Assembly: GCA_028280415.1 (NCBI GenBank)
Contig: JANQLV010000038.1
Span: 1-64,000, forward strand
DNA: 64,000 nucleotides
Reading direction: 5' to 3'
Source: Saprospiraceae bacterium
GTDB lineage: Bacteria; Bacteroidota; Bacteroidia; Chitinophagales; Saprospiraceae
Shown: in pieces, positions 1 through 64,000 of the stretch
Numbering within the stretch: position 1 is the stretch's first letter
Layout of the letters: every line of letters starts with the position of its first letter
Notes under the pieces: generated by a model
The model's input: the letters and a program-made list of their open reading frames with translations, nothing else
Databases searched by the model: none
Told to the model about the DNA's origin: nothing
Translations under genes and position numbers: made by a program

Positions 1-130
1 TAGGACAACCTAGTCCAGGAGAACCAGCAGGTATTGGCCCTGTTGTACCGTTAAAGGTCTGAGCCATTGCTGATGTTCCAAAGAGCATCATGCATAGCAC
101 AAGTAGGTTAGTAAAATTAATTTTTTTCAT
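1..130 (-). CDS. Secreted protein, N-terminal fragment (cut by window edge)
   Basis: The reading frame opens with ATG at 130-128 and runs off the left edge, so only 43 residues are visible. They form a clear Sec signal peptide (MKK, hydrophobic stretch, then SAMAQ), followed by a mature start rich in Thr, Gly and Pro (TFNGTTGPIPAGSPG). That start resembles the beginning of P-domain or adhesin modules in other Bacteroidota secreted proteins, but too little remains to name a family. The sequence before its ATG resembles that before the neighbouring 218-625 gene (both read CTAAAATTT, then ATCTCATGAAAAAAA), so the pair may be co-transcribed or share an ancestral leader. Confidence 0.6.
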   Translation of the reverse strand, partial: MKKINFTNLLVLCMMLFGTSAMAQTFNGTTGPIPAGSPGLGCP

Positions 131-217
131 GAGATTTACTAAATTTTAGTTAAAATTGTAAGTTAATCTTCGCGATGAGCGAAAGAAGTTTCCAAGTAAG
201 TATTTTGAACTGATGTC

Positions 218-625
218 TTACTCAGATAACAGGTTGTCGAGATAGTCGACAAGAGCCTGTCTTTCCACTTTAAAGTTTGGATAGTCGTTAGTGAATTCAA
301 CTAATCCAGAGCTGTGAATTCTAGGTTTGTATGCAGGAGCATTTTCGTGGATAGCAGCTCCTACCTCATTCCCTTCGTTGATATCTCTCATCACATCGTA
401 GTAGTAACGAAGCTTGAAAGCGATATCTTCACGAGCATTATTTGAAGTAGTATTTGGAATAGCATCTTCCAGTACTTCAATCTCACCCTTCAAAGTGGTG
501 GTTGCTTCATTAACACTCATGTACTGAGCATTAATGCCAGCTAATCCAACAAAGAAGAAAGCAACAGAAAGTACTAGTACTTTTGTCATCTTCCCTGTTT
601 GGAATAGAGAAAGCATTTTTTTCAT
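218..625 (-). CDS. Small secreted protein of unknown function (135 aa)
   Basis: I do not recognise this family. Residues 1-34 form an export signal with a basic start, a hydrophobic core near VLVLSVAFFFVGLAG, and a cut after NAQ. The roughly 100-residue mature part is acidic and probably mostly helical, with heptad-like stretches around TTLKGEIEVLEDAI and VERQALVDYLDNLLSE. There is no Cys, no lipobox and no T9SS C-terminal domain, so it is probably periplasmic or released. Internal ATGs at codons 4 and 13 would still leave a signal peptide. It lies 87 nt before the 1-130 gene on the same strand and is the first gene after the promoter at 1261-1306, which implies a leader of about 630 nt. Confidence 0.6.
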   Translation of the reverse strand: MKKMLSLFQTGKMTKVLVLSVAFFFVGLAGINAQYMSVNEATTTLKGEIEVLEDAIPNTTSNNAREDIAFKLRYYYDVMRDINEGNEVGAAIHENAPAYKPRIHSSGLVEFTNDYPNFKVERQALVDYLDNLLSE

Positions 626-1260
626 GAGATAAAATTTTAGGTTAAAAAATATATGATTAATAATGCGTAAAAGCCGTATTGATTTATTACTGTGCGGAGC
701 ATACGAACTCCACCAAAGTTATAGTCCCAAAGCAACTATACTCCAATTGCTAGCACGAGCTATCAGCCTAAGTAATGACACATTACTACCTGGCTAAGCT
801 TGCTTTACCTTTTAAGAGGTATATCCGACATTGTTAAATTTGAAAAATGAATGAGATAGGTGTAAATCTCTAAATTCATCGGGATTATAGTTTTGGTTTT
901 AAAATGTAATCTTTCGTTTCCTATGCGTGTACTGGTGTTCATGTTGCTGTTTCGTACATTCACAAAATATTGAAGAAGACCAATTGAACCAATATTAGTT
1001 AATGCTCTAATTCAAATATCTTAATCAAAAGATACTGTAGTTATTTTGCTTGAAATTTCTAAGGGGGGAGATCAAGAAATTTTAAGTGGGGATAAGATGG
1101 AGAAATTATTTTATTTAGTCTAAAAGGCTTTTAAAATATTTCTTCCTCTCTTTGTTTTTGTAAGTCTGGAATTATAATTATGTCATAGTGGTTTTATATA
1201 TTCAGTTTTTAGTTTTGCAAGTCAAATATTTGATTACTAATTGTCTTTCAACTTGCTCTA
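626..1260 (-). other. Long, partly structured leader region
   Basis: No convincing gene lies here. It sits between the promoter at 1261-1306 and the 218-625 gene, so it is probably the 5' untranslated part of that transcript. The 690-800 stretch folds locally. The arms AGTAATG (771-777) and CATTACT (781-787) are enclosed by AGCC (765-768) and GGCT (792-795). Further short stems are TATAGT/ACTATA (720-725, 735-740) and TAGC/GCTA (751-754, 759-762). I cannot match this to a known riboswitch class by eye. Confidence 0.35.
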
Positions 1261-1306
1261 CAAAGATACAATAATCCTTTTCTATGCCAATACCCCAAAA
1301 TCGGTA
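1261..1306 (-). promoter_or_regulatory. Bacteroidota promoter with TACC-N8-GGTA palindrome
   Basis: Read on the minus strand, the -7 box TATCTTTG (1261-1268) is preceded after an 18-nt spacer by TTGG (1287-1290), a good fit to the Bacteroidota primary-sigma pattern. Directly upstream lies the palindrome TACCCCAAAATCGGTA (plus-strand spelling, 1291-1306) followed by an A/T run. The same palindrome at the same distance from a -7 box is found at 2363-2408, 6738-6784 and 16299-16344. Start of transcription is expected near 1254, reading toward the small secreted protein genes. Confidence 0.65.
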
Positions 1307-1796
1307 ATTTTTAATTAATGCTTTTTTATAATACATTTATTTTTTATTAAATTATTTTTATAAAATATCTTAATCAATTATCTATCAATGATTAGTGTTT
1401 TAAACAATAATTTAATATTAAAAAACCCCTCCCTGCTCGAAAGCAATAATCTAACAAGCAGGTGAGGAATCTTCCCATTAACCGACAAATTCTTTTATTG
1501 TTATCAAAGCTTTACCTATATCTTTTTATAAGGTATTGGGGATGTTGTTTTATTGATTATATTTACTCAACAATATTCATGATTTCAAAAATGAAACTAT
1601 CGATAAGCGGGGAGCGTTTTTTGTATCATTAAATAAATAACCAGTCAATTTATTTTTTGCTACTCAAATAATCAACATCAAAATTAGTATATCAATTTAT
1701 CAAGTACAAAGTATTCTGCTATCTCAAAAACAAATTGTTTTGGTTAATTTTTTAATCAGTCAAATATTTAGAAAAATACTGTCCTAATAAAATTTG

Positions 1797-1870
1797 AATA
1801 AAAAGAAAACCCGGTCAAGAAGTGATAATGTAAGTTGGTTAAAATAATATTCAGATCCATCTCCGGGTTT
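1797..1870 (-). terminator. Candidate terminator of a short minus-strand transcript
   Basis: Inverted arms AAACCCGG (1808-1815) and CCGGGTTT (1863-1870) enclose a loop of about 47 nt. Read on the minus strand, the distal arm runs straight into TTTTCTTTTTATTC, a usable U-rich tract. Together with the promoter at 2363-2408 it would bound a transcript of about 560 nt. The long loop makes this a weaker call than the other terminators in the window. Confidence 0.4.
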
Positions 1871-2054
1871 CCATCATAGTATTTGTTTTTGTTATGTAAA
1901 AGATTGGCTCTGTTTTTTAAGACCTTCTCGGGTCGCTTATGCCATAGTTTTTATTTTTGCTTATGAGCACTACACTTTTGACTCCGTCGCATTGTATAGC
2001 TATAAAAAGGTTCCGGGTAGAAATGTTTCCTTTTTATCAATTGACCCTTGCAGA

Positions 2055-2138
2055 TCAGTTTCGCTCTTCGATTACCGCCTGACGGGCATCTCGCAAAACC
2101 ATTAGAATAAAAATAAAAATAAGCGTTTTCAGTATCAT
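2055..2138 (-). CDS. Candidate 27-aa membrane peptide
   Basis: A short frame from ATG at 2138-2136 to TGA at 2057-2055 encodes one hydrophobic segment (MILKTLIFIFILMVL) followed by a charged tail (RDARQAVIEERN). This is the layout of single-pass micropeptides. No family is recognised. Support is positional: it lies about 220 nt downstream of the promoter at 2363-2408 and upstream of the candidate terminator at 1797-1870, in a 2-kb stretch with no other gene. A frame this short arises easily by chance, and the transcript could equally be a small RNA. Confidence 0.25.
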   Translation of the reverse strand: MILKTLIFIFILMVLRDARQAVIEERN

Positions 2139-2362
2139 GGGACTATAGTTTAGCTTGGCTAAAAATGTTTAATAATACCATTGAATTTGTACTATACAAA
2201 TCAATAATGAGTATCTTGAAATTATAAGAGGGATAAAGGAGATAATGATTTAAAGTACTGAAAGTCGGTAGAAAAGAGATTTGGTGGGGTCTTGGTTAAA
2301 TTGTAAGTTTTTCGATTCGTTCCGATACTTTCCTGGCTTTTATTTTATCATTTTTGATAGTA

Positions 2363-2408
2363 TAAATTTACAAACTATTTGACTTCAATGCTTACCCTCA
2401 AAATGGTA
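2363..2408 (-). promoter_or_regulatory. Second promoter-like site with TACC-N8-GGTA palindrome
   Basis: The plus-strand sequence TACCCTCAAAATGGTA (2393-2408), followed by TTTTTC, matches the element at 1291-1306. Thirty bases to its left, the minus strand reads TAAATTTA (2370-2363), one base from TAnnTTTG. There is no TTGG-like -33 box, as expected of an activator-dependent promoter. No annotated gene lies close downstream; only the candidate 27-aa frame does. Confidence 0.45.
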
Positions 2409-2476
2409 TTTTTCAAATAAGTTTATTTTATATTCATATTGATCATGCTTCTACTTTCTTTCTTCATAACAGGGTA

Positions 2477-2511
2477 AGAAGGAAGCCTTCCGGGCGGAAG
2501 GTCGACCTTCT
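2477..2511 (-). terminator. Hairpin after the HYR/dockerin gene
   Basis: Nested inverted repeats lie 74 nt past the stop at 2585: AGAAGG (2477-2482) pairs with CCTTCT (2506-2511), and CCTTCC (2486-2491) pairs with GGAAGG (2496-2501) around GGGC. An alternative fold uses the 14-bp palindrome GAAGGTCGACCTTC. There is only a weak T-rich tract, so it may stabilise the 3' end rather than terminate by itself. Confidence 0.45.
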
Positions 2512-2584
2512 CAATCAAACCCTATTTATAAGAACAAATTACTTCTTCTGTACGAAGTACAATTTCTTGTCATCATGATCAAAT

Positions 2585-5500
2585 TTATTGAACGATTAAC
2601 GATTTCGTCTTCCAGGTTCCATCCGGTAGCATTACATTCAAGAAGTATATACCCGAAGCCGCAAAATCACTTCTATTCAAAATCAATTTATTTGAGCCTG
2701 CATCATAGTTTTGTTCAAATCTATGTACAGTCAATCCTGCTGCATTCACGATACTAATTTCGACTCGCATCGACTGTGGCAAGTAAAAAGGAACAGTTGT
2801 TTGTTCTATAATAGGATTAGGATAATTTTTATATAGCATAAATTGTTCCTTTTCTGCTATTTCTGCCTCATAAATTTCAAAATTAATGCCTAATATTTCC
2901 ATTTGCTCAGAATAAGCCTCGGCTTCAAGCCATTTAGAATCAATATTCAGTGTATTTCGCAATGCTCCCTTATCCTTAGCCAAAAATCGTAGGCTAAACA
3001 GAGGCTCATCCGGATCGCTTATTTCAAGTGTACCTTTGAGCCAGCTCAATGCAATTATCCCCTCTACTGCTCTGTTAAAATTAAAATGCTCCTCTTCAAG
3101 ATTTACAAGGCTATTGGCTGTAAAATCCAGATATTCCAGTTTTTCCGAAACAAAGCTAAATGTCCATTGCAAGCCAAGTATATTCGAAATATCTCTTGCA
3201 TAAATTGGTACTTCCACGATATCGCCTCTTTCAAAATTCTGATCATCAGCTTTCACAGCTAGCTTTTCACCTTCGCTTCGTTCTTCACCGATTGTTTCGC
3301 CATCAAATGTCGAAGGATTGGCATTACCATTAACATCCCCTACTTTTATTGCAATGAAATCGGCATCGATAACATCCTCTTCCAGGTTATTAACTATGAT
3401 GCTTTCCGGAAAACTTGACTGGAACGGATTCGCCGGATCAGGAAAGACATAGGCCGCATCAATGAACCGCCAGGACGTATTACCTGAAAATGAATCATCC
3501 AACTGCAAAATCAGTCTTCTCAACTTCACAATATCAAAAGTCGAAATGCTACCAGAAGCATTGATATCCGCTGCAATCATGCGATAAGGAGAGCTAATCG
3601 GTTGAATATTGAGGATATGCCTTTGCATAAAGACTAAATCAAAAGTTGTGACTCCATTCATATAGTTAATATCTTTTACAGGACGTATTTCATAGTTTTG
3701 ATTCAAGGGCAAATCCGGGATCTCAAAATAGCCCGTCACATCGTTATTCACGGTCAATTCCAGACCACCCGTCACTTCGATATCTACTAATTGAACCGGC
3801 AATCCGTTTTCATTTTCAATAATTCCGGAAATTGCAGCACTTGGTTCATCACAGTTGGATCCATTATTCTGGATATTAATGACGGTATTACAAATAGAAC
3901 TATTTCCAGCTGCATCGATCACCGTCAAACTCAAAGCCTGAGTACCCAAATCGTCGCAAGTAAATATATTCGGACTTACTATGTATTGCAGTTCTTCGGG
4001 ACTTGTACAATTGTCAAAACTCCCCAGGTTTATAAACTCAGGTGCAACTTCCACAATGCCATTTTGACCAATTGTAACATTTACCCCTCCATTGCAAATA
4101 GCTGTTGGAGCTTTGGCATCCACAACTGTGATTACTCTGGAGCATAGCGTAAAATTTCCGCAGCCATCTGTTGCAGTATAATTGATGGTATGTATCCCCG
4201 GAGGATAAAAGCCACTGGCATCCGCGCCATTGCTGCTCGCATAGGGAGAATCATTGGTGATGATTACATTCGGATTGCAATCAGAAGCAATTGGCGAGTC
4301 TAAAATAATGTTTATACCACTGCAATCAGAAGCAAACAGATTGATAGTGGTGTCTGCTGCGCAAGCTAAATCAGGTGCAGTAGAATCTTCTACATCAATA
4401 ATTTGTATATCTGTCCAAAAGCCTTCGCTGGTTCCGGAGTTAGGATCATATGTACACCACTCATATACAGACCAGGTTCTGAAAATTCGATAACAAGATG
4501 GTCCATTACTAATTATCTCGTCATCATAGGTAAAGGAAATACTTTCACAATCAGCATTAACAAAATAAGGTGCTCCGGAAAGTGAAGTATCTATATTTAT
4601 CAAACAATTCGATGTCACAAAATTTTGTGGAAAAACAACGATCAATGGCGTATTATCTTCAAGAAAAATAGTTTGAGTACAGGAGGTCTGATTCCCCGCA
4701 AGATCAATCACTGTCCAGGTCCGTTGAATACTGCCTGCATTACATTCATTCAGGTTTTCAATATCATTATAAAAAAGTGTGTCGATGCTACAATTATCAT
4801 CAACGATTGGAGAGCCTGTAATATCCAAATTTGAAGGGTCTTCGGAGCAAGAGATATAAACATCTGATGGACAGGATATTGCAGGATTCAATTTATCATC
4901 TATAATAGCATAAACCGTACACTCATTATAGTTTCCAGCCTGATCTGTAATCCTTAAGGTAACAGGTACGGGACTATCTCCGATATCCTGACAATCAAAA
5001 GATACATAATTGTTAAAGCCAACACCGTCCCGGCTAACCTCAATAGTTTCAATTCCACAATTATCATGGCTACCGCTATCGAAGCTATTCGCATAGACTA
5101 AAGCAGAGCCAAATACGGATAAATGAACCTGTGTATTAAAGTCACAAACAGGTGTAGGTGGAACATTGTCAACCACAGTAATGGTAGTGGTACAAGTCGA
5201 TGTATTTCCACAATCATCAACAGCGGTATAAGTCACTTCGTGGGTTCCGAGTGGAACATCCAGAAAAGGGCCATAGCCGGTACCAAAGGCCCAGGATGGT
5301 GTAATTGTGACTTCTGAACATTCATCTGTGGCAGTAGTCAATGGAAAGTTAACGGTAGCAGTACATTCATTAACAGCTGTACCGACAGTAAGGTCTGCGG
5401 GGCAATTTATAAGGGGGGCAATATTATCTTCTACATTAATAACCTGCACATTCAACGTAAAATCCCCGGAGCAAAAATCCACCACAGTCCAGGTACGAAG

Positions 5501-6349
5501 AACGCGATATGAATTACTTCCACAAAGTGGAACGATTTGATCGGAGTGAGAAATAATCAACTCACAAAAACCGGCATTATCCAGTTCTACCCCCTCTATG
5601 TAAGGCTCGCCGGTAAGTGATAAATCCGTAGGATCCTGGCCGCAATTCAGCGCAGGAGTAACAAAGCCGTCGAGATGTGCAGGAAACATCACATCGTCGA
5701 TGGTTACTCTTTTCAGATAAATCATCTGAATACAAGAAGCTACATTGCCACTCTCATCCTGAACTGACCAAGTTCGCTGAATTTGAGCGGTAATAGTATC
5801 TGATCCTTGTACCGTAAAGCAGCCAAGATCCATGAATTCATCAACATATGTCAAATCAGTATTTGCAAACACCGAACAATTATCCGTGGCCAACGGATAA
5901 CCGGTAACGGATGGATCTACTGATTGATTACATAAAACAGAGGTGTCAGAGCAAGTGAGTTGAGGACTTATATAATCTCCGACATTTATTGAAGTCTGGC
6001 AGAAATTGCCATTACTCGTTTGTGTTACGGTTGCAGTCATAGTGAGTCCGACATGTGCACAAGTCAGAACATTGCCTACAGAATTACCCTCCGGATCGGT
6101 AATATCAACGGTAAAATTATTAGGGTCGCAGGCGGAGTCTTCCAACAAGATAGAAGGTGTAATAATTGCTTGGCCGGAAAGGTCCAGAGAGACATTTAAG
6201 CTGCCTTTACAGATAATCACACAGGCAAAAGCATTAATGGAAAGTAATAGAAAGGAAGAGACCAAAACAGCGAGCAGGCTGCTGATTTTTTTGAAGTCGG
6301 TTCTGAACGAACAGATTTTTATCCATGTAGATGGAATAAATCTCATCAA
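2585..6349 (-). CDS. Giant HYR-repeat protein with dockerin, cohesin and T9SS domains
   Basis: A 1254-aa protein expected at the cell surface. An N-terminal signal segment ends near SINAFA (about residue 42). About eight HYR/Ig-like modules follow, marked by recurring DNCS, RTWTV and GNxTxCT signatures. From about 838 there is a carboxypeptidase-regulatory-like fold. Next are two dockerin-like halves (about 891-913, with NGVTTFDLVFMQRHIL; 927-951, with ADINASGSISTFDIVKLRR), a WRF motif and the GDVNG box. Residues 1024-1165 form a cohesin-like beta-sandwich, and 1166-1254 a T9SS type A sorting domain with YPNP at 1176-1179. In the second dockerin half some calcium-ligand positions are Ser rather than Asp. 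The same tail occurs on the haem peroxidase at 35381-38281. Partner and substrate are unknown. Confidence 0.85.
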   Translation of the reverse strand: MMRFIPSTWIKICSFRTDFKKISSLLAVLVSSFLLLSINAFACVIICKGSLNVSLDLSGQAIITPSILLEDSACDPNNFTVDITDPEGNSVGNVLTCAHVGLTMTATVTQTSNGNFCQTSINVGDYISPQLTCSDTSVLCNQSVDPSVTGYPLATDNCSVFANTDLTYVDEFMDLGCFTVQGSDTITAQIQRTWSVQDESGNVASCIQMIYLKRVTIDDVMFPAHLDGFVTPALNCGQDPTDLSLTGEPYIEGVELDNAGFCELIISHSDQIVPLCGSNSYRVLRTWTVVDFCSGDFTLNVQVINVEDNIAPLINCPADLTVGTAVNECTATVNFPLTTATDECSEVTITPSWAFGTGYGPFLDVPLGTHEVTYTAVDDCGNTSTCTTTITVVDNVPPTPVCDFNTQVHLSVFGSALVYANSFDSGSHDNCGIETIEVSRDGVGFNNYVSFDCQDIGDSPVPVTLRITDQAGNYNECTVYAIIDDKLNPAISCPSDVYISCSEDPSNLDITGSPIVDDNCSIDTLFYNDIENLNECNAGSIQRTWTVIDLAGNQTSCTQTIFLEDNTPLIVVFPQNFVTSNCLINIDTSLSGAPYFVNADCESISFTYDDEIISNGPSCYRIFRTWSVYEWCTYDPNSGTSEGFWTDIQIIDVEDSTAPDLACAADTTINLFASDCSGINIILDSPIASDCNPNVIITNDSPYASSNGADASGFYPPGIHTINYTATDGCGNFTLCSRVITVVDAKAPTAICNGGVNVTIGQNGIVEVAPEFINLGSFDNCTSPEELQYIVSPNIFTCDDLGTQALSLTVIDAAGNSSICNTVINIQNNGSNCDEPSAAISGIIENENGLPVQLVDIEVTGGLELTVNNDVTGYFEIPDLPLNQNYEIRPVKDINYMNGVTTFDLVFMQRHILNIQPISSPYRMIAADINASGSISTFDIVKLRRLILQLDDSFSGNTSWRFIDAAYVFPDPANPFQSSFPESIIVNNLEEDVIDADFIAIKVGDVNGNANPSTFDGETIGEERSEGEKLAVKADDQNFERGDIVEVPIYARDISNILGLQWTFSFVSEKLEYLDFTANSLVNLEEEHFNFNRAVEGIIALSWLKGTLEISDPDEPLFSLRFLAKDKGALRNTLNIDSKWLEAEAYSEQMEILGINFEIYEAEIAEKEQFMLYKNYPNPIIEQTTVPFYLPQSMRVEISIVNAAGLTVHRFEQNYDAGSNKLILNRSDFAASGIYFLNVMLPDGTWKTKSLIVQ

Positions 6350-6737
6350 ATTGTTTTGGTCTATGCTAAAAAGCCTTTACTACGTCCAATTAGGTGCAGC
6401 AAAGCAGTTTAGCATTCAGTTAAAAAAGAATGTTTCCCTGAAGTGTCGTTCAGATAGTGAAGTGTTGTTTGATTTGTGTTTTAAAAAGCAATTTCCTCAT
6501 TTTGCTTTCAGTGTTGAAGCGAATTGGTCGATTCACTTCTGCCAGTTGGTTTGTGGCGTTCAATTTTTTGAACTTCTCAAATCGATTTAGGATCGATTGC
6601 AATTTTTTAGGAGGATGGTTTTGGTCGTAAGTTGTGGGAGGGATTTTTTGTAAGTTTTGTAAGTCTTGGCACGCTTGTTGTAAGTTTGTAAGTGTAAAGT
6701 TTTAGCTTGCCGTTTTGTACGTTTCCTAAGTACATTT

Positions 6738-6784
6738 CAAAGATAACTACTCTATACGCTTTCCACCATACCCACTTAAAGGTA
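6738..6784 (-). promoter_or_regulatory. Promoter-like site with TACC-N8-GGTA, HYR/dockerin gene
   Basis: On the minus strand the -7 box TATCTTTG (6745-6738) lies 31 bp from the palindrome TACCCACTTAAAGGTA (6769-6784, plus spelling), which is followed by TTTT. The -33 position reads GTGG, a weak match. Transcription would begin near 6731 and enter the HYR/dockerin gene at 6349. Confidence 0.6.
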
Positions 6785-6970
6785 TTTTACTAATATAAAA
6801 AATAATAAATTTATATTCAACTGTTAATCAATCATTAAAAACAATAAATCAAGCAATTAAATCTATCCTTTTATTATTTTTTTCTTCTTTTCCAGTAATA
6901 AAAAATCACGTTTTGCAACGTTTTTATTTTTCTATAAATAAATCAGAAAAAATCACCAAAAAAAGACCTT

Positions 6971-6986
6971 TGGCATACTAATTGCA
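6971..6986 (+). promoter_or_regulatory. Possible sigma-54 promoter
   Basis: TGGCAT-ACTAA-TTGCA keeps the GG and GC dinucleotides 12 positions apart, as in -24/-12 promoters (consensus TGGCAC-N5-TTGCA). No gene follows on the plus strand before the convergent PorP/SprF gene, so the product would be a non-coding or antisense transcript. One match of this quality can occur by chance. Confidence 0.25.
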
Positions 6987-7595
6987 CCCTCATTATTGTA
7001 AGTTTTTAGTACGTTTCCTAAGTACACCACTCTTTCCACACTATATAATAATTTACCTAATTATTTTGCTGTTTGTGATTCGATCTTAGTTTTCGATTTT
7101 AGATGTATATATGATTCTAAAACCGGGAGGTAGCGCAAAACTGTCATTACCCTGCTATCAGTCTTCTCTTAGTTAATAGTCTTGTCAATCATTAAGCTAG
7201 ACTTTAGCATATTACAATGCTACTTTCTTTTTCATTGAAAAATGATCTTGTGGTAATAACTCTCAGAAGTTAGTAAAAGAGGCGGGAGCAGCTGCCGGCC
7301 TTTGAGCGCGCGCCTTTATTGGGTCCAGGCTTTTATCTGCTCGTATCTTTATTCAAGACAAATTTTTAAGCGAAATGATGAAGTCGCGTTAAGAAGGCAT
7401 ATAATATACAAACATCCAGTCCAAAATTTAACTTTGACACCGGCCATTTGGGTTTGCACTTGATTCCTCTAAAAGAGAAACGGAATAAATATTGTAATTT
7501 CAGCTATATAAAGTAGAGAAGCCCCCCTCTAACAAGTGTAGAGAGAGGCCATCCCAAAAACCAATTGATAAAGGACTTCTTTCGTATCTTTTAGA

Positions 7596-7633
7596 GTACT
7601 TCTCTGCTTTTCTTTTAATAAACAGTGAAGTAC
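7596..7633 (-). terminator. Hairpin following the PorP/SprF gene
   Basis: The arms GTACTTCTCTG (7596-7606) and CAGTGAAGTAC (7623-7633) are complementary except for one position, and lie about 10 nt past the stop of the PorP/SprF gene. There is no good U tract, so termination is uncertain. Confidence 0.35.
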
Positions 7634-7643
7634 CTTCTATTTT

Positions 7644-8582
7644 TTATTTTCTGTACTTCATAGAGCGATCATACTTCCCTTTATTTCTGTTGAATTCAAA
7701 ATTGATCGTTATCTCGTGTGAGCCGCCATTATAGTTTTGAAATTCATCCATAAAAACATCGTAAGTATAAACAAACTGAAGTGTATTGTATTTCGTACCA
7801 AGGATAATCCCGAGGTTTCCTCCCGTACCGGCTCTATAGGTTAGCCCCGTCAATAATTGTTCTTTTAGAAAAGAAGCAACCAGGTTGACATCTGTCTGGA
7901 AATCAACACCTCTTACTCTTTTAAATAGAAGTGAGGGCATTAATTTAACTTTGGACTCAGCCAAATCGAATTTTCCACCGACATTAGCCGTCAAAAATTG
8001 AAAAGGTCCACCATCTCCATTTCCGGAAATTTGATCCAATTTTCCACGTACCAAGCCAGGAGAACTCAAACCAAAGAAGATGCGATCCTGATAACTACCA
8101 TAGATACCAAGCGTAGCATCAAATTCTGTTTCCCCATCAAGAGCGGCCATAACGATCTCATCATCCATATCAAAAAGAAAACTATTGGTTACAGAATTAT
8201 CAATGGAAGTTGTGTGCCACTCTGTCGACAATCCGAAGGCCATGTCAAAGTCGTTAATTTCATATTGAAAAGCATAAGATAACTGACCACGGAAGCGCGT
8301 CAAGCCCGCAATATTCTCCGTATAGATCATTCCGCCTATGCCTAATCTTTTTCCTATAGGGCCATTATAACTCAAAGCATAAGTTTTAGGCGTTTCCGGA
8401 AAATTTGTCCAGGCCGAACGGATATTGATAAAAACGTTGTGATGATCCCTATCAAAACCGGTTGCTGCCGGATTGATCAAAGTAGGATTGAAAATGTAAT
8501 GCATAAAGACAGCTTCTTCCTGAGCCAGGGCTGAGTTAGTGAAGAAAGCGATAATTGCGAATATGAATATTAATTTTTTCAT
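7644..8582 (-). CDS. PorP/SprF family T9SS outer-membrane protein
   Basis: A 312-aa protein with a signal peptide ending near NSALAQ, followed by the conserved PorP/SprF opening (FMHYIFNPTLINPAATGFD) and alternating strands of an outer-membrane barrel through the C terminus. Known members work with T9SS cargo that carries a gliding-motility-associated (type B) C-terminal domain, helping its secretion or surface attachment. That fits here: the gene starts 33 nt after the giant SprB-repeat gene, which ends in such a domain, so the two are probably co-transcribed and specific partners. The length is normal for the family. Confidence 0.9.
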   Translation of the reverse strand: MKKLIFIFAIIAFFTNSALAQEEAVFMHYIFNPTLINPAATGFDRDHHNVFINIRSAWTNFPETPKTYALSYNGPIGKRLGIGGMIYTENIAGLTRFRGQLSYAFQYEINDFDMAFGLSTEWHTTSIDNSVTNSFLFDMDDEIVMAALDGETEFDATLGIYGSYQDRIFFGLSSPGLVRGKLDQISGNGDGGPFQFLTANVGGKFDLAESKVKLMPSLLFKRVRGVDFQTDVNLVASFLKEQLLTGLTYRAGTGGNLGIILGTKYNTLQFVYTYDVFMDEFQNYNGGSHEITINFEFNRNKGKYDRSMKYRK

Positions 8583-8615
8583 TTTAATTTCCTTTAAATG
8601 TTTTTGGGAATAAGA

Positions 8616-11600
8616 TTAATTTTCTCCTCTTAATAAAGTGAAAGCTCCTTTGAGTACTTTTTGCTGACCATTGTCATCATACTCAAGTACCCAGAAGTAG
8701 CCACTCTCAGGTAGCAAATCTCCATCCTGATCTGTTCCCGCCCAGGTATTATCATAGTTATTGACCTGGTAGACCATTTGTCCCCAGCGGTTAAAGATTT
8801 TCAGAGTGTTATTCAATCCCTCAACACATCGTATGATCAGCTCATCATTTTTACCATCATTATTAGGAGAAATTACTTTTCTTGCTTCCAGACACTCTCC
8901 TCCCGGCACTAGTTCAATGGTAGAAATGTCCGTACATCCATTATCATCTTCGACGATCAAGCCATACGTTCCGGCATTCAAACCATCCACTGTAGGAGTT
9001 ATATCAGCATTATCTGTGTTCCAGAGATACGTATAAGGCTGAGTTCCACCAGTGACTTCTGCCTGAACAAGTCCGTTGGCAGGTCCTGTAGGATTTGTCC
9101 CAATAATATTGATAGCCAATACATCAGGTTGAACAAGATCAACACAGGTGTTCACGGAAAGGCCGGCGATATTGTTATCATCGACCGTTACGCAGTATGT
9201 TCCTGCTTCTAATTCGAAAGCAAGCTCGCCAGACTGGCCATGATCCCAGGTAATGCTATAATCACCCGATCCCGAGCCGGATATCAGTACTTCAATTTGA
9301 CCATCTGCATCTCCATTACAGCTAGGTTCTGTAAATACAAAATCTAAAGTAATTCTATCGGCCTCTAATTCAACCGTGATCACCTCGACACAACCATTGG
9401 CATCCACAACCGTAGCGGTGTAGAAACCTTCTACCAAACCACCAATGATCGCTCCGGTCATACCATTCGACCAAGTTATGTCATCGGGGTTCACTCCCCA
9501 GCCTCCAGAAATATCCAATTCAATTAAACCATTCGCTTCATCGGCAGTTGGATTGTTGGTATTTCCTACTTCTACGGATAAAGCGGAAGCAGGACTTTCT
9601 ACGGTAATGGTAGCGTTCGCGGTAAGTCCGTTATTATCGGTTACCTGGACAGTATAAACACCAGCACAAAGGCCAGTGACATCCTGGGAAGTCATTCCTC
9701 CCGGACTCCAGGCATAAGAATAAGGTGCCATTCCACCAAATACCTGAATATCGATGCTTCCATTACAATCTCCGAAACAGCTTACATCATTCACTTCAAC
9801 GACCTCGATACTTAAACCAAGATCGATCTCTATTTCCTCAGACACTGAGGTACAGCCATTGGCATCGGTAATAGTTACAGTATATGGGCTCAAATCTTCA
9901 CAGAGTTCAGAAATGTCTTCACTTGTATCGCCATTACTCCACTCATAATCATAACCGCCGGTTCCACCAACAACCGTTATATTAATTGCTCCGGTACAAT
10001 TCGTACCGGTAGGATCAGTATTATCAATGACATTATTTACAGTAATTGTGATTGGGCTCGGTTCTGTGATAGTAAAAGGATGTACCAAGACCATTTGAGG
10101 GCTTCCTGAATCCTGAATAACAATGGAATAGTTTCCTACTGACAGCCCGTCAAAACAAACATTTTCTCCGGATACACTGGTTTGTTCATCTCCGTTTAAT
10201 GTGAGTGTATAAGGTCCACATCCTCCCAATACAGAAACACAGATTTGCCCATCATTTCCACCACTACAGGAAACCATTGTCATCTGGTCATTCGCTACCA
10301 CCAATGGTGGAGGCGACACAGTAAAATCAGAAGTAAGAATACAACCATTGGCATCTGTAATCGTCACGGAATAATCCCCTTTACAAAGATCAACCGGGTC
10401 TTCATTTGTAGCCCCATTACTCCAATTATAAGTATAGGGTAAAGTCCCTCCGGTGATACTGATATTGATAGAACCATTACAACCATCTCCCGATTCATCC
10501 TGAATATCACTTCCGGCGATCGTTAGTGCAGTTGGTGTACCAACGGTAAAGTTCTGCGTAGCCAAGCTACCGTTTGAGTCAGCAACAGTCACGCTATAAG
10601 CACCCGCACAAAGGCCAGTTTGATCCTCAACACCATTCGTTACACCACTTCCGGCCCAGGTATAGGTATAAGGCGCAATTCCACCATTCACACTAAGATT
10701 AATTTCACCATCGCAGATACCTGCACAGGAAACATCCGAAACATCCGCAGTAAGTACGATAATACCCCCTACTTTGATAGAATCCCTCACTTCACAAGCA
10801 TTGGCATCCGTTACCGTTACCGCATAACATCCCGAAGCAAGCCCGCTAAGGTCCTGAGAAGTCGCTCCATTACTCCAGTTGTAGGTATAATTCGGTGTAC
10901 CACCATTAACAGTAAGATCAATTGCGCCGTCATCATTCGATGCTGAAGCATTTGTAACCGTATTGGAAATACTTAATGCTGCCGGTTGAGTAACAGCAAT
11001 CGGCCCTTCTACAATAGTACATCCAGCAACATCTGTAATAGTTACATTATAAGTTCCTGCCGGAACATTATTATGGTTTGGTTGATTTGGAAGTGAAGGA
11101 CTCCAGTTGTAGTTATATCCCGGAACACCACCTGATACATTTAAAGTAATCGTCCCGTCTGCTTCTCCATTACAACTTACTGAAGTTGAAGAACTAGAAG
11201 CAGTGATTGCCGGAGGTTCGGAAAGCGTAACTGTCGGTCCAACTATCGTACATCCGTTTTCATCGGTAACAGTTACCGTATAAGTTCCTGCCGTCAAGCC
11301 GGTTAAATCCTCCAGGGTAGATATTCCCCAATCATAATCATAAGGAGTAGTTCCACCCGTTACATTAATATCGATTGCTCCCGTAGCGTCACCATTACAA
11401 TTAATATTAGTTGATGATACAATTGCTACATCCAAAGCATCCGGTTGAGTAATTGTTACTGTCGTTCCTACTGCTGTACAGCTATTATTATCGGTAACAG
11501 TTACCGTATAAGTCCCTGCAGGAAGATTAGATGGATCTTCGTTGGTACCTCCTGCACCCCAGTCGTAGCTATAAGGCGCGTTTCCTCCAGAAACGCTTAT

Positions 11601-14600
11601 ATTGATCGATCCTGTGGCCTCACCATTACAGAGTATATTATTTTGTCCATCAATTACAATTGATATGGCCGTAGCCTCACTGATTGTAATCGTTTCTACC
11701 GCAGTAGTTCCAATATCATCAGTAACCGTAACAGTATAATTACCGGCAACTTTTCCGGAAATATCCTGAGAAGTTTCACCATCAGGACTCCAATTGTAGG
11801 TATAAGGCGTAACACCACCGGCAACTGATATATCAATCGCACCGGTTGCCTCACCATTACAAAGTACATTGGTAACATTTTCAACCGTAATAACCGGTGC
11901 ATCAAACTCGTTAACAGTAAAAGTCTCAACAACGGTACAACTATTTGCATCCGTAACCGTCACGGTATAATCTCCCGGAGCAAGACTGGTAACAGTTGCG
12001 CCATTACCAACATTCGGACTCCATTGATAAGTATAACCTGCAGTTCCACCGGAAGGTGTTACTGTAATTTCTCCATTTTCAGCACCTACGCCAGATTCAT
12101 GCGTTACATCGCCAGAAACAGTTAGCGGATCAGGCTCACTTACAAAAGTAGTTCCTGTCTCCGTACATCCCTGAACATCTGTAACGGTAACGGTATATTG
12201 ACCAGCTGCAAGATCAGTAATTGTCTGGGTAGTTCCTCCTCCCGGACTCCATTCGTAAGTATAACTTCCATTTCCACCGCCAGGTGTAGCCGTGGCTGTA
12301 CCATCATTAGCACCATTACAGGTTACATTATCATCAGTAACATCCACCGTCAATGGGGCCGGTTCGTTTATAGTAACAGAACTAGTAGCAGTAACACCTG
12401 TATTATCTGTAATGGTTACACTATAGGTTCCGCCACTTAAGTTAGTAATGGTAGCACCTGAACCAACATTCGGACTCCAGTTGTAGCTATATGGTTCATC
12501 TCCACCGGTAGGAGTAACCGTTACTTCTCCATCATTCGCTCCATTACAACTTACATTCGTTCCCACAATGGTCGTGCTTATTGCATTGGGTTCATTTACA
12601 TCAACCTGATCTGTAACCGTACATCCCTCAGCATCAGTTACCGTAACCATATAGGTTCCTGCTGAAAGATTGGTAATCGTCTGAGTCGTTCCTCCTCCCG
12701 GACTCCAGCTATAATTATAAGGAGAAGTACCTCCGGAAGGCGTAGCCGTAGCCTCGCCATCACTTCCTCCATTGGTAGTAGCATCCATTGAAGACATCGC
12801 AACTGTTAATACATCCGGTTCGGTAACCGTATAAGTTTCGATAAGGGTCGTATTATCATCGGTAATAGTGACGGTATAATCACCAGCCGGAAGATTGTTC
12901 AAATCCTGGGAAGTTTCACTATTACTCCAATTATAGGTAACTGTACCGACTGAATTGGATATCGTAATATCGATTGCCCCATCAGTAGCTCCGTTGCAGG
13001 ATACATTTGTGATAAGCGTATCAGAAACTTCCATGGGCGCTCCCATACTACAGTCGACAGTGATGCCTCCATCATTTACCATATTAGGTATTGCATTGTT
13101 CCCATCGGTAATCTCAATAATGGATGTTTGATCAAAAAATACCGGGACAACTTCCCCGTCGCCCGCTAAAATTTCGAAGCATAAACTAACAAGAGTATCT
13201 CCATTAGCAAGCGTTTGTGGCTCCAGATTGAGTTCAAACCAGGAATGTCTGATTTCTCCGGCATTAAGCAGGTTGAAGTCATTGGCATCCAAACCGCTAA
13301 TGCTAAAGTCCTGAGTACGAACAAATCGCAAATCCATACTATCCCATCTCATATCAAAAAGCATACTGACAACGCCATTATAATTAAGAGTCGTTATCGG
13401 TATACAGACCGTATCTCCGGTACATCCGCTTATTTGGTTAATAGTGAGTTCCAGGAGCCCATCCCCGGTAACGTTGACCAGGCCAGGAATTTTAGCCAGC
13501 GGAACCAGCTCTAATTGCCCATTTATAGCTTGAGAAACTTCAATTGGCGTAGGATCACTGGTAAAATCTACAACACTCTCGTCTCCGGCTTCTCCAATCA
13601 CAATATATCTTATGCTAAAAATAATGACATCATCGTTTACTGATGCACCCTGAGCATCGGGATCTTCCCAGCTAAAGGTCAATTTTCCTGCATCCGTTAA
13701 CGTTGAAGAAGTGTTAAAATTGGGACTACCCGGAAGATTGCCGGATGATTCTACATCAAAAAAGCTGACTATAGCCGGATCCCAAAGCATGCTTCCCTGA
13801 AGACTGGCTATGGAATCGAAATTCCTAACACTGATATCTATAGTCACGGTATCTCCCATTCCACCTTGTGCCTGGCTGGCAAGAATGGTCACTGCACTTC
13901 CGGAATTACCGGTAATTCTCACTTCGCCATCAACACTTTCCAAGCCTATATTTCCTCCCCCCGAATTTGCATCAGTAACTTCTATTGGTGCTAAAGCATC
14001 ATTAATCATTACTGTATCAACCTCTCCACCTGCTCCAATAGCCGTAAAACAAATAGAGTATAATACCGTTTCATCCGGTACGGTCACTCCTGATCCCAGA
14101 GAATCAAACCAGGAAAGCGTAATAAAGCCGTTACCAGCATTAGTGGTACCAAAAGCTCCCGCCTCCAGATTCTGCAGATTAAAATTTTCTACATTATTAA
14201 ATTGAAGTGTAGTAGGATCAAATTGCATCGTGTATTGCATACTAACAATCTGATCAAAATTACAAGCCGCTACATCCAGACATACATTATTTCCGGTTGC
14301 AGCAGAGTCGCTGGTTACAGTCAGCCCAAAACCCGAAAAATCACAAGTAGGGCCTCCTCCGACATTCCCTCCGGCAACATCAATAGTCGTATTATTGAAA
14401 GTTGTGGAGCCTGTAATATCCGTCAGCCCTCCCTGATCAGCAATAATTTCAAAGAATAAAGGATTCTCCGAAAATTGAATCTCAGTGGAAGTAGCGCCTG
14501 AAGCTACTACATCAAAGGTAATCGTAAATAGGACTGAACCATCTGTGAGAGACTGTGTCCCCCCATCCGGGTCCCACCAGGAAGTTGTCAGAATTCCCTG

Positions 14601-14876
14601 ATTGATTTGCGTTTGTCCAAAATTACCTCCGCTGGTCAATCCCGGCAAGCCAAAATTAGATACCCCCTGGTAATCGAGGTTAGTTTCATTCCAATTGATA
14701 GAATACTGGTAACTGGCAATATCCGTAAAGCCGTTTACCACAACATCAACTGTAATCGTCTCACCCAAATCGGGCATAGAATTGGAAGGTACAAACGTAA
14801 AAGAAAGTTGTGCATTGGCAGTAAAGGCTAAAAAGACCATACCTATGACCGCCAGAAAAGTGTTAAATTTACTCAT
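8616..14876 (-). CDS. Giant adhesin: four cohesins, about 18 SprB repeats, CHU_C end
   Basis: A 2086-aa T9SS-secreted surface protein. Signal peptide 1-23. Four cohesin-like domains follow at about 25-168, 182-323, 327-470 and 473-609, each with a G(D/E)T(I/V) opening, a (I/V)xSxQ or MQ strand and SW(W/F/E) near the middle. From about 621 to 1990 there are about 18 SprB-type repeats averaging 76 residues, with the signatures SCNGxxDG, GGxxPYxYxWS and AGxYTVTVTD. The end (1992-2086) is a gliding-motility-associated C-terminal domain (SPNNDGKND, IFNRWG). SprB-like proteins act as filamentous adhesins or gliding adhesins; the N-terminal cohesin block is an unusual addition and could display four docking sites at the filament tip. 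The gene is second in a probable operon, 36 nt after the small cohesin protein and 33 nt before PorP/SprF. Confidence 0.9.
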   Translation of the reverse strand: MSKFNTFLAVIGMVFLAFTANAQLSFTFVPSNSMPDLGETITVDVVVNGFTDIASYQYSINWNETNLDYQGVSNFGLPGLTSGGNFGQTQINQGILTTSWWDPDGGTQSLTDGSVLFTITFDVVASGATSTEIQFSENPLFFEIIADQGGLTDITGSTTFNNTTIDVAGGNVGGGPTCDFSGFGLTVTSDSAATGNNVCLDVAACNFDQIVSMQYTMQFDPTTLQFNNVENFNLQNLEAGAFGTTNAGNGFITLSWFDSLGSGVTVPDETVLYSICFTAIGAGGEVDTVMINDALAPIEVTDANSGGGNIGLESVDGEVRITGNSGSAVTILASQAQGGMGDTVTIDISVRNFDSIASLQGSMLWDPAIVSFFDVESSGNLPGSPNFNTSSTLTDAGKLTFSWEDPDAQGASVNDDVIIFSIRYIVIGEAGDESVVDFTSDPTPIEVSQAINGQLELVPLAKIPGLVNVTGDGLLELTINQISGCTGDTVCIPITTLNYNGVVSMLFDMRWDSMDLRFVRTQDFSISGLDANDFNLLNAGEIRHSWFELNLEPQTLANGDTLVSLCFEILAGDGEVVPVFFDQTSIIEITDGNNAIPNMVNDGGITVDCSMGAPMEVSDTLITNVSCNGATDGAIDITISNSVGTVTYNWSNSETSQDLNNLPAGDYTVTITDDNTTLIETYTVTEPDVLTVAMSSMDATTNGGSDGEATATPSGGTSPYNYSWSPGGGTTQTITNLSAGTYMVTVTDAEGCTVTDQVDVNEPNAISTTIVGTNVSCNGANDGEVTVTPTGGDEPYSYNWSPNVGSGATITNLSGGTYSVTITDNTGVTATSSVTINEPAPLTVDVTDDNVTCNGANDGTATATPGGGNGSYTYEWSPGGGTTQTITDLAAGQYTVTVTDVQGCTETGTTFVSEPDPLTVSGDVTHESGVGAENGEITVTPSGGTAGYTYQWSPNVGNGATVTSLAPGDYTVTVTDANSCTVVETFTVNEFDAPVITVENVTNVLCNGEATGAIDISVAGGVTPYTYNWSPDGETSQDISGKVAGNYTVTVTDDIGTTAVETITISEATAISIVIDGQNNILCNGEATGSINISVSGGNAPYSYDWGAGGTNEDPSNLPAGTYTVTVTDNNSCTAVGTTVTITQPDALDVAIVSSTNINCNGDATGAIDINVTGGTTPYDYDWGISTLEDLTGLTAGTYTVTVTDENGCTIVGPTVTLSEPPAITASSSSTSVSCNGEADGTITLNVSGGVPGYNYNWSPSLPNQPNHNNVPAGTYNVTITDVAGCTIVEGPIAVTQPAALSISNTVTNASASNDDGAIDLTVNGGTPNYTYNWSNGATSQDLSGLASGCYAVTVTDANACEVRDSIKVGGIIVLTADVSDVSCAGICDGEINLSVNGGIAPYTYTWAGSGVTNGVEDQTGLCAGAYSVTVADSNGSLATQNFTVGTPTALTIAGSDIQDESGDGCNGSINISITGGTLPYTYNWSNGATNEDPVDLCKGDYSVTITDANGCILTSDFTVSPPPLVVANDQMTMVSCSGGNDGQICVSVLGGCGPYTLTLNGDEQTSVSGENVCFDGLSVGNYSIVIQDSGSPQMVLVHPFTITEPSPITITVNNVIDNTDPTGTNCTGAINITVVGGTGGYDYEWSNGDTSEDISELCEDLSPYTVTITDANGCTSVSEEIEIDLGLSIEVVEVNDVSCFGDCNGSIDIQVFGGMAPYSYAWSPGGMTSQDVTGLCAGVYTVQVTDNNGLTANATITVESPASALSVEVGNTNNPTADEANGLIELDISGGWGVNPDDITWSNGMTGAIIGGLVEGFYTATVVDANGCVEVITVELEADRITLDFVFTEPSCNGDADGQIEVLISGSGSGDYSITWDHGQSGELAFELEAGTYCVTVDDNNIAGLSVNTCVDLVQPDVLAINIIGTNPTGPANGLVQAEVTGGTQPYTYLWNTDNADITPTVDGLNAGTYGLIVEDDNGCTDISTIELVPGGECLEARKVISPNNDGKNDELIIRCVEGLNNTLKIFNRWGQMVYQVNNYDNTWAGTDQDGDLLPESGYFWVLEYDDNGQQKVLKGAFTLLRGEN

Positions 14877-14912
14877 CTGTCCTTGGAATTTGGGATGTTA
14901 GAAAAAGCATTT

Positions 14913-15707
14913 TTACTCTCTAACTAAAATCATCCTGTTAGTTATAAAAAAATCTTTGGTTTTCAATTTATAGATATATGTACCTACAGCAGGTAATTTA
15001 TCCTGATATATTATAATCGAATAAGTACCCTGAGTGTAGAAATTCGATTCTTCATATATTATAGCGCCCTTTAAATCATATATTTCAAAAACATAATCCG
15101 ATGCTTCGTGTATGTCGAAGCGTATAACTGTTTTATTATCAAATGGATTAGGTTCATTTTGGTATAATGTAAAAGCAGCATTTGATTGTATCCGAAGATC
15201 CTGAACACTATTGGGGTTAAGCATGGTCACGGTACCACTGTGAATAGTAGCATTTATAGTCTGACTATTGGCATTCACGAATTCGATTGGTGTCGGTGAG
15301 CCAGTAATTTCTATGACAGAACTCTCTCCAGAACCAGCAAGCGGTGTGAAATAGACATCAAAAATCGATGTGCTATCCATCAAATCAACCCCTTCCAGGC
15401 TCATATCTACCCAAACAGTAGTTAATGCTCCCTGGCTGGCATTATTCGTTCCGAAATTAGAAGCTCCATAATTAGGCAAGGCATTTGTGTTAGCGACTAC
15501 GCTATCAAATTGCAAAAAATCGGCATCCCAGTTTACAGAAAACTGCATACCAATGATTTTTTCCTCAAAACCAGTGACATTTACGCTCACGACGATTTGT
15601 TCATCCGGTTCTGCGGAAGCATTGCTTACAAAAATGGTAGGTTGTGCCAATGAAGGCACAACGAACCACAAAAGCAAAGCAAAATATAACAGTACTCGTT
15701 TTGTCAT
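14913..15707 (-). CDS. Cohesin-domain protein with T9SS type A sorting domain
   Basis: A 264-aa exported protein. The first ATG is at 15707-15705; a TTG nine bases upstream is possible but less likely. The signal peptide ends in VPSLAQ. Residues of about 22-165 form one cohesin-like domain closely resembling those of the downstream giant protein (VVSVNVTGFEEKIIGMQFSV, then TTVWVDMS). The C-terminal 85 or so residues form a T9SS sorting domain (YQNEPNPFDNKTVIRF). It is effectively a single cohesin on a secretion tag and opens the operon that continues with the giant cohesin/SprB protein and PorP/SprF. A dockerin-bearing partner is conceivable in the gene at 2585-6349. No catalytic domain is present. 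Confidence 0.85.
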   Translation of the reverse strand: MTKRVLLYFALLLWFVVPSLAQPTIFVSNASAEPDEQIVVSVNVTGFEEKIIGMQFSVNWDADFLQFDSVVANTNALPNYGASNFGTNNASQGALTTVWVDMSLEGVDLMDSTSIFDVYFTPLAGSGESSVIEITGSPTPIEFVNANSQTINATIHSGTVTMLNPNSVQDLRIQSNAAFTLYQNEPNPFDNKTVIRFDIHEASDYVFEIYDLKGAIIYEESNFYTQGTYSIIIYQDKLPAVGTYIYKLKTKDFFITNRMILVRE

Positions 15708-16298
15708 CTTAATCAATTGGTTATAATAATTTTATAGTCCTTTGGCAATTCAATATACACTAAAAGTACGTGTATCTGCGACATTAATAATCGAAGGGAT
15801 GTTTTCTCCTGCGCACTTTTACGAGCTTTAGCGAGGGAGCAGTAGTCGTAAAAATCAATCCAAGATTTTTTAGAGAATTGAGTAGATTGGTACACAAAAA
15901 TGTCGTACAAACCCACTTCCGTTGAGAAATGTTGTTCGTTTCCTTCATGAGATTATAAATGTCGTATCTTTTAATAATCTGCTCCTAATTATGGCAGAGC
16001 AGATAATGTAAAAATCATACAATGTTGTGATTTCCAGTCCACTTAATCTTTTGCAAAATGCAAACTTCTTCATCGCTCAATTATGCATAGCATACATTGA
16101 ATAAGAGGCAATTAATTGGTTGTTCTGAAAATTTACCCACCAAGACAACAATCAGGGGAGAAAGCTTTTAAAGAATCAGGCTATCGGATTAGTGCCTGGA
16201 AAAAAGCTCTTTAGGATAAGATTTCAGTTCAAGGGATTTATCTGTATCTAAATGCTTAATTTCGGTTTTGGAAATCGTTTTATTTAGTTTTGATATTG
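15708..16298 (-). other. Leader region of the cohesin operon
   Basis: This holds about 590 nt with no credible gene. It would be the untranslated leader if transcription starts at the promoter at 16299-16344. It includes a hairpin with perfect 8-bp arms, ATCTGCTC (15977-15984) and GAGCAGAT (15997-16004). A 67-codon frame at 15713-15916 starts only with GTG and has no recognisable features. Confidence 0.35.
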
Positions 16299-16344
16299 CA
16301 AAGATAGCAGATAATAATTTGCAGAATGTACCCAAAAACTGGTA
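16299..16344 (-). promoter_or_regulatory. Promoter-like site with TACC-N8-GGTA, cohesin operon
   Basis: On the minus strand, TATCTTTG (16306-16299) lies exactly 30 bp from the palindrome TACCCAAAAACTGGTA (16329-16344, plus spelling), which is followed by TTTTTC. The -33 position is poor, which suggests activator dependence. The downstream genes are the cohesin protein, the giant cohesin/SprB protein and PorP/SprF. Confidence 0.6.
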
Positions 16345-16438
16345 TTTTTCACATAAAATATATTTTAATTTGTCTTAAATGGCTTTTCGAAAATATTTTG
16401 ACAAGTCACTGTTTTACAGTATTTTAAACATAAAAAAT

Positions 16439-17104
16439 TTATATCAAGCTATGATCATAAGCGATTTTGATCAGTCCTGCAGTGTTACTTACACCTAATT
16501 TTCGCATGATATTTTTCCGGTGCACACTTACGGTCTGATCACTGATATAAAGTTCCTTAGCAATCTCCTTGTTGCTCAGAGCATGAGAGATTAATCGAAG
16601 GATTTCAATCTCTCTTTTAGTAAGGTTGTATTTCTTGATAAACCGGTCTTCAAACTGGATAGCATTATCACTTTTCCGTCCTCCGGTAGCAAAAGCATTA
16701 AGGCTAACGCCCTGCCCCATAAAAGTATGTCCTTCAAGTACCTCCGTGATCGCTCTAACCAGTTCTTCCTTTCCTGAGCTTTTGAGTACATAACCATCGA
16801 CTCCGGATTTGAAGGCTGATTTCACAATTTTAGATTCATCGTACATCGTCAGCGCAAGAATTCTTAGATCGTTGTATTTATGACCAATAGATGAGAGTAC
16901 ATCAAGACCATCTCTTTCCGGCATATTGAGATCAAGAATCAATAAATCAGGAATATTCTTTTTCAAAATATTCATCAATTCATCTCCTGTATTTGCAATA
17001 TCAACCAAATTAATATCGTAGCCATCGACATCTTGCAATATGGTCTTTAAGCCAGTAATAAAAAGTTGATGGTCATCTGCAATTACTACGTTAACTTGCT
17101 GCAT
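16439..17104 (-). CDS. NarL/FixJ-type response regulator
   Basis: A 221-aa two-component response regulator. Residues 1-125 form the receiver domain with the acidic pair ADD (10-11 region), phospho-acceptor Asp58 in LILDLNMPERDG, the switch Thr in ALTMYD, and Lys in VLKSSGKEE. Residues of about 155-218 form a LuxR-type helix-turn-helix (LTKREIEILRLI, NKEIAKELYISDQTV, HRKNIMRKLGV). Such proteins bind DNA as dimers when phosphorylated. No histidine kinase lies in the window, so its input is unknown. The gene ends just upstream of the cohesin operon promoter, whose 16-bp palindrome has the 7-2-7 half-site spacing used by NarL; control of that promoter is inference. Confidence 0.9.
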   Translation of the reverse strand: MQQVNVVIADDHQLFITGLKTILQDVDGYDINLVDIANTGDELMNILKKNIPDLLILDLNMPERDGLDVLSSIGHKYNDLRILALTMYDESKIVKSAFKSGVDGYVLKSSGKEELVRAITEVLEGHTFMGQGVSLNAFATGGRKSDNAIQFEDRFIKKYNLTKREIEILRLISHALSNKEIAKELYISDQTVSVHRKNIMRKLGVSNTAGLIKIAYDHSLI

Positions 17105-17541
17105 ACTCTAATCAATGTTTTTAGTCATGGGATTATAATCGTCGTGTAAAGTCTCGTTTTACACTAGACTATTTTCAAAATTTGCTCCGAAGTATCAATG
17201 TAAGCACTGATTGATATATACCTATCACACTCAGTTCTATAAAGGTCGGTTAGAGAATTTCATAGTTTAAAATTCAAAGTTTGTAATACGAATACTACAA
17301 ATCCGATGCCATATACTTGATAATATTTTTAATACAAAAATATATGAAGTATAGTCAAAAGCACTAAAAAATTAAACAAGACAATTCCATACAGTCTGCA
17401 TCAAATGCTGACATACATTTTTAGATTATCAGGAATAATAGATAAATGATCTATTCAAATATCTATTTAGGGTGCAAGTCAATAGAATAGTGTGTGTATC
17501 ACCCAGAGATTTGTAAAGATAGGAAAGACATTTAATCTAAA
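17105..17541. other. Intergenic region before the response regulator
   Basis: This AT-rich stretch has no gene. It must contain the response-regulator promoter, which I cannot fix confidently. A small hairpin, GTGTAAA with TTTTACAC (17154-17173), lies in the presumed leader. Confidence 0.3.
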
Positions 17542-17578
17542 CAAAAAAAGGCTCAGGATTTGTAAATCTCCAGAGCCT
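17542..17578 (-). terminator. Terminator of the grasp-with-spasm operon
   Basis: The stem AGGCTC (17549-17554) / GAGCCT (17573-17578), with an inner GGA/TCC pairing, is followed on the minus strand by TTTTTTTG. It lies about 230 nt past the stop of the HlyD-like gene and is a textbook intrinsic terminator in the right orientation. Confidence 0.8.
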
Positions 17579-17804
17579 ACAAAATACCCAGAAAACAACG
17601 AATTTGTTAGAATTTCTTTTAGTGCTTGTCTGAAATTCTACTTTTCAGTAACAAGCGGCAAATTTCCTCCTGTATTGCCTTATTTTTCCAATGGATTGCC
17701 CGCATCGGCTGTAAAAATGCCCTATTCAGAACAAAATTGCTCTCTTGTGCAAGATTCCAGAACTTTAGACAAGTTCTTATATAAGCAATTTCAATTTGTA
17801 AAAT

Positions 17805-19013
17805 CTAGTGCCGGAAGGAAGTCAAAAACTGCTCGATCAAACGTGTGTTCTTAACAATGATATCTCCACTTCCAGATAAATTTTCCTCAAAATCAATTTC
17901 CTTTTTATAGCTTGTAATGAGCCTTGCGGGCAGTTGTGCTTCGGCAACATAAGCAATCTCACTATCACTATTCGTTCGTTTGATCTTGTGTATCGTTCCT
18001 TCTAAAATACCGAATTCCATCTCCGGGTAATTATCCAGGCGCACCTGAACTTTTTGATTCAAAGCAACTTTTCCGGAATTCACCAGGGGAATCTGCATAC
18101 GCGCAATATAGCGGGCCCGTTGGGGAGGCTTAATTTTTAGATAGCTCATCGGTTGATGGACAATTTCCACTTTTCCTTCCAGAGCAGCACGCACTACATT
18201 TTTTTCATCCCATGCCTCGATGGCCATTTTCATTTGCTGATAATCTTCAATGAGCTTACGGAAATAATGGACCCGATCATCTGGTATTACAGTATTTCCT
18301 GCGTACGAATCGGTTTTAGATGCAGCCATTTCGTTTTTGTTATTCTGATAAAGTCGATAACTATCCTCAAAACGAGCGAATTCATCCTGTACCTCTCCCA
18401 AAGAAAGCACCGATAGTTCAGAAAAAGGGAATTCAAAGGTTCTGGAATTAAGTTTTAAAGTATCGGTAATGGATTTCAGCAGGAACATATCGCTATACAC
18501 TGCATCTGTCTCTTTGACCATCAGGGGGCTATTGTGCCGTACATCAGTGCCCGTAGCCACCAATAAGTGTTCATATTTCAGAAAGTAGTCCGAGTCGAGG
18601 TATTGTGCCGGGAATTCGTTTACCAGTTGCACATTAGTAGAAACTATCTGTGGATAGCGAACCATCCAGGCAATAGCCAGTAATAATAGAATTAAAGCGC
18701 AAAACAGTGTATTCCCCCATCGTATCATCCAGTTTGGTACGGCCGTCAGGATTTCCTGAACATTCTCTTCCCTGAGCTGTATCTCCGAATTATCTCCAGC
18801 ATCGGCTGGCTGTATCATTATCACCTGATCCGTAGTAGAAGGGCTCAAAGGTATGGGCCCATCCTCTTTATTAATTTCAAGATGATCGGGTTTGATATTC
18901 ATCACCCCTTTGATTTTGATTACCTGCCCGTCAGGTAGTGTAATCGTCTGAGCCTTATTTTTATCATCAGGTTGCAGCTCCGCAGGTTTAGCTTTTTTAT
19001 TTTTGTTTTCCAT
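17805..19013 (-). CDS. HlyD-like membrane-fusion protein of the peptide exporter
   Basis: A 402-aa periplasmic adaptor. It has a cytosolic N-terminal tail of about 105 residues, one membrane helix (LFCALILLLLAIAWMV), then a periplasmic part with a predicted helical hairpin (around EVQDEFARFEDSYRLYQNNK) and beta-barrel strands typical of HlyD secretion proteins (KVEIVHQ, VRLDNYPEMEFGILEG). It starts 6 nt after the ABC transporter stop, so it is translationally close to it. It should connect the inner-membrane peptidase-exporter to the outer membrane for release of the mature peptides. No TolC-like partner is encoded here. The long cytosolic tail is longer than usual for HlyD. Confidence 0.85.
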   Translation of the reverse strand: MENKNKKAKPAELQPDDKNKAQTITLPDGQVIKIKGVMNIKPDHLEINKEDGPIPLSPSTTDQVIMIQPADAGDNSEIQLREENVQEILTAVPNWMIRWGNTLFCALILLLLAIAWMVRYPQIVSTNVQLVNEFPAQYLDSDYFLKYEHLLVATGTDVRHNSPLMVKETDAVYSDMFLLKSITDTLKLNSRTFEFPFSELSVLSLGEVQDEFARFEDSYRLYQNNKNEMAASKTDSYAGNTVIPDDRVHYFRKLIEDYQQMKMAIEAWDEKNVVRAALEGKVEIVHQPMSYLKIKPPQRARYIARMQIPLVNSGKVALNQKVQVRLDNYPEMEFGILEGTIHKIKRTNSDSEIAYVAEAQLPARLITSYKKEIDFEENLSGSGDIIVKNTRLIEQFLTSFRH

Positions 19014-19019
19014 GATATT

Positions 19020-21266
19020 TTAGTTTCCAAGTTCCAATTGATTTTTAACCAATTCATAATACTTTCCCTTTTTCGCAATCAGTTCTTCATGATTTCCGAC
19101 TTCAACGGCTTTTCCTTCATCCAGCACTACAATCTGATGGGCATTCTTTACTGTACTGAGTCGATGAGCAATAACTACCACCGTTCGGTTTTCGAAAAAG
19201 CGATCCAATTTTTCCATAATGTTTTTCTCATTATTGGCATCCAGGGCGGAAGTAGCCTCATCGAAGAATAAAAAGTTGGGATCTTTGTAAACTGCACGGG
19301 CGATTAAAATCCTTTGCTTTTGTCCGGTACTCAATCCGACCCCTTCCATCCCGATCTTCGTATTGTAGCCCAGCGGGAGGTATTCTACAAAGTCTTTCAC
19401 ATTAGCAATATCTACTGCGTGATCTAATTTTTCTTTATCAACTTCATCTACGCCTACACCAATATTCTGCGCAATGGTGTCATTGAAAATATAACCTTCC
19501 TGCATTACTACCCCGCAGTTTTCCCGCCAGACGCTTTGCGAAAAGTTTTGCAGATTTACATTACCGAGTTGAATATTGCCATTCTGTGGATCATAAAACT
19601 TGAGTAAGAGCTTCATGAGCGTAGTTTTACCACTACCGCTTACACCGACAATAGCTGTAACCTTTTTAGCAGGGATAGTAAGGCTAAGGTCCGTTAGAAC
19701 AGGGCGAAATGTCCCCGGATATTTAAAACTTAAATCATTAATGACAATATCATCATCCCTTGAAATGTCACTGACTTTCAGCACATCTACCGGTTCTTCA
19801 TCTTCCTTGTGGTGAATTTCTCCCAGACGCTCCAGAGATATTTTAGCGTCTTGCAGTTCTTTTAGAAAATTTATGATTTGTAAAACCGGGCCATTTAACT
19901 GGCCTACGATATAGGTGACCGCCAACATCATCCCCAGTGTAATCTCTCCATTGATCACAAGCATCGCTGCGGTAATTGTAATTAATATGTTTTTTAATTC
20001 ATTAATAAAACCGGAACCAACGGTCTGGTATTGATCCAGCGCCAGACCTTCTATTGAAATTTTAAAAAGTCTTGCTTGTAAAAATTCCCAGGACCAGCGT
20101 TTTTGTTTCTCTGCATTATGCAATTTGATCTCTTGCATACCATTGATCAACTCGATGACTTTACTCTGTTCCTGGCTCATCTGACTAAATCGTTTATAAT
20201 CCAGTACTCTCCGTTTTTTAAAGAAGAACAAAATCCATCCAAAATAAAGTACCGTTCCCAAAAGAAAAATCAGAAAGATGGATAAGCTATACCAAGCCAG
20301 GACTGCCCCGAAGGTGAGCAAATTAATCGTCGAAAATAAAACGTTTAATGAAGATGTCGTCAAAATCGATTCAATTCTTTTGTGATCATTAATTCGCTGC
20401 AGAATATCACCGGTCATTCGGACATCAAAAAACGAAATGGGCAGCTTCATGAGTTTTATAAAAAAATCCGAAATCAGAGAAATATTAATTCTGGTGCTGA
20501 GGTGTAGCAATATCCATCCCCTGATTACTTCAATTGAGGTTTTTCCTAAAAACAAGAATATCTGAGCGACTAGAATTAATACAATGAAATTGATATCCAT
20601 GTTTTTAATTCCAATATCAACTATACTTTGGGTCAGAAATGGAAAAATTAATTGTATAATACTTGCTGCAAATAATCCAACTACTAATTGAATTAAAAAA
20701 GGTTTGTATTTAAAAAGATATTTAGTCAGGTAAGAAATACCAAAAACCTTGCTTTGATCTCCCGTATCATCTGTATAAAATTCGGGGGTGGGTTCCAATA
20801 ACAGCACCACTCCTTCCCGGGTGTTTTCATCTGCATTGTTACCTATCCAGTTTTCGATAAATTCTTTTTTGGAATAGGTTAACAGACCAAAGCCCGGATC
20901 AGAAACATAACATACATCGTCCTTGATTTTATAGAGTACGACAAAGTGCGTTTTGTTCCAGTGGACAATGCAGGGCAGGGGCGCTTCCAATAATTTTTTA
21001 AAATCAATTTTTACCGATAAGGATCGGAAGCCAATCTTTTCAGCAGCATTGGCAATACTTTTCAGATTACTCCCCAACCTGGTCGTTTCAGAGAGTACCC
21101 GGAGTTTTTGAATATTTAAGATTCGGCCAAAATGTTTAGCTATAATTTTGAGGCAAGTCGGGCCGCAATCTTTTGCATCCGCCTGCTTGTAAAAAGGAAA
21201 TTTTTTAAACCTGTTTTTTTTCTTTTTTACTTCGTTTTCCTGTAGGGCATTTTGTTGTAAAACCAT
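19020..21266 (-). CDS. Peptidase-containing ABC exporter (C39 family)
   Basis: A 748-aa bacteriocin-type transporter. The N-terminal C39 peptidase has its Cys in KQADAKDCGPTCLKI, a His in CIVHWNKTHFVVLY and an Asp in VSDPGFG, which together cut leader peptides after Gly-Gly. A six-helix membrane domain follows (about residues 170-460). The ATPase domain has Walker A GVSGSGKTT, signature LSTGQKQ, Walker B FLFFDEATSALD and the H-loop IAHRLSTV. All four precursors in the cluster carry Gly-Gly leaders, so this protein should process and export them. It sits 90 nt after the SPASM gene and immediately before the HlyD-like gene. Confidence 0.92.
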   Translation of the reverse strand: MVLQQNALQENEVKKKKNRFKKFPFYKQADAKDCGPTCLKIIAKHFGRILNIQKLRVLSETTRLGSNLKSIANAAEKIGFRSLSVKIDFKKLLEAPLPCIVHWNKTHFVVLYKIKDDVCYVSDPGFGLLTYSKKEFIENWIGNNADENTREGVVLLLEPTPEFYTDDTGDQSKVFGISYLTKYLFKYKPFLIQLVVGLFAASIIQLIFPFLTQSIVDIGIKNMDINFIVLILVAQIFLFLGKTSIEVIRGWILLHLSTRINISLISDFFIKLMKLPISFFDVRMTGDILQRINDHKRIESILTTSSLNVLFSTINLLTFGAVLAWYSLSIFLIFLLGTVLYFGWILFFFKKRRVLDYKRFSQMSQEQSKVIELINGMQEIKLHNAEKQKRWSWEFLQARLFKISIEGLALDQYQTVGSGFINELKNILITITAAMLVINGEITLGMMLAVTYIVGQLNGPVLQIINFLKELQDAKISLERLGEIHHKEDEEPVDVLKVSDISRDDDIVINDLSFKYPGTFRPVLTDLSLTIPAKKVTAIVGVSGSGKTTLMKLLLKFYDPQNGNIQLGNVNLQNFSQSVWRENCGVVMQEGYIFNDTIAQNIGVGVDEVDKEKLDHAVDIANVKDFVEYLPLGYNTKIGMEGVGLSTGQKQRILIARAVYKDPNFLFFDEATSALDANNEKNIMEKLDRFFENRTVVVIAHRLSTVKNAHQIVVLDEGKAVEVGNHEELIAKKGKYYELVKNQLELGN

Positions 21267-21292
21267 AGTGATAGTTTTATAGCTTGTGAAGA

Positions 21293-21354
21293 AATTCGTT
21301 GTTCGATTTTCGTTGTTCGAAATTCGTGATTCGATGTCCGATTTTCGATTTTAA
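21293..21354. repeat. TTCG-rich short repeats between gwsS and the exporter gene
   Basis: A 60-bp intergenic stretch is built of imperfect units around GTTGTTCGATTTTC / GTTGTTCGAAATTC, then GATTCGATG and CCGATTTTCGATTTT. Related ATTCG-rich sequence appears near 2300, 7080, 42972-43027 and 46670. Such short simple units are typical low-complexity intergenic repeats; no role is apparent. Confidence 0.4.
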
Positions 21355-21356
21355 GT

Positions 21357-22421
21357 TTAGGTGGTCTCAGCAAGCTGAGATTTTTTTAGTGCATTTTCGC
21401 TCCAGTTTTTCCATACGCCAGTATATGGATCATAACCGCATTTCATTGGTTTACTATTGTCTTTCGCGGGGTCGAGGGTATAGGCCCGGCAATCCGTACA
21501 GATATATCTAAATTCACAATCCTTGCAAACTTCAATTTGATCTTTGGAAAGGTTCCAGTATTTTTTGAATCGATCATCTTTAATTGCTGTTCGCAAAGTA
21601 ACCTTATCAATATTCCCAAAGTCAACCGGCATCGAAGGACAGTTTCGAATCATCCCGCGTTTGTCAATAGATACTTTTCCATTGAGACAGGTATTGTGCT
21701 TTTTAGCTTCTGTAAAAGTTTTTAAATGAATCGAAAAGAGGCTTTTGTCTATCACTCCGCAACTTCTCTCGGAAACAATTTCACTTTCCATCAGCACCAA
21801 ATATTTTGAGTGTCCCATTGTTTGTACACGCCTTCCAAAAGGACTACTATGCAAGACAATATTATTAATGCGTTTGTATTGCTGAAAGAGTACAACAAAG
21901 TCTTCCAGCTTTGTATTTTCCGGATACGGGAAGGCAAAGTCTACACCAATAGAATTGGATTGCACTTCATCCATATAAGTCAGCACTTCTATAATCCTGT
22001 CGATATCAATTTTATGATAAAAGCGAAGTTGTATATACTTGCAGTGTAAATCGCTCAGTTGATCAATTGCACTTCGCCAATCAAAAGAGGAATATTCATC
22101 AAAATCAATAATGGCATTGGATACTTCGAAGGGCTCTTCCCAGTCCATACTTAATTCCGGAAATAACTCCGGTGTTTCCGTCATAAAAGCAAATTCATTA
22201 TCGATCAGAATTTGGAAATAATTATCGATTATTTCATCGTACTGGTTTTTATAAAATGCCTTGATCTCTTCTGTCGTTTTGCCTTTATGCTCAATCAGGA
22301 TATTGTATAAATCCATAGGGATCTGGACATAATTATTTCTTTGCAAATCACAAATGATACTATTCTTCGCCCCACGTACGGGGATGCAATTTGCATACAG
22401 GAGGCATACGCTAGTTTTCAT
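21357..22421 (-). CDS. gwsS: Grasp-with-spasm SPASM-domain maturase
   Basis: A 354-aa protein of the SPASM type paired with ATP-grasp ligases. The C-terminal part holds the Cys-rich SPASM signature: NTCLNGKVSID, RNCPSMP, then CKDCEFRYICTDCRAY and KCGYDPYTGVW, which should ligate auxiliary Fe-S clusters. I see no CxxxCxxC motif in the first 200 residues, so a classical radical-SAM [4Fe-4S] site is absent. It may act as a peptide-binding or accessory subunit rather than a SAM enzyme. It overlaps the preceding 61-aa gene by 4 nt and lies 1.2 kb downstream of the precursor genes. Confidence 0.88.
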   Translation of the reverse strand: MKTSVCLLYANCIPVRGAKNSIICDLQRNNYVQIPMDLYNILIEHKGKTTEEIKAFYKNQYDEIIDNYFQILIDNEFAFMTETPELFPELSMDWEEPFEVSNAIIDFDEYSSFDWRSAIDQLSDLHCKYIQLRFYHKIDIDRIIEVLTYMDEVQSNSIGVDFAFPYPENTKLEDFVVLFQQYKRINNIVLHSSPFGRRVQTMGHSKYLVLMESEIVSERSCGVIDKSLFSIHLKTFTEAKKHNTCLNGKVSIDKRGMIRNCPSMPVDFGNIDKVTLRTAIKDDRFKKYWNLSKDQIEVCKDCEFRYICTDCRAYTLDPAKDNSKPMKCGYDPYTGVWKNWSENALKKSQLAETT

Positions 22422-22603
22422 TGGAAATGGATTATTTTCGAAATAGGTTTATATAATTGTTGACTATTGACATCCCTACTCTGGTAATCCTTAGCCAAAA
22501 GCGGTGGATTTTTTTGAGCTGCTTTTTTACGTGAAACAATTTTTGCGTTTTGTACCGTGATCGGGAAAAACGGCATCATGTCTTTTAGTTTAGTTTTTTT
22601 CAT
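22418..22603 (-). CDS. 61-aa basic protein overlapping gwsG and gwsS
   Basis: A small frame that overlaps the end of gwsG by 14 nt and the start of gwsS by 4 nt, a pattern of translational coupling. The product is basic and polar (KKTKLKDMMPFFPITVQNA at the N terminus, IVSRKKAAQKNPP next) with no membrane segment, Cys or Gly-Gly. I do not recognise it. It could be a chaperone or recognition subunit for precursor leaders, or an unusual precursor. Because the gap between gwsG and gwsS is otherwise unfilled, the frame is likely to be real. Confidence 0.55.
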   Translation of the reverse strand: MKKTKLKDMMPFFPITVQNAKIVSRKKAAQKNPPLLAKDYQSRDVNSQQLYKPISKIIHFQ

Positions 22604-23549
22604 CGCTTAAAAATTTTGCTATTTCTTTTTCAATTTGATAATTGCAATTTTGTGAAAGCCAGTGGAATTGTCCCATGGGATTAATTTCCAAAAACACATA
22701 AGCTCCTTCCGGCGCCCGGATAATATCCATAGATCCCGTGTTCATTTCTTTTGCTTCCATAAATTTCCACACTTTCTTTTCGATAGTTTCAGGTAGTTTG
22801 ACCGGTACACATCGGTTAGGTCTTTGTTCATTATAGTTCCGGTAATCAATTTTTGTCTGATTATCTTTTTGAGAAAAAATCGCCATTGAATAGATTTTTC
22901 CACAGGCAATAAAAATTCGAATTTCGTATTCCTTTTCGATGTATTGTTGAAGAAAGATCGGGGCAAACTGATCCGCCATCCGATCAATTGATTTCTGATT
23001 CACCAATTCTACACCTTTGGATATGATATCCTTGTGCCGGGTATGAATCATTACCGGAGCGCGCAAATCTTTACTGATAATCGGGGCAAACTGATCATAA
23101 AACTTTTGGAGTTCCGATTTGCAGGTAGTCACCAGGGTATTCGGAATATTTAATCCGCATCTTTGGGCAATTGCCAAATTGACGAGTTTATTATTTTCGT
23201 TTTCCTTCTGTAAAGAACCTATATAATTATTTTGAAGTTTTTCTTTTAACTCAAACTCCCGATAATTGCTAAAAACTTTGACCTCTTTTAGCAGATAATC
23301 AAGATAAGCGGTTCTATTGGGATAAGCCTTGAGGACCTCCTCCGGTAAAACGGATACTGTTCCTCTCCGTTGCCAAACTTTTGTAGCATTTTTCAACTCC
23401 ATGATCTCATTATCATTAGAGCTCATCAAGACTTTTGATTTAACAAAATCCCCAACATTGAATCGTTTGAAGTTTTGCCCTTTATGGTTCAACCATTCCG
23501 TAACCAAATCCGTAACCATGTCCGTTTTTTCGGAGATTATATAAATCAT
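22590..23549 (-). CDS. gwsG: Grasp-with-spasm ATP-grasp peptide ligase
   Basis: A 319-aa ATP-grasp protein of the family that includes microviridin-type (graspetide) ligases. It starts MIYIISEKTDMVTDLV. The central ATP-grasp region includes NTLVTTCKSELQKFYDQF, the nucleotide-binding loop around APVMIHTRHKD, FLQQYIEKEYEIRIFI, and the metal-binding end GSMDIIRAPEGAYVFLEINP followed by GQFHWL. Family members use ATP to join acidic side chains of a precursor core to hydroxyl or amino groups, forming ester or amide macrocycles. All four precursors offer conserved Asp/Glu and Thr/Ser/Tyr residues. The gene lies just after a strong intercistronic hairpin that separates it from the precursors. Confidence 0.9.
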   Translation of the reverse strand: MIYIISEKTDMVTDLVTEWLNHKGQNFKRFNVGDFVKSKVLMSSNDNEIMELKNATKVWQRRGTVSVLPEEVLKAYPNRTAYLDYLLKEVKVFSNYREFELKEKLQNNYIGSLQKENENNKLVNLAIAQRCGLNIPNTLVTTCKSELQKFYDQFAPIISKDLRAPVMIHTRHKDIISKGVELVNQKSIDRMADQFAPIFLQQYIEKEYEIRIFIACGKIYSMAIFSQKDNQTKIDYRNYNEQRPNRCVPVKLPETIEKKVWKFMEAKEMNTGSMDIIRAPEGAYVFLEINPMGQFHWLSQNCNYQIEKEIAKFLSDEKN

Positions 23550-23565
23550 AACAGTTTTTTTTAAT

Positions 23566-23667
23566 AAAAAATGTTTCCGGAGAACATGATAAGGGTGCCA
23601 GTTTATGAGTCGCGATTATTAAAATCGATCTGCTATAAAACCAAAATAATATAGTTCTCCGGAAACA
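23566..23667 (-). terminator. Partial terminator between precursors and maturation genes
   Basis: The perfect 14-bp arms TGTTTCCGGAGAAC (23572-23585) and GTTCTCCGGAAACA (23654-23667) enclose 68 nt that itself contains CGATT/AATCG. On the minus strand the distal arm is followed by TTTTTT (23571-23566). The structure starts 10 nt after the last precursor stop and ends before gwsG. It should lower read-through, giving excess precursor mRNA over enzyme mRNA. Confidence 0.75.
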
Positions 23668-23677
23668 AATCTTATGA

Positions 23678-23824
23678 TTAATTTCCAGATTTAATTATGT
23701 ATATTATCCCTGTTTCAGAATCATATATATCACATGGCCTTCCATTAGTACAATCAGTGATAAAAAGTTCCCCACCTAAAATAAATTCAGGCTTTTTGAG
23801 TTCAAATTTTTCGAATCTTTTCAT
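23678..23824 (-). CDS. Grasp-with-spasm precursor peptide 1 (48 aa)
   Basis: The last of four tandem precursors. The leader MKRFEKFELKKPEFILGG ends in Gly-Gly, the cleavage site for C39 exporters. The core begins ELFITDCTNGRPC and continues with the shared motif DIYDSETGIIYII and the tail KSGN. It is the only copy with two Cys (in DCTNGRPCD), so a disulfide or a different modification is possible. Asp and Glu (acceptors for ATP-grasp activation) and Ser, Thr and Tyr are present in the conserved part. The strong hairpin at 23566-23667 follows directly. Confidence 0.8.
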   Translation of the reverse strand: MKRFEKFELKKPEFILGGELFITDCTNGRPCDIYDSETGIIYIIKSGN

Positions 23825-23858
23825 GATTTAAGGATTTTAAAAATTAAAAACCGAAGCC

Positions 23859-24002
23859 TTAATTAATAGGACCTTCAATAATATAATATGTCCGAGTTTC
23901 TGTATCGTATAAATCGCCATGAGCTCCAACATAAGTATGTTCCAGTTCTCCGCCAAAAATGAAAGAAGTATTGCGAATTTCAAATGCTTTAAAGTTTTCC
24001 AT
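23859..24002 (-). CDS. Grasp-with-spasm precursor peptide 2 (47 aa)
   Basis: The leader MENFKAFEIRNTSFIFGG ends in Gly-Gly. The core has the variable part ELEHTYVGAHG, the conserved DLYDTETRTYYII and the end EGPIN. It is the shortest core (29 residues) and the only one with Arg in place of Gly after ETx. Only 34 nt separate it from precursor 1, with no hairpin between them. Confidence 0.8.
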   Translation of the reverse strand: MENFKAFEIRNTSFIFGGELEHTYVGAHGDLYDTETRTYYIIEGPIN

Positions 24003-24035
24003 TTTTTAATTATTTTTTGTTATTTGATAAAGCGT

Positions 24036-24067
24036 CCAACTTAGAAGGTACTAAAAAACTAAGTCGG
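24036..24067 (-). other. Intercistronic RNA hairpin between precursors 3 and 2
   Basis: On the minus strand, CCGACTTAG (24067-24059) pairs with CTAAGTTGG (24044-24036), nine pairs including one G-U, with a 14-nt loop starting in a T run. It may protect or attenuate the precursor mRNA. Confidence 0.5.
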
Positions 24068-24122
24068 TTTAATAAAAAGGGTTATTGCTTATTCAGAGAA
24101 AACCGAATTCTCAAACACGCTC

Positions 24123-24275
24123 TTAATCTTCGTGAATGATGTACGTCTGACCAGTTTCGGAGTCGTAGAGGTCTCTGTTCAAACTCGTACCTTCTCCCCA
24201 CCGAACAGTATTTGTCAACTCACCACCAAAAATAAATTCAGGATTAATAATTGCAAATTTTGAAAAGGTATTCAT
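24123..24275 (-). CDS. Grasp-with-spasm precursor peptide 3 (50 aa)
   Basis: The leader MNTFSKFAIINPEFIFGG ends in Gly-Gly. The core opens ELTNTVRWGEGTSLNR and ends with the shared DLYDSETGQTYII plus HED. A longer in-frame start at 24341 would place the intercistronic hairpin inside the gene and would break the alignment with the other leaders, so the ATG at 24275 is chosen. Confidence 0.82.
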   Translation of the reverse strand: MNTFSKFAIINPEFIFGGELTNTVRWGEGTSLNRDLYDSETGQTYIIHED

Positions 24276-24293
24276 AATGATTGTGTTTTTATA

Positions 24294-24333
24294 AACAGAC
24301 TCGGAGATTGAGGAAAGAGACTCCGAGTCTGTT
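24294..24333 (-). other. Strong RNA hairpin between precursors 4 and 3
   Basis: The perfect 13-bp arms AACAGACTCGGAG (24294-24306) and CTCCGAGTCTGTT (24321-24333) lie between the precursor 4 stop and the precursor 3 start. The minus-strand continuation TTTATAAAAAC is only weakly U-rich, so mRNA stabilisation or partial termination are both possible. Confidence 0.6.
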
Positions 24334-24367
24334 AAATTCATTAAAGTCGATTATAAGCAGTAATCCA

Positions 24368-24520
24368 TTATGGGTTCAAAGGACCATCAATGATGTAAAC
24401 ATCTCCAGTCTCATCGTTATAGATGTCTGCTTGTCCAGTTTGTGCGTTAGAAGTTCTCCAAAGAGCACCACCAAATACTAATTCTGCATTGTTAAGTTCA
24501 AATTTTTTGAAATTTTCCAT
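24368..24520 (-). CDS. Grasp-with-spasm precursor peptide 4 (50 aa)
   Basis: The first precursor transcribed. The leader MENFKKFELNNAELVFGG ends in Gly-Gly. The core opens ALWRTSNAQTGQA and continues with the shared DIYNDETGDVYII and the tail DGPLNP. Compared with the others it has Ala instead of Glu at core position 1 and Asn instead of Asp after Tyr. The gene follows the DUF6624-like lipoprotein gene, with a small hairpin between. Confidence 0.82.
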   Translation of the reverse strand: MENFKKFELNNAELVFGGALWRTSNAQTGQADIYNDETGDVYIIDGPLNP

Positions 24521-24555
24521 GATTAAAATTTTAAATGTTAATTCCTACTCTATTA

Positions 24556-24572
24556 AGGATTTTCGGAATCCT
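24556..24572 (-). other. Small hairpin upstream of precursor 4
   Basis: Arms AGGATT (24556-24561) and AATCCT (24567-24572) surround a 5-nt loop, between the lipoprotein stop at 24597 and the precursor 4 start at 24520. It may mark a processing or attenuation point in the operon. Confidence 0.35.
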
Positions 24573-24596
24573 CCTAAAATTATATATTGATCAATT

Positions 24597-25604
24597 TTAA
24601 TTTTCAATTTTATTATTCTCGCCCCACCTTATGATCTTATCTTTGTTTTTAGCCGGTTTCTTTTTATCCGTCTCAGACGAATTATTTATTCCGGATTTAT
24701 TTCTCCTGTTTTTTGTCAAACCGTATTCCTTTAATACTTTTTCAATAATGTGTCCCGGAGCAGTAGGTATCGCAGGTTCTGCATATTGAGAATCAAATAT
24801 TTGATAGCCATATTTTAAGGCATAGATCCTGTCAATCAGTAATTTTAATGGTCCCTCCGCTAAGTCATCTTTTATAACTGCCTGATGTACAACAGGTAAA
24901 TATTTTTCCATTACTTCAAGATCAGAATGCTGGATCACTGCCCACATAACAGATTCATACTTTTTCCCTACCAGAGATTTTCCTATATAGCACTGGTGAA
25001 CATCATAAAGGGAATCAATTATTTTCAGATTTTTTGCATCTAATGCTGCTTGCAACTGAGCATCCTGGTTTTTCCCCACCCGGTATTTTTGATCATCGAT
25101 TCTAATTTGATGCATCAGTTTCACAAGCTCTTTATCATGTTTACCATTATCCATTTCCAGTTCATTTTTAACAGTTGTTATAGGTATTTCTTTTTTCTCT
25201 TCTACTGCCTCTACTTTTATGTTTTTAAACATTTTTTGGTATTCATTTTCTGAAAAAATCTTTTTCCACTCTTCTATCATATCCGGTTTTATTTTGGAAG
25301 CTGCCGAAAAAAGCTCCGGATCGGATTGATAACTTTTAGTAATCATTTTCTTTATTTCTTCAGTACTCTCTCCCAGATAGGTATAGGCTACCGCAAAATT
25401 CCAGTAATCAGAAAAATCTTTTTGGCCAGACCGGTTATTTATACGCTGATACGTTTGTTCCAATATTTTTGTCCCGTGATCAAAATGCTCCTGAGTGACA
25501 TCGCTTCGTTTTTCCGGATAGTATTCCGTGGTCTGTGAGACCGATTTAGAACAGGTAGCCAGAGAAACAATAAATGAGATACTGATAAATATTTTCATGA
25601 TCAT
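24597..25604 (-). CDS. Lipoprotein with DUF6624-like domain
   Basis: A 335-aa protein with a lipoprotein signal (MIMKIFISISFIVSLATC; lipobox LATC). Residues of about 30-130 look like a helical TPR-like segment (YWNFAVAYTYLGESTEEIKKM). From about 150 onward the sequence resembles DUF6624: DQKYRVGK, QAALDAKNLKIIDSLYD, SVMWAVIQHSD and LLIDRIYALKYG. The DUF has no established activity. The end is a basic Lys/Asn-rich tail. It sits between the outer-membrane barrel gene (11 nt upstream) and the precursor genes in the RiPP operon, so a role in sensing, tethering or immunity to the product is plausible but unproven. Confidence 0.7.
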   Translation of the reverse strand: MIMKIFISISFIVSLATCSKSVSQTTEYYPEKRSDVTQEHFDHGTKILEQTYQRINNRSGQKDFSDYWNFAVAYTYLGESTEEIKKMITKSYQSDPELFSAASKIKPDMIEEWKKIFSENEYQKMFKNIKVEAVEEKKEIPITTVKNELEMDNGKHDKELVKLMHQIRIDDQKYRVGKNQDAQLQAALDAKNLKIIDSLYDVHQCYIGKSLVGKKYESVMWAVIQHSDLEVMEKYLPVVHQAVIKDDLAEGPLKLLIDRIYALKYGYQIFDSQYAEPAIPTAPGHIIEKVLKEYGLTKNRRNKSGINNSSETDKKKPAKNKDKIIRWGENNKIEN

Positions 25605-25615
25605 ATTTTTTAATT

Positions 25616-28321
25616 TTAAAACTCGTACTTCACCGTCATCAGGAAATATCTCTTTTGAATAAAATATTCATTCGTACTGATCAAAATATCCGAGAAATTA
25701 TCTTGTCGAATGGAACGGGTATCCAGTACATTCAAAGCTGATAAGCGAAACTCAAAAGGGCTCTCTCCTTTTCGGAAATACAATTCTGCGTTTAGAATGT
25801 CATAGGTATTCGAGCTGTTCGTCGACTGATTGGTATACCAATTATATTCGTAATCCACCAGCAAAATAAAGTGTTTCAAAAAACTGATTTCAATATTTCC
25901 AAAAGGGCGATTATTGGTAAAAACCTGTGTTCCTATTCCATCGTTCCAATAGCGATTGATCATCGTTCGAAAACCGAGTTCGAGTACCGGAAAATTATCC
26001 ATTGTTGTTTCTACTGATCCGCTGTAGGTTTGTGTAAAATTTTTATTTTCCACTATAATATCGTTGGCCAATACATTATTAAAATTTCCGTAATTAAGAT
26101 TGGCACTAAGCGCTGCTTTAAATTTTTTAAACCGTTTGTCAATCGCACCGTAAAAGGTCAACATATCATTAGGCTGAGGAATATTCAATGGATTTGTAAT
26201 TCGATCTAACTGTTCAAAAACTACTCGATTATTTAGATTATCGTATCTTCTCTGGTAATTAAATACTCCGTAAATATTCGTGAAATTGAAAAGATTTAGA
26301 GAGTAATAATCTAATTGTACTGTATGATACCAACTGTTTTCCAAAGCCGGGTTTCCTCGAAATAGCTGATTGTAATTCCTTAAAATACTTCCTTGTGCAT
26401 ATTGTTGGATATCGTAGAATTCCGTTTGTATTCTGTAATCCAAGGTCAGGCTTTCTGTTCTTTTGAAATTGTATTTCAAATTTATATTCGGGAGCAGTAA
26501 CTGTTTTCTGATGACTTCGTCCCTACCCGATTGCTCCGTGTTAAGATAAAAGTCGTGTAAATAGATTCCGGGTTTAAATGTCAGCTTAGTCAATATAGTT
26601 TTGTAATAAATTCCGGCATAAATATCCCGATACCAATAGTCTACATCATTTTGCAGATCCGGCTGCGTAAACTTAATTTCTTCTTCATTAGAAATACCCT
26701 GTCCCAACTCTGAAAATAATCCCTGTTTATTCAAAACACTCCCCACAGATAAACCAATATGATTGGTATTATTCAGCAGAAAATAGTAAGTCAGGGCAGC
26801 ATCTATTTTATGTGTATTCAGGTTTTGATCCTGCATCAAACGAACCGTATCTGTAATGACTGCCGGAATAATGCCGGAATAAATGTCCTCTGTACTATTC
26901 AAATCAAAACGGTTTCTTTGATGCTGATAATCCTGGCTGGCTTCAAAACTGATCAGATGCCTGGGAGCCAGTGTATAAAACATACTGAGGTTTTGAAATA
27001 CCGAGGGTGTTTGTACTAAATCATCTGTGTCAAAATATCTGTTTTCGAAATCATTTTCCGAAAGCAAGTTCTCCGATTTATTTAGCTGAGTCGCACGCAA
27101 CATCAAATTATGTTCAATGTGCAAATTATCATTGGGGATATACTTCGTATTGAGTTTTAAAATACCCGATAAAGTTCTCTGTTGTATCCCCGAACTCAAT
27201 CGTTCATTATTATTTGCACTTTCCAGACCGATATACGTCCGGTTCGCCTGGTTCGACAAATCATTTTCCAGGTCTGTAACAATCGAAAATCCGGAAAACT
27301 TTAGCTTATTATCAGGATTGAACGTAAAATTCAAGGCAGCTACTTTTGCATTGGTACGCTGTGCTTTATTATCCCTCATTGGCATGAGCCCCAATGACTC
27401 AGATGATAAGCGAGTACTTGCTCCGTTCTTACTAGCCATTCCTTCGAAGCCTCCATTAAAGCGAAGCATATCCTGGAAAGTAAATACTTGTTCGGCAACA
27501 TTATTGGCATTTCCGATGAAGTTGATACTGGCTTTTTTTCCAAAATGAAAAACGTTCAGATGTCCGAGAAAGCGATTTTCCAAGCCGCCTCCAGCTTCTG
27601 CCGAACCGAAGGTAATATTTTGCTTATCTGCTTTCAAGCTAATATCAATGGTCAAATTTCCCTCCCCCTCCAGGTCTCTCATCGGCCTTACATCACTGTG
27701 GTTGCGAAGTACATTAACTTTGTCTACCACATTTGCGGGAATATTAGTTGTCGCCATTTTTGTGTCTCCGGTGAAAAACTCTTTTCCATCAATCGTAATC
27801 TTATTTACTTTTTCACCGTTTACTTTAAGCGATCCATTTTCCTCAACTTCAAAGCCCGGCAATTTTTCGAATACTTCTTTAAGTTTACGTTCTTTACCGT
27901 TGGTGAAGGATTCCGCGCGAAAAGAAACCGTATCCCCCCTGACCACTACCGGCATTTTGTATACTACTGTAATTTCTTCCAGCGTTTTCAGAGCGGGTTT
28001 AAGCTGGAAAATCATCGCCTTCGCTTCTTCTCCCGCACGAAAAACTTCACTTCGCTCTTCATAACCCAGGTAAATTATTTTTAAAAGATAAACCGAGTCC
28101 TTTTCTAAATCAAGATTAAAACGCCCTTCGTAATCAGTGATCGCAAAAGAAATAAGCGAGCTATCTAGGGTAGAATAAGCGACTACATTTGCCAGTTCGA
28201 TCGCTTCATTTTCTGGATTGATTACGATTCCCTGTATGGCCACCTTTTGGGCATTTGAGCCAATTGCTATCAGACAAAAGAATAGCAGGGCAAGCCAGGA
28301 ATTGGAATAATCAGAATTCAT
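25616..28321 (-). CDS. Outer-membrane beta-barrel protein with carboxypeptidase-like domain
   Basis: A protein of about 901 aa of the TonB-receptor-like outer-membrane beta-barrel class. The ATG at 28321 is preferred because GAGG lies just upstream; a TTG at 28351 would add 10 residues. The signal peptide ends at GSNAQ. A carboxypeptidase-regulatory-like domain follows (about 30-110; GYEERSEVF), then a plug-like domain (KLPGFEVEENGSLKVNGEKV) and a long barrel to a terminal aromatic residue (KYEF). I see no clear TonB box. Barrels of this type are frequent next to GLPGLI genes. In the RiPP operon it could export, import or bind the peptide product. Confidence 0.8.
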   Translation of the reverse strand: MNSDYSNSWLALLFFCLIAIGSNAQKVAIQGIVINPENEAIELANVVAYSTLDSSLISFAITDYEGRFNLDLEKDSVYLLKIIYLGYEERSEVFRAGEEAKAMIFQLKPALKTLEEITVVYKMPVVVRGDTVSFRAESFTNGKERKLKEVFEKLPGFEVEENGSLKVNGEKVNKITIDGKEFFTGDTKMATTNIPANVVDKVNVLRNHSDVRPMRDLEGEGNLTIDISLKADKQNITFGSAEAGGGLENRFLGHLNVFHFGKKASINFIGNANNVAEQVFTFQDMLRFNGGFEGMASKNGASTRLSSESLGLMPMRDNKAQRTNAKVAALNFTFNPDNKLKFSGFSIVTDLENDLSNQANRTYIGLESANNNERLSSGIQQRTLSGILKLNTKYIPNDNLHIEHNLMLRATQLNKSENLLSENDFENRYFDTDDLVQTPSVFQNLSMFYTLAPRHLISFEASQDYQHQRNRFDLNSTEDIYSGIIPAVITDTVRLMQDQNLNTHKIDAALTYYFLLNNTNHIGLSVGSVLNKQGLFSELGQGISNEEEIKFTQPDLQNDVDYWYRDIYAGIYYKTILTKLTFKPGIYLHDFYLNTEQSGRDEVIRKQLLLPNINLKYNFKRTESLTLDYRIQTEFYDIQQYAQGSILRNYNQLFRGNPALENSWYHTVQLDYYSLNLFNFTNIYGVFNYQRRYDNLNNRVVFEQLDRITNPLNIPQPNDMLTFYGAIDKRFKKFKAALSANLNYGNFNNVLANDIIVENKNFTQTYSGSVETTMDNFPVLELGFRTMINRYWNDGIGTQVFTNNRPFGNIEISFLKHFILLVDYEYNWYTNQSTNSSNTYDILNAELYFRKGESPFEFRLSALNVLDTRSIRQDNFSDILISTNEYFIQKRYFLMTVKYEF

Positions 28322-28362
28322 GATCGAACCTCGTTTAGTTTTCATAATCAAGAGCCAGGGCT

Positions 28363-29190
28363 CTATTTGCTATTCGATTTTTTTCGTTTGCTATCGTACA
28401 TCTTTACCAGTTCTTTTACTTTTTCATTGTATATTTTCCTAAATTTTTCAGCATTAACTTTTTTACCTTTTCCAGGTCGCTTAATCTCTATTTTTTCAGA
28501 TGGATTCAATACGATTTCCGAGCAAAGTATATTCAAGTTTCCGGTATTTAATTCGATGATGAAACCGGGTAGTCCCCAGTACTCAGCGGGTCCCTGACTA
28601 AGTGGAATTTGTGGTGTATACCAGGCGGTAATTAAAGTAGAATCCACTTTGGAAATATTTTTATTATTTCCCTTATCTGCTCTCTTGGACAGCTCATAAG
28701 TCGTCGCCTTATAACAGGTATAAGCACCTATCTGCTTCGATTCATTGCTCATTTTCCAGTCGTACTTGCGAAGGGTATCTTCTATCAAAAACAGCTTTCC
28801 AAATACATCGCGATTCTCAAGATAGATACGTTCCCGCGTATTTTTATAGACCCCGCCTTCTGTACCTTTTCCAAAACCAACCACCTCTATTTTACCTTCT
28901 TCATTTGCATTTTTCAGCTTTGGTTTTTCTTTATAAAGAGATTCTGTTTTATTGAAAAACAATACATATTCTTTTTGCATTGATTTGAGAATCTGTTTAC
29001 TTAAATCATCCTGTTGAGCTACAGACATTGTTGTTGTTTTTTTAATTTTCGTACTGTCCTCCCCTACCAGCGTCCCAAAGGAAATATTCATCACAGAAGA
29101 AGTTTGATAAATTGCCTTTCCTTGAAAATCCTGTGCATACAATGTATAGCTCAGCATTGCTGCACACAGCAATATGATTATCTTTTTCAT
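28363..29190 (-). CDS. GLPGLI family protein
   Basis: A 275-aa exported protein. The start at 29190 gives a proper signal peptide (MKKIIILLCAAMLSYTLYAQ); a longer frame would put 41 unlikely residues and the upstream hairpin inside the gene. The mature part shows the family hallmarks KAIYQTSS near the start and YWGLPGFIIELNTG near residue 215, with a basic C-terminal tail. The function of GLPGLI proteins is unknown. They are often encoded with outer-membrane barrels, as here: the barrel gene follows after about 40 nt. Confidence 0.85.
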   Translation of the reverse strand: MKKIIILLCAAMLSYTLYAQDFQGKAIYQTSSVMNISFGTLVGEDSTKIKKTTTMSVAQQDDLSKQILKSMQKEYVLFFNKTESLYKEKPKLKNANEEGKIEVVGFGKGTEGGVYKNTRERIYLENRDVFGKLFLIEDTLRKYDWKMSNESKQIGAYTCYKATTYELSKRADKGNNKNISKVDSTLITAWYTPQIPLSQGPAEYWGLPGFIIELNTGNLNILCSEIVLNPSEKIEIKRPGKGKKVNAEKFRKIYNEKVKELVKMYDSKRKKSNSK

Positions 29191-29214
29191 GATAAAAGTT
29201 TTAATCGTTGTTTG

Positions 29215-29253
29215 AAAAATGCTCCTGTCGAAGCACCTGACTTGACAGGAGCA
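29215..29253 (-). terminator. Attenuator-like hairpin before the GLPGLI gene
   Basis: The arms TGCTCCTGTC (29220-29229) and GACAGGAGCA (29244-29253) are perfectly complementary. On the minus strand the stem is followed by TTTTTC, 20-25 nt before the GLPGLI start. If transcription starts upstream of the 137-aa gene, this would limit read-through into the RiPP operon. T-rich sequence also follows on the plus strand. Confidence 0.6.
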
Positions 29254-29421
29254 ATGTTTTTTAATACCGTAGGGTATTTTGTAAGAATCGACCAGTTCAG
29301 TCGATACAATCAAAAAGCTGTTTTCTGTAAGGTTTCAGCTTTGAATTAATAGCTTTAGCTTCACAACTGATTCAAGTGTTTTAGTTTTCAAAAGCTTTAG
29401 TGGATTTAGTCTTCTTTAGCT

Positions 29422-29835
29422 TTACAAAGTGGCTATATTTAATTTAAGCCTTAAATGTGTTTCGTTTTCATTGACTTTATAAATTCCCTGCAAAATTACA
29501 ATAGGCTGTTTTCCAATGGCCTGGTATAAAAAGTCGGGTATTTTATAATCTTCGAGGATAATGAAATAGCCGCTTCCAAAATGTTTTTTAATGGTTTTCC
29601 GGTTGAGTTTACTCTTGGGAAAACTAAAATCAAGTACATTTTCACCTGCCTGGCTGATACTGGCTAAGCCAACGCATCTTCCATGATATTCCCGGAATTT
29701 TTTTTCCGGTTCGATTATACAAATCCCTTGATAAGCACAATCTTTTGCAGGCATTCCAAAAACCACTGTTGCCGTAATTAAGCTGTTATCTTCGCCAGTT
29801 TTAGTTCTTTGCTTTTTTTGAATATCGTTTTCCAT
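29422..29835 (-). CDS. Conserved-looking 137-aa cytosolic protein
   Basis: I cannot name this family. There is no signal peptide or membrane segment. The middle contains MPAKDCAYQGICIIEP and a second Cys-containing stretch YHGRCVGLASI, then alternating strand and turn patterns (GSGYFIILEDYKIPDFL, KQPIVILQGIYKV) suggesting a compact beta-rich fold. It is the first gene after the promoter box at 29919-29926 and precedes the hairpin that leads into the GLPGLI gene, so it may be the leading gene of the RiPP operon or a separately expressed neighbour. Immunity or regulation are possibilities without direct evidence. Confidence 0.6.
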   Translation of the reverse strand: MENDIQKKQRTKTGEDNSLITATVVFGMPAKDCAYQGICIIEPEKKFREYHGRCVGLASISQAGENVLDFSFPKSKLNRKTIKKHFGSGYFIILEDYKIPDFLYQAIGKQPIVILQGIYKVNENETHLRLKLNIATL

Positions 29836-29918
29836 TTTACGAATGATAACCGTTTAATTATTTATAATTTTTGCATTTTTTGAAAAGAATAATCTTTTCT
29901 TTCTTTTTAAGTACACTA

Positions 29919-29926
29919 CAAATTTA
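29919..29926 (-). promoter_or_regulatory. Bacteroidota -7 box upstream of the RiPP operon
   Basis: TAAATTTG on the minus strand matches TAnnTTTG. A T-rich stretch (TTTTTACACC) about 17-21 nt upstream could serve as the -33 region. It lies about 85 nt before the 137-aa gene. Confidence 0.45.
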
Positions 29927-30089
29927 TGATCAATATTGGTGTAAAAACATGACAAAAAACATTCAATTCTTACCTCCAGTTTTTAATGATTTTAAATTCT
30001 CTTTAGAATACTAGTCATTAATTATCAAATACTTATCAAAAATTTGTAGTTTTAAAAGCTCTGCGCAATCAGATGTTTTTTATTTCTGA

Positions 30090-30221
30090 TTAATTTGTTT
30101 CGATATCTTCGATAACTATTTCTGTTAGCGAGCTCTGTTCTTCCGCACTAAGCGAATTAAAATGGTCTGCACTATCAACAAGACCTAGGGAAATCAATGC
30201 AGCAATAATTAAAGTTAACAT
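30090..30221 (-). CDS. Candidate 43-aa acidic membrane peptide
   Basis: The ATG at 30221-30219 opens a frame with a hydrophobic start (MLTLIIAALISLGLV) followed by an acidic, helix-prone tail (DSADHFNSLSAEEQSSLTEI, then VIEDIETN). The frame lies in a 780-bp gap between the RiPP operon and the helical protein at 30617, upstream of the RiPP promoter region and on the same strand. Codon use looks coding-like, but no family or ribosome-binding site is recognised. Confidence 0.4.
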   Translation of the reverse strand: MLTLIIAALISLGLVDSADHFNSLSAEEQSSLTEIVIEDIETN

Positions 30222-30513
30222 AGCAATAAGTTTTAGCTTTAGAGAAATGGTTTCTAATAATTACATTACAAACTTACAGCTCATGCAGACCTTAGTCACG
30301 GACAAAGAATCAGGTTTTTTCCGCCACAGGTTTTAACAATTAATTATTTTTAATATCTATAACTCACTAAAAAACAATGGAAAGAGAAAAAGTAAAAAGA
30401 GGAAGAATCTTACCAGAAAATCAATTTTTTTTGAAAAAACTATCCTTATTAAAAAAATATTCTACGGAAATATTGCTTTCCAGAAGTAAATTTCTATAAT
30501 CAACATTCTGAAT

Positions 30514-30521
30514 TACATTTG
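30514..30521 (+). promoter_or_regulatory. Bacteroidota -7 box for the 502-aa gene
   Basis: TACATTTG on the plus strand matches TAnnTTTG, about 95 nt before the start at 30617. The -33 region (TTTC about 23 nt upstream) is weak. Confidence 0.4.
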
Positions 30522-30616
30522 TATGATTCAGGAACAGAACGAAAAATCAGAATATTAGCCCAATTAGAATTACTAAATAAATTATCCTTTTTCCCCTTTA
30601 CAAAAGCTAAAATTAA

Positions 30617-32125
30617 ATGGATAAATTAATTGAACTGGTAAACATCGTTAACAGGAATAAAGTAAAGTCAATAGGAGTCATTGGAAGGCCATCTGGAAAT
30701 GATACTTTGCTAAATAAGTTTTATGATGCGATACACGATCAAAAGGTCAAAACAGAGGAAGAAGCGCTAGTGTATTTATATGGTAAAAGCAATAATAAAA
30801 AGGCATATTATAAACTAAAGCATCAACTAAAGGAGCGTTTGCTTAACACTTTATTTTTAATTGACGTAAAAGAAAGTAAATACAGTGACCGAAATAAAGC
30901 TTATCTGGAAAGTCAAAAGGGAATGATGGCGCTTAATTTTGTCATCAACGCTGGGATCGCCCGAAAAACAGCGATGTGGATATCAGAAAAATTGCTTAAA
31001 ACGGCTACCAAATGGTGTTTTACTGAAGTAGCCATTACCACTGCCAGGTTTCTTCGTAGCTACCACGCCAGCAAAAGCGGTGATCGAAAAAAAATCGAAA
31101 AATACGATCAAATCGTCAGAGATTATCAAGAATTGTATAATGCGGAAATATTGGTTGAGTCCTTTTATTGTGATCTGGTTTCTTATTATGTTATTGATAA
31201 ATCGACCAAGCGATTCATTTACGATCTTGCGGATAAACATATTCGGGAAATTAAAAGGTATGATCCAAAAATAAAATCTACCCGCTTTTATTATCAGAAG
31301 GCAATGCTAGAAATTGCCAAATATATGAGTATCAATGATTATCAGAAAACGAAAACACTTTGCGAAGAGGCCCTGAGCAATTTGAATAGTTTTAATTATC
31401 AGGATACCAAAGCAATTGTGGCGATCAGCTATCAATTAGTGGTTTGTTGTGTACAGCTAAAACAGTACAAAGAAGGAAAAAAACATATTGATATTATCAT
31501 AGCCATACAGACTCCGGATACCTTCAACTGGTTTAAAGCATACGAGTTATACGTTAATCTTTGTTTTCATACACAGCAATACGAAGAAGCCTGGAAGACT
31601 TTTGACAAAATTTCCAAAAACAAAAAATTCAGGTACTTACCCAAAAATGTAAAAGAGGTCTGGAAAATCTTTGAAGCCTGGTTAAATTTACTTGCGCAAA
31701 TTGGAAATATATCTTCTGACACTGCTGCCAAAAGCAAAGGCAAATTCAGAGTTTCCAAGTTTATCAATGAAATGAGTATTTATGCAAAAGATAAAAAGGG
31801 ACTCAATATTCCTATCCTAATCATTCATACACTTTTATTAATACAACAAAAAAAATACGACTTATTAATCGACAGAATTGAAGCGATCGAAAAATATATC
31901 CATCGTTATATCAAACGAACCGATAACAGGCGAAGTTATTATATCGTCCGAATGATTCTGGAAATTCCAAAAAATGACTTTAATGCAATATTAATACAAA
32001 AGAAAACCGAAAAACACTTTAATCAATTAAAGCAAATCCCCCTGGACGTATCCAGTCAAAGTCACGATCTGGAAATAATCCCCTACGAAGATACCTGGGC
32101 ACTTATCTTGGAACTGTTAAGCTAA
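30617..32125 (+). CDS. Large all-helical protein of unknown function (502 aa)
   Basis: I do not recognise a named family. The protein has no signal peptide. It is rich in Lys, Tyr and Ile and looks helical throughout, with repeated units reminiscent of TPR pairs: YDQIVRDYQELYNAEILVES, CEEALSNLNSF, QLVVCCVQLKQYKEGKKHID and CFHTQQYEEAWKTFDKISK. The N-terminal 80 residues (EEEALVYLYGKSNNKKAYYK) contain a segment that may form a separate fold. It lies alone on the plus strand, divergent from the RiPP operon and ending 11 nt before the convergent asparaginase gene. A scaffold role is the most that the sequence supports. Confidence 0.65.
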   Translation: MDKLIELVNIVNRNKVKSIGVIGRPSGNDTLLNKFYDAIHDQKVKTEEEALVYLYGKSNNKKAYYKLKHQLKERLLNTLFLIDVKESKYSDRNKAYLESQKGMMALNFVINAGIARKTAMWISEKLLKTATKWCFTEVAITTARFLRSYHASKSGDRKKIEKYDQIVRDYQELYNAEILVESFYCDLVSYYVIDKSTKRFIYDLADKHIREIKRYDPKIKSTRFYYQKAMLEIAKYMSINDYQKTKTLCEEALSNLNSFNYQDTKAIVAISYQLVVCCVQLKQYKEGKKHIDIIIAIQTPDTFNWFKAYELYVNLCFHTQQYEEAWKTFDKISKNKKFRYLPKNVKEVWKIFEAWLNLLAQIGNISSDTAAKSKGKFRVSKFINEMSIYAKDKKGLNIPILIIHTLLLIQQKKYDLLIDRIEAIEKYIHRYIKRTDNRRSYYIVRMILEIPKNDFNAILIQKKTEKHFNQLKQIPLDVSSQSHDLEIIPYEDTWALILELLS

Positions 32126-32136
32126 TCAGTCAGAAA

Positions 32137-33150
32137 TTATTCTTTCTCTTCTTTTGCCTCAATATGAAATTCGGAATCCAGCAATTCCGTTTTTAGGTCG
32201 GAGCTAACTACATAATTAAAGCCTTCGTGGATGCAAAATGCACCATATTCTCCTTGTTTATTGATCGCGATATAACCTACCTGGATATCATCGTGCTTTT
32301 GCTTCCGGACGATGCGCATCACCGCTTCCTTGCAAGCATCTGCCGGACTCATTCCCTGCCGCATTAACTCTACCACTAAAAAAGCTCCCAGGGATTTAAG
32401 CACAGCCTCTCCCATACCTGTAGCCGTAGCCCCGCCGATTTCGTTATCGATGTAAAGCCCTGCACCTATAACCGGAGAATCCCCAACCCGGCCTTTCATT
32501 TTATACGCAAGTCCACTGGTCGTACAGGCACCGGAAATATTTCCTTCGCCATCAATAGCCAACATCCCGATAGTGTCGTGATTTTCGATATTGATTACAG
32601 GTTGATATTTTGAAGTTTCTTTCCATTCCTCCCACTCCATTTTCGATTCAGGAGTAAGCAAGTTTTCTTTTTTAAAACCTTTTTCCAGAGCAAATTTGAG
32701 AGCGCCTTCCCCGGCGAGAATAACATGTGGTGTTTCTTCCATCACTTTGCGCGCAACCGAAACTGGATGTTTAATATGTTGCAAAAAACAAACAGAGCCT
32801 GCATTCCCCTGAGCATCCATGATGCAAGCATCAAGCGTAACATCACCATCCCGGTCAGGGCGACCTCCATAGCCTACCGAGTGATCCTCCGGATCACCTT
32901 CTGGTACTCTGACACCCGCCTCCACCGCATCCAAAGCACTACCTCCCTTTTTAAGCACTTCCATAGCTGCCAGGTTCGCTTTTTGATTCTCCCAGGTAGA
33001 AATAACAATTGGCTGCGCAGGCTTCGTCTTCGCTACTGGCTTTTTCTGTTGATCTACTTCTGAAAAGCAAGAGATGGGAACCATTCCCGGAACTAAGAAG
33101 CCTAAATAGCCCATTGACGAACGCCTTAAAAATTTCCTTCTTGAAAACAT
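32137..33150 (-). CDS. Tat-exported glycosylasparaginase
   Basis: A 337-aa N-terminal-nucleophile hydrolase of the N4-(beta-N-acetylglucosaminyl)-L-asparaginase family. It cleaves the bond between Asn and N-linked GlcNAc in glycopeptides. The twin-arginine signal (SRRKFLRRSSMGYLGFLVPG) sends the folded protein to the periplasm. The autoprocessing site is HDTIG (191-195); Thr193 becomes the N-terminal nucleophile of the beta chain. Also visible are VGYGGRPDRDG and the substrate-binding region GRVGDSPVIGAG followed by GGATATGMGE. Length is normal. It is followed by the flavin oxidoreductase gene region on the same strand, but a shared operon is uncertain. Confidence 0.92.
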   Translation of the reverse strand: MFSRRKFLRRSSMGYLGFLVPGMVPISCFSEVDQQKKPVAKTKPAQPIVISTWENQKANLAAMEVLKKGGSALDAVEAGVRVPEGDPEDHSVGYGGRPDRDGDVTLDACIMDAQGNAGSVCFLQHIKHPVSVARKVMEETPHVILAGEGALKFALEKGFKKENLLTPESKMEWEEWKETSKYQPVINIENHDTIGMLAIDGEGNISGACTTSGLAYKMKGRVGDSPVIGAGLYIDNEIGGATATGMGEAVLKSLGAFLVVELMRQGMSPADACKEAVMRIVRKQKHDDIQVGYIAINKQGEYGAFCIHEGFNYVVSSDLKTELLDSEFHIEAKEEKE

Positions 33151-33235
33151 ACTATTGGTTTTTGTGGTTTCCTTATTTTTTACTTCTAATGAGGGAAGGT
33201 CAGTAAATTATAAATACAATTATTTCTTTATGTTA

Positions 33236-35307
<2,072 letters not shown>

Positions 35308-35380
35308 AAGGAGAAATATTTAGAAATTTACGAATCTTATATTTTTATTATAGCAGTATAATAAAATGATGAGTCCTTAA

Positions 35381-38281
35381 TTATTTGACAGCGCCTGTTA
35401 ATAACATTTTCTTCGTTACACTTCCCAAAGAAGTACTCAATTGGTAGTAAAGCATACCATTTGATTTTAACTGCTCACTATTCAAACGAATTAGATGATT
35501 CCCTTTACCGTAGTTTCCTTCTTCTGCATATAACAATCTACCCGAAAGGTCATAGACAGAGAACAATACTTTATCTGCTTGCGGCAGGCTAAACCGTATA
35601 TCTGTTCTTTCTGTGAAAGGATTAGGTATATTTTGATATACCAGAAAATCAGAATGCCCGGCTTTCGAATTATCTTTAAATTGCAATTCAAGATTCTGTA
35701 TTTCCAGATCAGAGGTATAAGCTTCCGCTTTTGTACTATTAGAATTTAATCGTACAAAATCGCTCAAAAATCCTTCTTCCATAGCCTTTATACGAAGGCT
35801 AAAAAATACGGATTCACTGGAAGTCGTTTCACCATCCCAGCTAACCGTGATAGAATGAGCTTCTTCATTAATCCGATAATTCGCATCTGACCAATTCGAA
35901 ACAGCTCCTTCCATAAGCTCTTCAATCGCTATTGTTTCATCGAAATCAATTGTAAATTGTGCTCCCAACAATTGGTCGAGTGCCTCGTTTTTAAAATTGA
36001 TTGTATATTCCTTGCCTGCTTCAAGCTTTTGATTTTCTACCTCCAGATAGTTTACTTCCCGACTACGTTGTTCAATACCTCCCAGAAGGCCCTGAGGATC
36101 GGCATCTCCGGTAACATCCCCGATTTTTAAGCCTACAAAATTAACCGCAGTGTTTCCGGGCAAATAATTGACTCTGGCTTGATCAAGCACAGCTTCGATG
36201 GGGTGATTAGGATCGGCAAAAGTAATCTGATCATCGATAAATCGCCAGGAAAGATTATTGGTAAAAGTATCCTGCAAATTCAGAATAATCTTCCGTATTT
36301 CCACCATATCAAGAGTTGTCAGATTGCCATCACCATTGACATCCGCAGAAAGGTATTTATAAGCATCATCAAATTGTTGGGTTTCCAATATATGGCGTCT
36401 TATAAATATAATATCAAAAGTGCTTACACCATTGCCGTGATCGGAATTTTTAGCGGCAGTTAGTTCATAATGATCACAAGTCTCCAAATCTTCTACCAGA
36501 TAAATGCCTCCCTGTTCGGTAGTCATCATCCCTGCTAAATCCCCACTTTCAATATAACGAACATCAATATCGACACCTTCAACCATATCTCCATCAATGG
36601 TTCTGACAGTCCCGTCAATATTGGCAAGTGGAGACTCTGCCGGACAAATAGAGTCATGAGAGATAGCGCGGAATACATTCATTTGCATAACTGTAATTCC
36701 TGTATTTCTCATAATGATATCCCGAAAAGTAGTATTGGCAATCATTTCTTTTTCCTCCTGACTAAGGGCCGGATCATTTTCATAATAAAACCGATCTCCT
36801 TCACGAAGCGCAAAGAATTGATCTTCCATGATTTTCATAATCGTCGGCCCAAATAATGCATTTGGCATAGATTCTTCCGCCAGCATGCCCACCCAGGGAT
36901 CAATGTCATTGATATCTCCGTAAAGCGCTTCCATTGCATCAACCACCTCTGAATCACTGTGAATTTCCGAGAAGCCGTTATAAGGTGTAAATCCTAAATC
37001 CTGGCGCATGGTATTAAAATCAGGTAAGCCTCTTTCTCTACCCCGATTGATATTAATGGAAGCCAGATCCAATCCGCCCAATCCGGCCTGAGGCGGTCCG
37101 AATAAGAAGTTGCGAACATCATCCACTACCTTGCAATCCAGTTGCTGCTGGGTCTGAGTGGCCAATCCCTTGAAAATAGGATCAATCCCGCCATTTTCTA
37201 CAATTTCATGGGGGGTAAAAAAAGCTTCCAGCAAAGTAAGGTCCCCTTCGGGAATAGTATTCCCTGAATTATCTTTCCTTGGTAGGGTTCGACTTAGCAA
37301 AGTATGTCCCAGCCGGAATGCTGCTGCCGAAAACACATTACTGATCGTAGGGTTGATGCCTGGATCATAGCCGCTATAAGGCGGTAGATGAACCCCCATA
37401 GTTGGTAACCATTCGTTATAAACAATAGCCTGGGTATAACCGCTTACCAGTTTTCGAGCATATTGATAAAGCTCTTCGTCTGTCCAGTCCGGATGCTCCA
37501 GAATCAGTTCATCACATAAGCGATTATGTTCTCTGACAAAAATCGTATGGAAAGCAGCCAGTGCCACATTTTCATTGGCACGGCTATCTCCGGCTACAAA
37601 TAATTGATCATTAGAAGGGTTTTCATTATCCATAAAAGGAGCCAGAGGGTCAATAGCAGCTCCGTACTCATATGTTTCTGTATTAAAAGGAAGTAAATTG
37701 CCCGAAGAGGTTTTCAATTTACCATTTTGGAAAGTGCGCAGATAATCGGCCCTTTCTGTATCTGAACCATATACAGAAGAAGCATCAATCCAGGAAGTGA
37801 TGGCATTGGTATAAGCTCTTGGATTATTCACTCCCGTACCGGTACCCGGATGTGCCAGTGACCGATTCATGTGTATTTCAATAAAAGGGAATGCCCCGCC
37901 CGGGTTAAAATGTGGGTCGGGAAAATTAATCGGAATGCTGATATCTTCCGTAGCATCCGAGGGCGTTAAAATCACATCGTGGTCAATAAGCTGTCCAAAT
38001 ACCCAGGTATAATCACTAAGCCCCATAGGGTCCATGATCAAGCTATCCTGTGCAAAAAGCGTGTTACTGATAATTCGTGGATTAGGTCGGTTTGTTCCTC
38101 CGGGCTCTGAAATGCCGTCTGCAAAGCCATTACTGGTAATAGCACGCAACTGATGGCCAACTGCCCCCCATTCAGGGTTTTGAATATTATTACTCGTGCC
38201 ATCAATAGTTCTGTTCTGTGAAAAACCCTGGGTATAATTTAGTATCAGTAATAGGGCAATAGCGAGTAAACGTGTGCTCAT
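35381..38281 (-). CDS. T9SS-secreted haem peroxidase with dockerin and cohesin modules
   Basis: A 966-aa exported protein. Signal peptide 1-21. Residues of about 24-549 form an animal-type haem peroxidase: distal GQLIDHD with Gln97, Asp100 and His101; the catalytic Arg in FVREHNRL; and a likely proximal His in AAFRLGHTLL. Haem and calcium binding are expected. After a carboxypeptidase-regulatory-like stretch come two dockerin halves (about 612-634, NGVSTFDIIFIRRHIL; 648-670, ADVNGDGNLTTLDMVEIRK), with good Asp/Asn calcium positions in the second. A cohesin-like domain (738-879) and a T9SS type A sorting domain (880-966, QNIPNPF) follow. The tail is clearly homologous to that of the protein at 2585-6349 (shared WRFID, GDV and cohesin segments). 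Peroxidase substrate unknown. Confidence 0.9.
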   Translation of the reverse strand: MSTRLLAIALLLILNYTQGFSQNRTIDGTSNNIQNPEWGAVGHQLRAITSNGFADGISEPGGTNRPNPRIISNTLFAQDSLIMDPMGLSDYTWVFGQLIDHDVILTPSDATEDISIPINFPDPHFNPGGAFPFIEIHMNRSLAHPGTGTGVNNPRAYTNAITSWIDASSVYGSDTERADYLRTFQNGKLKTSSGNLLPFNTETYEYGAAIDPLAPFMDNENPSNDQLFVAGDSRANENVALAAFHTIFVREHNRLCDELILEHPDWTDEELYQYARKLVSGYTQAIVYNEWLPTMGVHLPPYSGYDPGINPTISNVFSAAAFRLGHTLLSRTLPRKDNSGNTIPEGDLTLLEAFFTPHEIVENGGIDPIFKGLATQTQQQLDCKVVDDVRNFLFGPPQAGLGGLDLASININRGRERGLPDFNTMRQDLGFTPYNGFSEIHSDSEVVDAMEALYGDINDIDPWVGMLAEESMPNALFGPTIMKIMEDQFFALREGDRFYYENDPALSQEEKEMIANTTFRDIIMRNTGITVMQMNVFRAISHDSICPAESPLANIDGTVRTIDGDMVEGVDIDVRYIESGDLAGMMTTEQGGIYLVEDLETCDHYELTAAKNSDHGNGVSTFDIIFIRRHILETQQFDDAYKYLSADVNGDGNLTTLDMVEIRKIILNLQDTFTNNLSWRFIDDQITFADPNHPIEAVLDQARVNYLPGNTAVNFVGLKIGDVTGDADPQGLLGGIEQRSREVNYLEVENQKLEAGKEYTINFKNEALDQLLGAQFTIDFDETIAIEELMEGAVSNWSDANYRINEEAHSITVSWDGETTSSESVFFSLRIKAMEEGFLSDFVRLNSNSTKAEAYTSDLEIQNLELQFKDNSKAGHSDFLVYQNIPNPFTERTDIRFSLPQADKVLFSVYDLSGRLLYAEEGNYGKGNHLIRLNSEQLKSNGMLYYQLSTSLGSVTKKMLLTGAVK

Positions 38282-38888
38282 TTCGATAGTTTAAGTTCAT
38301 GGTGTAAAATAAATGCTCGTTAAAGCAAAAGATCCTGAATCGATTTTGGGAGGTAGTTGAGAATTTCGGTAGAGGGATTTTAGAGCCATAAATATACGTA
38401 ATTTAGGACTAGTTTGCCAATCTCAAAGATGCTAAAACCCTACACAGAAAGGGGTATTTTCAGCCTCCTGCCAGTCCTTATTATTTACAGCTTATTAAAC
38501 TTGTTAACATCTCATTTAAAACTATGTTAAGACAAGCCTTCCTGAAACATAACTTTAACATTTGGGTATTGTATTCTGATGAGTATTCCATATCAATAAA
38601 TAATGAACCATATTTATTTGATTATCAACAGAATAGCTAACAAAACAGCTTTTCATCATACATTTCAAATACGTATTTAAACTGTTATACAGTTTTTCAA
38701 TTCTTAATTTTTAAGACCCGATCCAAATGAGAGGCAAAAAAGAGCATTAAATTTTTCCAAATCTGCGAAGTCAAAGCATTAAACCCTTCGAATTATTTAT
38801 ATTCGGCATAATTAAGGCAGCTAAATGAAGTTGTAAATGCCAATTAAAATTAAAAGCCTATTTTTTAAACCTTTACAAACCTTGGGCT
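38282..38888. other. Divergent intergenic region
   Basis: This holds 607 bp between the peroxidase (minus) and the repeat protein (plus), and no gene is visible. A degenerate form of the TACC-N8-GGTA element, TACACAGAAAGGGGTA (38441-38456) followed by TTTTC, is present in the orientation for the peroxidase gene. The only TATCTTTG-like box near it (CATCTTTG, 38431-38424) is 17 rather than 30 bp away, so I do not count it as a member. The plus-strand promoter is not evident. Confidence 0.35.
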
Positions 38889-41800
38889 ATGAAAAGATCA
38901 ACCTGTTATTTTTACACATTGCTCGCGTTGACATTTTTTTGGTCATCAGCTGGAGCTCAAGTTTCTACTTACGAACGAACTCCCGGTTATTACATTTTTG
39001 GCATTAATGGTGGTTTGGCCTATCAACAAGCCGATATCCCTACTACCCTTCAGGGTTATGGCCTTGGATTTACTCTGGGGAAAAATCTGTATTACCGGCC
39101 GGGTTCAGCGCTTTCTTTCGATATCAGAGGACGTGCCTTGTATTCTCAAACTCATGGTCTTGATTATTTTCGCTCCTATGGCATTCAGGATAATGATGCC
39201 TTGAACGGCATACAAAACCTGGATTATACCAAGGAAGGTGGAGGTCCGGGATTCGTTTTTCAAAATAATAAAACCGATCATGCCGAGCTTGGTATTGAAG
39301 GTGTAATCAATTTTAATAAATTAAGGGAACAGACCAATGTCATTCTCTCTCTTTATGGTGGTATAGGTTTAGACTGGTATAATGCCAGAACTGATCAAGC
39401 TGACCGTAATGGCTTATATACTGCGGATTACGAAGGGATTGATACGCTTGCTTCTGTATCTTATATTAAAAAGAAGTTGAGAAATGAAATTCTGGATGGA
39501 AGGTACGAAAGTAAAGCAAGTGACTTTGGCAGAATTGGTATTATGCCTTCTTTGGGCGTAGAACTGGGTTATCAGTTATCTCCCCGATTTTCAATGGGTG
39601 TTGGCCACAAAGTCACTTTCACCAATACGGACCTTTTTGATGGACATCAATGGAGGAACGACGGTAATCTAACGGCCGATGATGATATTCATCATTATAC
39701 CAATCTACATATGAGATGGATCATCGACGATGGTTCCAGGAAATTGCGGGAGCCCTTCGTAGAGATTACCAATCCAGCCCTTAGTCCGCATAGAACCAGA
39801 AATTCTACTATTGAGATCCGTGCAAATACCAGGCATGTTGCCAGTGCGATTGATGTTGAATTTACTGTGAATGGTTACAGAGAATCTTTTGATTTTAGAA
39901 GAAATAATTTTAAAAGCTTTATCAGATTACAGCCGGGAAATAATGAAGTCGTGATTCGAGTAAGCAATACTGTCGGAACAGCCAGTGATATGGTTAATAT
40001 CTTTTACGAGGAGCCCGGTACCAATACGAATCCGAATTATGCATATCCTGCTGTGGAGATTATCAATCCACCTTATAGAGATTTCAGAACAGATAATGAT
40101 CGTTTTGAATTAAGAGCGAGGTTAGACAATGTATACAGAGGAAGAGATATCAATTTGATCGTTAATGGCAGAAGTACTGACAGATTTAATTTCAATGGAG
40201 GTTCTTTGAGCGCAATGCTCGATTTGGAAGAAGGCAGAAACACTGTACGCATCGAAGCTAGAAATCAGGATGGTTTTGCATCGGATGAGAGCAGTATTAT
40301 TCTGGAAAGGTCAATTAATCAGCAGCCTCCTGTCGTCAACATTACGAGACCTTCGGTTGATCCCTATTTAACTGACGACCGCGATGTAAGGATTGAAGCA
40401 GAAATTTATAATGTAATGGATAGGCAGGATATTCGCTATACCGTGGACGGTTATGACGTTTACGACTTCGATTTCAATAATGGTATCTTTCGTTCGACAT
40501 TAGATATTAATGATCCCCAAACTGTAGTAAATATCAGTGCCAGAAACGATGCCGGACAAAGCAATGACAGTGTAGTGATCCTTTGGGAGGAAGAAGAAAC
40601 TATTGATGCTCCTGTAGTGACCATCACTTCAATTAGTACGCCTACAACCGATCCTTTTAATCCGAATAATTGTAAAAGCACCATTATTGCTACCATACTT
40701 AATGTAGAAGATCGAAACGATATCGACGTTTACCTTAATGGTCAGTCTTTAAACAATTATAATTTCGATTCTGATACACAGGTCTTTACAATAACTGTCC
40801 AATTAGACAGGGGTGAAAATACCATTCGCATAGAAGCGACCAATGCCGGAGGAAGTGATGAGGATACCGGCAGGATCGAAGGATGTACACCACAACAGGA
40901 AGAGAAACCACCGGTTGTAACAATTACTACACCCCAAGAGGATAATACTGAAACCAATAAAGCACAAGCAGAGGTCAAAGCCACAATTTTGAATATTGTC
41001 AGCCGTAGTGACATTAGCTTTGAATTGAATGGCAAGACAAGCAATGATTTTACTTTTGACAAATTCACTAAAGTGTTCCGTGCGAATATTACTTTAGAAA
41101 ACGGTAATAATACCGTATTTATCAAAGCGGAGAATAATGATGGAACAGCTAGTGATCGCAGAAATATTTTTTACAAAAAAATAGAAATCATTCGCCCTCC
41201 GCAAGTGGATATTGAAAGTCCTAGGAATAATAGTATAGTAGAGAAAGCACTTGTCACGCTTCACGCGGAGATTAAAAATGTGAGCGACAGAAGGGATATT
41301 GAGGTATTCCTTAACGGTAAAAGGATCAATAACTTTTCTTTCGATAAGCAAAGTCTTGAAACAGAGCTTGATTTAGTACGAGGAAATAATACTATCAGAG
41401 TCCTTGCTTCAAATAAGGCCGGAACAGATGAAGAGCGTGTAAATGTGAAATATATGCCTCCAAGGCCAAAGCCTCCGGTAGTAGATATTGAAAAGCCTTC
41501 TACAGGTGTGGTTAGCAATAAGCGTATTTCCTTGATCGCTTCAATCAAAAATGTTGACAATAAGCGAGGCATCGAAGTCACTGTAAACGGCAGACCTTTA
41601 GGTAATTTCACCTTTAACGGGGAAGAGCTTCGTGCCAGCTTCGACGCTCAATTTGGTAATAATGTAATTGTAGTAAAAGCAAGTAATCAAGGTGGAAGTG
41701 ACCGGGATGAAGTGATAGTAGTGTATGAAAGACCAAGGCCAAAAGCACCAGTTGTTGATATTACTAAGCCAGTAAATAATATTTCTACTCAATCTGCTGA

Positions 41801-42956
41801 CATTTCGGTCAAAGCTTTAATTGAGAATGTTATTAACAAAAATGATATTAGGCTTTTGGTCAATGGAAAGGCTGTCAGAGCATTTAATTATCAAAGAGGT
41901 GAATTGAGTGCAGAGATCAAACTGAAAGCAGGCAAGAACAATATTAGAGTAAAAGCTGTAAATGCTGGTGGTTCGGATCAAGATGAAGTGGTGGTCAATT
42001 ACAATAAACCATTGAATCCTCCAAGAGTAGAGATTACTTCACCTCGTAATAATCAAACTTTTGACAAAGCAGAAGTGGAATTGGAGGCTAAAATCAAACA
42101 TGTGCTTAACCAGCGAAATGTCAGTGTCAACCTGAATGGTAAAAGACAAAGATTTGATTATTCCAGAGGAAACTTACGCTCAAATTTAAAGCTAAGTCCG
42201 GGTAAGAATACCATCGTCATCAAAGCGACGAATAAAGACGGAAACGACGAAGCCAGTATTACGATAAATTATTCGCCTAAACTGGAAATACCCAAGCCAA
42301 TTGCAGGTTTTTCAAAACCTGCGAAACCGGGCGCAATAACGAAGAAGGCAAATTACATCATCAGGGCGACAGCCAAGTATGTAAACAGAGCGGAGGATAT
42401 CGCACTTATTCTAAATGGAAAGGAAGTGAAAAGCTTTGATTTTAATACCAGAACAAAAGCAATCAAAGCAACGGTAGTCTTAAAACCGGGACAAAATGAT
42501 ATTTACCTGGAAGCCAAAAATACGACTGGAACGGATAGTAAACGATCAAATGTCGTTTACCAGAAAGTCAGCAAGAAAAAAGTGCCTCCAAAGGTAGAAA
42601 TTATCTCGATCAGTACGCCAACTGTTGATCCTTTCAATCCGGATAAGGCAAAAAGTACAGTTCTTGCAAAAATAAAGCATGTAAAGTCCAAGAGTGGAAT
42701 TGAGTTTTTGTTTAATGGTACGAGAATCAATAATTTCAGCTATAACACCAGAAGCGGTGAATTGCAGGTCACACTTGATCTGAAAAGGGGAAATAATACC
42801 TTCGTCATCAAGGCTACAAATAAAGATGGAAAGGATGAAGCCAGCAGAAATATTGAGTTCGCAGGATCGACCGGAAATGGAGGTACCAGCTCCCGAAATG
42901 ACCACAAAAACAATAGTGGTACTACCCGAAAAGGCCCAAAAAGCCGAAAAGGGTAA
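38889..42956 (+). CDS. Surface protein: N-terminal barrel-like domain plus 11 repeats
   Basis: A 1355-aa exported protein with a signal peptide ending at SSAGAQ. Residues of about 25-285 resemble a small outer-membrane barrel (GYYIFGINGGLAYQQ, GIMPSLGVELGYQ). Eleven repeats of about 90 residues follow. Each opens VxIxxP, then an acidic/basic stretch ending in xNVxxRxDI, xLNGKxxxxFxFD, LxxGxNxIxIxAxNxxGxDxD. This is an Ig-like beta-sandwich pattern. Repeats 4 and 11 share a longer start (STPTTDPFNPN, STPTVDPFNPD). The C-terminal 30 residues are a disordered basic tail (SRNDHKNNSGTTRKGPKSRK). There is no T9SS domain, so the barrel may anchor the repeats. It could be an adhesin or a cell-wall linker; the function is unknown. 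Confidence 0.75.
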   Translation: MKRSTCYFYTLLALTFFWSSAGAQVSTYERTPGYYIFGINGGLAYQQADIPTTLQGYGLGFTLGKNLYYRPGSALSFDIRGRALYSQTHGLDYFRSYGIQDNDALNGIQNLDYTKEGGGPGFVFQNNKTDHAELGIEGVINFNKLREQTNVILSLYGGIGLDWYNARTDQADRNGLYTADYEGIDTLASVSYIKKKLRNEILDGRYESKASDFGRIGIMPSLGVELGYQLSPRFSMGVGHKVTFTNTDLFDGHQWRNDGNLTADDDIHHYTNLHMRWIIDDGSRKLREPFVEITNPALSPHRTRNSTIEIRANTRHVASAIDVEFTVNGYRESFDFRRNNFKSFIRLQPGNNEVVIRVSNTVGTASDMVNIFYEEPGTNTNPNYAYPAVEIINPPYRDFRTDNDRFELRARLDNVYRGRDINLIVNGRSTDRFNFNGGSLSAMLDLEEGRNTVRIEARNQDGFASDESSIILERSINQQPPVVNITRPSVDPYLTDDRDVRIEAEIYNVMDRQDIRYTVDGYDVYDFDFNNGIFRSTLDINDPQTVVNISARNDAGQSNDSVVILWEEEETIDAPVVTITSISTPTTDPFNPNNCKSTIIATILNVEDRNDIDVYLNGQSLNNYNFDSDTQVFTITVQLDRGENTIRIEATNAGGSDEDTGRIEGCTPQQEEKPPVVTITTPQEDNTETNKAQAEVKATILNIVSRSDISFELNGKTSNDFTFDKFTKVFRANITLENGNNTVFIKAENNDGTASDRRNIFYKKIEIIRPPQVDIESPRNNSIVEKALVTLHAEIKNVSDRRDIEVFLNGKRINNFSFDKQSLETELDLVRGNNTIRVLASNKAGTDEERVNVKYMPPRPKPPVVDIEKPSTGVVSNKRISLIASIKNVDNKRGIEVTVNGRPLGNFTFNGEELRASFDAQFGNNVIVVKASNQGGSDRDEVIVVYERPRPKAPVVDITKPVNNISTQSADISVKALIENVINKNDIRLLVNGKAVRAFNYQRGELSAEIKLKAGKNNIRVKAVNAGGSDQDEVVVNYNKPLNPPRVEITSPRNNQTFDKAEVELEAKIKHVLNQRNVSVNLNGKRQRFDYSRGNLRSNLKLSPGKNTIVIKATNKDGNDEASITINYSPKLEIPKPIAGFSKPAKPGAITKKANYIIRATAKYVNRAEDIALILNGKEVKSFDFNTRTKAIKATVVLKPGQNDIYLEAKNTTGTDSKRSNVVYQKVSKKKVPPKVEIISISTPTVDPFNPDKAKSTVLAKIKHVKSKSGIEFLFNGTRINNFSYNTRSGELQVTLDLKRGNNTFVIKATNKDGKDEASRNIEFAGSTGNGGTSSRNDHKNNSGTTRKGPKSRKG

Positions 42957-42971
42957 ATAATTGCTTTTACG

Positions 42972-43027
42972 ATTCGTTTTTCACCTCTCCATATTTATTA
43001 TTGAATATCGAGGGGTGAAAAACGAAT
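42972..43027 (+). terminator. Long-stem hairpin after the repeat protein
   Basis: The perfect 14-bp arms ATTCGTTTTTCACC (42972-42985) and GGTGAAAAACGAAT (43014-43027) start 15 nt after the stop and are followed by ATTGTTTT. This could be a terminator for the 38889-42956 gene. Confidence 0.6.
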
Positions 43028-43132
43028 ATTGTTTTCCCATTGTCTCCCAAGCGCCAATTTCTACTCTATAACGTACCACAAGCACCCTTTTCTTCGTATT
43101 ATTAACACGATCCGGCGTACCCGGCGTGTTGT

Positions 43133-46100
43133 ATGATTAGAATTATACTCGCAATATCATTTTTGACCTTCTTCACAAGTAGCAGTTTCGCACAAAGTGA
43201 TCCGCTTAATAATCAGCGGAAGCAGCAAATTGCAACTGATAGTCTGCCCCGGATTCTGGATAGCCTCACCATAATCCCCGAATCCCTGGTGGTTAAAGAC
43301 AAAAATAGCCGGATAATCCCTCCAAAGGACTATTTACTCTTAAAAAACGAGCTTTTCTGGATTGGAGCAGAAAAACCGGACTCTCTCTACCTCGAATACA
43401 AGGTGCTTCCCTACGATCTCTACAAATCTTTCAGCCATCTGGATACTTCAAGAATTGAAATTGACGGAAAAGGGGATTACATTGGTTTTGATTTTAGCCC
43501 CTACGAACCACAGGAAGGGTTAATCGATTTTAAGGGCCTGGATTATAATGGAAGTTTTGCCCGGGGAGTATCCTTCGGGAATAATCAAAACCTGGTACTC
43601 AATTCCAGTTTTAACCTCCGATTAGCCGGTAATCTCGGCGACGATGTAGAAATTCTTGCTGCTATCCGGGACGATAACATTCCCTTACAACCCGAAGGGA
43701 ATACCCAGCAATTACAGGAATTCGATCAGATTTTTATACAGCTTAAAAAAGGAAACTCTTCCCTGACTGCAGGTGATTACGAATTGGGGCGGCCCAATAG
43801 TTATTTTATGAACTATTTTAAAAAGCTAAAAGGCGCAACGGTTAATAATGTCTACGAAATCGACGAAAAGTCTTCTATCCGAACCAAAGCCAGTGTAGCG
43901 ATTGCCCGGGGTAAATTTTCACGCAATAGCATACTTGCACAGGAAGGAAATCAGGGCCCTTATCGGCTCATCGGTGCAGACGGAGAACAATTTATTATCG
44001 TTTTGGGCGGAACTGAAAAAGTATTCCTCGATGGGGAATTGCTCAAAAGGGGTTTGGAAGAAGATTATATCATTGATTACAACCGGGCCGATATTCTTTT
44101 TACCAATAAAAGGCTAATGACTAAAGATAGCCGAATCATTATCGAGTTTGAATATGTAGTGTTAAATTACACCCGTTCGTTATATGCCTTCAGTACAGAA
44201 TATCAGAGTGAAAAATGGCGACTCTACCTCAATGTCTATTCCGAACAGGATGCCACCAATTCCGGAGCTGCAAACGATCTGGATTCTTTACAAAGAGCAA
44301 TCCTCCGGTCAGCGGGAGATAGTCCGGAGAATGCAATTGCTCCGGGGATCGATACCCTGGAAGAATTCAACCAGTTTCGGGTATCTTATAAATCTATTGA
44401 TACTACTTATTTCGTCAATGGTATTCCACGCAATGAAAGCATCCTCATTTTTTCAACGGATAAAGATAGTGCGCTTTTCTCCGCCAATTTTGTTGAAGTC
44501 CCTTTTGGGCAGGGTAATTACGTCATTGATAACACCACAGCCGCCAACGGGCGGGTTTACCGCTGGGTTGCTCCGGATGCTTCGACCGGTCGTTTACAAG
44601 GTAATTATATCCTTGGCAGGAAGCTGATTGCCCCCAATAAAAGAGCGCTGTATACCATCGGGGGAGAATATAAAATTTCCAAGAATTCCAGCATTCTGAC
44701 TGAAATAGGCATTAGCGATAATGATCTTAACCGTTTTTCAGAACTGGACAATGATGATAATACCGGGATGTCCATTTACAGCCAGTTTAATAATAGCCGT
44801 ACTCTGGACAAGAAAAAGCAATGGACACTGGACACTCAGCTTGGATACGAGTTTGTACAGGAGAGTTTCCAGGCGCTGAATCCTTATAGAAATGCAGAAT
44901 TTACAAGAGACTGGAACATTAATACACTGACTGCACAGAAAGCTCAGGAGCATATCGGTAAAGGTGGATTTACAATCAGCAAAAAAAATCTGGGCAGCAT
45001 TAATTACGAGTTTAGTGGTTTTTTGAGGGATTCAATCTATACCGGAACCAAACATTTTATAAAAGCCATTGTCAAAAAGAATGGTTTTTCGGTAGACCTG
45101 CAAAGCAATCAGGTCAATACCGATGCCCTCGAAGGCCGCAGTATTTTTTCCCGACCCAAATTCGATATTTCCAAAACCTTTGAGAATTGGGATAACTGGA
45201 AAATAGGTGTTTATGGCGAGCGCGAAAAAAATGATCAATACGATGCAGATTCAGATACCTTGAGCAAGTTGAGTTTTTATTACGATCTTTACAAGGTTTA
45301 TATTGAAAGTAAACAAAGCGAAACCTTTGGTATCGGGATTAACTATCGTCAGCGTTTTGATTATGCTCCGGTCCGTAAGGAATTCATACAAAATACAGTG
45401 GCTGATGAGTTTAATATTAATGGAAACTGGCGACAAAGCAAAGCTTCGAACTTGCGCTGGAATCTCTCTTATCGAAAACTGAGCATCTCGGACAGTACCC
45501 TGACAAATGTATTGCCTCAGGAAACTTATCTGGGACGATTGGAACATACCCTGACCTTATTCAAAGGAGCCATAAGATCGTCGACTAATTACGAAATAGG
45601 TTCCGGCCAGGAGCGAAAGCAGGAATTCCAATATTTACCCGTAGCACCCGGTGAAGGTGTTTTCACCTGGATTGCTGATCTAAACGGGGATAGTATCCCC
45701 CAACTCAATGAAATTGAAGAAGCCGTTTTTCAGAACCAGGCCGATATTATCCGGGTATCAATTTTTACCGATGAATTTATTCGCACCAATAATGTATCGC
45801 TGAATCAAAGTTTACGCATTGACCCCCGGACGCTGTGGTATCGTGAAAAAGGAACCAAAAAATTTCTAAGCCGTTTTTCAACCCAATCAACCCTACGCAT
45901 CATTCGGAAAACCAAAGAAGCAGATAATATCTCTGCCTGGAATCCATTTCAATTGAGCATTGCCGATACTTCCCTGGTCTCCGTCGCCTCTTCCATTCGC
46001 AATACATTATTTTTTAATCAAGGAGACTCTAAATATGATTTACAGTTGGGTATGTTTGACAATCGCAATAAAGTAGTGTTGACCAGTGGTTTTGAAAGCA

Positions 46101-46630
46101 GGAGAAATCAGGAGCAGTTTTTTAGAACTCGCTGGAACATTACTAAAAAACTTAGCAATATCGTCAGCTTGGCAAGGGGAAACCGTCAGAACGACTCAGA
46201 GTTTTTTGACAATCGGGATTTTGATATCGAATACTTCCGGATAGAGCCGCAACTGACTTTTTTGCCATTTAAAAATTTTAGAAACATCCTGACTTACCAG
46301 TACCGAAATAGCCAAAATATACTACCTGAGGGAGGGGAAACCGCCATTATCCACGATTTCAGTTTAGAAGCGACTTTCAATCAAAGCAATAAGACCTCCT
46401 TTCGAACTAATTTTTCGTACGTTCGTATCGATTATAACGGCATTCCGGATTCATCCCTGGAGTTTGCGATGCTGGAAGGGCTCAGAAATGGCGAAAATTT
46501 TCTTTGGGATCTCACTTTCGACAGAAGGCTGGCAAAAAATATCCAATTGGTTCTCAATTATGAAGGTAGAAAAAGCGGAGATGCCAATATCGTCCATGTA
46601 GGAAGAGCTCAGGTCAGAGCAACTTTTTAA
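43133..46630 (+). CDS. Giant outer-membrane beta-barrel protein (1165 aa)
   Basis: The signal peptide ends near SSSFAQ. After a periplasmic-looking first part (to about residue 130), the protein contains GSFARGVSFGNNQNLVLNSS and LGDDVEILAAIRDDNIPLQP with EGNTQQLQEFDQIF. This region recurs in large conserved Bacteroidota outer-membrane proteins and recalls the T9SS translocon component SprA, but the protein is half the size of SprA. The remainder is a long series of amphipathic strands ending in RATF, a typical barrel C terminus. No TonB box, plug or sorting domain is visible. A role in surface export or cell-envelope structure is inference. It lies between two other surface-protein genes on the same strand. 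Confidence 0.65.
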   Translation: MIRIILAISFLTFFTSSSFAQSDPLNNQRKQQIATDSLPRILDSLTIIPESLVVKDKNSRIIPPKDYLLLKNELFWIGAEKPDSLYLEYKVLPYDLYKSFSHLDTSRIEIDGKGDYIGFDFSPYEPQEGLIDFKGLDYNGSFARGVSFGNNQNLVLNSSFNLRLAGNLGDDVEILAAIRDDNIPLQPEGNTQQLQEFDQIFIQLKKGNSSLTAGDYELGRPNSYFMNYFKKLKGATVNNVYEIDEKSSIRTKASVAIARGKFSRNSILAQEGNQGPYRLIGADGEQFIIVLGGTEKVFLDGELLKRGLEEDYIIDYNRADILFTNKRLMTKDSRIIIEFEYVVLNYTRSLYAFSTEYQSEKWRLYLNVYSEQDATNSGAANDLDSLQRAILRSAGDSPENAIAPGIDTLEEFNQFRVSYKSIDTTYFVNGIPRNESILIFSTDKDSALFSANFVEVPFGQGNYVIDNTTAANGRVYRWVAPDASTGRLQGNYILGRKLIAPNKRALYTIGGEYKISKNSSILTEIGISDNDLNRFSELDNDDNTGMSIYSQFNNSRTLDKKKQWTLDTQLGYEFVQESFQALNPYRNAEFTRDWNINTLTAQKAQEHIGKGGFTISKKNLGSINYEFSGFLRDSIYTGTKHFIKAIVKKNGFSVDLQSNQVNTDALEGRSIFSRPKFDISKTFENWDNWKIGVYGEREKNDQYDADSDTLSKLSFYYDLYKVYIESKQSETFGIGINYRQRFDYAPVRKEFIQNTVADEFNINGNWRQSKASNLRWNLSYRKLSISDSTLTNVLPQETYLGRLEHTLTLFKGAIRSSTNYEIGSGQERKQEFQYLPVAPGEGVFTWIADLNGDSIPQLNEIEEAVFQNQADIIRVSIFTDEFIRTNNVSLNQSLRIDPRTLWYREKGTKKFLSRFSTQSTLRIIRKTKEADNISAWNPFQLSIADTSLVSVASSIRNTLFFNQGDSKYDLQLGMFDNRNKVVLTSGFESRRNQEQFFRTRWNITKKLSNIVSLARGNRQNDSEFFDNRDFDIEYFRIEPQLTFLPFKNFRNILTYQYRNSQNILPEGGETAIIHDFSLEATFNQSNKTSFRTNFSYVRIDYNGIPDSSLEFAMLEGLRNGENFLWDLTFDRRLAKNIQLVLNYEGRKSGDANIVHVGRAQVRATF

Positions 46631-46752
46631 TTCTTTCAATCCCCGGCTTTTTTGCCAAATTCAATCGTTAAACGGCGAAAAACGAATTTATAACTTTCGG
46701 GTGTTCCCCGACAAAAGGGGATTATTGATTTTAAAATCAGTGTTTTCAGGAG

Positions 46753-46760
46753 TATCTTTG
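46753..46760 (+). promoter_or_regulatory. Bacteroidota -7 box for the metallopeptidase gene
   Basis: TATCTTTG on the plus strand is a perfect TAnnTTTG; a TTTT at 46729-46732 is 20 nt upstream. Transcription would start near 46767, leaving a leader of about 70 nt before the ATG at 46839. Confidence 0.55.
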
Positions 46761-46838
46761 CAGGAAATCCACCGTATTTACAACTAATCCGTACAAGTTG
46801 TAGTTTCATCTATACATCAATATTAAAAAAATCACAAA

Positions 46839-49800
46839 ATGCGTGTACTATTACTATCCCTTACCATATTCATCAGCTTTACAGCAGCTGCCCAGAATTT
46901 CTGGAATAGTGCTGATGAAAATGCTATTATCCTGGGTCCTGAGAATGACCGGGGAATTATTCCGGAAAAATACCATGCTTACTCGCTCGACCTGGAAGAC
47001 TTAAAAGTCTATTTGCAGGATGCTCCTATGGAGCGTACACCGGAAGCATCCAGTCGTCCGTTAAAAGTATATTTGCCTCTACCGGATGGAGATTTACACG
47101 AATTCAACATTTACGAATCTCCTGTAATGAAACCCGGTATTGCCGCAAGGTTTCCACACATTCGTTCCTATGAAGGATATAGTAGAACTGATCAAGCTGT
47201 TTCCGTTCGCTTTATGTATTCGGATCATGGATTTTTCGGAACTTTCCGCACTCCGAACGGCAGATATTTTATCGAGCCTTATGCAAAAAATATTCACGAT
47301 ACCTATATTGTTTTTAATAGTAAAGATCAAATTATTCCTGCTGAGCTGAGCGTGACTTGTGGTGTTCATAATGATGATGATTTCTTACATGAAAACGAAC
47401 CTTTAGAAGGAATCGAAATCGATCAGCATTTGCATGATCATAGTGGACATGCAAATTCAAGAAGTACTGCTGCTGCTCCGGTGGAACTAGTGGAATATGA
47501 GATAGCGGTTGCGGGTGTTGCAGAATGGACCGACTTACACGGAGGAACTGTTTCGGGTGGAATGTCAGCTGTAAATACAGTAGTTAATTTATTAAACTCA
47601 GTAATAACGCCAGAGACTGCTATTCGCTTCGTTTTGATTGAAGATAATGATCAGTTAATTTATACCGACCCGATAACTGATCCTTATAATGATGTAACCA
47701 ACGGAGGTGGCCTGCTGGGGCAAAATCAGTTTAATCTCGACGTTACTTTAGGAAACGAAAATTATGATATCGGACATGTAATGACAATTGGTTGTGATGG
47801 AGGTTTGGGAGGAATTGCCGGAGGTACGGTTTGCTCCAGTAATGGAAAAGGAAGAGGAGTTACTTGTCAGGGGGGAAGCTTGCAGGGAGCGGTATTGAAT
47901 ATTGCAGTACATGAAGTCGCACACCAATTTACAGCTTCACACACCTGGGATAATTGTGAAGGATCAATTGGTGGAGTAGATATTCTAAATCAGAGAGCTT
48001 CCGGAACTGCATTCGAGCCAGGTAGTGGAAGTACAATCATGTCTTATGCAGGAGCTTGTGGAGGACAAAACGTTCAGTTTGGTTCTGATGATTATTATCA
48101 TGTTGGTTCGCTTCAACAGATTTATACTCATGCGAGAGAAGGTGGTGGTTCAACTTGTCCGGATGTCATTCCTGTAAGTAATAATTTACCAGAACTTTCA
48201 CTTAGTTACGGGAACGGATTTTATATTCCGATTAGCACTCCTTTTGAATTAACTGCAGAAGCTACTGATGAAGATAATGACGATCTGACTTATTGCTGGG
48301 AACAATACAATGCAGGGCCAATTAGTGATTTGGGCTCTCCAACCGGAAATGCTGCCAGCTTCCGTTCCTGGAATCCAACGGATGATCCAACCAGGATCTT
48401 CCCAAGAATTCAAAACCTTCTTTCCAATTCTTTTTCTGATGTAGAAGTTTTACCCACTTATACCAGAAATTTAACCTTCCGGTGTACGGTAAGAGATAAT
48501 ATCCCCGAAGCGGGTGGAGTAGTTTGGGAAGAAGTTTCATTCGAAGCAACTAATTCAGCGGGGCCCTTTCTCGTAGATTATCCGAATTCCAATGAAGTTT
48601 TTCAAGTTGGTGATTATATAGAAGTACTTTGGGATGTTGCTAATACAGATAATAATTTAGTGAACTGCCAAAAAGTAAATATCAAACTTTCTACAGATGC
48701 CGGCTTCACTTATCCAATCACTTTAGCAGAAGCGGTTCCCAATAATGGGGCGCATTTTGTTACTATTCCGAATGTATTAACTGGTGGTGCCAGAGTAAAG
48801 GTAGAGGCTGCCGATAATATCTTTTTTGATATTTCCAACTTTAATTCAACGATCATAGGCCCCGATGCTCCGGGTTATGCCTTTTCTGCCGGACCATTTA
48901 ACCAACAGATTTGTGTTCCTGAAGATATCGTCATTGATCTAAATACAATTTCCCTATTAGACTATGACTCTCTGATTACCTTTTCAGTAGATGGATTACC
49001 AGCCGGAGCTACTCCTGTTTTTAGCACCAATCCCGTAACACCTTCTGAAAATGCTACACTAACAATCGATACAGAGAATATCACGGATGAAGGCTTCTTT
49101 TCAATTGATATACAGGCAATCGCTCAAGGTGGAGACACTTTGATCAGAACGGTTACTTTCGATCTTGTTATCAATGATTTTACTGCTATGGCTCCCGTAA
49201 GTCCGGCAAATGGAAGTTCCGGAAACATTGAATCTCCGGAATATACCTGGCAGGGTACACCAAACGCTACTGAATACGAAATTCAAATTGCCAGCAGCCC
49301 TTCATTCGAAGCAAGCACAATAGTCGAAACAGCAATTACCAGTAATACCTCTTTTAACCCGACGCAAATTCTGGAAACCAGTGAATTATATTTCTGGAGA
49401 ATTCGGGCAATTAATGAGTGTGGAGCAGGCGAATTCACGGTACCTCAGGCATTCCATACAGAAGTTTTCGAATGTTCCTCTTTTAAAAATGAAATACCGG
49501 CAAATATTTCCGGAATAGGAACTCCAACCATCGAATCAGAGCTAGTAGTGAATTCTCAGGGGGAGATTAACGACCTCAACGTAACGAAAGTAAAAGGCTC
49601 ACATGATTTAGTACAGCATTTGGATGTATCCCTGGTTGCTCCGGATAATACGGAAGTACTTTTGTTCTCTGATATTTGTGGTGTGGCAACGGTTTTCAAT
49701 CTTGGTCTTGATGATGAAGCTCCTTTAGAAATTCAATGCCCGCCGATTAACGGACAGGCTTTCAAGCCGCAAGGTAATTTATCCGATTTTGATGATATCA

Positions 49801-50519
49801 CTGCTACTGGAATCTGGAAATTAAAAGTAACAGTAAACAATAATGCTGGAACAGGCGGACAGTTGGAAGAATGGTCCATAGAGCTTTGTGCCAATGCCAG
49901 TGCCAATGCTCCGTTCCTAGTAACCAATGAGGTAATGCCTTTACCTCCTGGAGGAACCAGACAAATCACTGATGAATTCTTGTTATCGCAAGATGATGAT
50001 AACGGACCATCAGAATTGACTTATACTGTAGTAACCGTACCCCAAAACGGAACCTTGTTTTTCCAGAGTACGCCGCTTGAAGCCGGTATGCAGTTTAGAC
50101 AAGCCAGTTTGAATGCCGGAAATGTCCGCTACACACATGACGGAAGCCCGGAAGAAACCGATAGTTTTACCTTTACTGTAGAAGATGGAGAAGGTGGCTG
50201 GTTTGGTACACCTGCTTTTGAAATTGTCGTTGATCCGGACGTAATTATTAGCACAGAAGAACTGGAAAATAAATATGAATTTTCCGTGTTCCCGAATCCG
50301 GCACAAAATCAATTGAATTTACAATTCGAAAACCCGATTAATGAAAGTGTTGAGATTTACATAACCAATGTACAGGGTCAATTATTGCAAAGTTTAGTTT
50401 TAGATAATATTCTAAATACTACTACGATCAATACACAGAACCTGACCAGTGGCATTTATTTTATTTATGTACAAAATGAGAATGTAAGTGCCACGAAGAA
50501 ATTCGTGATTCAAAAATAG
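46839..50519 (+). CDS. T9SS-secreted zinc metallopeptidase with P-domain
   Basis: A 1226-aa exported protein. Signal peptide 1-18 (TAAAQ). A propeptide-like region follows, then a reprolysin-type catalytic domain with the zinc motif HEVAHQFTASH (His358, Glu359, His362, His368) and the Met-turn segment STIMSYAGACGG. Two or three Ig/fibronectin-like domains follow. A proprotein-convertase P-domain is next (DLNVTKVKGSHDLVQHLDVS, GTGGQLEEWSIELC), then a cadherin/CSPG-like repeat (RYTHDGSPEETDSFTFTVED). The final 85 or so residues are a T9SS type A sorting domain (FSVFPNPAQNQLNLQF). It should act at or outside the cell surface on proteins. It has its own promoter and terminator. Confidence 0.9.
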   Translation: MRVLLLSLTIFISFTAAAQNFWNSADENAIILGPENDRGIIPEKYHAYSLDLEDLKVYLQDAPMERTPEASSRPLKVYLPLPDGDLHEFNIYESPVMKPGIAARFPHIRSYEGYSRTDQAVSVRFMYSDHGFFGTFRTPNGRYFIEPYAKNIHDTYIVFNSKDQIIPAELSVTCGVHNDDDFLHENEPLEGIEIDQHLHDHSGHANSRSTAAAPVELVEYEIAVAGVAEWTDLHGGTVSGGMSAVNTVVNLLNSVITPETAIRFVLIEDNDQLIYTDPITDPYNDVTNGGGLLGQNQFNLDVTLGNENYDIGHVMTIGCDGGLGGIAGGTVCSSNGKGRGVTCQGGSLQGAVLNIAVHEVAHQFTASHTWDNCEGSIGGVDILNQRASGTAFEPGSGSTIMSYAGACGGQNVQFGSDDYYHVGSLQQIYTHAREGGGSTCPDVIPVSNNLPELSLSYGNGFYIPISTPFELTAEATDEDNDDLTYCWEQYNAGPISDLGSPTGNAASFRSWNPTDDPTRIFPRIQNLLSNSFSDVEVLPTYTRNLTFRCTVRDNIPEAGGVVWEEVSFEATNSAGPFLVDYPNSNEVFQVGDYIEVLWDVANTDNNLVNCQKVNIKLSTDAGFTYPITLAEAVPNNGAHFVTIPNVLTGGARVKVEAADNIFFDISNFNSTIIGPDAPGYAFSAGPFNQQICVPEDIVIDLNTISLLDYDSLITFSVDGLPAGATPVFSTNPVTPSENATLTIDTENITDEGFFSIDIQAIAQGGDTLIRTVTFDLVINDFTAMAPVSPANGSSGNIESPEYTWQGTPNATEYEIQIASSPSFEASTIVETAITSNTSFNPTQILETSELYFWRIRAINECGAGEFTVPQAFHTEVFECSSFKNEIPANISGIGTPTIESELVVNSQGEINDLNVTKVKGSHDLVQHLDVSLVAPDNTEVLLFSDICGVATVFNLGLDDEAPLEIQCPPINGQAFKPQGNLSDFDDITATGIWKLKVTVNNNAGTGGQLEEWSIELCANASANAPFLVTNEVMPLPPGGTRQITDEFLLSQDDDNGPSELTYTVVTVPQNGTLFFQSTPLEAGMQFRQASLNAGNVRYTHDGSPEETDSFTFTVEDGEGGWFGTPAFEIVVDPDVIISTEELENKYEFSVFPNPAQNQLNLQFENPINESVEIYITNVQGQLLQSLVLDNILNTTTINTQNLTSGIYFIYVQNENVSATKKFVIQK

Positions 50520-50541
50520 ATTGCATTTTAATAAAAACAGA

Positions 50542-50576
50542 AGCCCGGTTTCCTAAATGGAAAGCCGGGCTTTTTT
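50542..50576. terminator. Strong bidirectional terminator
   Basis: GCCCGGTTTCC pairs with GGAAAGCCGGGC (one bulge) around TAAAT, followed by TTTTTT on the plus strand; the other strand has an A/T-rich flank. It separates the convergent metallopeptidase and glgB genes. Confidence 0.85.
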
Positions 50577-50608
50577 GTGTCTACAATTGTTTTTCGCATT
50601 TGGTATTT

Positions 50609-50624
50609 TTCGACAATTGTCGAA
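50609..50624. promoter_or_regulatory. 16-bp palindrome near the glgB 3' end
   Basis: TTCGACAATTGTCGAA is a perfect 16-bp palindrome. It lies between the terminator at 50542-50576 and the end of glgB, a position where a regulator site is not expected, so a second 3'-end structure is also possible. Confidence 0.25.
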
Positions 50625-50697
50625 ACGGGGTTTTACTAAAAAGCAGTGATAAAAAGACCATAAAATAATTCCCCGGTCAATCTATCCCCTTTCCATA

Positions 50698-52659
50698 TTA
50701 AGAAACTGAGGATTGATCTACATAACTCTTCTTCTCTCTTCTTACATCCACTTGTTCAAACACTTGCATCGCCAGTGGAGCCAGAGTCATAAATAAAGCG
50801 TATTGCTGGCCATGCCAGTTAATTTCGGCGCTTTGCAAAGGCTCCGGGTTAGCAACATTAGAGCCTCCATAACTGCTGCTATCACTGTTTAATACTTCTT
50901 GCCAGTAACCAAGCATTGGAACTCCAACCTTATAATTTTCTCTAACCACGGGCGTAAAATTACAAACGACCAGAAGAGCTTTGCTATCTGCTGTACCTTT
51001 TCTCAGAAAAGCAATAACACTGTTTTCACTATCCGAATAATCAATCCACTGAAAACCTTCTGGCTTGAATTGTAACTCATATAATGCTGGATGATTTTTA
51101 TAAAAATTGTTCAAATCGCGAATCCAGTTTTGGACGCCTTTGTGAAATCTAAATTCCAATAGCCACCATTCCAGACCTTTGTCGTGATTCCATTCACTCG
51201 TCTGTCCGTATTCCGCTCCCATAAAAAGCAGCTTGGTCCCGGGATGCATATACATTTTTCCGAAAAGGAGTCGAAGGTTAGCAAATCGCTGCCATTCGTC
51301 TCCGGGCATCCGATCAATCAATGCACCTTTTCCGTGTACTACTTCATCATGCGAAAGTGGTAGCATAAAGTTTTCCGTAAAGGCATAAACCAGACTAAAA
51401 GTGATTTCATTTTGATGATATTTTCGATGGATCGGTTCTTTCTTGAAATACTCCAAAGTATCATGCATCCAGCCCATCATCCACTTTTGACCAAAACCAA
51501 GACCTCCATCATAGGTTGGTCTCGAAACACCCGGCCAGCTCGTCGACTCTTCAGCAATCGTTACCGCATCCGGGAAATTGGCATAAACCGTTTCATTAAA
51601 TTCTTTTAGAAAAGCGACTGCTTCCAGATTTTCACGTCCACCGAATTCGTTGGGTATCCACTCCCCTTCTTTTCTTGAATAATCCAGATAAAGCATCGAC
51701 GCTACTGCATCTACCCTCAGGCCGTCAGCGTGAAATAGGTCCAGCCAAAATAAAGCATTGCTGATCAAAAAAGCTCTTACTTCGTTGCGACCGTAATTGA
51801 AAATACAACTCTTCCAATCAGGGTGAAACCCCTTGCGAGGATCGGCGTGATCATAAAGGTGCGTTCCATCATAATCTGCCAGCCCGTGTGCATCTTCCGG
51901 AAAATGTGAAGGGACCCAATCCAGGATTACGCCAATACTGGCTTGATGGAATGCATCGATCAAAGCCATAAAATCCTGTGGTGTTCCATGCCGGCTGGAG
52001 GGAGCGTAATAGCCGATCCCCTGATACCCCCAGGAACCAAAGAAAGGATATTCCATCACTGGCATAAATTCAACATGCGTAAAACCTAACTCCTGCACAT
52101 AAGGCACCATCTCCTTCACCATTTCTTTATAAGTCAAAGAGCGGTTTTCCTCTTCTCCCACTTTCTTCCAGGAACCAATATGCATTTCGTATACCGAGTA
52201 GGGTTTAGCCTGATCCGCCTGAGTTTTTCGATGCTCCATCCAGCGCTTGTCTTTCCATTTGTACTCCAGATCCCAAACTACCGAAGCTGTGCGCGGCGGA
52301 GTTTCCCACATAAAAGCATAGGGATCCCCTTTCTCCAAATATCGACCATCCTGAGCCGTAATCTGATATTTATAAATTGTTCCTTTTTTCAAATCAGGAA
52401 CAAATCCTTCCCAGATTCCGGAACCATCCCAGCGTGGAAAAAGGGGATGCTCTTCACGATTCCAGTAATTGAAATCCCCAATCACGGAAACATAAGTTGC
52501 ACCGGGTGCCCAGACCGCAAAATAAACTCCCTTTTGCCCATCCACTTCCATCAGATGGCTTCCCAGCTTTTCGTATAATTTGAAATGCTTGCCGGATTTG
52601 AAAAGATTGATATCAAAATCCGTAAATCTCGTAGTATGAATACAGGCTTTCGTTGGCAT
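50698..52659 (-). CDS. glgB: 1,4-alpha-glucan branching enzyme
   Basis: A 653-aa glycogen branching enzyme. An N-terminal CBM48/isoamylase-like domain (YFAVWAPGATYVSVIGDFNY) precedes a GH13 barrel with the catalytic triad intact: nucleophile Asp in GLRVDAVASM, acid Glu in TIAEEST, and LPLSHDEVVHGKG. It makes alpha-1,6 branches in alpha-glucans. The start at ATG 52659 is chosen over a TTG at 52680 because that TTG lies in the -7 box at 52678-52685; the mRNA then has a very short leader. It complements the GlgE pathway genes at 56951-62975. Confidence 0.95.
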   Translation of the reverse strand: MPTKACIHTTRFTDFDINLFKSGKHFKLYEKLGSHLMEVDGQKGVYFAVWAPGATYVSVIGDFNYWNREEHPLFPRWDGSGIWEGFVPDLKKGTIYKYQITAQDGRYLEKGDPYAFMWETPPRTASVVWDLEYKWKDKRWMEHRKTQADQAKPYSVYEMHIGSWKKVGEEENRSLTYKEMVKEMVPYVQELGFTHVEFMPVMEYPFFGSWGYQGIGYYAPSSRHGTPQDFMALIDAFHQASIGVILDWVPSHFPEDAHGLADYDGTHLYDHADPRKGFHPDWKSCIFNYGRNEVRAFLISNALFWLDLFHADGLRVDAVASMLYLDYSRKEGEWIPNEFGGRENLEAVAFLKEFNETVYANFPDAVTIAEESTSWPGVSRPTYDGGLGFGQKWMMGWMHDTLEYFKKEPIHRKYHQNEITFSLVYAFTENFMLPLSHDEVVHGKGALIDRMPGDEWQRFANLRLLFGKMYMHPGTKLLFMGAEYGQTSEWNHDKGLEWWLLEFRFHKGVQNWIRDLNNFYKNHPALYELQFKPEGFQWIDYSDSENSVIAFLRKGTADSKALLVVCNFTPVVRENYKVGVPMLGYWQEVLNSDSSSYGGSNVANPEPLQSAEINWHGQQYALFMTLAPLAMQVFEQVDVRREKKSYVDQSSVS

Positions 52660-52677
52660 AAATTCAGGGCTTTTATG

Positions 52678-52685
52678 CAAAGATA
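52678..52685 (-). promoter_or_regulatory. glgB -7 box
   Basis: TATCTTTG on the minus strand, with a TTTA about 19 nt upstream, starts transcription about 12 nt before the ATG at 52659. It overlaps the TTG codon that would extend the frame, which decides the start. Confidence 0.65.
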
Positions 52686-52722
52686 ATGTTTTTCTATCTT
52701 AGTGTAAAATCAACACTAATAT

Positions 52723-53565
52723 TTATCTTCTACGTCTTTTCTTTGGTTCTTTAATATTATATCTAAGCTGTACGCTAAAAATCCAGTCTATTTCCAGTAC
52801 ACTATAATCGCGGGTTCCCTCCTGGCTATTTCCGGGGACAAAAGGAATTTCTTCTACGATATTGGTATTTTCACCGAGTAAGAAATTAGAAACAATTTTG
52901 AAATCCAAAAACAATTTTTTCGAAAGCTTTGCTGTAAGCATCGGGATAACAGAAACGTGCAAATTGAAAACCCTCGCTTTAATCGGAAAATGGTCAATCT
53001 CAAGAGATTTGTAATTATAAAAATAATAAGCGGTTTCCAATCCTCCAGTCAGGCCAAAACGCAGCTTGCTTTTATTTCTACCAAAAAGTTTTCCTGCCTC
53101 ATAACGCAAACCAATGACTCCTGATTTTTGCTCAAAACCCTGGGTTTGCCAAGCAATTTGCTCGTCCATTCTCCTGAAAGAATAGGTTATAAAATGCTTG
53201 GATTTGGAAAAACCCAGTTTGGTTAATGATATCTCTTGAAACACATTATTGCTATTTTGAATTCTCAGGCTTGCACCTACACCTATTAATTGTGTAGGAA
53301 ATTCATTAGTATTGTTCCTTGTAACAGTTAATGTTTCTCCTTCTTCAATGACAAATGTACCAGAATCACTCGTGATAAAGTTTAATATCAGATCATCAGA
53401 AGAATCTACAGTGTATTCTCCAGAAAAATTGAAAGTTTTGATATTCGGGGAGTAATTTATGGAAGTTGAAATGGAAATTGTAGGCTCCGGTTTTTTTTCG
53501 CGCTGGGCAAAGCCTGATGCTAAAATCATGAGGCATAAGATAAGAATTGTATATTTTTTGTTCAT
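52723..53565 (-). CDS. Outer-membrane beta-barrel protein of unknown function (280 aa)
   Basis: The signal peptide (MNKKYTILILCLMILASGFAQ) is followed by a short polar segment and many alternating strands (SLRIQNSNNVFQEISL, KSKLRFGLTGGLETAYYF), ending in a strand RYNIKEPKKRRRR. The C-terminal five-Arg tail is odd for a barrel, which usually ends in an aromatic residue. No family is recognised. It is divergent from the patatin gene (62 bp) and just upstream of glgB, which has its own promoter. Confidence 0.6.
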   Translation of the reverse strand: MNKKYTILILCLMILASGFAQREKKPEPTISISTSINYSPNIKTFNFSGEYTVDSSDDLILNFITSDSGTFVIEEGETLTVTRNNTNEFPTQLIGVGASLRIQNSNNVFQEISLTKLGFSKSKHFITYSFRRMDEQIAWQTQGFEQKSGVIGLRYEAGKLFGRNKSKLRFGLTGGLETAYYFYNYKSLEIDHFPIKARVFNLHVSVIPMLTAKLSKKLFLDFKIVSNFLLGENTNIVEEIPFVPGNSQEGTRDYSVLEIDWIFSVQLRYNIKEPKKRRRR

Positions 53566-53627
53566 TTATAGATGTTTTAGTTTTTAAAAACCTCAATTTA
53601 CAAAATGTATTTTTCGATCAAAGACAA

Positions 53628-55859
53628 ATGAGAAAGATAATACCATTCATAGTTAGTCTTCTTTTGATGCTCTGTTTGCCCGACAGAGCTATTTCCCAGT
53701 TAAAAAAGAAAAAAATAGGCTTGGCACTGAGTGGAGGTGGAGCAAAAGGGCTGGCGCATATTGGAGTATTAAAAGTGTTCGAAGAAGCCGGTATTTATCC
53801 CGATTATATTACCGGTACCAGCATGGGCTCGGTAGTTGGTGGACTCTATGCGATCGGTTATAGCGCTCATGAGCTGGATTCGCTTGCCAAAAATCTGGAA
53901 TGGACCAACTTTTTTACCGATACTTATGACAGAACCTACCGAACGATTGCAGAAAAAGATGAACTCGAAAGGTATATTTTCTCTTTTCCGGTCAAAGACA
54001 AAAAAATTAAATTACCCAAAGGATTTGTCGATGGACAAAAATTGACCATTCTTTTATCCAACCTGACACAGAAAGTTCACGGTATCAAAAGCTTCGACGA
54101 TTTTATGATCCCCTTTCGCTGTATCGGAGGCGATCTGGAAACCGGAGAGGCTGTTGTTTTCGACAGTGGCTTTCTTCCGGATGCAATTCGTGCCAGTATT
54201 AGTATTCCTTCGGTTTTTGAGCCCGTTGAACGCGATGGACGGATAGTCGTCGACGGAATGATTATCCGGAATCTTCCCGTACAAGATGCATTTGATATGG
54301 GAGCTGATATAGTGATTGCAGTGGATGTAGGAAGTGGTTTATACAATCGGGATGAACTGAGTTCCATCATTAGTGTGGTGGAGCAGACGAGTAGTTACCG
54401 GATGGTACAGCTCAATGATCAGCAGGTGAACCTGGCGAATGTGGTTATTCGCCCGGAAGTACGCGATTTTTCCGCTTTAGATTTCGAGCCCATCGATTCG
54501 CTGATCGCAAAAGGAGAAGCTGCTGCCCTGGAGATGCTGCCCGGAATCAGGCAACAATTAGGAAAACAACCCAGTCTGCGGGTCCGGCGAAAAGGAATAA
54601 CCCGAGGACTCCCCAGGGAAGTGGATATATCCGCAGTAGAAGTCATTGGTCTGGTAGGAAAAGATGAGCAAACATTTTTGAAGATATTGCAAATTCAAGT
54701 CGATAAACGCTATGAAGTTGAAAAAATTACGGAGCAGGTGGACAAGGTTGCTGCAACCGGTTTTTATAATAATGTAAGTTATCGGCTCATTCCCGAAGGG
54801 GATCATTTTTTATTAAAAATAAGAGCTGATAAAACTGATGATATTACTCTACAGGTCGGTGCAAATTATCACAGCACTTTTAATGCAGGTTTAATACTCA
54901 ATGGTACTATGAGAAATGCTTTCCTGCAGGGGAGCAAGCTCTCTATTGATATTCGAATATCAGAAAATCCGGCACTCCGGGCAGACTATCTTTATTATAC
55001 GAAAACCCGACCCAATATTGGCTTGCGACTTAATGGTCTGGCTAATTTTTATCCTGGTTTTCTATACCTCGATAATGAACTACTGGATGAATATGATTTC
55101 TTAAAAGCCGTGGGCCGGTTAGATGTTTTTTCAGAATTGGGGCGACATACTGCGATTAGTCTTGGATTTAGCGCCGAGCATAACCGCCTGGAAAAACGCT
55201 TTTTGGATATTGATTCACAGAGCCCTACAATCAATAAACTTACCGGGCATTTCCGTTTTGATTTCGACAATTTGAATCGAAAAAATTATCCAACTAAAGG
55301 CAGTCAAATAAAGTTATCCGGAAATCTGGTATTCAGCGGACAACTCCAAAATACTCAATCAGCAGGATCCAGTTTTTCCAATAGATATAATACCTATAAC
55401 CTGCTTTCCTACCGGCAGCTTTTCCAGGTTGGTTCAGCCTTGACTCTTGAGTGGTATAACTGGGGAGGTTACTCCCGTTATCGGGAAACAGATTTTACAC
55501 AATTGTTTTTCTTGGGACGTAGTTTGCCTTATGTCGATCAGTACATCCCTTTTTCCGGGTTAAATTATATGGAAAGGCCCGTCGGTAATTTTGCTTTTAC
55601 CGGACTAAGCTTACAGGCAGAGCCCTACAATAATATCTTTACTGTTTTTAGCGCAAATTATGGCTTCTTTCGAACGCCTGAATTTACTTATATAATCGGC
55701 GATCGTTTTCAATCGAGAGCCGAAGAAAGTAATCCGCTTGCCGGAATTGGATTTGAAATTGGTGCACTTTCCAATTTTGGCCCCCTCAGTCTGACCTCAG
55801 AATACAATTTAGAATCCAAATATTTTAATTTCCTGTTCAGGCTCGGTTTTGCATTTTAA
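53628..55859 (+). CDS. Patatin-like phospholipase fused to BamA-like barrel
   Basis: A 743-aa outer-membrane protein. The ATG at 53628 gives a proper signal peptide ending RAIS; an earlier start would prepend 27 unlikely residues. The patatin domain has the oxyanion loop SGGGAKGLAHIGVL, the catalytic Ser in GTSMGSVVGG and the catalytic Asp in VDGMIIRNLP. A POTRA-like region follows (residues of about 320-390, VEVIGLVGKDEQTFLKILQI) and a surface-antigen-type barrel to the C-terminal LGFAF. Family members hydrolyse phospholipids and may move their patatin part across the outer membrane. Related PlpD-type proteins share this layout. Confidence 0.9.
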   Translation: MRKIIPFIVSLLLMLCLPDRAISQLKKKKIGLALSGGGAKGLAHIGVLKVFEEAGIYPDYITGTSMGSVVGGLYAIGYSAHELDSLAKNLEWTNFFTDTYDRTYRTIAEKDELERYIFSFPVKDKKIKLPKGFVDGQKLTILLSNLTQKVHGIKSFDDFMIPFRCIGGDLETGEAVVFDSGFLPDAIRASISIPSVFEPVERDGRIVVDGMIIRNLPVQDAFDMGADIVIAVDVGSGLYNRDELSSIISVVEQTSSYRMVQLNDQQVNLANVVIRPEVRDFSALDFEPIDSLIAKGEAAALEMLPGIRQQLGKQPSLRVRRKGITRGLPREVDISAVEVIGLVGKDEQTFLKILQIQVDKRYEVEKITEQVDKVAATGFYNNVSYRLIPEGDHFLLKIRADKTDDITLQVGANYHSTFNAGLILNGTMRNAFLQGSKLSIDIRISENPALRADYLYYTKTRPNIGLRLNGLANFYPGFLYLDNELLDEYDFLKAVGRLDVFSELGRHTAISLGFSAEHNRLEKRFLDIDSQSPTINKLTGHFRFDFDNLNRKNYPTKGSQIKLSGNLVFSGQLQNTQSAGSSFSNRYNTYNLLSYRQLFQVGSALTLEWYNWGGYSRYRETDFTQLFFLGRSLPYVDQYIPFSGLNYMERPVGNFAFTGLSLQAEPYNNIFTVFSANYGFFRTPEFTYIIGDRFQSRAEESNPLAGIGFEIGALSNFGPLSLTSEYNLESKYFNFLFRLGFAF

Positions 55860-56012
55860 AACCAGACATTGAAGCTCAAATATCAAATACCGAACAATGT
55901 TAAGAGCAGGTTAAAAGCAGCGACTTTTTTCCGTTGAATCCATTCGATGCCGTATAAGGGAACAAACAGGTCTTTTTTTACGCAATATTTTGTTCAACTA
56001 AAAAGAATTGAT

Positions 56013-56840
56013 ATGAAGACTTTATTTGTTTCAATCGCTTTGCCCCTATTTATATGGAGTGGAATTTATGCTCAGGGCGATCCTTGTGAGCGCTGGAGTA
56101 TAGGGGCCAATTTTACTTTCACTCAACCTATCGGAGAGATGAAACTCAATGGGTTCCATTCCAATTACGGACTTACTTTGAACGCTTTCTATAATCTGAC
56201 ACCAGAAGTACAGGGCGTCAATTTTCACATTGGCGGAAAATTTTCCGGTGGACTAAGCAGGGGAAAGAGAGATCGAATTACGCTGGCCGATCCGGAAGGC
56301 GCTTCTGCAAGAAGTTCCATTTATAATACACTGGTCGATCTATCACTGGCCAGTCGTTTGGTTTTTGGTTCGAAAAAAAGTGTACAATACTATTTTGACC
56401 TTTACGGTGGCGCCCGACTGACGGGGACCAATCACGATATCAGACTAAGACCCCGTATCCCCGGTTATGATCGCAGAACTTCCGAACGACTTACACAATA
56501 TGGAAACTGGAGCTGGGGCAGTGCTACCGGTATTCTAATTCACTTTCGCGAAAATACCTACTTTGATATCGGTGTAAATTATATGAGTAGTCAAAACAAC
56601 CGCTTTGTTGATCTCAATAGTTATTCCGAAGTAGATGACATTATCAACTACGATATTGTAAATTCAATTTCCAACTCTATAGGAATTCATGTTGGTTTCC
56701 ATGTTGTCCTGCAGTGTGGTGGCTATCAGCACTATCAGGATAATCACGACGACAGGGATTTTCAAAGAAGACGCTTGCGGACGTTCAAAAGAAAACCAAA
56801 AATGAAAAAAGCACAAAAAATACAAAAGCCGAAAAACTGA
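56013..56840 (+). CDS. Outer-membrane protein of unknown function (275 aa)
   Basis: The ATG at 56013 is chosen because it starts a signal peptide (MKTLFVSIALPLFIWSGIYAQ). The mature part has barrel-like strands (WSIGANFTFTQPIGEMKLNG, YTLVDL-type alternation) and ends in a basic tail (QRRRLRTFKRKPKMKKAQKI). That tail again differs from the usual aromatic barrel end and resembles the one on the 280-aa protein at 52723-53565. Function unknown. It is convergent with the CBM48-HhH gene. Confidence 0.6.
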   Translation: MKTLFVSIALPLFIWSGIYAQGDPCERWSIGANFTFTQPIGEMKLNGFHSNYGLTLNAFYNLTPEVQGVNFHIGGKFSGGLSRGKRDRITLADPEGASARSSIYNTLVDLSLASRLVFGSKKSVQYYFDLYGGARLTGTNHDIRLRPRIPGYDRRTSERLTQYGNWSWGSATGILIHFRENTYFDIGVNYMSSQNNRFVDLNSYSEVDDIINYDIVNSISNSIGIHVGFHVVLQCGGYQHYQDNHDDRDFQRRRLRTFKRKPKMKKAQKIQKPKN

Positions 56841-56898
56841 TTGGATTCCTGGCATTCCGAAATGACCCGACCAGGTTTGGCAAGAACCCAGAAAAAGC

Positions 56899-56942
56899 TT
56901 TACCAAACTAGCCTTGCCGAAAGCTTGGCTAAGTTTGGTAAA
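56899..56942. terminator. Bidirectional terminator-like hairpin
   Basis: TTTACCAAACTAGCC (56899-56913) pairs with GGCTAAGTTTGGTAAA (56927-56942), 15 pairs with one bulge, between convergent genes. It has only short T/A runs at the ends. Confidence 0.65.
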
Positions 56943-56950
56943 AGCCGCGA

Positions 56951-57562
56951 TTACTTTCCACTCTTTAGTTCATCCTGTAATTTTTTAAGCGCATCCCAAT
57001 CACCTTTAGCCGCTAATTTAGCCTGTTTGGGCCAGGTCTTGGGATCGTGCATCTGATATCTTTTACCGGCATTTGCCAGGACTTCTTTCAGGATAGCTTG
57101 CTTGGCCTTACCAAGATCAGCAAAAGTTACAATACCGGCTTCTTTCAAAAGCGAAGCGATTTTGGGACCGATCCCTTCGATTTTCTTCAAATCATCCGCT
57201 TTAGCTTTTGCAACGGACCTTTTAGCTGCAACTTTTTTAGCAAGGGGTTTGGCAGGGATCATAACTACAGAATTATTCACTCCGGCGTACGGAGAGGGTA
57301 CATAATCATCTGCCGCCCAGTCATTTTCCCAGGTGTGGTTATCAATTAAATAACGAAACTGATAATTACGTCCGGCTTCCAGTTCAAGAACAGCAGCGTA
57401 ACCGCCTTTAGTTGCTTTCATAGGTATGCCTTTAGCCGGATCCCAGTCGTTGAATTCACCAAGAACCATTACCTGATTACCGGTAGTGATCGCTTCTTTG
57501 GGAAGAGAGAAAGTCACTTTACAAACCGGCTTGGTTTTAGAAAATTGCTTTTTTAAACTCAT
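56951..57562 (-). CDS. CBM48 glycan-binding domain fused to helix-hairpin-helix domain
   Basis: A 203-aa cytosolic protein. Residues of about 12-105 resemble the glycogen-binding CBM48/AMPK-beta type domain (VMVLGEFNDWDPAKGIPM, YQFRYLIDNHTWENDW). A Lys/Ala-rich linker leads to a C-terminal helix-hairpin-helix domain (LKKIEGIGPKIASLLKEAGI, then ADLGKAKQAILKEVL) of the kind also found in ribosomal-protein-associated and DNA-associated proteins. The gene follows the TreS-maltokinase gene by 112 nt in the GlgE cluster, so it may tether enzymes to glycogen; the HhH role there is unclear. Confidence 0.75.
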   Translation of the reverse strand: MSLKKQFSKTKPVCKVTFSLPKEAITTGNQVMVLGEFNDWDPAKGIPMKATKGGYAAVLELEAGRNYQFRYLIDNHTWENDWAADDYVPSPYAGVNNSVVMIPAKPLAKKVAAKRSVAKAKADDLKKIEGIGPKIASLLKEAGIVTFADLGKAKQAILKEVLANAGKRYQMHDPKTWPKQAKLAAKGDWDALKKLQDELKSGK

Positions 57563-57674
57563 GAATTAAAATTTTATGGTTAAACAGATTTTAAAAACAA
57601 AATTCACCATTCATCTTTCATTGTCCGCGTGACAGACAAGGAAAAGCGAATAGCAATAAAAATTTGGTACTTGG

Positions 57675-60600
57675 TTAGTTATTTTTTAAAGCCAGGAATT
57701 TTTCCATAGCATATAATACACCACGGATAGGAATTCTCAGCCAGTCCGGTCGGCTATTCATTTCATAGCCTACTTCGTAGATTGCTTTTTCCAGGATATA
57801 ATTCCTTAGCAGGATAGCCCGGGCTTCTTCATTTTTCGGCATAAAACTCTGGCCCTCTGTTGCATCGTAATAAGCCGTCAGGAATAACTGGCTAATATAA
57901 TGAAACCATTGTAGGGCCCAGTCTTCAAGAAAGACGATATCTTCTTTTCTGTAATTTTGATTCAACACCAATTGTCCAAAGGCTGCATAATGGAAAGATC
58001 GAATCATCCCTGCTACGTCCTTAAACGGTGTTTTCTTTAATCTTCGCTCACTGATCGTATGTAAAGGTTCACCTTCGAAGTCGATAATATAAAAATCCGA
58101 TCCGTTAAACAGGACTTGCCCAAGATGGTAATCCCCGTGAATGCGAATTTTTGTTGCATTAATTTTTTCACTGTAAATTTCGCTAAAACATTCTAAAATT
58201 TGCGGTCTCAGATCGAGTATTTTCTGAGCTTCCTGTCGAATGTGCTTGGGTAAAGTTTTTTGTCTGCTCGCCAGTGCATTTAATTTATCGGCAACTAATT
58301 TTCGATGTCCGGAATAAATGGATCTTTGATAATGCTCCGTAAATCTTTCGGGTTTAAATTCTTTTTGCTCAGAATTGGAAGCCAGAGCAATATGCATTTC
58401 CGCAGTACGTTGGGCCAGTTTAACTATTCTTTCATTCATCTGAGCCCCGATCAGTTTTTGATGTTTCTTGGACAAATCTTTAAAATAAAAACGATCCTTA
58501 TAAACCAGGTCGGGAAGATGTTGGCTTTTTGAAATACCGGAGAGTACGCTATCATAATATTCGGCTAATGATCCAAGGGTTGCTGTCCAGGCCTCTCCTT
58601 CGTTGGGAATCTTGTTTTGCAACAAGCCGAGAATAATGAATCGGCGAGTGTTTTCATTATAATATTCTATTCCTCCACCGTAACGCGGAGAGTTTTTGAA
58701 ATCCGTTTTTTCGGATAAAAACCGGACCAACTCCAAATCGGGATTAATATCTGTATCCAGTTTTCTATAAATTTTAAAAAAGAACTGATCATTATAGATT
58801 ACCGAGGTATTACTCTGCTCGGCTTTCAATATTTCGGAAACGATGTCTTTCTTATCAATCTTGAAGTCATGGAGCATTTTGCCGGACTCAAAACGAAGGT
58901 TGCCGTGGTCAACTTTTACTTCTTTACCCGATTTTATATTATAAAAAAGTTCATTCCGAAAATCTTCCAGGGCAATAGCATCGACCAGAATACCTTCTGC
59001 TTCGTTATTTTTAAGATGACAAATTACAGACTGAGCTTCGTTTTTAATAAGATGCAAGAGTTCTTCTGAATCGGTAATAAAAGCAGTAGGTAAAAAATAA
59101 GTTTCCGGCAAACCATCCGTATACCGAATATCAATATTCAAGAGATAGTAAAGCCGTTGCCCGGTATTCAGTTTCGGAAAATTCTCAATTTCTATAGAAA
59201 CGATTTTTTTGGATTTACTCCCGTACCAGCGGCAGGTTTTCAGATATTTTGGCAGAACCTCTTTAATAAATTTTCTACGAGAGGTATAAACCTCAAAATA
59301 GTCCTCCCAGGCTACATCTATTGAAATCTCGATGCGGTTATTTTCAGAACTGAAATCCGCATTCTCTTTTTCTTTTTCAATATTGAACCAGTAATAACCA
59401 TAAGGGCCAAGTGTAAAAAGGTAAGGTTTCTTGCCAATTTTCAAAAATTTATTCTGGCTGAAAATCTCTACCGGCGCCTGACCTTTATAATCCCGCAAAT
59501 CCAGTTCGACAGACTGGGAATATTTGGAAAGATTGCAAACGACCAGCAAAGTTTCATCCTCATAAGAACGCGTAAAGGCCAGTATTTTGCTATTATTAGA
59601 CTCTAAAAAGCGAATATCCCCGTGACTAAAAGCCCTACAGCGTTTTCTGACTGTGATCAGATTTTTCATCCACCAAAGCAGGGAAGAGGTATTGCTGTTT
59701 TGGTTTTCTACATTAACTGCTTCGTAACGATATTGCGGATCAACAATGACGGGTAGAAATAGTTGCTGTGGATTAGTTGCTGAAAAACCGGCATTCCGAT
59801 CTGCACTCCATTGCATGGGGGTACGTACACTATTGCGGTCCCCAAGGTAAATATTGTCGCCCATGCCAATTTCATCACCATAATAAATCACCGGTGTACC
59901 CGGCAAAGAAAACAAGAGGTTATTGAGTAACTCGATCTTGCGCCGATCATTGCCCAAAAGGGGAGCCAGTCTTCGACGAATCCCTTCATTGATTTTTGCG
60001 CCGTGATCCTGAGCGTATACTTTGTACAAATGATCTCTTTCTTCTTCCGTCACCATTGATAAAGCCAGATCATCATGGTTACGCAGGAATAAAGCCCACT
60101 GGCAATTCTCCGGAATGGCGGGCGTTTGTTCCATAATATCAATGACGGGATACCGATCTTCGGTTTGCAGAGCCATGTACAAGCGGGGCATCAGCGGAAA
60201 ATGAAAATTCATATGGCATTCATCGCCTTTTCCGAAATACTCCGCTGCATCCTCCGGCCACAAATTAGTCTCTGCCAGAAGGATTTTGCCAGTATGTTTT
60301 TCTTCGACGTATTTCCTGAGTTTTCTGATAAAACCATGTACTTCCGGCAGGTTAACGCAGTCGGTGTTTTCTTTTTGAAATAAAAACATGACCGAGCTAA
60401 GCCGCAGACCATCTACCCCCAGATCGAACCAGAAATCAATGATCTCCTGCATCTCTTTACGCACGGCAGAACTCTCAAAGTTCAGATCAGCCTGATGATT
60501 ATAGAAGCGATGCCAATAATAAGCCCTGGCTTCATTATCCCATTCCCAGTTGGAGTTTTCGTAATCAGAAAACATAACTTCAGCCTCCTGATACTTTTCC

Positions 60601-61013
60601 TGGGTCTTACTCCAAACGTAATAGTTGCGGTATTTGGAATTGGGCTTGGCTTTACGAGCCCGCTCAAACCAATCGTGTTTTACCGAGGTATGGTTGATGA
60701 TCAGATCAATCACAATGCGCATGCCCCGTTTTTTCGTTTCTTTTAAAAGCTCCTGAAACTGTTCAATATTACCGTAATCCGGGTGGACTTTTTTATAATC
60801 AGAAATATCGTAGCCATCATCTTTGAGTGGAGAAGCATAGAAAGGCAACAAAGAAAGACAATTGACCCCAAGGTCTTCAAGATAGTCCAGTTTTTGGATC
60901 AACCCATTGATATCCCCTACTCCATTACCGGAGCTATCGAAAAAGGATTTGATGTGTAAGGTATAAATGATAGCATCTTTATACCATAAGTCTTGTTGCT
61001 TGTTTTTTGGCAT
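57675..61013 (-). CDS. Trehalose synthase-maltokinase fusion with altered GH13 nucleophile
   Basis: A 1112-aa fusion. Residues of about 1-555 form a GH13 TreS-like domain (YKDAIIYTLHIKSFFDSSGN, IDLIINHTSVKHDWF). The acid Glu248 (LLAETN) and Asp314 (RNHDD) are present, but the nucleophile position is Ser206 in VDGLRLSSVMF (codon 60396-60398) where active TreS has Asp, as in RLDAV. The rest is a maltokinase of the Pep2/Mak type with HGDYHLGQVLF and IIDFEGEP intact. TreS interconverts trehalose and maltose; maltokinase makes maltose-1-phosphate for GlgE. With the nucleophile lost the TreS half may be inactive or altered. The gene starts 18 nt after glgE. Confidence 0.88.
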   Translation of the reverse strand: MPKNKQQDLWYKDAIIYTLHIKSFFDSSGNGVGDINGLIQKLDYLEDLGVNCLSLLPFYASPLKDDGYDISDYKKVHPDYGNIEQFQELLKETKKRGMRIVIDLIINHTSVKHDWFERARKAKPNSKYRNYYVWSKTQEKYQEAEVMFSDYENSNWEWDNEARAYYWHRFYNHQADLNFESSAVRKEMQEIIDFWFDLGVDGLRLSSVMFLFQKENTDCVNLPEVHGFIRKLRKYVEEKHTGKILLAETNLWPEDAAEYFGKGDECHMNFHFPLMPRLYMALQTEDRYPVIDIMEQTPAIPENCQWALFLRNHDDLALSMVTEEERDHLYKVYAQDHGAKINEGIRRRLAPLLGNDRRKIELLNNLLFSLPGTPVIYYGDEIGMGDNIYLGDRNSVRTPMQWSADRNAGFSATNPQQLFLPVIVDPQYRYEAVNVENQNSNTSSLLWWMKNLITVRKRCRAFSHGDIRFLESNNSKILAFTRSYEDETLLVVCNLSKYSQSVELDLRDYKGQAPVEIFSQNKFLKIGKKPYLFTLGPYGYYWFNIEKEKENADFSSENNRIEISIDVAWEDYFEVYTSRRKFIKEVLPKYLKTCRWYGSKSKKIVSIEIENFPKLNTGQRLYYLLNIDIRYTDGLPETYFLPTAFITDSEELLHLIKNEAQSVICHLKNNEAEGILVDAIALEDFRNELFYNIKSGKEVKVDHGNLRFESGKMLHDFKIDKKDIVSEILKAEQSNTSVIYNDQFFFKIYRKLDTDINPDLELVRFLSEKTDFKNSPRYGGGIEYYNENTRRFIILGLLQNKIPNEGEAWTATLGSLAEYYDSVLSGISKSQHLPDLVYKDRFYFKDLSKKHQKLIGAQMNERIVKLAQRTAEMHIALASNSEQKEFKPERFTEHYQRSIYSGHRKLVADKLNALASRQKTLPKHIRQEAQKILDLRPQILECFSEIYSEKINATKIRIHGDYHLGQVLFNGSDFYIIDFEGEPLHTISERRLKKTPFKDVAGMIRSFHYAAFGQLVLNQNYRKEDIVFLEDWALQWFHYISQLFLTAYYDATEGQSFMPKNEEARAILLRNYILEKAIYEVGYEMNSRPDWLRIPIRGVLYAMEKFLALKNN

Positions 61014-61031
61014 CAGAGGGTTCGAATAAGA

Positions 61032-62975
61032 TTATTTTTGGATTTCAACTCGCAGAATATGCATTGGATAATAATCCGGATTCAGTTCTACGTAATTCCA
61101 GTCATTGCGCCATTCAAAATATTGATCCGTTAGTAAATCGTGCAACCGGAGATTAACGAACTGGTCAATCCCCAGTAATGCTTTGGGTACTTCAACAAAA
61201 GCAGATTGATTATGATGAGCATCGAAACTGGCAATACACCAGATAATCTGCTCCTTATCTTCCTTTTTTACATAACTCACAATCTGCTCATTACTCGTAT
61301 TGGTAAAATGAATATTCCAGGTCGATTGCAAAGCAACTTGCTCATTTCTCAATTTATTGACTTTTGTCATCAGACTCGTCAGACGGTTTTGTAAATTCCA
61401 GTTGTAATGCTTTACTTCATACTTCTCGGAATCCTGAAATTCTTCTTTCCCGTTGGAATTACCCACATTATCCATTGCTTCGAAAGCACCGCCATAAATA
61501 CCGTAACTGGAGCTTAACGTCGCTGCCAGCAAATAGCGGATAATGAACATATTCTCTCCCGCTCCTTGCAGGTGATAAGGCAAAATATCTGGTGTAGTGG
61601 GCCAGAAATTCGGACGGAAATATTCCCGCAACTCACTTTGTGTCAATTCCGTTATGTATTCCTGCAATTCGTATTTATTGGTTCGCCAGGTAAAATAAGT
61701 ATAACCCTGTGTAAAACCTTTTTTAGCCAGTGAGGCCATTCGTTTGGGACGGGTGAAAGCTTCGGACAAGAAAATTACATCCGGGTATTTTTTGTGTACT
61801 TCTGCAATGCACCATTCCCAAAAATTAAAAGATTTGGTATGAGGATTATCCACCCGGAAAATTTTGATCCCTTTTTTTACCCAGAACATCGTCACTTCTT
61901 TTAATTCTTGCCAAAGGCTTTCCCAGGCTTCACACTCAAAGTTCAGCGGTACGATATCCTGATATTTCTTGGGCGGATTCTCCGCATACATGATCGTATT
62001 ATCCGGACGCCAGATAAACCATTCGGGATGTTCTTTGATGTAGGGATGATCCGGCGCACATTGAAAAGCCAGATCAAGCGCTACCTCAATGCCGTGATTT
62101 TTGGCGGTTTTGATCAGCTGCTCATAATCTTTCATGGTTCCCAACTCAGCATTCACCGCTTTATGTCCACCGTGCTGACTGCCAATGGCCCAGGGGGAAC
62201 CGGGTTCTCCGGGCTCGGAGTTTGTAGCATTATTCTTTCCCTTGCGATTAAGCTCTCCGATGGGGTGGATTGGTGGAAAGTATAATACGTCAAAGCCCAT
62301 CGAAGCAATACGCGGGATTAAGGCTTCGGCATCCCTGAATGTACCGGCTCTTCCAGGCTCCGGCGAAGCTGAACGTGGAAAAACTTCGTACCAGGTACTA
62401 AACAAGGCTCTTTTTCTTTCGACAATTATGCGCAATCCCGGATTATATGTTGTCTCAAATTGTTTGAAAGGATATTCGGCTATCATCTTTTTGAAAGCCT
62501 CACTGAGTACAATCCCGATTGCTTCTTTATATCTCTTTTTGTCTGCTAATTTTTTAGCGTAATCCGTCAAAATCCTGGCTTTGGTTTTTGGATAAGTAGC
62601 CGCCGCTTTCTCTAAAAGGATTTTTCCTTCTTCCAGCTCTATGCTCAAGTACTGACCCGCTGCTTCTTTTTTTAAAAAACTGTTATACCAATTTTGTAAG
62701 TGGTCAATCCAGGCGATGATCCGGTATTCATATATACCTTGTTCTTCCAGACTAAATTGTGCTTCAAAAAGATCATTGGGCCGGGCATTAAGCAAAAGCT
62801 CTGACCAGTTTTTCGAATTAACTTTTCGGAATTGTACAGAAGCCCGAACCGCATCATGTCCATCAGCAAAGATATCCGCCTGAATATGAACGGCCTCTCC
62901 TGTAACTCTTTTGATTGGATATCTCCCTCCGTTAACTTCGGGTTTTACATTCTCTATGATTGCACGTTGTCTCAT
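61032..62975 (-). CDS. glgE: alpha-1,4-glucan:maltose-1-phosphate maltosyltransferase
   Basis: A 647-aa GH13 enzyme that extends alpha-1,4-glucans using maltose-1-phosphate. It has the GlgE-type N-terminal domain (GGRYPIKRVTGEAVHIQADI), the family opening RAGTFRDAEALIPRI, and the catalytic Asp in FRVDNPHTKSF and Glu in LSEAFTRP, both intact. It is followed by the TreS-maltokinase fusion that makes its donor substrate and sits behind a good promoter (63017-63047). The full length matches the family. Confidence 0.95.
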   Translation of the reverse strand: MRQRAIIENVKPEVNGGRYPIKRVTGEAVHIQADIFADGHDAVRASVQFRKVNSKNWSELLLNARPNDLFEAQFSLEEQGIYEYRIIAWIDHLQNWYNSFLKKEAAGQYLSIELEEGKILLEKAAATYPKTKARILTDYAKKLADKKRYKEAIGIVLSEAFKKMIAEYPFKQFETTYNPGLRIIVERKRALFSTWYEVFPRSASPEPGRAGTFRDAEALIPRIASMGFDVLYFPPIHPIGELNRKGKNNATNSEPGEPGSPWAIGSQHGGHKAVNAELGTMKDYEQLIKTAKNHGIEVALDLAFQCAPDHPYIKEHPEWFIWRPDNTIMYAENPPKKYQDIVPLNFECEAWESLWQELKEVTMFWVKKGIKIFRVDNPHTKSFNFWEWCIAEVHKKYPDVIFLSEAFTRPKRMASLAKKGFTQGYTYFTWRTNKYELQEYITELTQSELREYFRPNFWPTTPDILPYHLQGAGENMFIIRYLLAATLSSSYGIYGGAFEAMDNVGNSNGKEEFQDSEKYEVKHYNWNLQNRLTSLMTKVNKLRNEQVALQSTWNIHFTNTSNEQIVSYVKKEDKEQIIWCIASFDAHHNQSAFVEVPKALLGIDQFVNLRLHDLLTDQYFEWRNDWNYVELNPDYYPMHILRVEIQK

Positions 62976-63016
62976 TGGATTTGGTTAGTATTCGTTTTGT
63001 ATGCTTAATTTTTATA

Positions 63017-63047
63017 CAAAAATAAGTTGATTTTCAATGATTTCCAA
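63017..63047 (-). promoter_or_regulatory. Promoter of the glgE operon
   Basis: On the minus strand TTGG (63047-63044), a 19-nt spacer and TATTTTTG (63024-63017) make a near-ideal Bacteroidota promoter. Transcription would start near 63010, giving a leader of about 35 nt. Confidence 0.7.
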
Positions 63048-63168
63048 TCTTCGTGTCTTTTTTACACTAATCAGTAAACTTCTCCCCTTTTTTAGCAATA
63101 CTCAATCGTTTGAGGTGTTCTGCTTACTCCTTGGTCTAAATTATTTATTTATCCTAACTCCTAAATAG

Positions 63169-63176
63169 TACCTTTG
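63169..63176 (+). promoter_or_regulatory. -7 box for the right-edge gene
   Basis: TACCTTTG on the plus strand matches TAnnTTTG, about 95 nt before the ATG at 63268. The upstream -33 region is T-rich but not clear. Confidence 0.4.
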
Positions 63177-63267
63177 AAAAGCAATCCCTAAGGGCATTCA
63201 TTCCGGTATGTTTACTTATCTTTTTCAAGTTAAAAACTCAAAACCCAATATTAATAAATTTTGCAAT

Positions 63268-64000
63268 ATGAAAAAACTTATACCAGCTATATTAACTTTG
63301 GTTTTTACAATTCAATTACAAGGGCAGGAAAATGATAAGCAAGCCATTATTCATACGATCGATATGCTTTTCGATGGAATGCGGGAAAGCGATAGTACCA
63401 AACTGATGAATGCTACCCATGAAACGGCTACACTTAAGACGACTTATACAGATCGCAGTGGTATACCCCGAATTCAGGAAAGCCAAATAAAGGATTTCAT
63501 CAAAGGCGTATTAAAACCACATGATGCGATATATGATGAAAGGATTTGGAGCTATGAAATTGAGATAGACGGCTTATTGGCTACAGCCTGGACAGAGTAT
63601 ACTTTTTTTCTTGGTGAAAAAATGAGTCATTGCGGCGTCAATGCATTTCAGCTCTTTAAATCAGAAGCGGGGTGGAAAATCATTGGGATTACAGATACGC
63701 GTAGAAAAGAGGCCTGTCAAACCGAACCTGATAATCACGAAAAGGCTATTCATAGCTTGATGGATAATTGGCACAAAGCTGCTGCCGAAGCCGACGAAGA
63801 TACTTTTTTCGGCAGCATGACTTCGGATGGTATTTATCTGGGAACGGATGCTTCCGAGCGTTGGCTAAGGGATGATATGAAAGAATGGTCGAAGCAGTAC
63901 TTCGAACGGGAGAGTGCCTGGGCATTTACGGCCAGTAAAAGAGAAATTTACTTTTCGGAAGATGGAAAAACGGCCTGGTTCGAAGAAATGCTGGATACCT
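63268..64000 (+). CDS. Secreted protein with tandem NTF2-like domains (cut by edge)
   Basis: The frame opens with ATG at 63268 and continues to the window end (244 codons seen). The signal peptide runs to QLQGQ. Residues of about 22-155 resemble a SnoaL/NTF2-like fold (IIHTIDMLFDGMRESDSTKL, AWTEYTFFLGEKMSHCGVNA, WKIIGITDTRR). A second copy starts near residue 165 (IHSLMDNWHKAAAEADEDTF, GSMTSDGIYLGTDASERW). The two-domain layout suggests a binding or scavenger role, or a lumazine-binding-like one; no catalytic residue can be fixed. The C terminus is missing. Confidence 0.75.
   Translation, partial: MKKLIPAILTLVFTIQLQGQENDKQAIIHTIDMLFDGMRESDSTKLMNATHETATLKTTYTDRSGIPRIQESQIKDFIKGVLKPHDAIYDERIWSYEIEIDGLLATAWTEYTFFLGEKMSHCGVNAFQLFKSEAGWKIIGITDTRRKEACQTEPDNHEKAIHSLMDNWHKAAAEADEDTFFGSMTSDGIYLGTDASERWLRDDMKEWSKQYFERESAWAFTASKREIYFSEDGKTAWFEEMLDT

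Follow-up and report, generated by a model that had tools for sequence, protein, structure and literature searches.

A NarL-type response regulator and a rigidly spaced palindrome as the probable basis of a surface-protein regulon in Saprospiraceae

Activation by LuxR in Vibrio fischeri proceeds from a box centred at −42.5, where a dimer of GerE-type helix-turn-helix (HTH) domains sits at the −35 element; LuxR does not belong to the response regulators, and the lux box is 20 bp long. Among response regulators with a similar HTH domain, NarL of E. coli prefers inverted heptamers separated by a 2-bp gap, as in the engineered high-affinity site TACCCCTAAAGGGGTA, activates when bound at about −40 to −49, and acts as both activator and repressor (PMC4549865). 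Two-component control of type IX secretion (T9SS) has been described in Porphyromonas gingivalis, where PorX showed no binding to the target promoters and acts via the ECF sigma factor SigP, the targets being the secretion machine (PMC4800418). Promoters of Bacteroides follow a consensus with a −7 TAnnTTTG and a −33 TTG/TTTG element (PMC7366714).

The window analysed here, the whole stretch of 64,000 nucleotides, comes from a member of the Saprospiraceae, a little-studied bacterial family. The first-pass annotation had reported palindromes at 1291, 2393, 6769 and 16329, each 30–31 bp from a −7 box, and all four are present in the window sequence. The motif had been written as a minus-strand TACCC-N7-GGTA followed by an A/T run; that reading belongs to the plus strand, and in the promoter sense, which is indeed minus, the sites are AAAAA-TACC-N7-GGGTA. 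The distance is correct when counted from the palindrome centre; measured between GGTA and the −7 box, the gap comes to 23 bp at 6769 and to 22 bp at the other three sites. A TTG at −33 occurs at 1291 alone, in keeping with the poor −33 boxes claimed for three of the four sites.

All features of these promoters lie on the minus strand. The operator of the cohesin operon, TACCAGTTTTTGGGTA (16329..16344), is conserved in genomes G001 and G003, and its −7 box, TATCTTTG, is at 16299..16306 (gap 22). The same box follows the other two strict sites: at 6738..6745 (gap 23) after the HYR/dockerin operator TACCTTTAAGTGGGTA (6769..6784), which has an orthologous site and a 74% identical leader in G001 (L119), and at 1261..1268 (gap 22) after the small-protein operator TACCGATTTTGGGGTA (1291..1306), for which there is a related locus in G003 (L116). 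The fourth operator, TACCATTTTGAGGGTA (2393..2408), stands ahead of a stretch without a large gene, has an orthologue in G003, and is followed by TAAATTTA (2363..2370, gap 22), which departs from TAnnTTTG. The three strict sites fall within the first 16.4 kb, and TACC-N8-GGTA at 806 and 57470 in the window lacks promoter spacing to a −7 box. A stretch, TACGTTTCCTAAGTACA, found just after the 6769 promoter (6718–6735) is repeated some 290 bp further upstream, at 7009–7025.

The palindrome is not a signal by itself. Across the 7.1-Mb genome, bare TACC-N8-GGTA shows no enrichment (131 sites against 127 in the reversed control), and the palindrome alone was ruled out on this count. When it is paired with TAnnTTTG at a gap of 10–40 bp, 17 genome matches remain against 4 in the reversed control, and in 13 of these 17 the gap is exactly 22 (nine matches) or 23 (four), for which p = 6e-13 if gaps are supposed to be uniformly distributed. 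With open reading frames called mechanically, none of the 13 correctly spaced sites lies inside a frame of more than 90 aa, and three of the four off-spacing matches lie inside frames of 193–790 aa. The reported pattern is confirmed at a level far above chance. Among the Saprospiraceae matches listed, 59 of 114 have a gap of 22 or 23 (p ~2e-39, a value too small given the kinship of the genomes), as do 10 of 36 listed matches from other families of the order. The window palindromes are probably genuine control sites, members of a genome-wide set of about 14 promoters. Looser patterns were less useful: TACCNNTTTNNGGGTA with one mismatch is a weak search pattern (70 against 50 in the control), and one-mismatch promoter scans are at background level beyond TTTG boxes. 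Near-identical copies of one site (TACCCAAAAAAGGGTATAAGTATCCC...) occur at C122:1894-1940 and C170:16158-16204 of G026, a genome of a different genus, and suggest duplicated promoters.

The site at 2393 requires separate comment. Because of its TTTA box it fails the strict pattern and counts as a one-mismatch match, and in the genome such matches do not exceed the control (5 against 7). It is accepted nonetheless because it is conserved in the sister species G003, where TACCATATTAGGGGTA-N22-TAATTTTA, upstream of that species' own small-protein site, keeps the palindrome, the 22-bp gap and the TAnnTTTA box. The stretch that follows had been called empty. The predicted transcript may hold a 27-aa hydrophobic open reading frame, MILKTLIFIFILMVLRDARQAVIEERN, at approximately 2059..2142 (−), beginning at the leader element TCCCATGATACTGAAA; the counterpart read from the sequences of G003 is MILKTLIFIFLVMTLHDMGKGYSKE. 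Since a short hydrophobic frame starts (MILKTLIFIF...) downstream of the site in both species, the stretch is perhaps not empty. A tblastn search of it with the known targets gave no decayed gene.

The first gene of the cohesin operon encodes a cohesin-domain protein with a T9SS C-terminal signal (14913..15716, −; Cohesin 2.1e-9, Por_Secre_tail 3.9e-5). Gene order and strand suggest that it shares a transcript with an SprB-repeat surface adhesin bearing a CHU_C T9SS signal (8616..14876, −; SprB 1.1e-140 in 17 stretches, CHU_C 5e-22) and a PorP/SprF T9SS membrane protein (7644..8582, −; Pfam PorP_SprF 2.1e-44). The 6769 site precedes a HYR/dockerin T9SS-secreted protein (2585..6349, −; HYR 5.6e-12, Por_Secre_tail 5.3e-7, Dockerin_1 3e-4), and the 1291 site a small secreted protein of 135 aa (218..625, −), a paralogue of which, on contig C8, is likewise preceded by a site. 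Beyond the window, sites precede this small-protein paralogue, two more HYR/dockerin T9SS proteins, a second PorP/SprF, a PMP-repeat T9SS protein, a receiver protein heading an exopolysaccharide cluster, a 1491-aa protein and a DUF4856-imelysin operon; one site, on contig C9, has no gene directly after it on that strand. The suggestion that matches across the genome would precede T9SS cargo is borne out for most and does not hold for the receiver/exopolysaccharide and DUF4856-imelysin operons. Many targets are kept together with their site in genomes of the same genus.

Directly upstream of site 16329, its stop codon 94 bp ahead of the operator, lies the gene for a NarL/FixJ-family response regulator (16439..17104, −), which is the proposed activator. 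Pfam identifies a receiver domain (Response_reg 2.7e-24) and a C-terminal HTH (GerE 6.7e-20). The best PDB match is E. coli NarL (8.7e-27), aligned through the recognition helix, and Asp58 aligns with NarL Asp59 in the segment LDLNMP. Of the NarL residues Lys188, Val189 and Lys192, which touch DNA, the first is replaced by serine in the window regulator and the other two are kept; ISDQTVSVHRKNIMRKLGVS, the recognition helix, hardly varies among the orthologues. The operator itself has the NarL 7-2-7 format, with inverted TACC half-sites and 16 bp in total, and several sites, for example TACCCTTTTGAGGGTA, equal the engineered NarL site except at the centre. On the far side of the regulator, window positions 17805-23549 (−) encode a peptidase C39 ABC exporter, a SPASM protein and a RimK-type ATP-grasp enzyme, a row of genes that resembles a cluster for a peptide natural product (RiPP).

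The tie between regulator and site does not depend on this one locus. In 54 of 80 orthologues, from genome records mostly labelled Saprospiraceae, a strict promoter lies on the same strand within 600 bp 3′ of the regulator stop, with a gap of 22 in 42 cases, 23 in 12, and no other; across the same 80, no strict promoter occurs in the upstream 600 bp, inside the gene or on the opposite strand. Bare palindromes show the same asymmetry (54 downstream against 6 upstream). Regulator and site occur together also in a cultured relative, Phaeodactylibacter xiamenensis (locus L291). An overlapping genome set gives an adjoining promoter for 21 of the 30 best orthologues. Over 100 genomes of the family, the number of gap-22 sites rises with the identity of the best regulator orthologue (Spearman 0.65), the mean being 3.0 at identities of at least 48% (n = 34) and 1.0 and 0.6 below. 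Exceptions are G013 (87% complete), which has five gap-22 sites and in which no good orthologue was found, and the orthologues at L191–L194 and L199–L201, which have no adjoining site. With the 16-bp format, the NarL-family gene beside 16329 and the conserved pairing, the earlier guess of a NarL-type regulator is well founded, and the roughly 14 promoters are very probably controlled by the DNA-binding regulator whose gene adjoins one of them. In this genome the regulator gene has no strict site ahead of it; autoregulation is thus not indicated. The first gene after regulator-linked sites carries Cohesin in 18, Por_Secre_tail in 18 and HYR in 9 of 48 cases, counts in which many reading frames are cut by the ends of the loci. 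Since one regulator is tied to a shared target list, the cohesin, dockerin and SprB proteins under this putative shared control are candidate parts of a single surface assembly.

The same operator is found throughout the Bacteroidia with a gap of 23 and the sequence GGTATTG (loci L143–L182). The 31 genes directly 3′ of these sites, from 40 loci, include DUF4856 (10), TonB plug (5), HmuY (2), imelysin (1) and FeoA (1) families, which suggest an iron role; no published iron operator of this form was found in the literature. At two of the loci (L152, L161) the interval between −33 and −7 includes TTTAGAATnATTCTAAA or a similar sequence that resembles a Fur box. In six (L143, L145, L148, L150, L151, L164) a NarL-type regulator lies 2–488 bp upstream, and these six, with a regulator of the present genome on contig C81 (near 28294), form one clade, distinct from that of the window regulator.

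It might therefore be proposed that the operator is read mainly by this paralogous, iron-gene type of regulator, the window regulator being only one user or neighbour. The proposal draws on the regulators lying immediately upstream of several gap-23 sites before DUF4856/imelysin, HmuY, TonB-receptor and FeoA genes, on the two clades being separate and well supported, and on the identical operator of the DUF4856 site in the present genome. It is nevertheless improbable: the Saprospiraceae sites adjoin orthologues of the window regulator, have mostly a gap of 22 rather than 23, lack TTG, and vary in number with the window regulator. Because the paralogous clade apparently uses the same operator, single sites are not assignable to one regulator with certainty, and the DUF4856-imelysin site of this genome (L017) probably belongs to the contig C81 paralogue.

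The architecture of the promoters bears on what the window regulator, as the favoured reader of the sites, would do there. The −7 TAnnTTTG of the Bacteroidota sigma-A type is present at its fixed gap of 22 or 23, and TTG at −33 is found in 30 of 40 class-wide sites, 1 of 13 sites in the present genome and 0 of 48 regulator-linked sites. The absence of the −33 element from regulator-linked promoters points to class II type activation in its place, and together with the rigid spacing it supports the claim that these promoters are activator-dependent. Repression is the natural counter-proposal, since the palindrome overlaps the −33 position, where a bound protein would block polymerase, and NarL itself works in both senses (PMC4549865). 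There is, however, only a small chance that it is correct: promoters working unaided would not be expected to lack TTG in every one of 48 cases, nor to hold the palindrome at so rigid a spacing to the −7 box. That a Crp/Fnr-family activator binds the palindrome, as its geometry (16-bp dyads centred near −41.5 are typical of Crp class II promoters) and A-rich flanks would allow, is very unlikely, since the TACC half-site is that of NarL and not of Crp or Fnr, and the idea, raised by the iron targets, was dropped once the site-tied genes in two independent clades proved to encode LuxR/NarL regulators.

The sites, their spacing and conservation, the regulator–site linkage and the target families were computed directly, and they favour the following scheme. 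In response to some signal, a histidine kinase would phosphorylate the regulator at Asp58, and a dimer of the phosphorylated form would bind the 7-2-7 palindrome TACCnnTTTnnGGGTA. With the palindrome centre 30–31 bp upstream of where the −7 box begins, binding would be centred near −41 to −42 if that box is centred on −7 (PMC7366714), and would cover the position at which the −33 element is missing. The bound regulator would then activate in the class II manner by recruiting sigma-A RNA polymerase, and the regulon of about 14 promoters would turn on a cell-surface programme comprising the cohesin–SprB adhesin–PorP/SprF operon, three HYR/dockerin T9SS cargo proteins, small secreted proteins and the exopolysaccharide cluster. 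It is thus quite likely that the four window sites are operators of regulator 16439-17104 and serve class II activation of a surface-protein regulon.

The leaders of these transcripts may add a further layer of control. At regulator-linked sites, 243–968 nt (median 527) separate the −7 box from the start codon, and many leaders contain a conserved element, ATCCCATGAACT, 55–190 nt past the −7 box. In the window it appears as TCCCTTGAACTGAAA (16222..16236, −) and again at 2127-2142 (−); elsewhere it is found at L060:7523 and in the leaders of L213–L291. The exact element occurs four times in four genomes of the same genus, and each copy follows such a promoter at a distance of up to about 200 bp. 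One reading makes it the 5′ arm of a long-range RNA stem, another the start of a very short leader reading frame (M N stop, or MNYKxYT...). The candidate stem has seven pairs, two of them with changes on both sides, but in rows that are near relatives, and arms such as CTGAAAT...ATTTCAG, CTGCGAT...ATCGCAG and GAACTACA...TGTAGTTC. Comparison of window positions 1–24000 with Rfam families gave nothing credible.

A tentative history, somewhat less likely to be right than wrong, would join these observations. An ancestral NarL-type regulator and operator for iron uptake in the Bacteroidia may have undergone duplication in Saprospiraceae, where one copy exchanged the 23-bp gap and −33 TTG for a gap of mostly 22 bp without TTG and was rewired to serve as an activator-only system for a T9SS-exported cohesin–dockerin/HYR/SprB assembly, with further control by RNA or leader peptides in the long leaders.

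The open-access literature yielded no description of a regulator for cohesin/dockerin or HYR-type T9SS cargo in Saprospiraceae. Here sequence alone links a single response regulator to a regulon that is compact and conserved and whose operator, spacing and targets can be stated exactly, and TACC-N8-GGTA-N22/23-TAnnTTTG provides a search pattern that predicts NarL-type regulons across Bacteroidia, likely including iron genes. The predicted GerE-type HTH dimer over the −35 region recalls LuxR of Vibrio fischeri. Like PorXY-SigP, the present system would place T9SS-related genes of a bacterium of the Bacteroidota under two-component control, but its sites use a sigma-A TAnnTTTG, and the published SigP motif differs (PMC4800418). 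There is likeness also to the 7-2-7 regulons of E. coli NarL/NarP (for example napF and yeaR), in regulator family, in the 16-bp TACC...GGTA heptamers with a 2-bp gap and in a position of about −40 to −49 (PMC4549865); the difference lies in the Bacteroidota sigma-A promoter with its −7 TAnnTTTG, in the absence of a known nitrate link, and in targets that are T9SS surface proteins.
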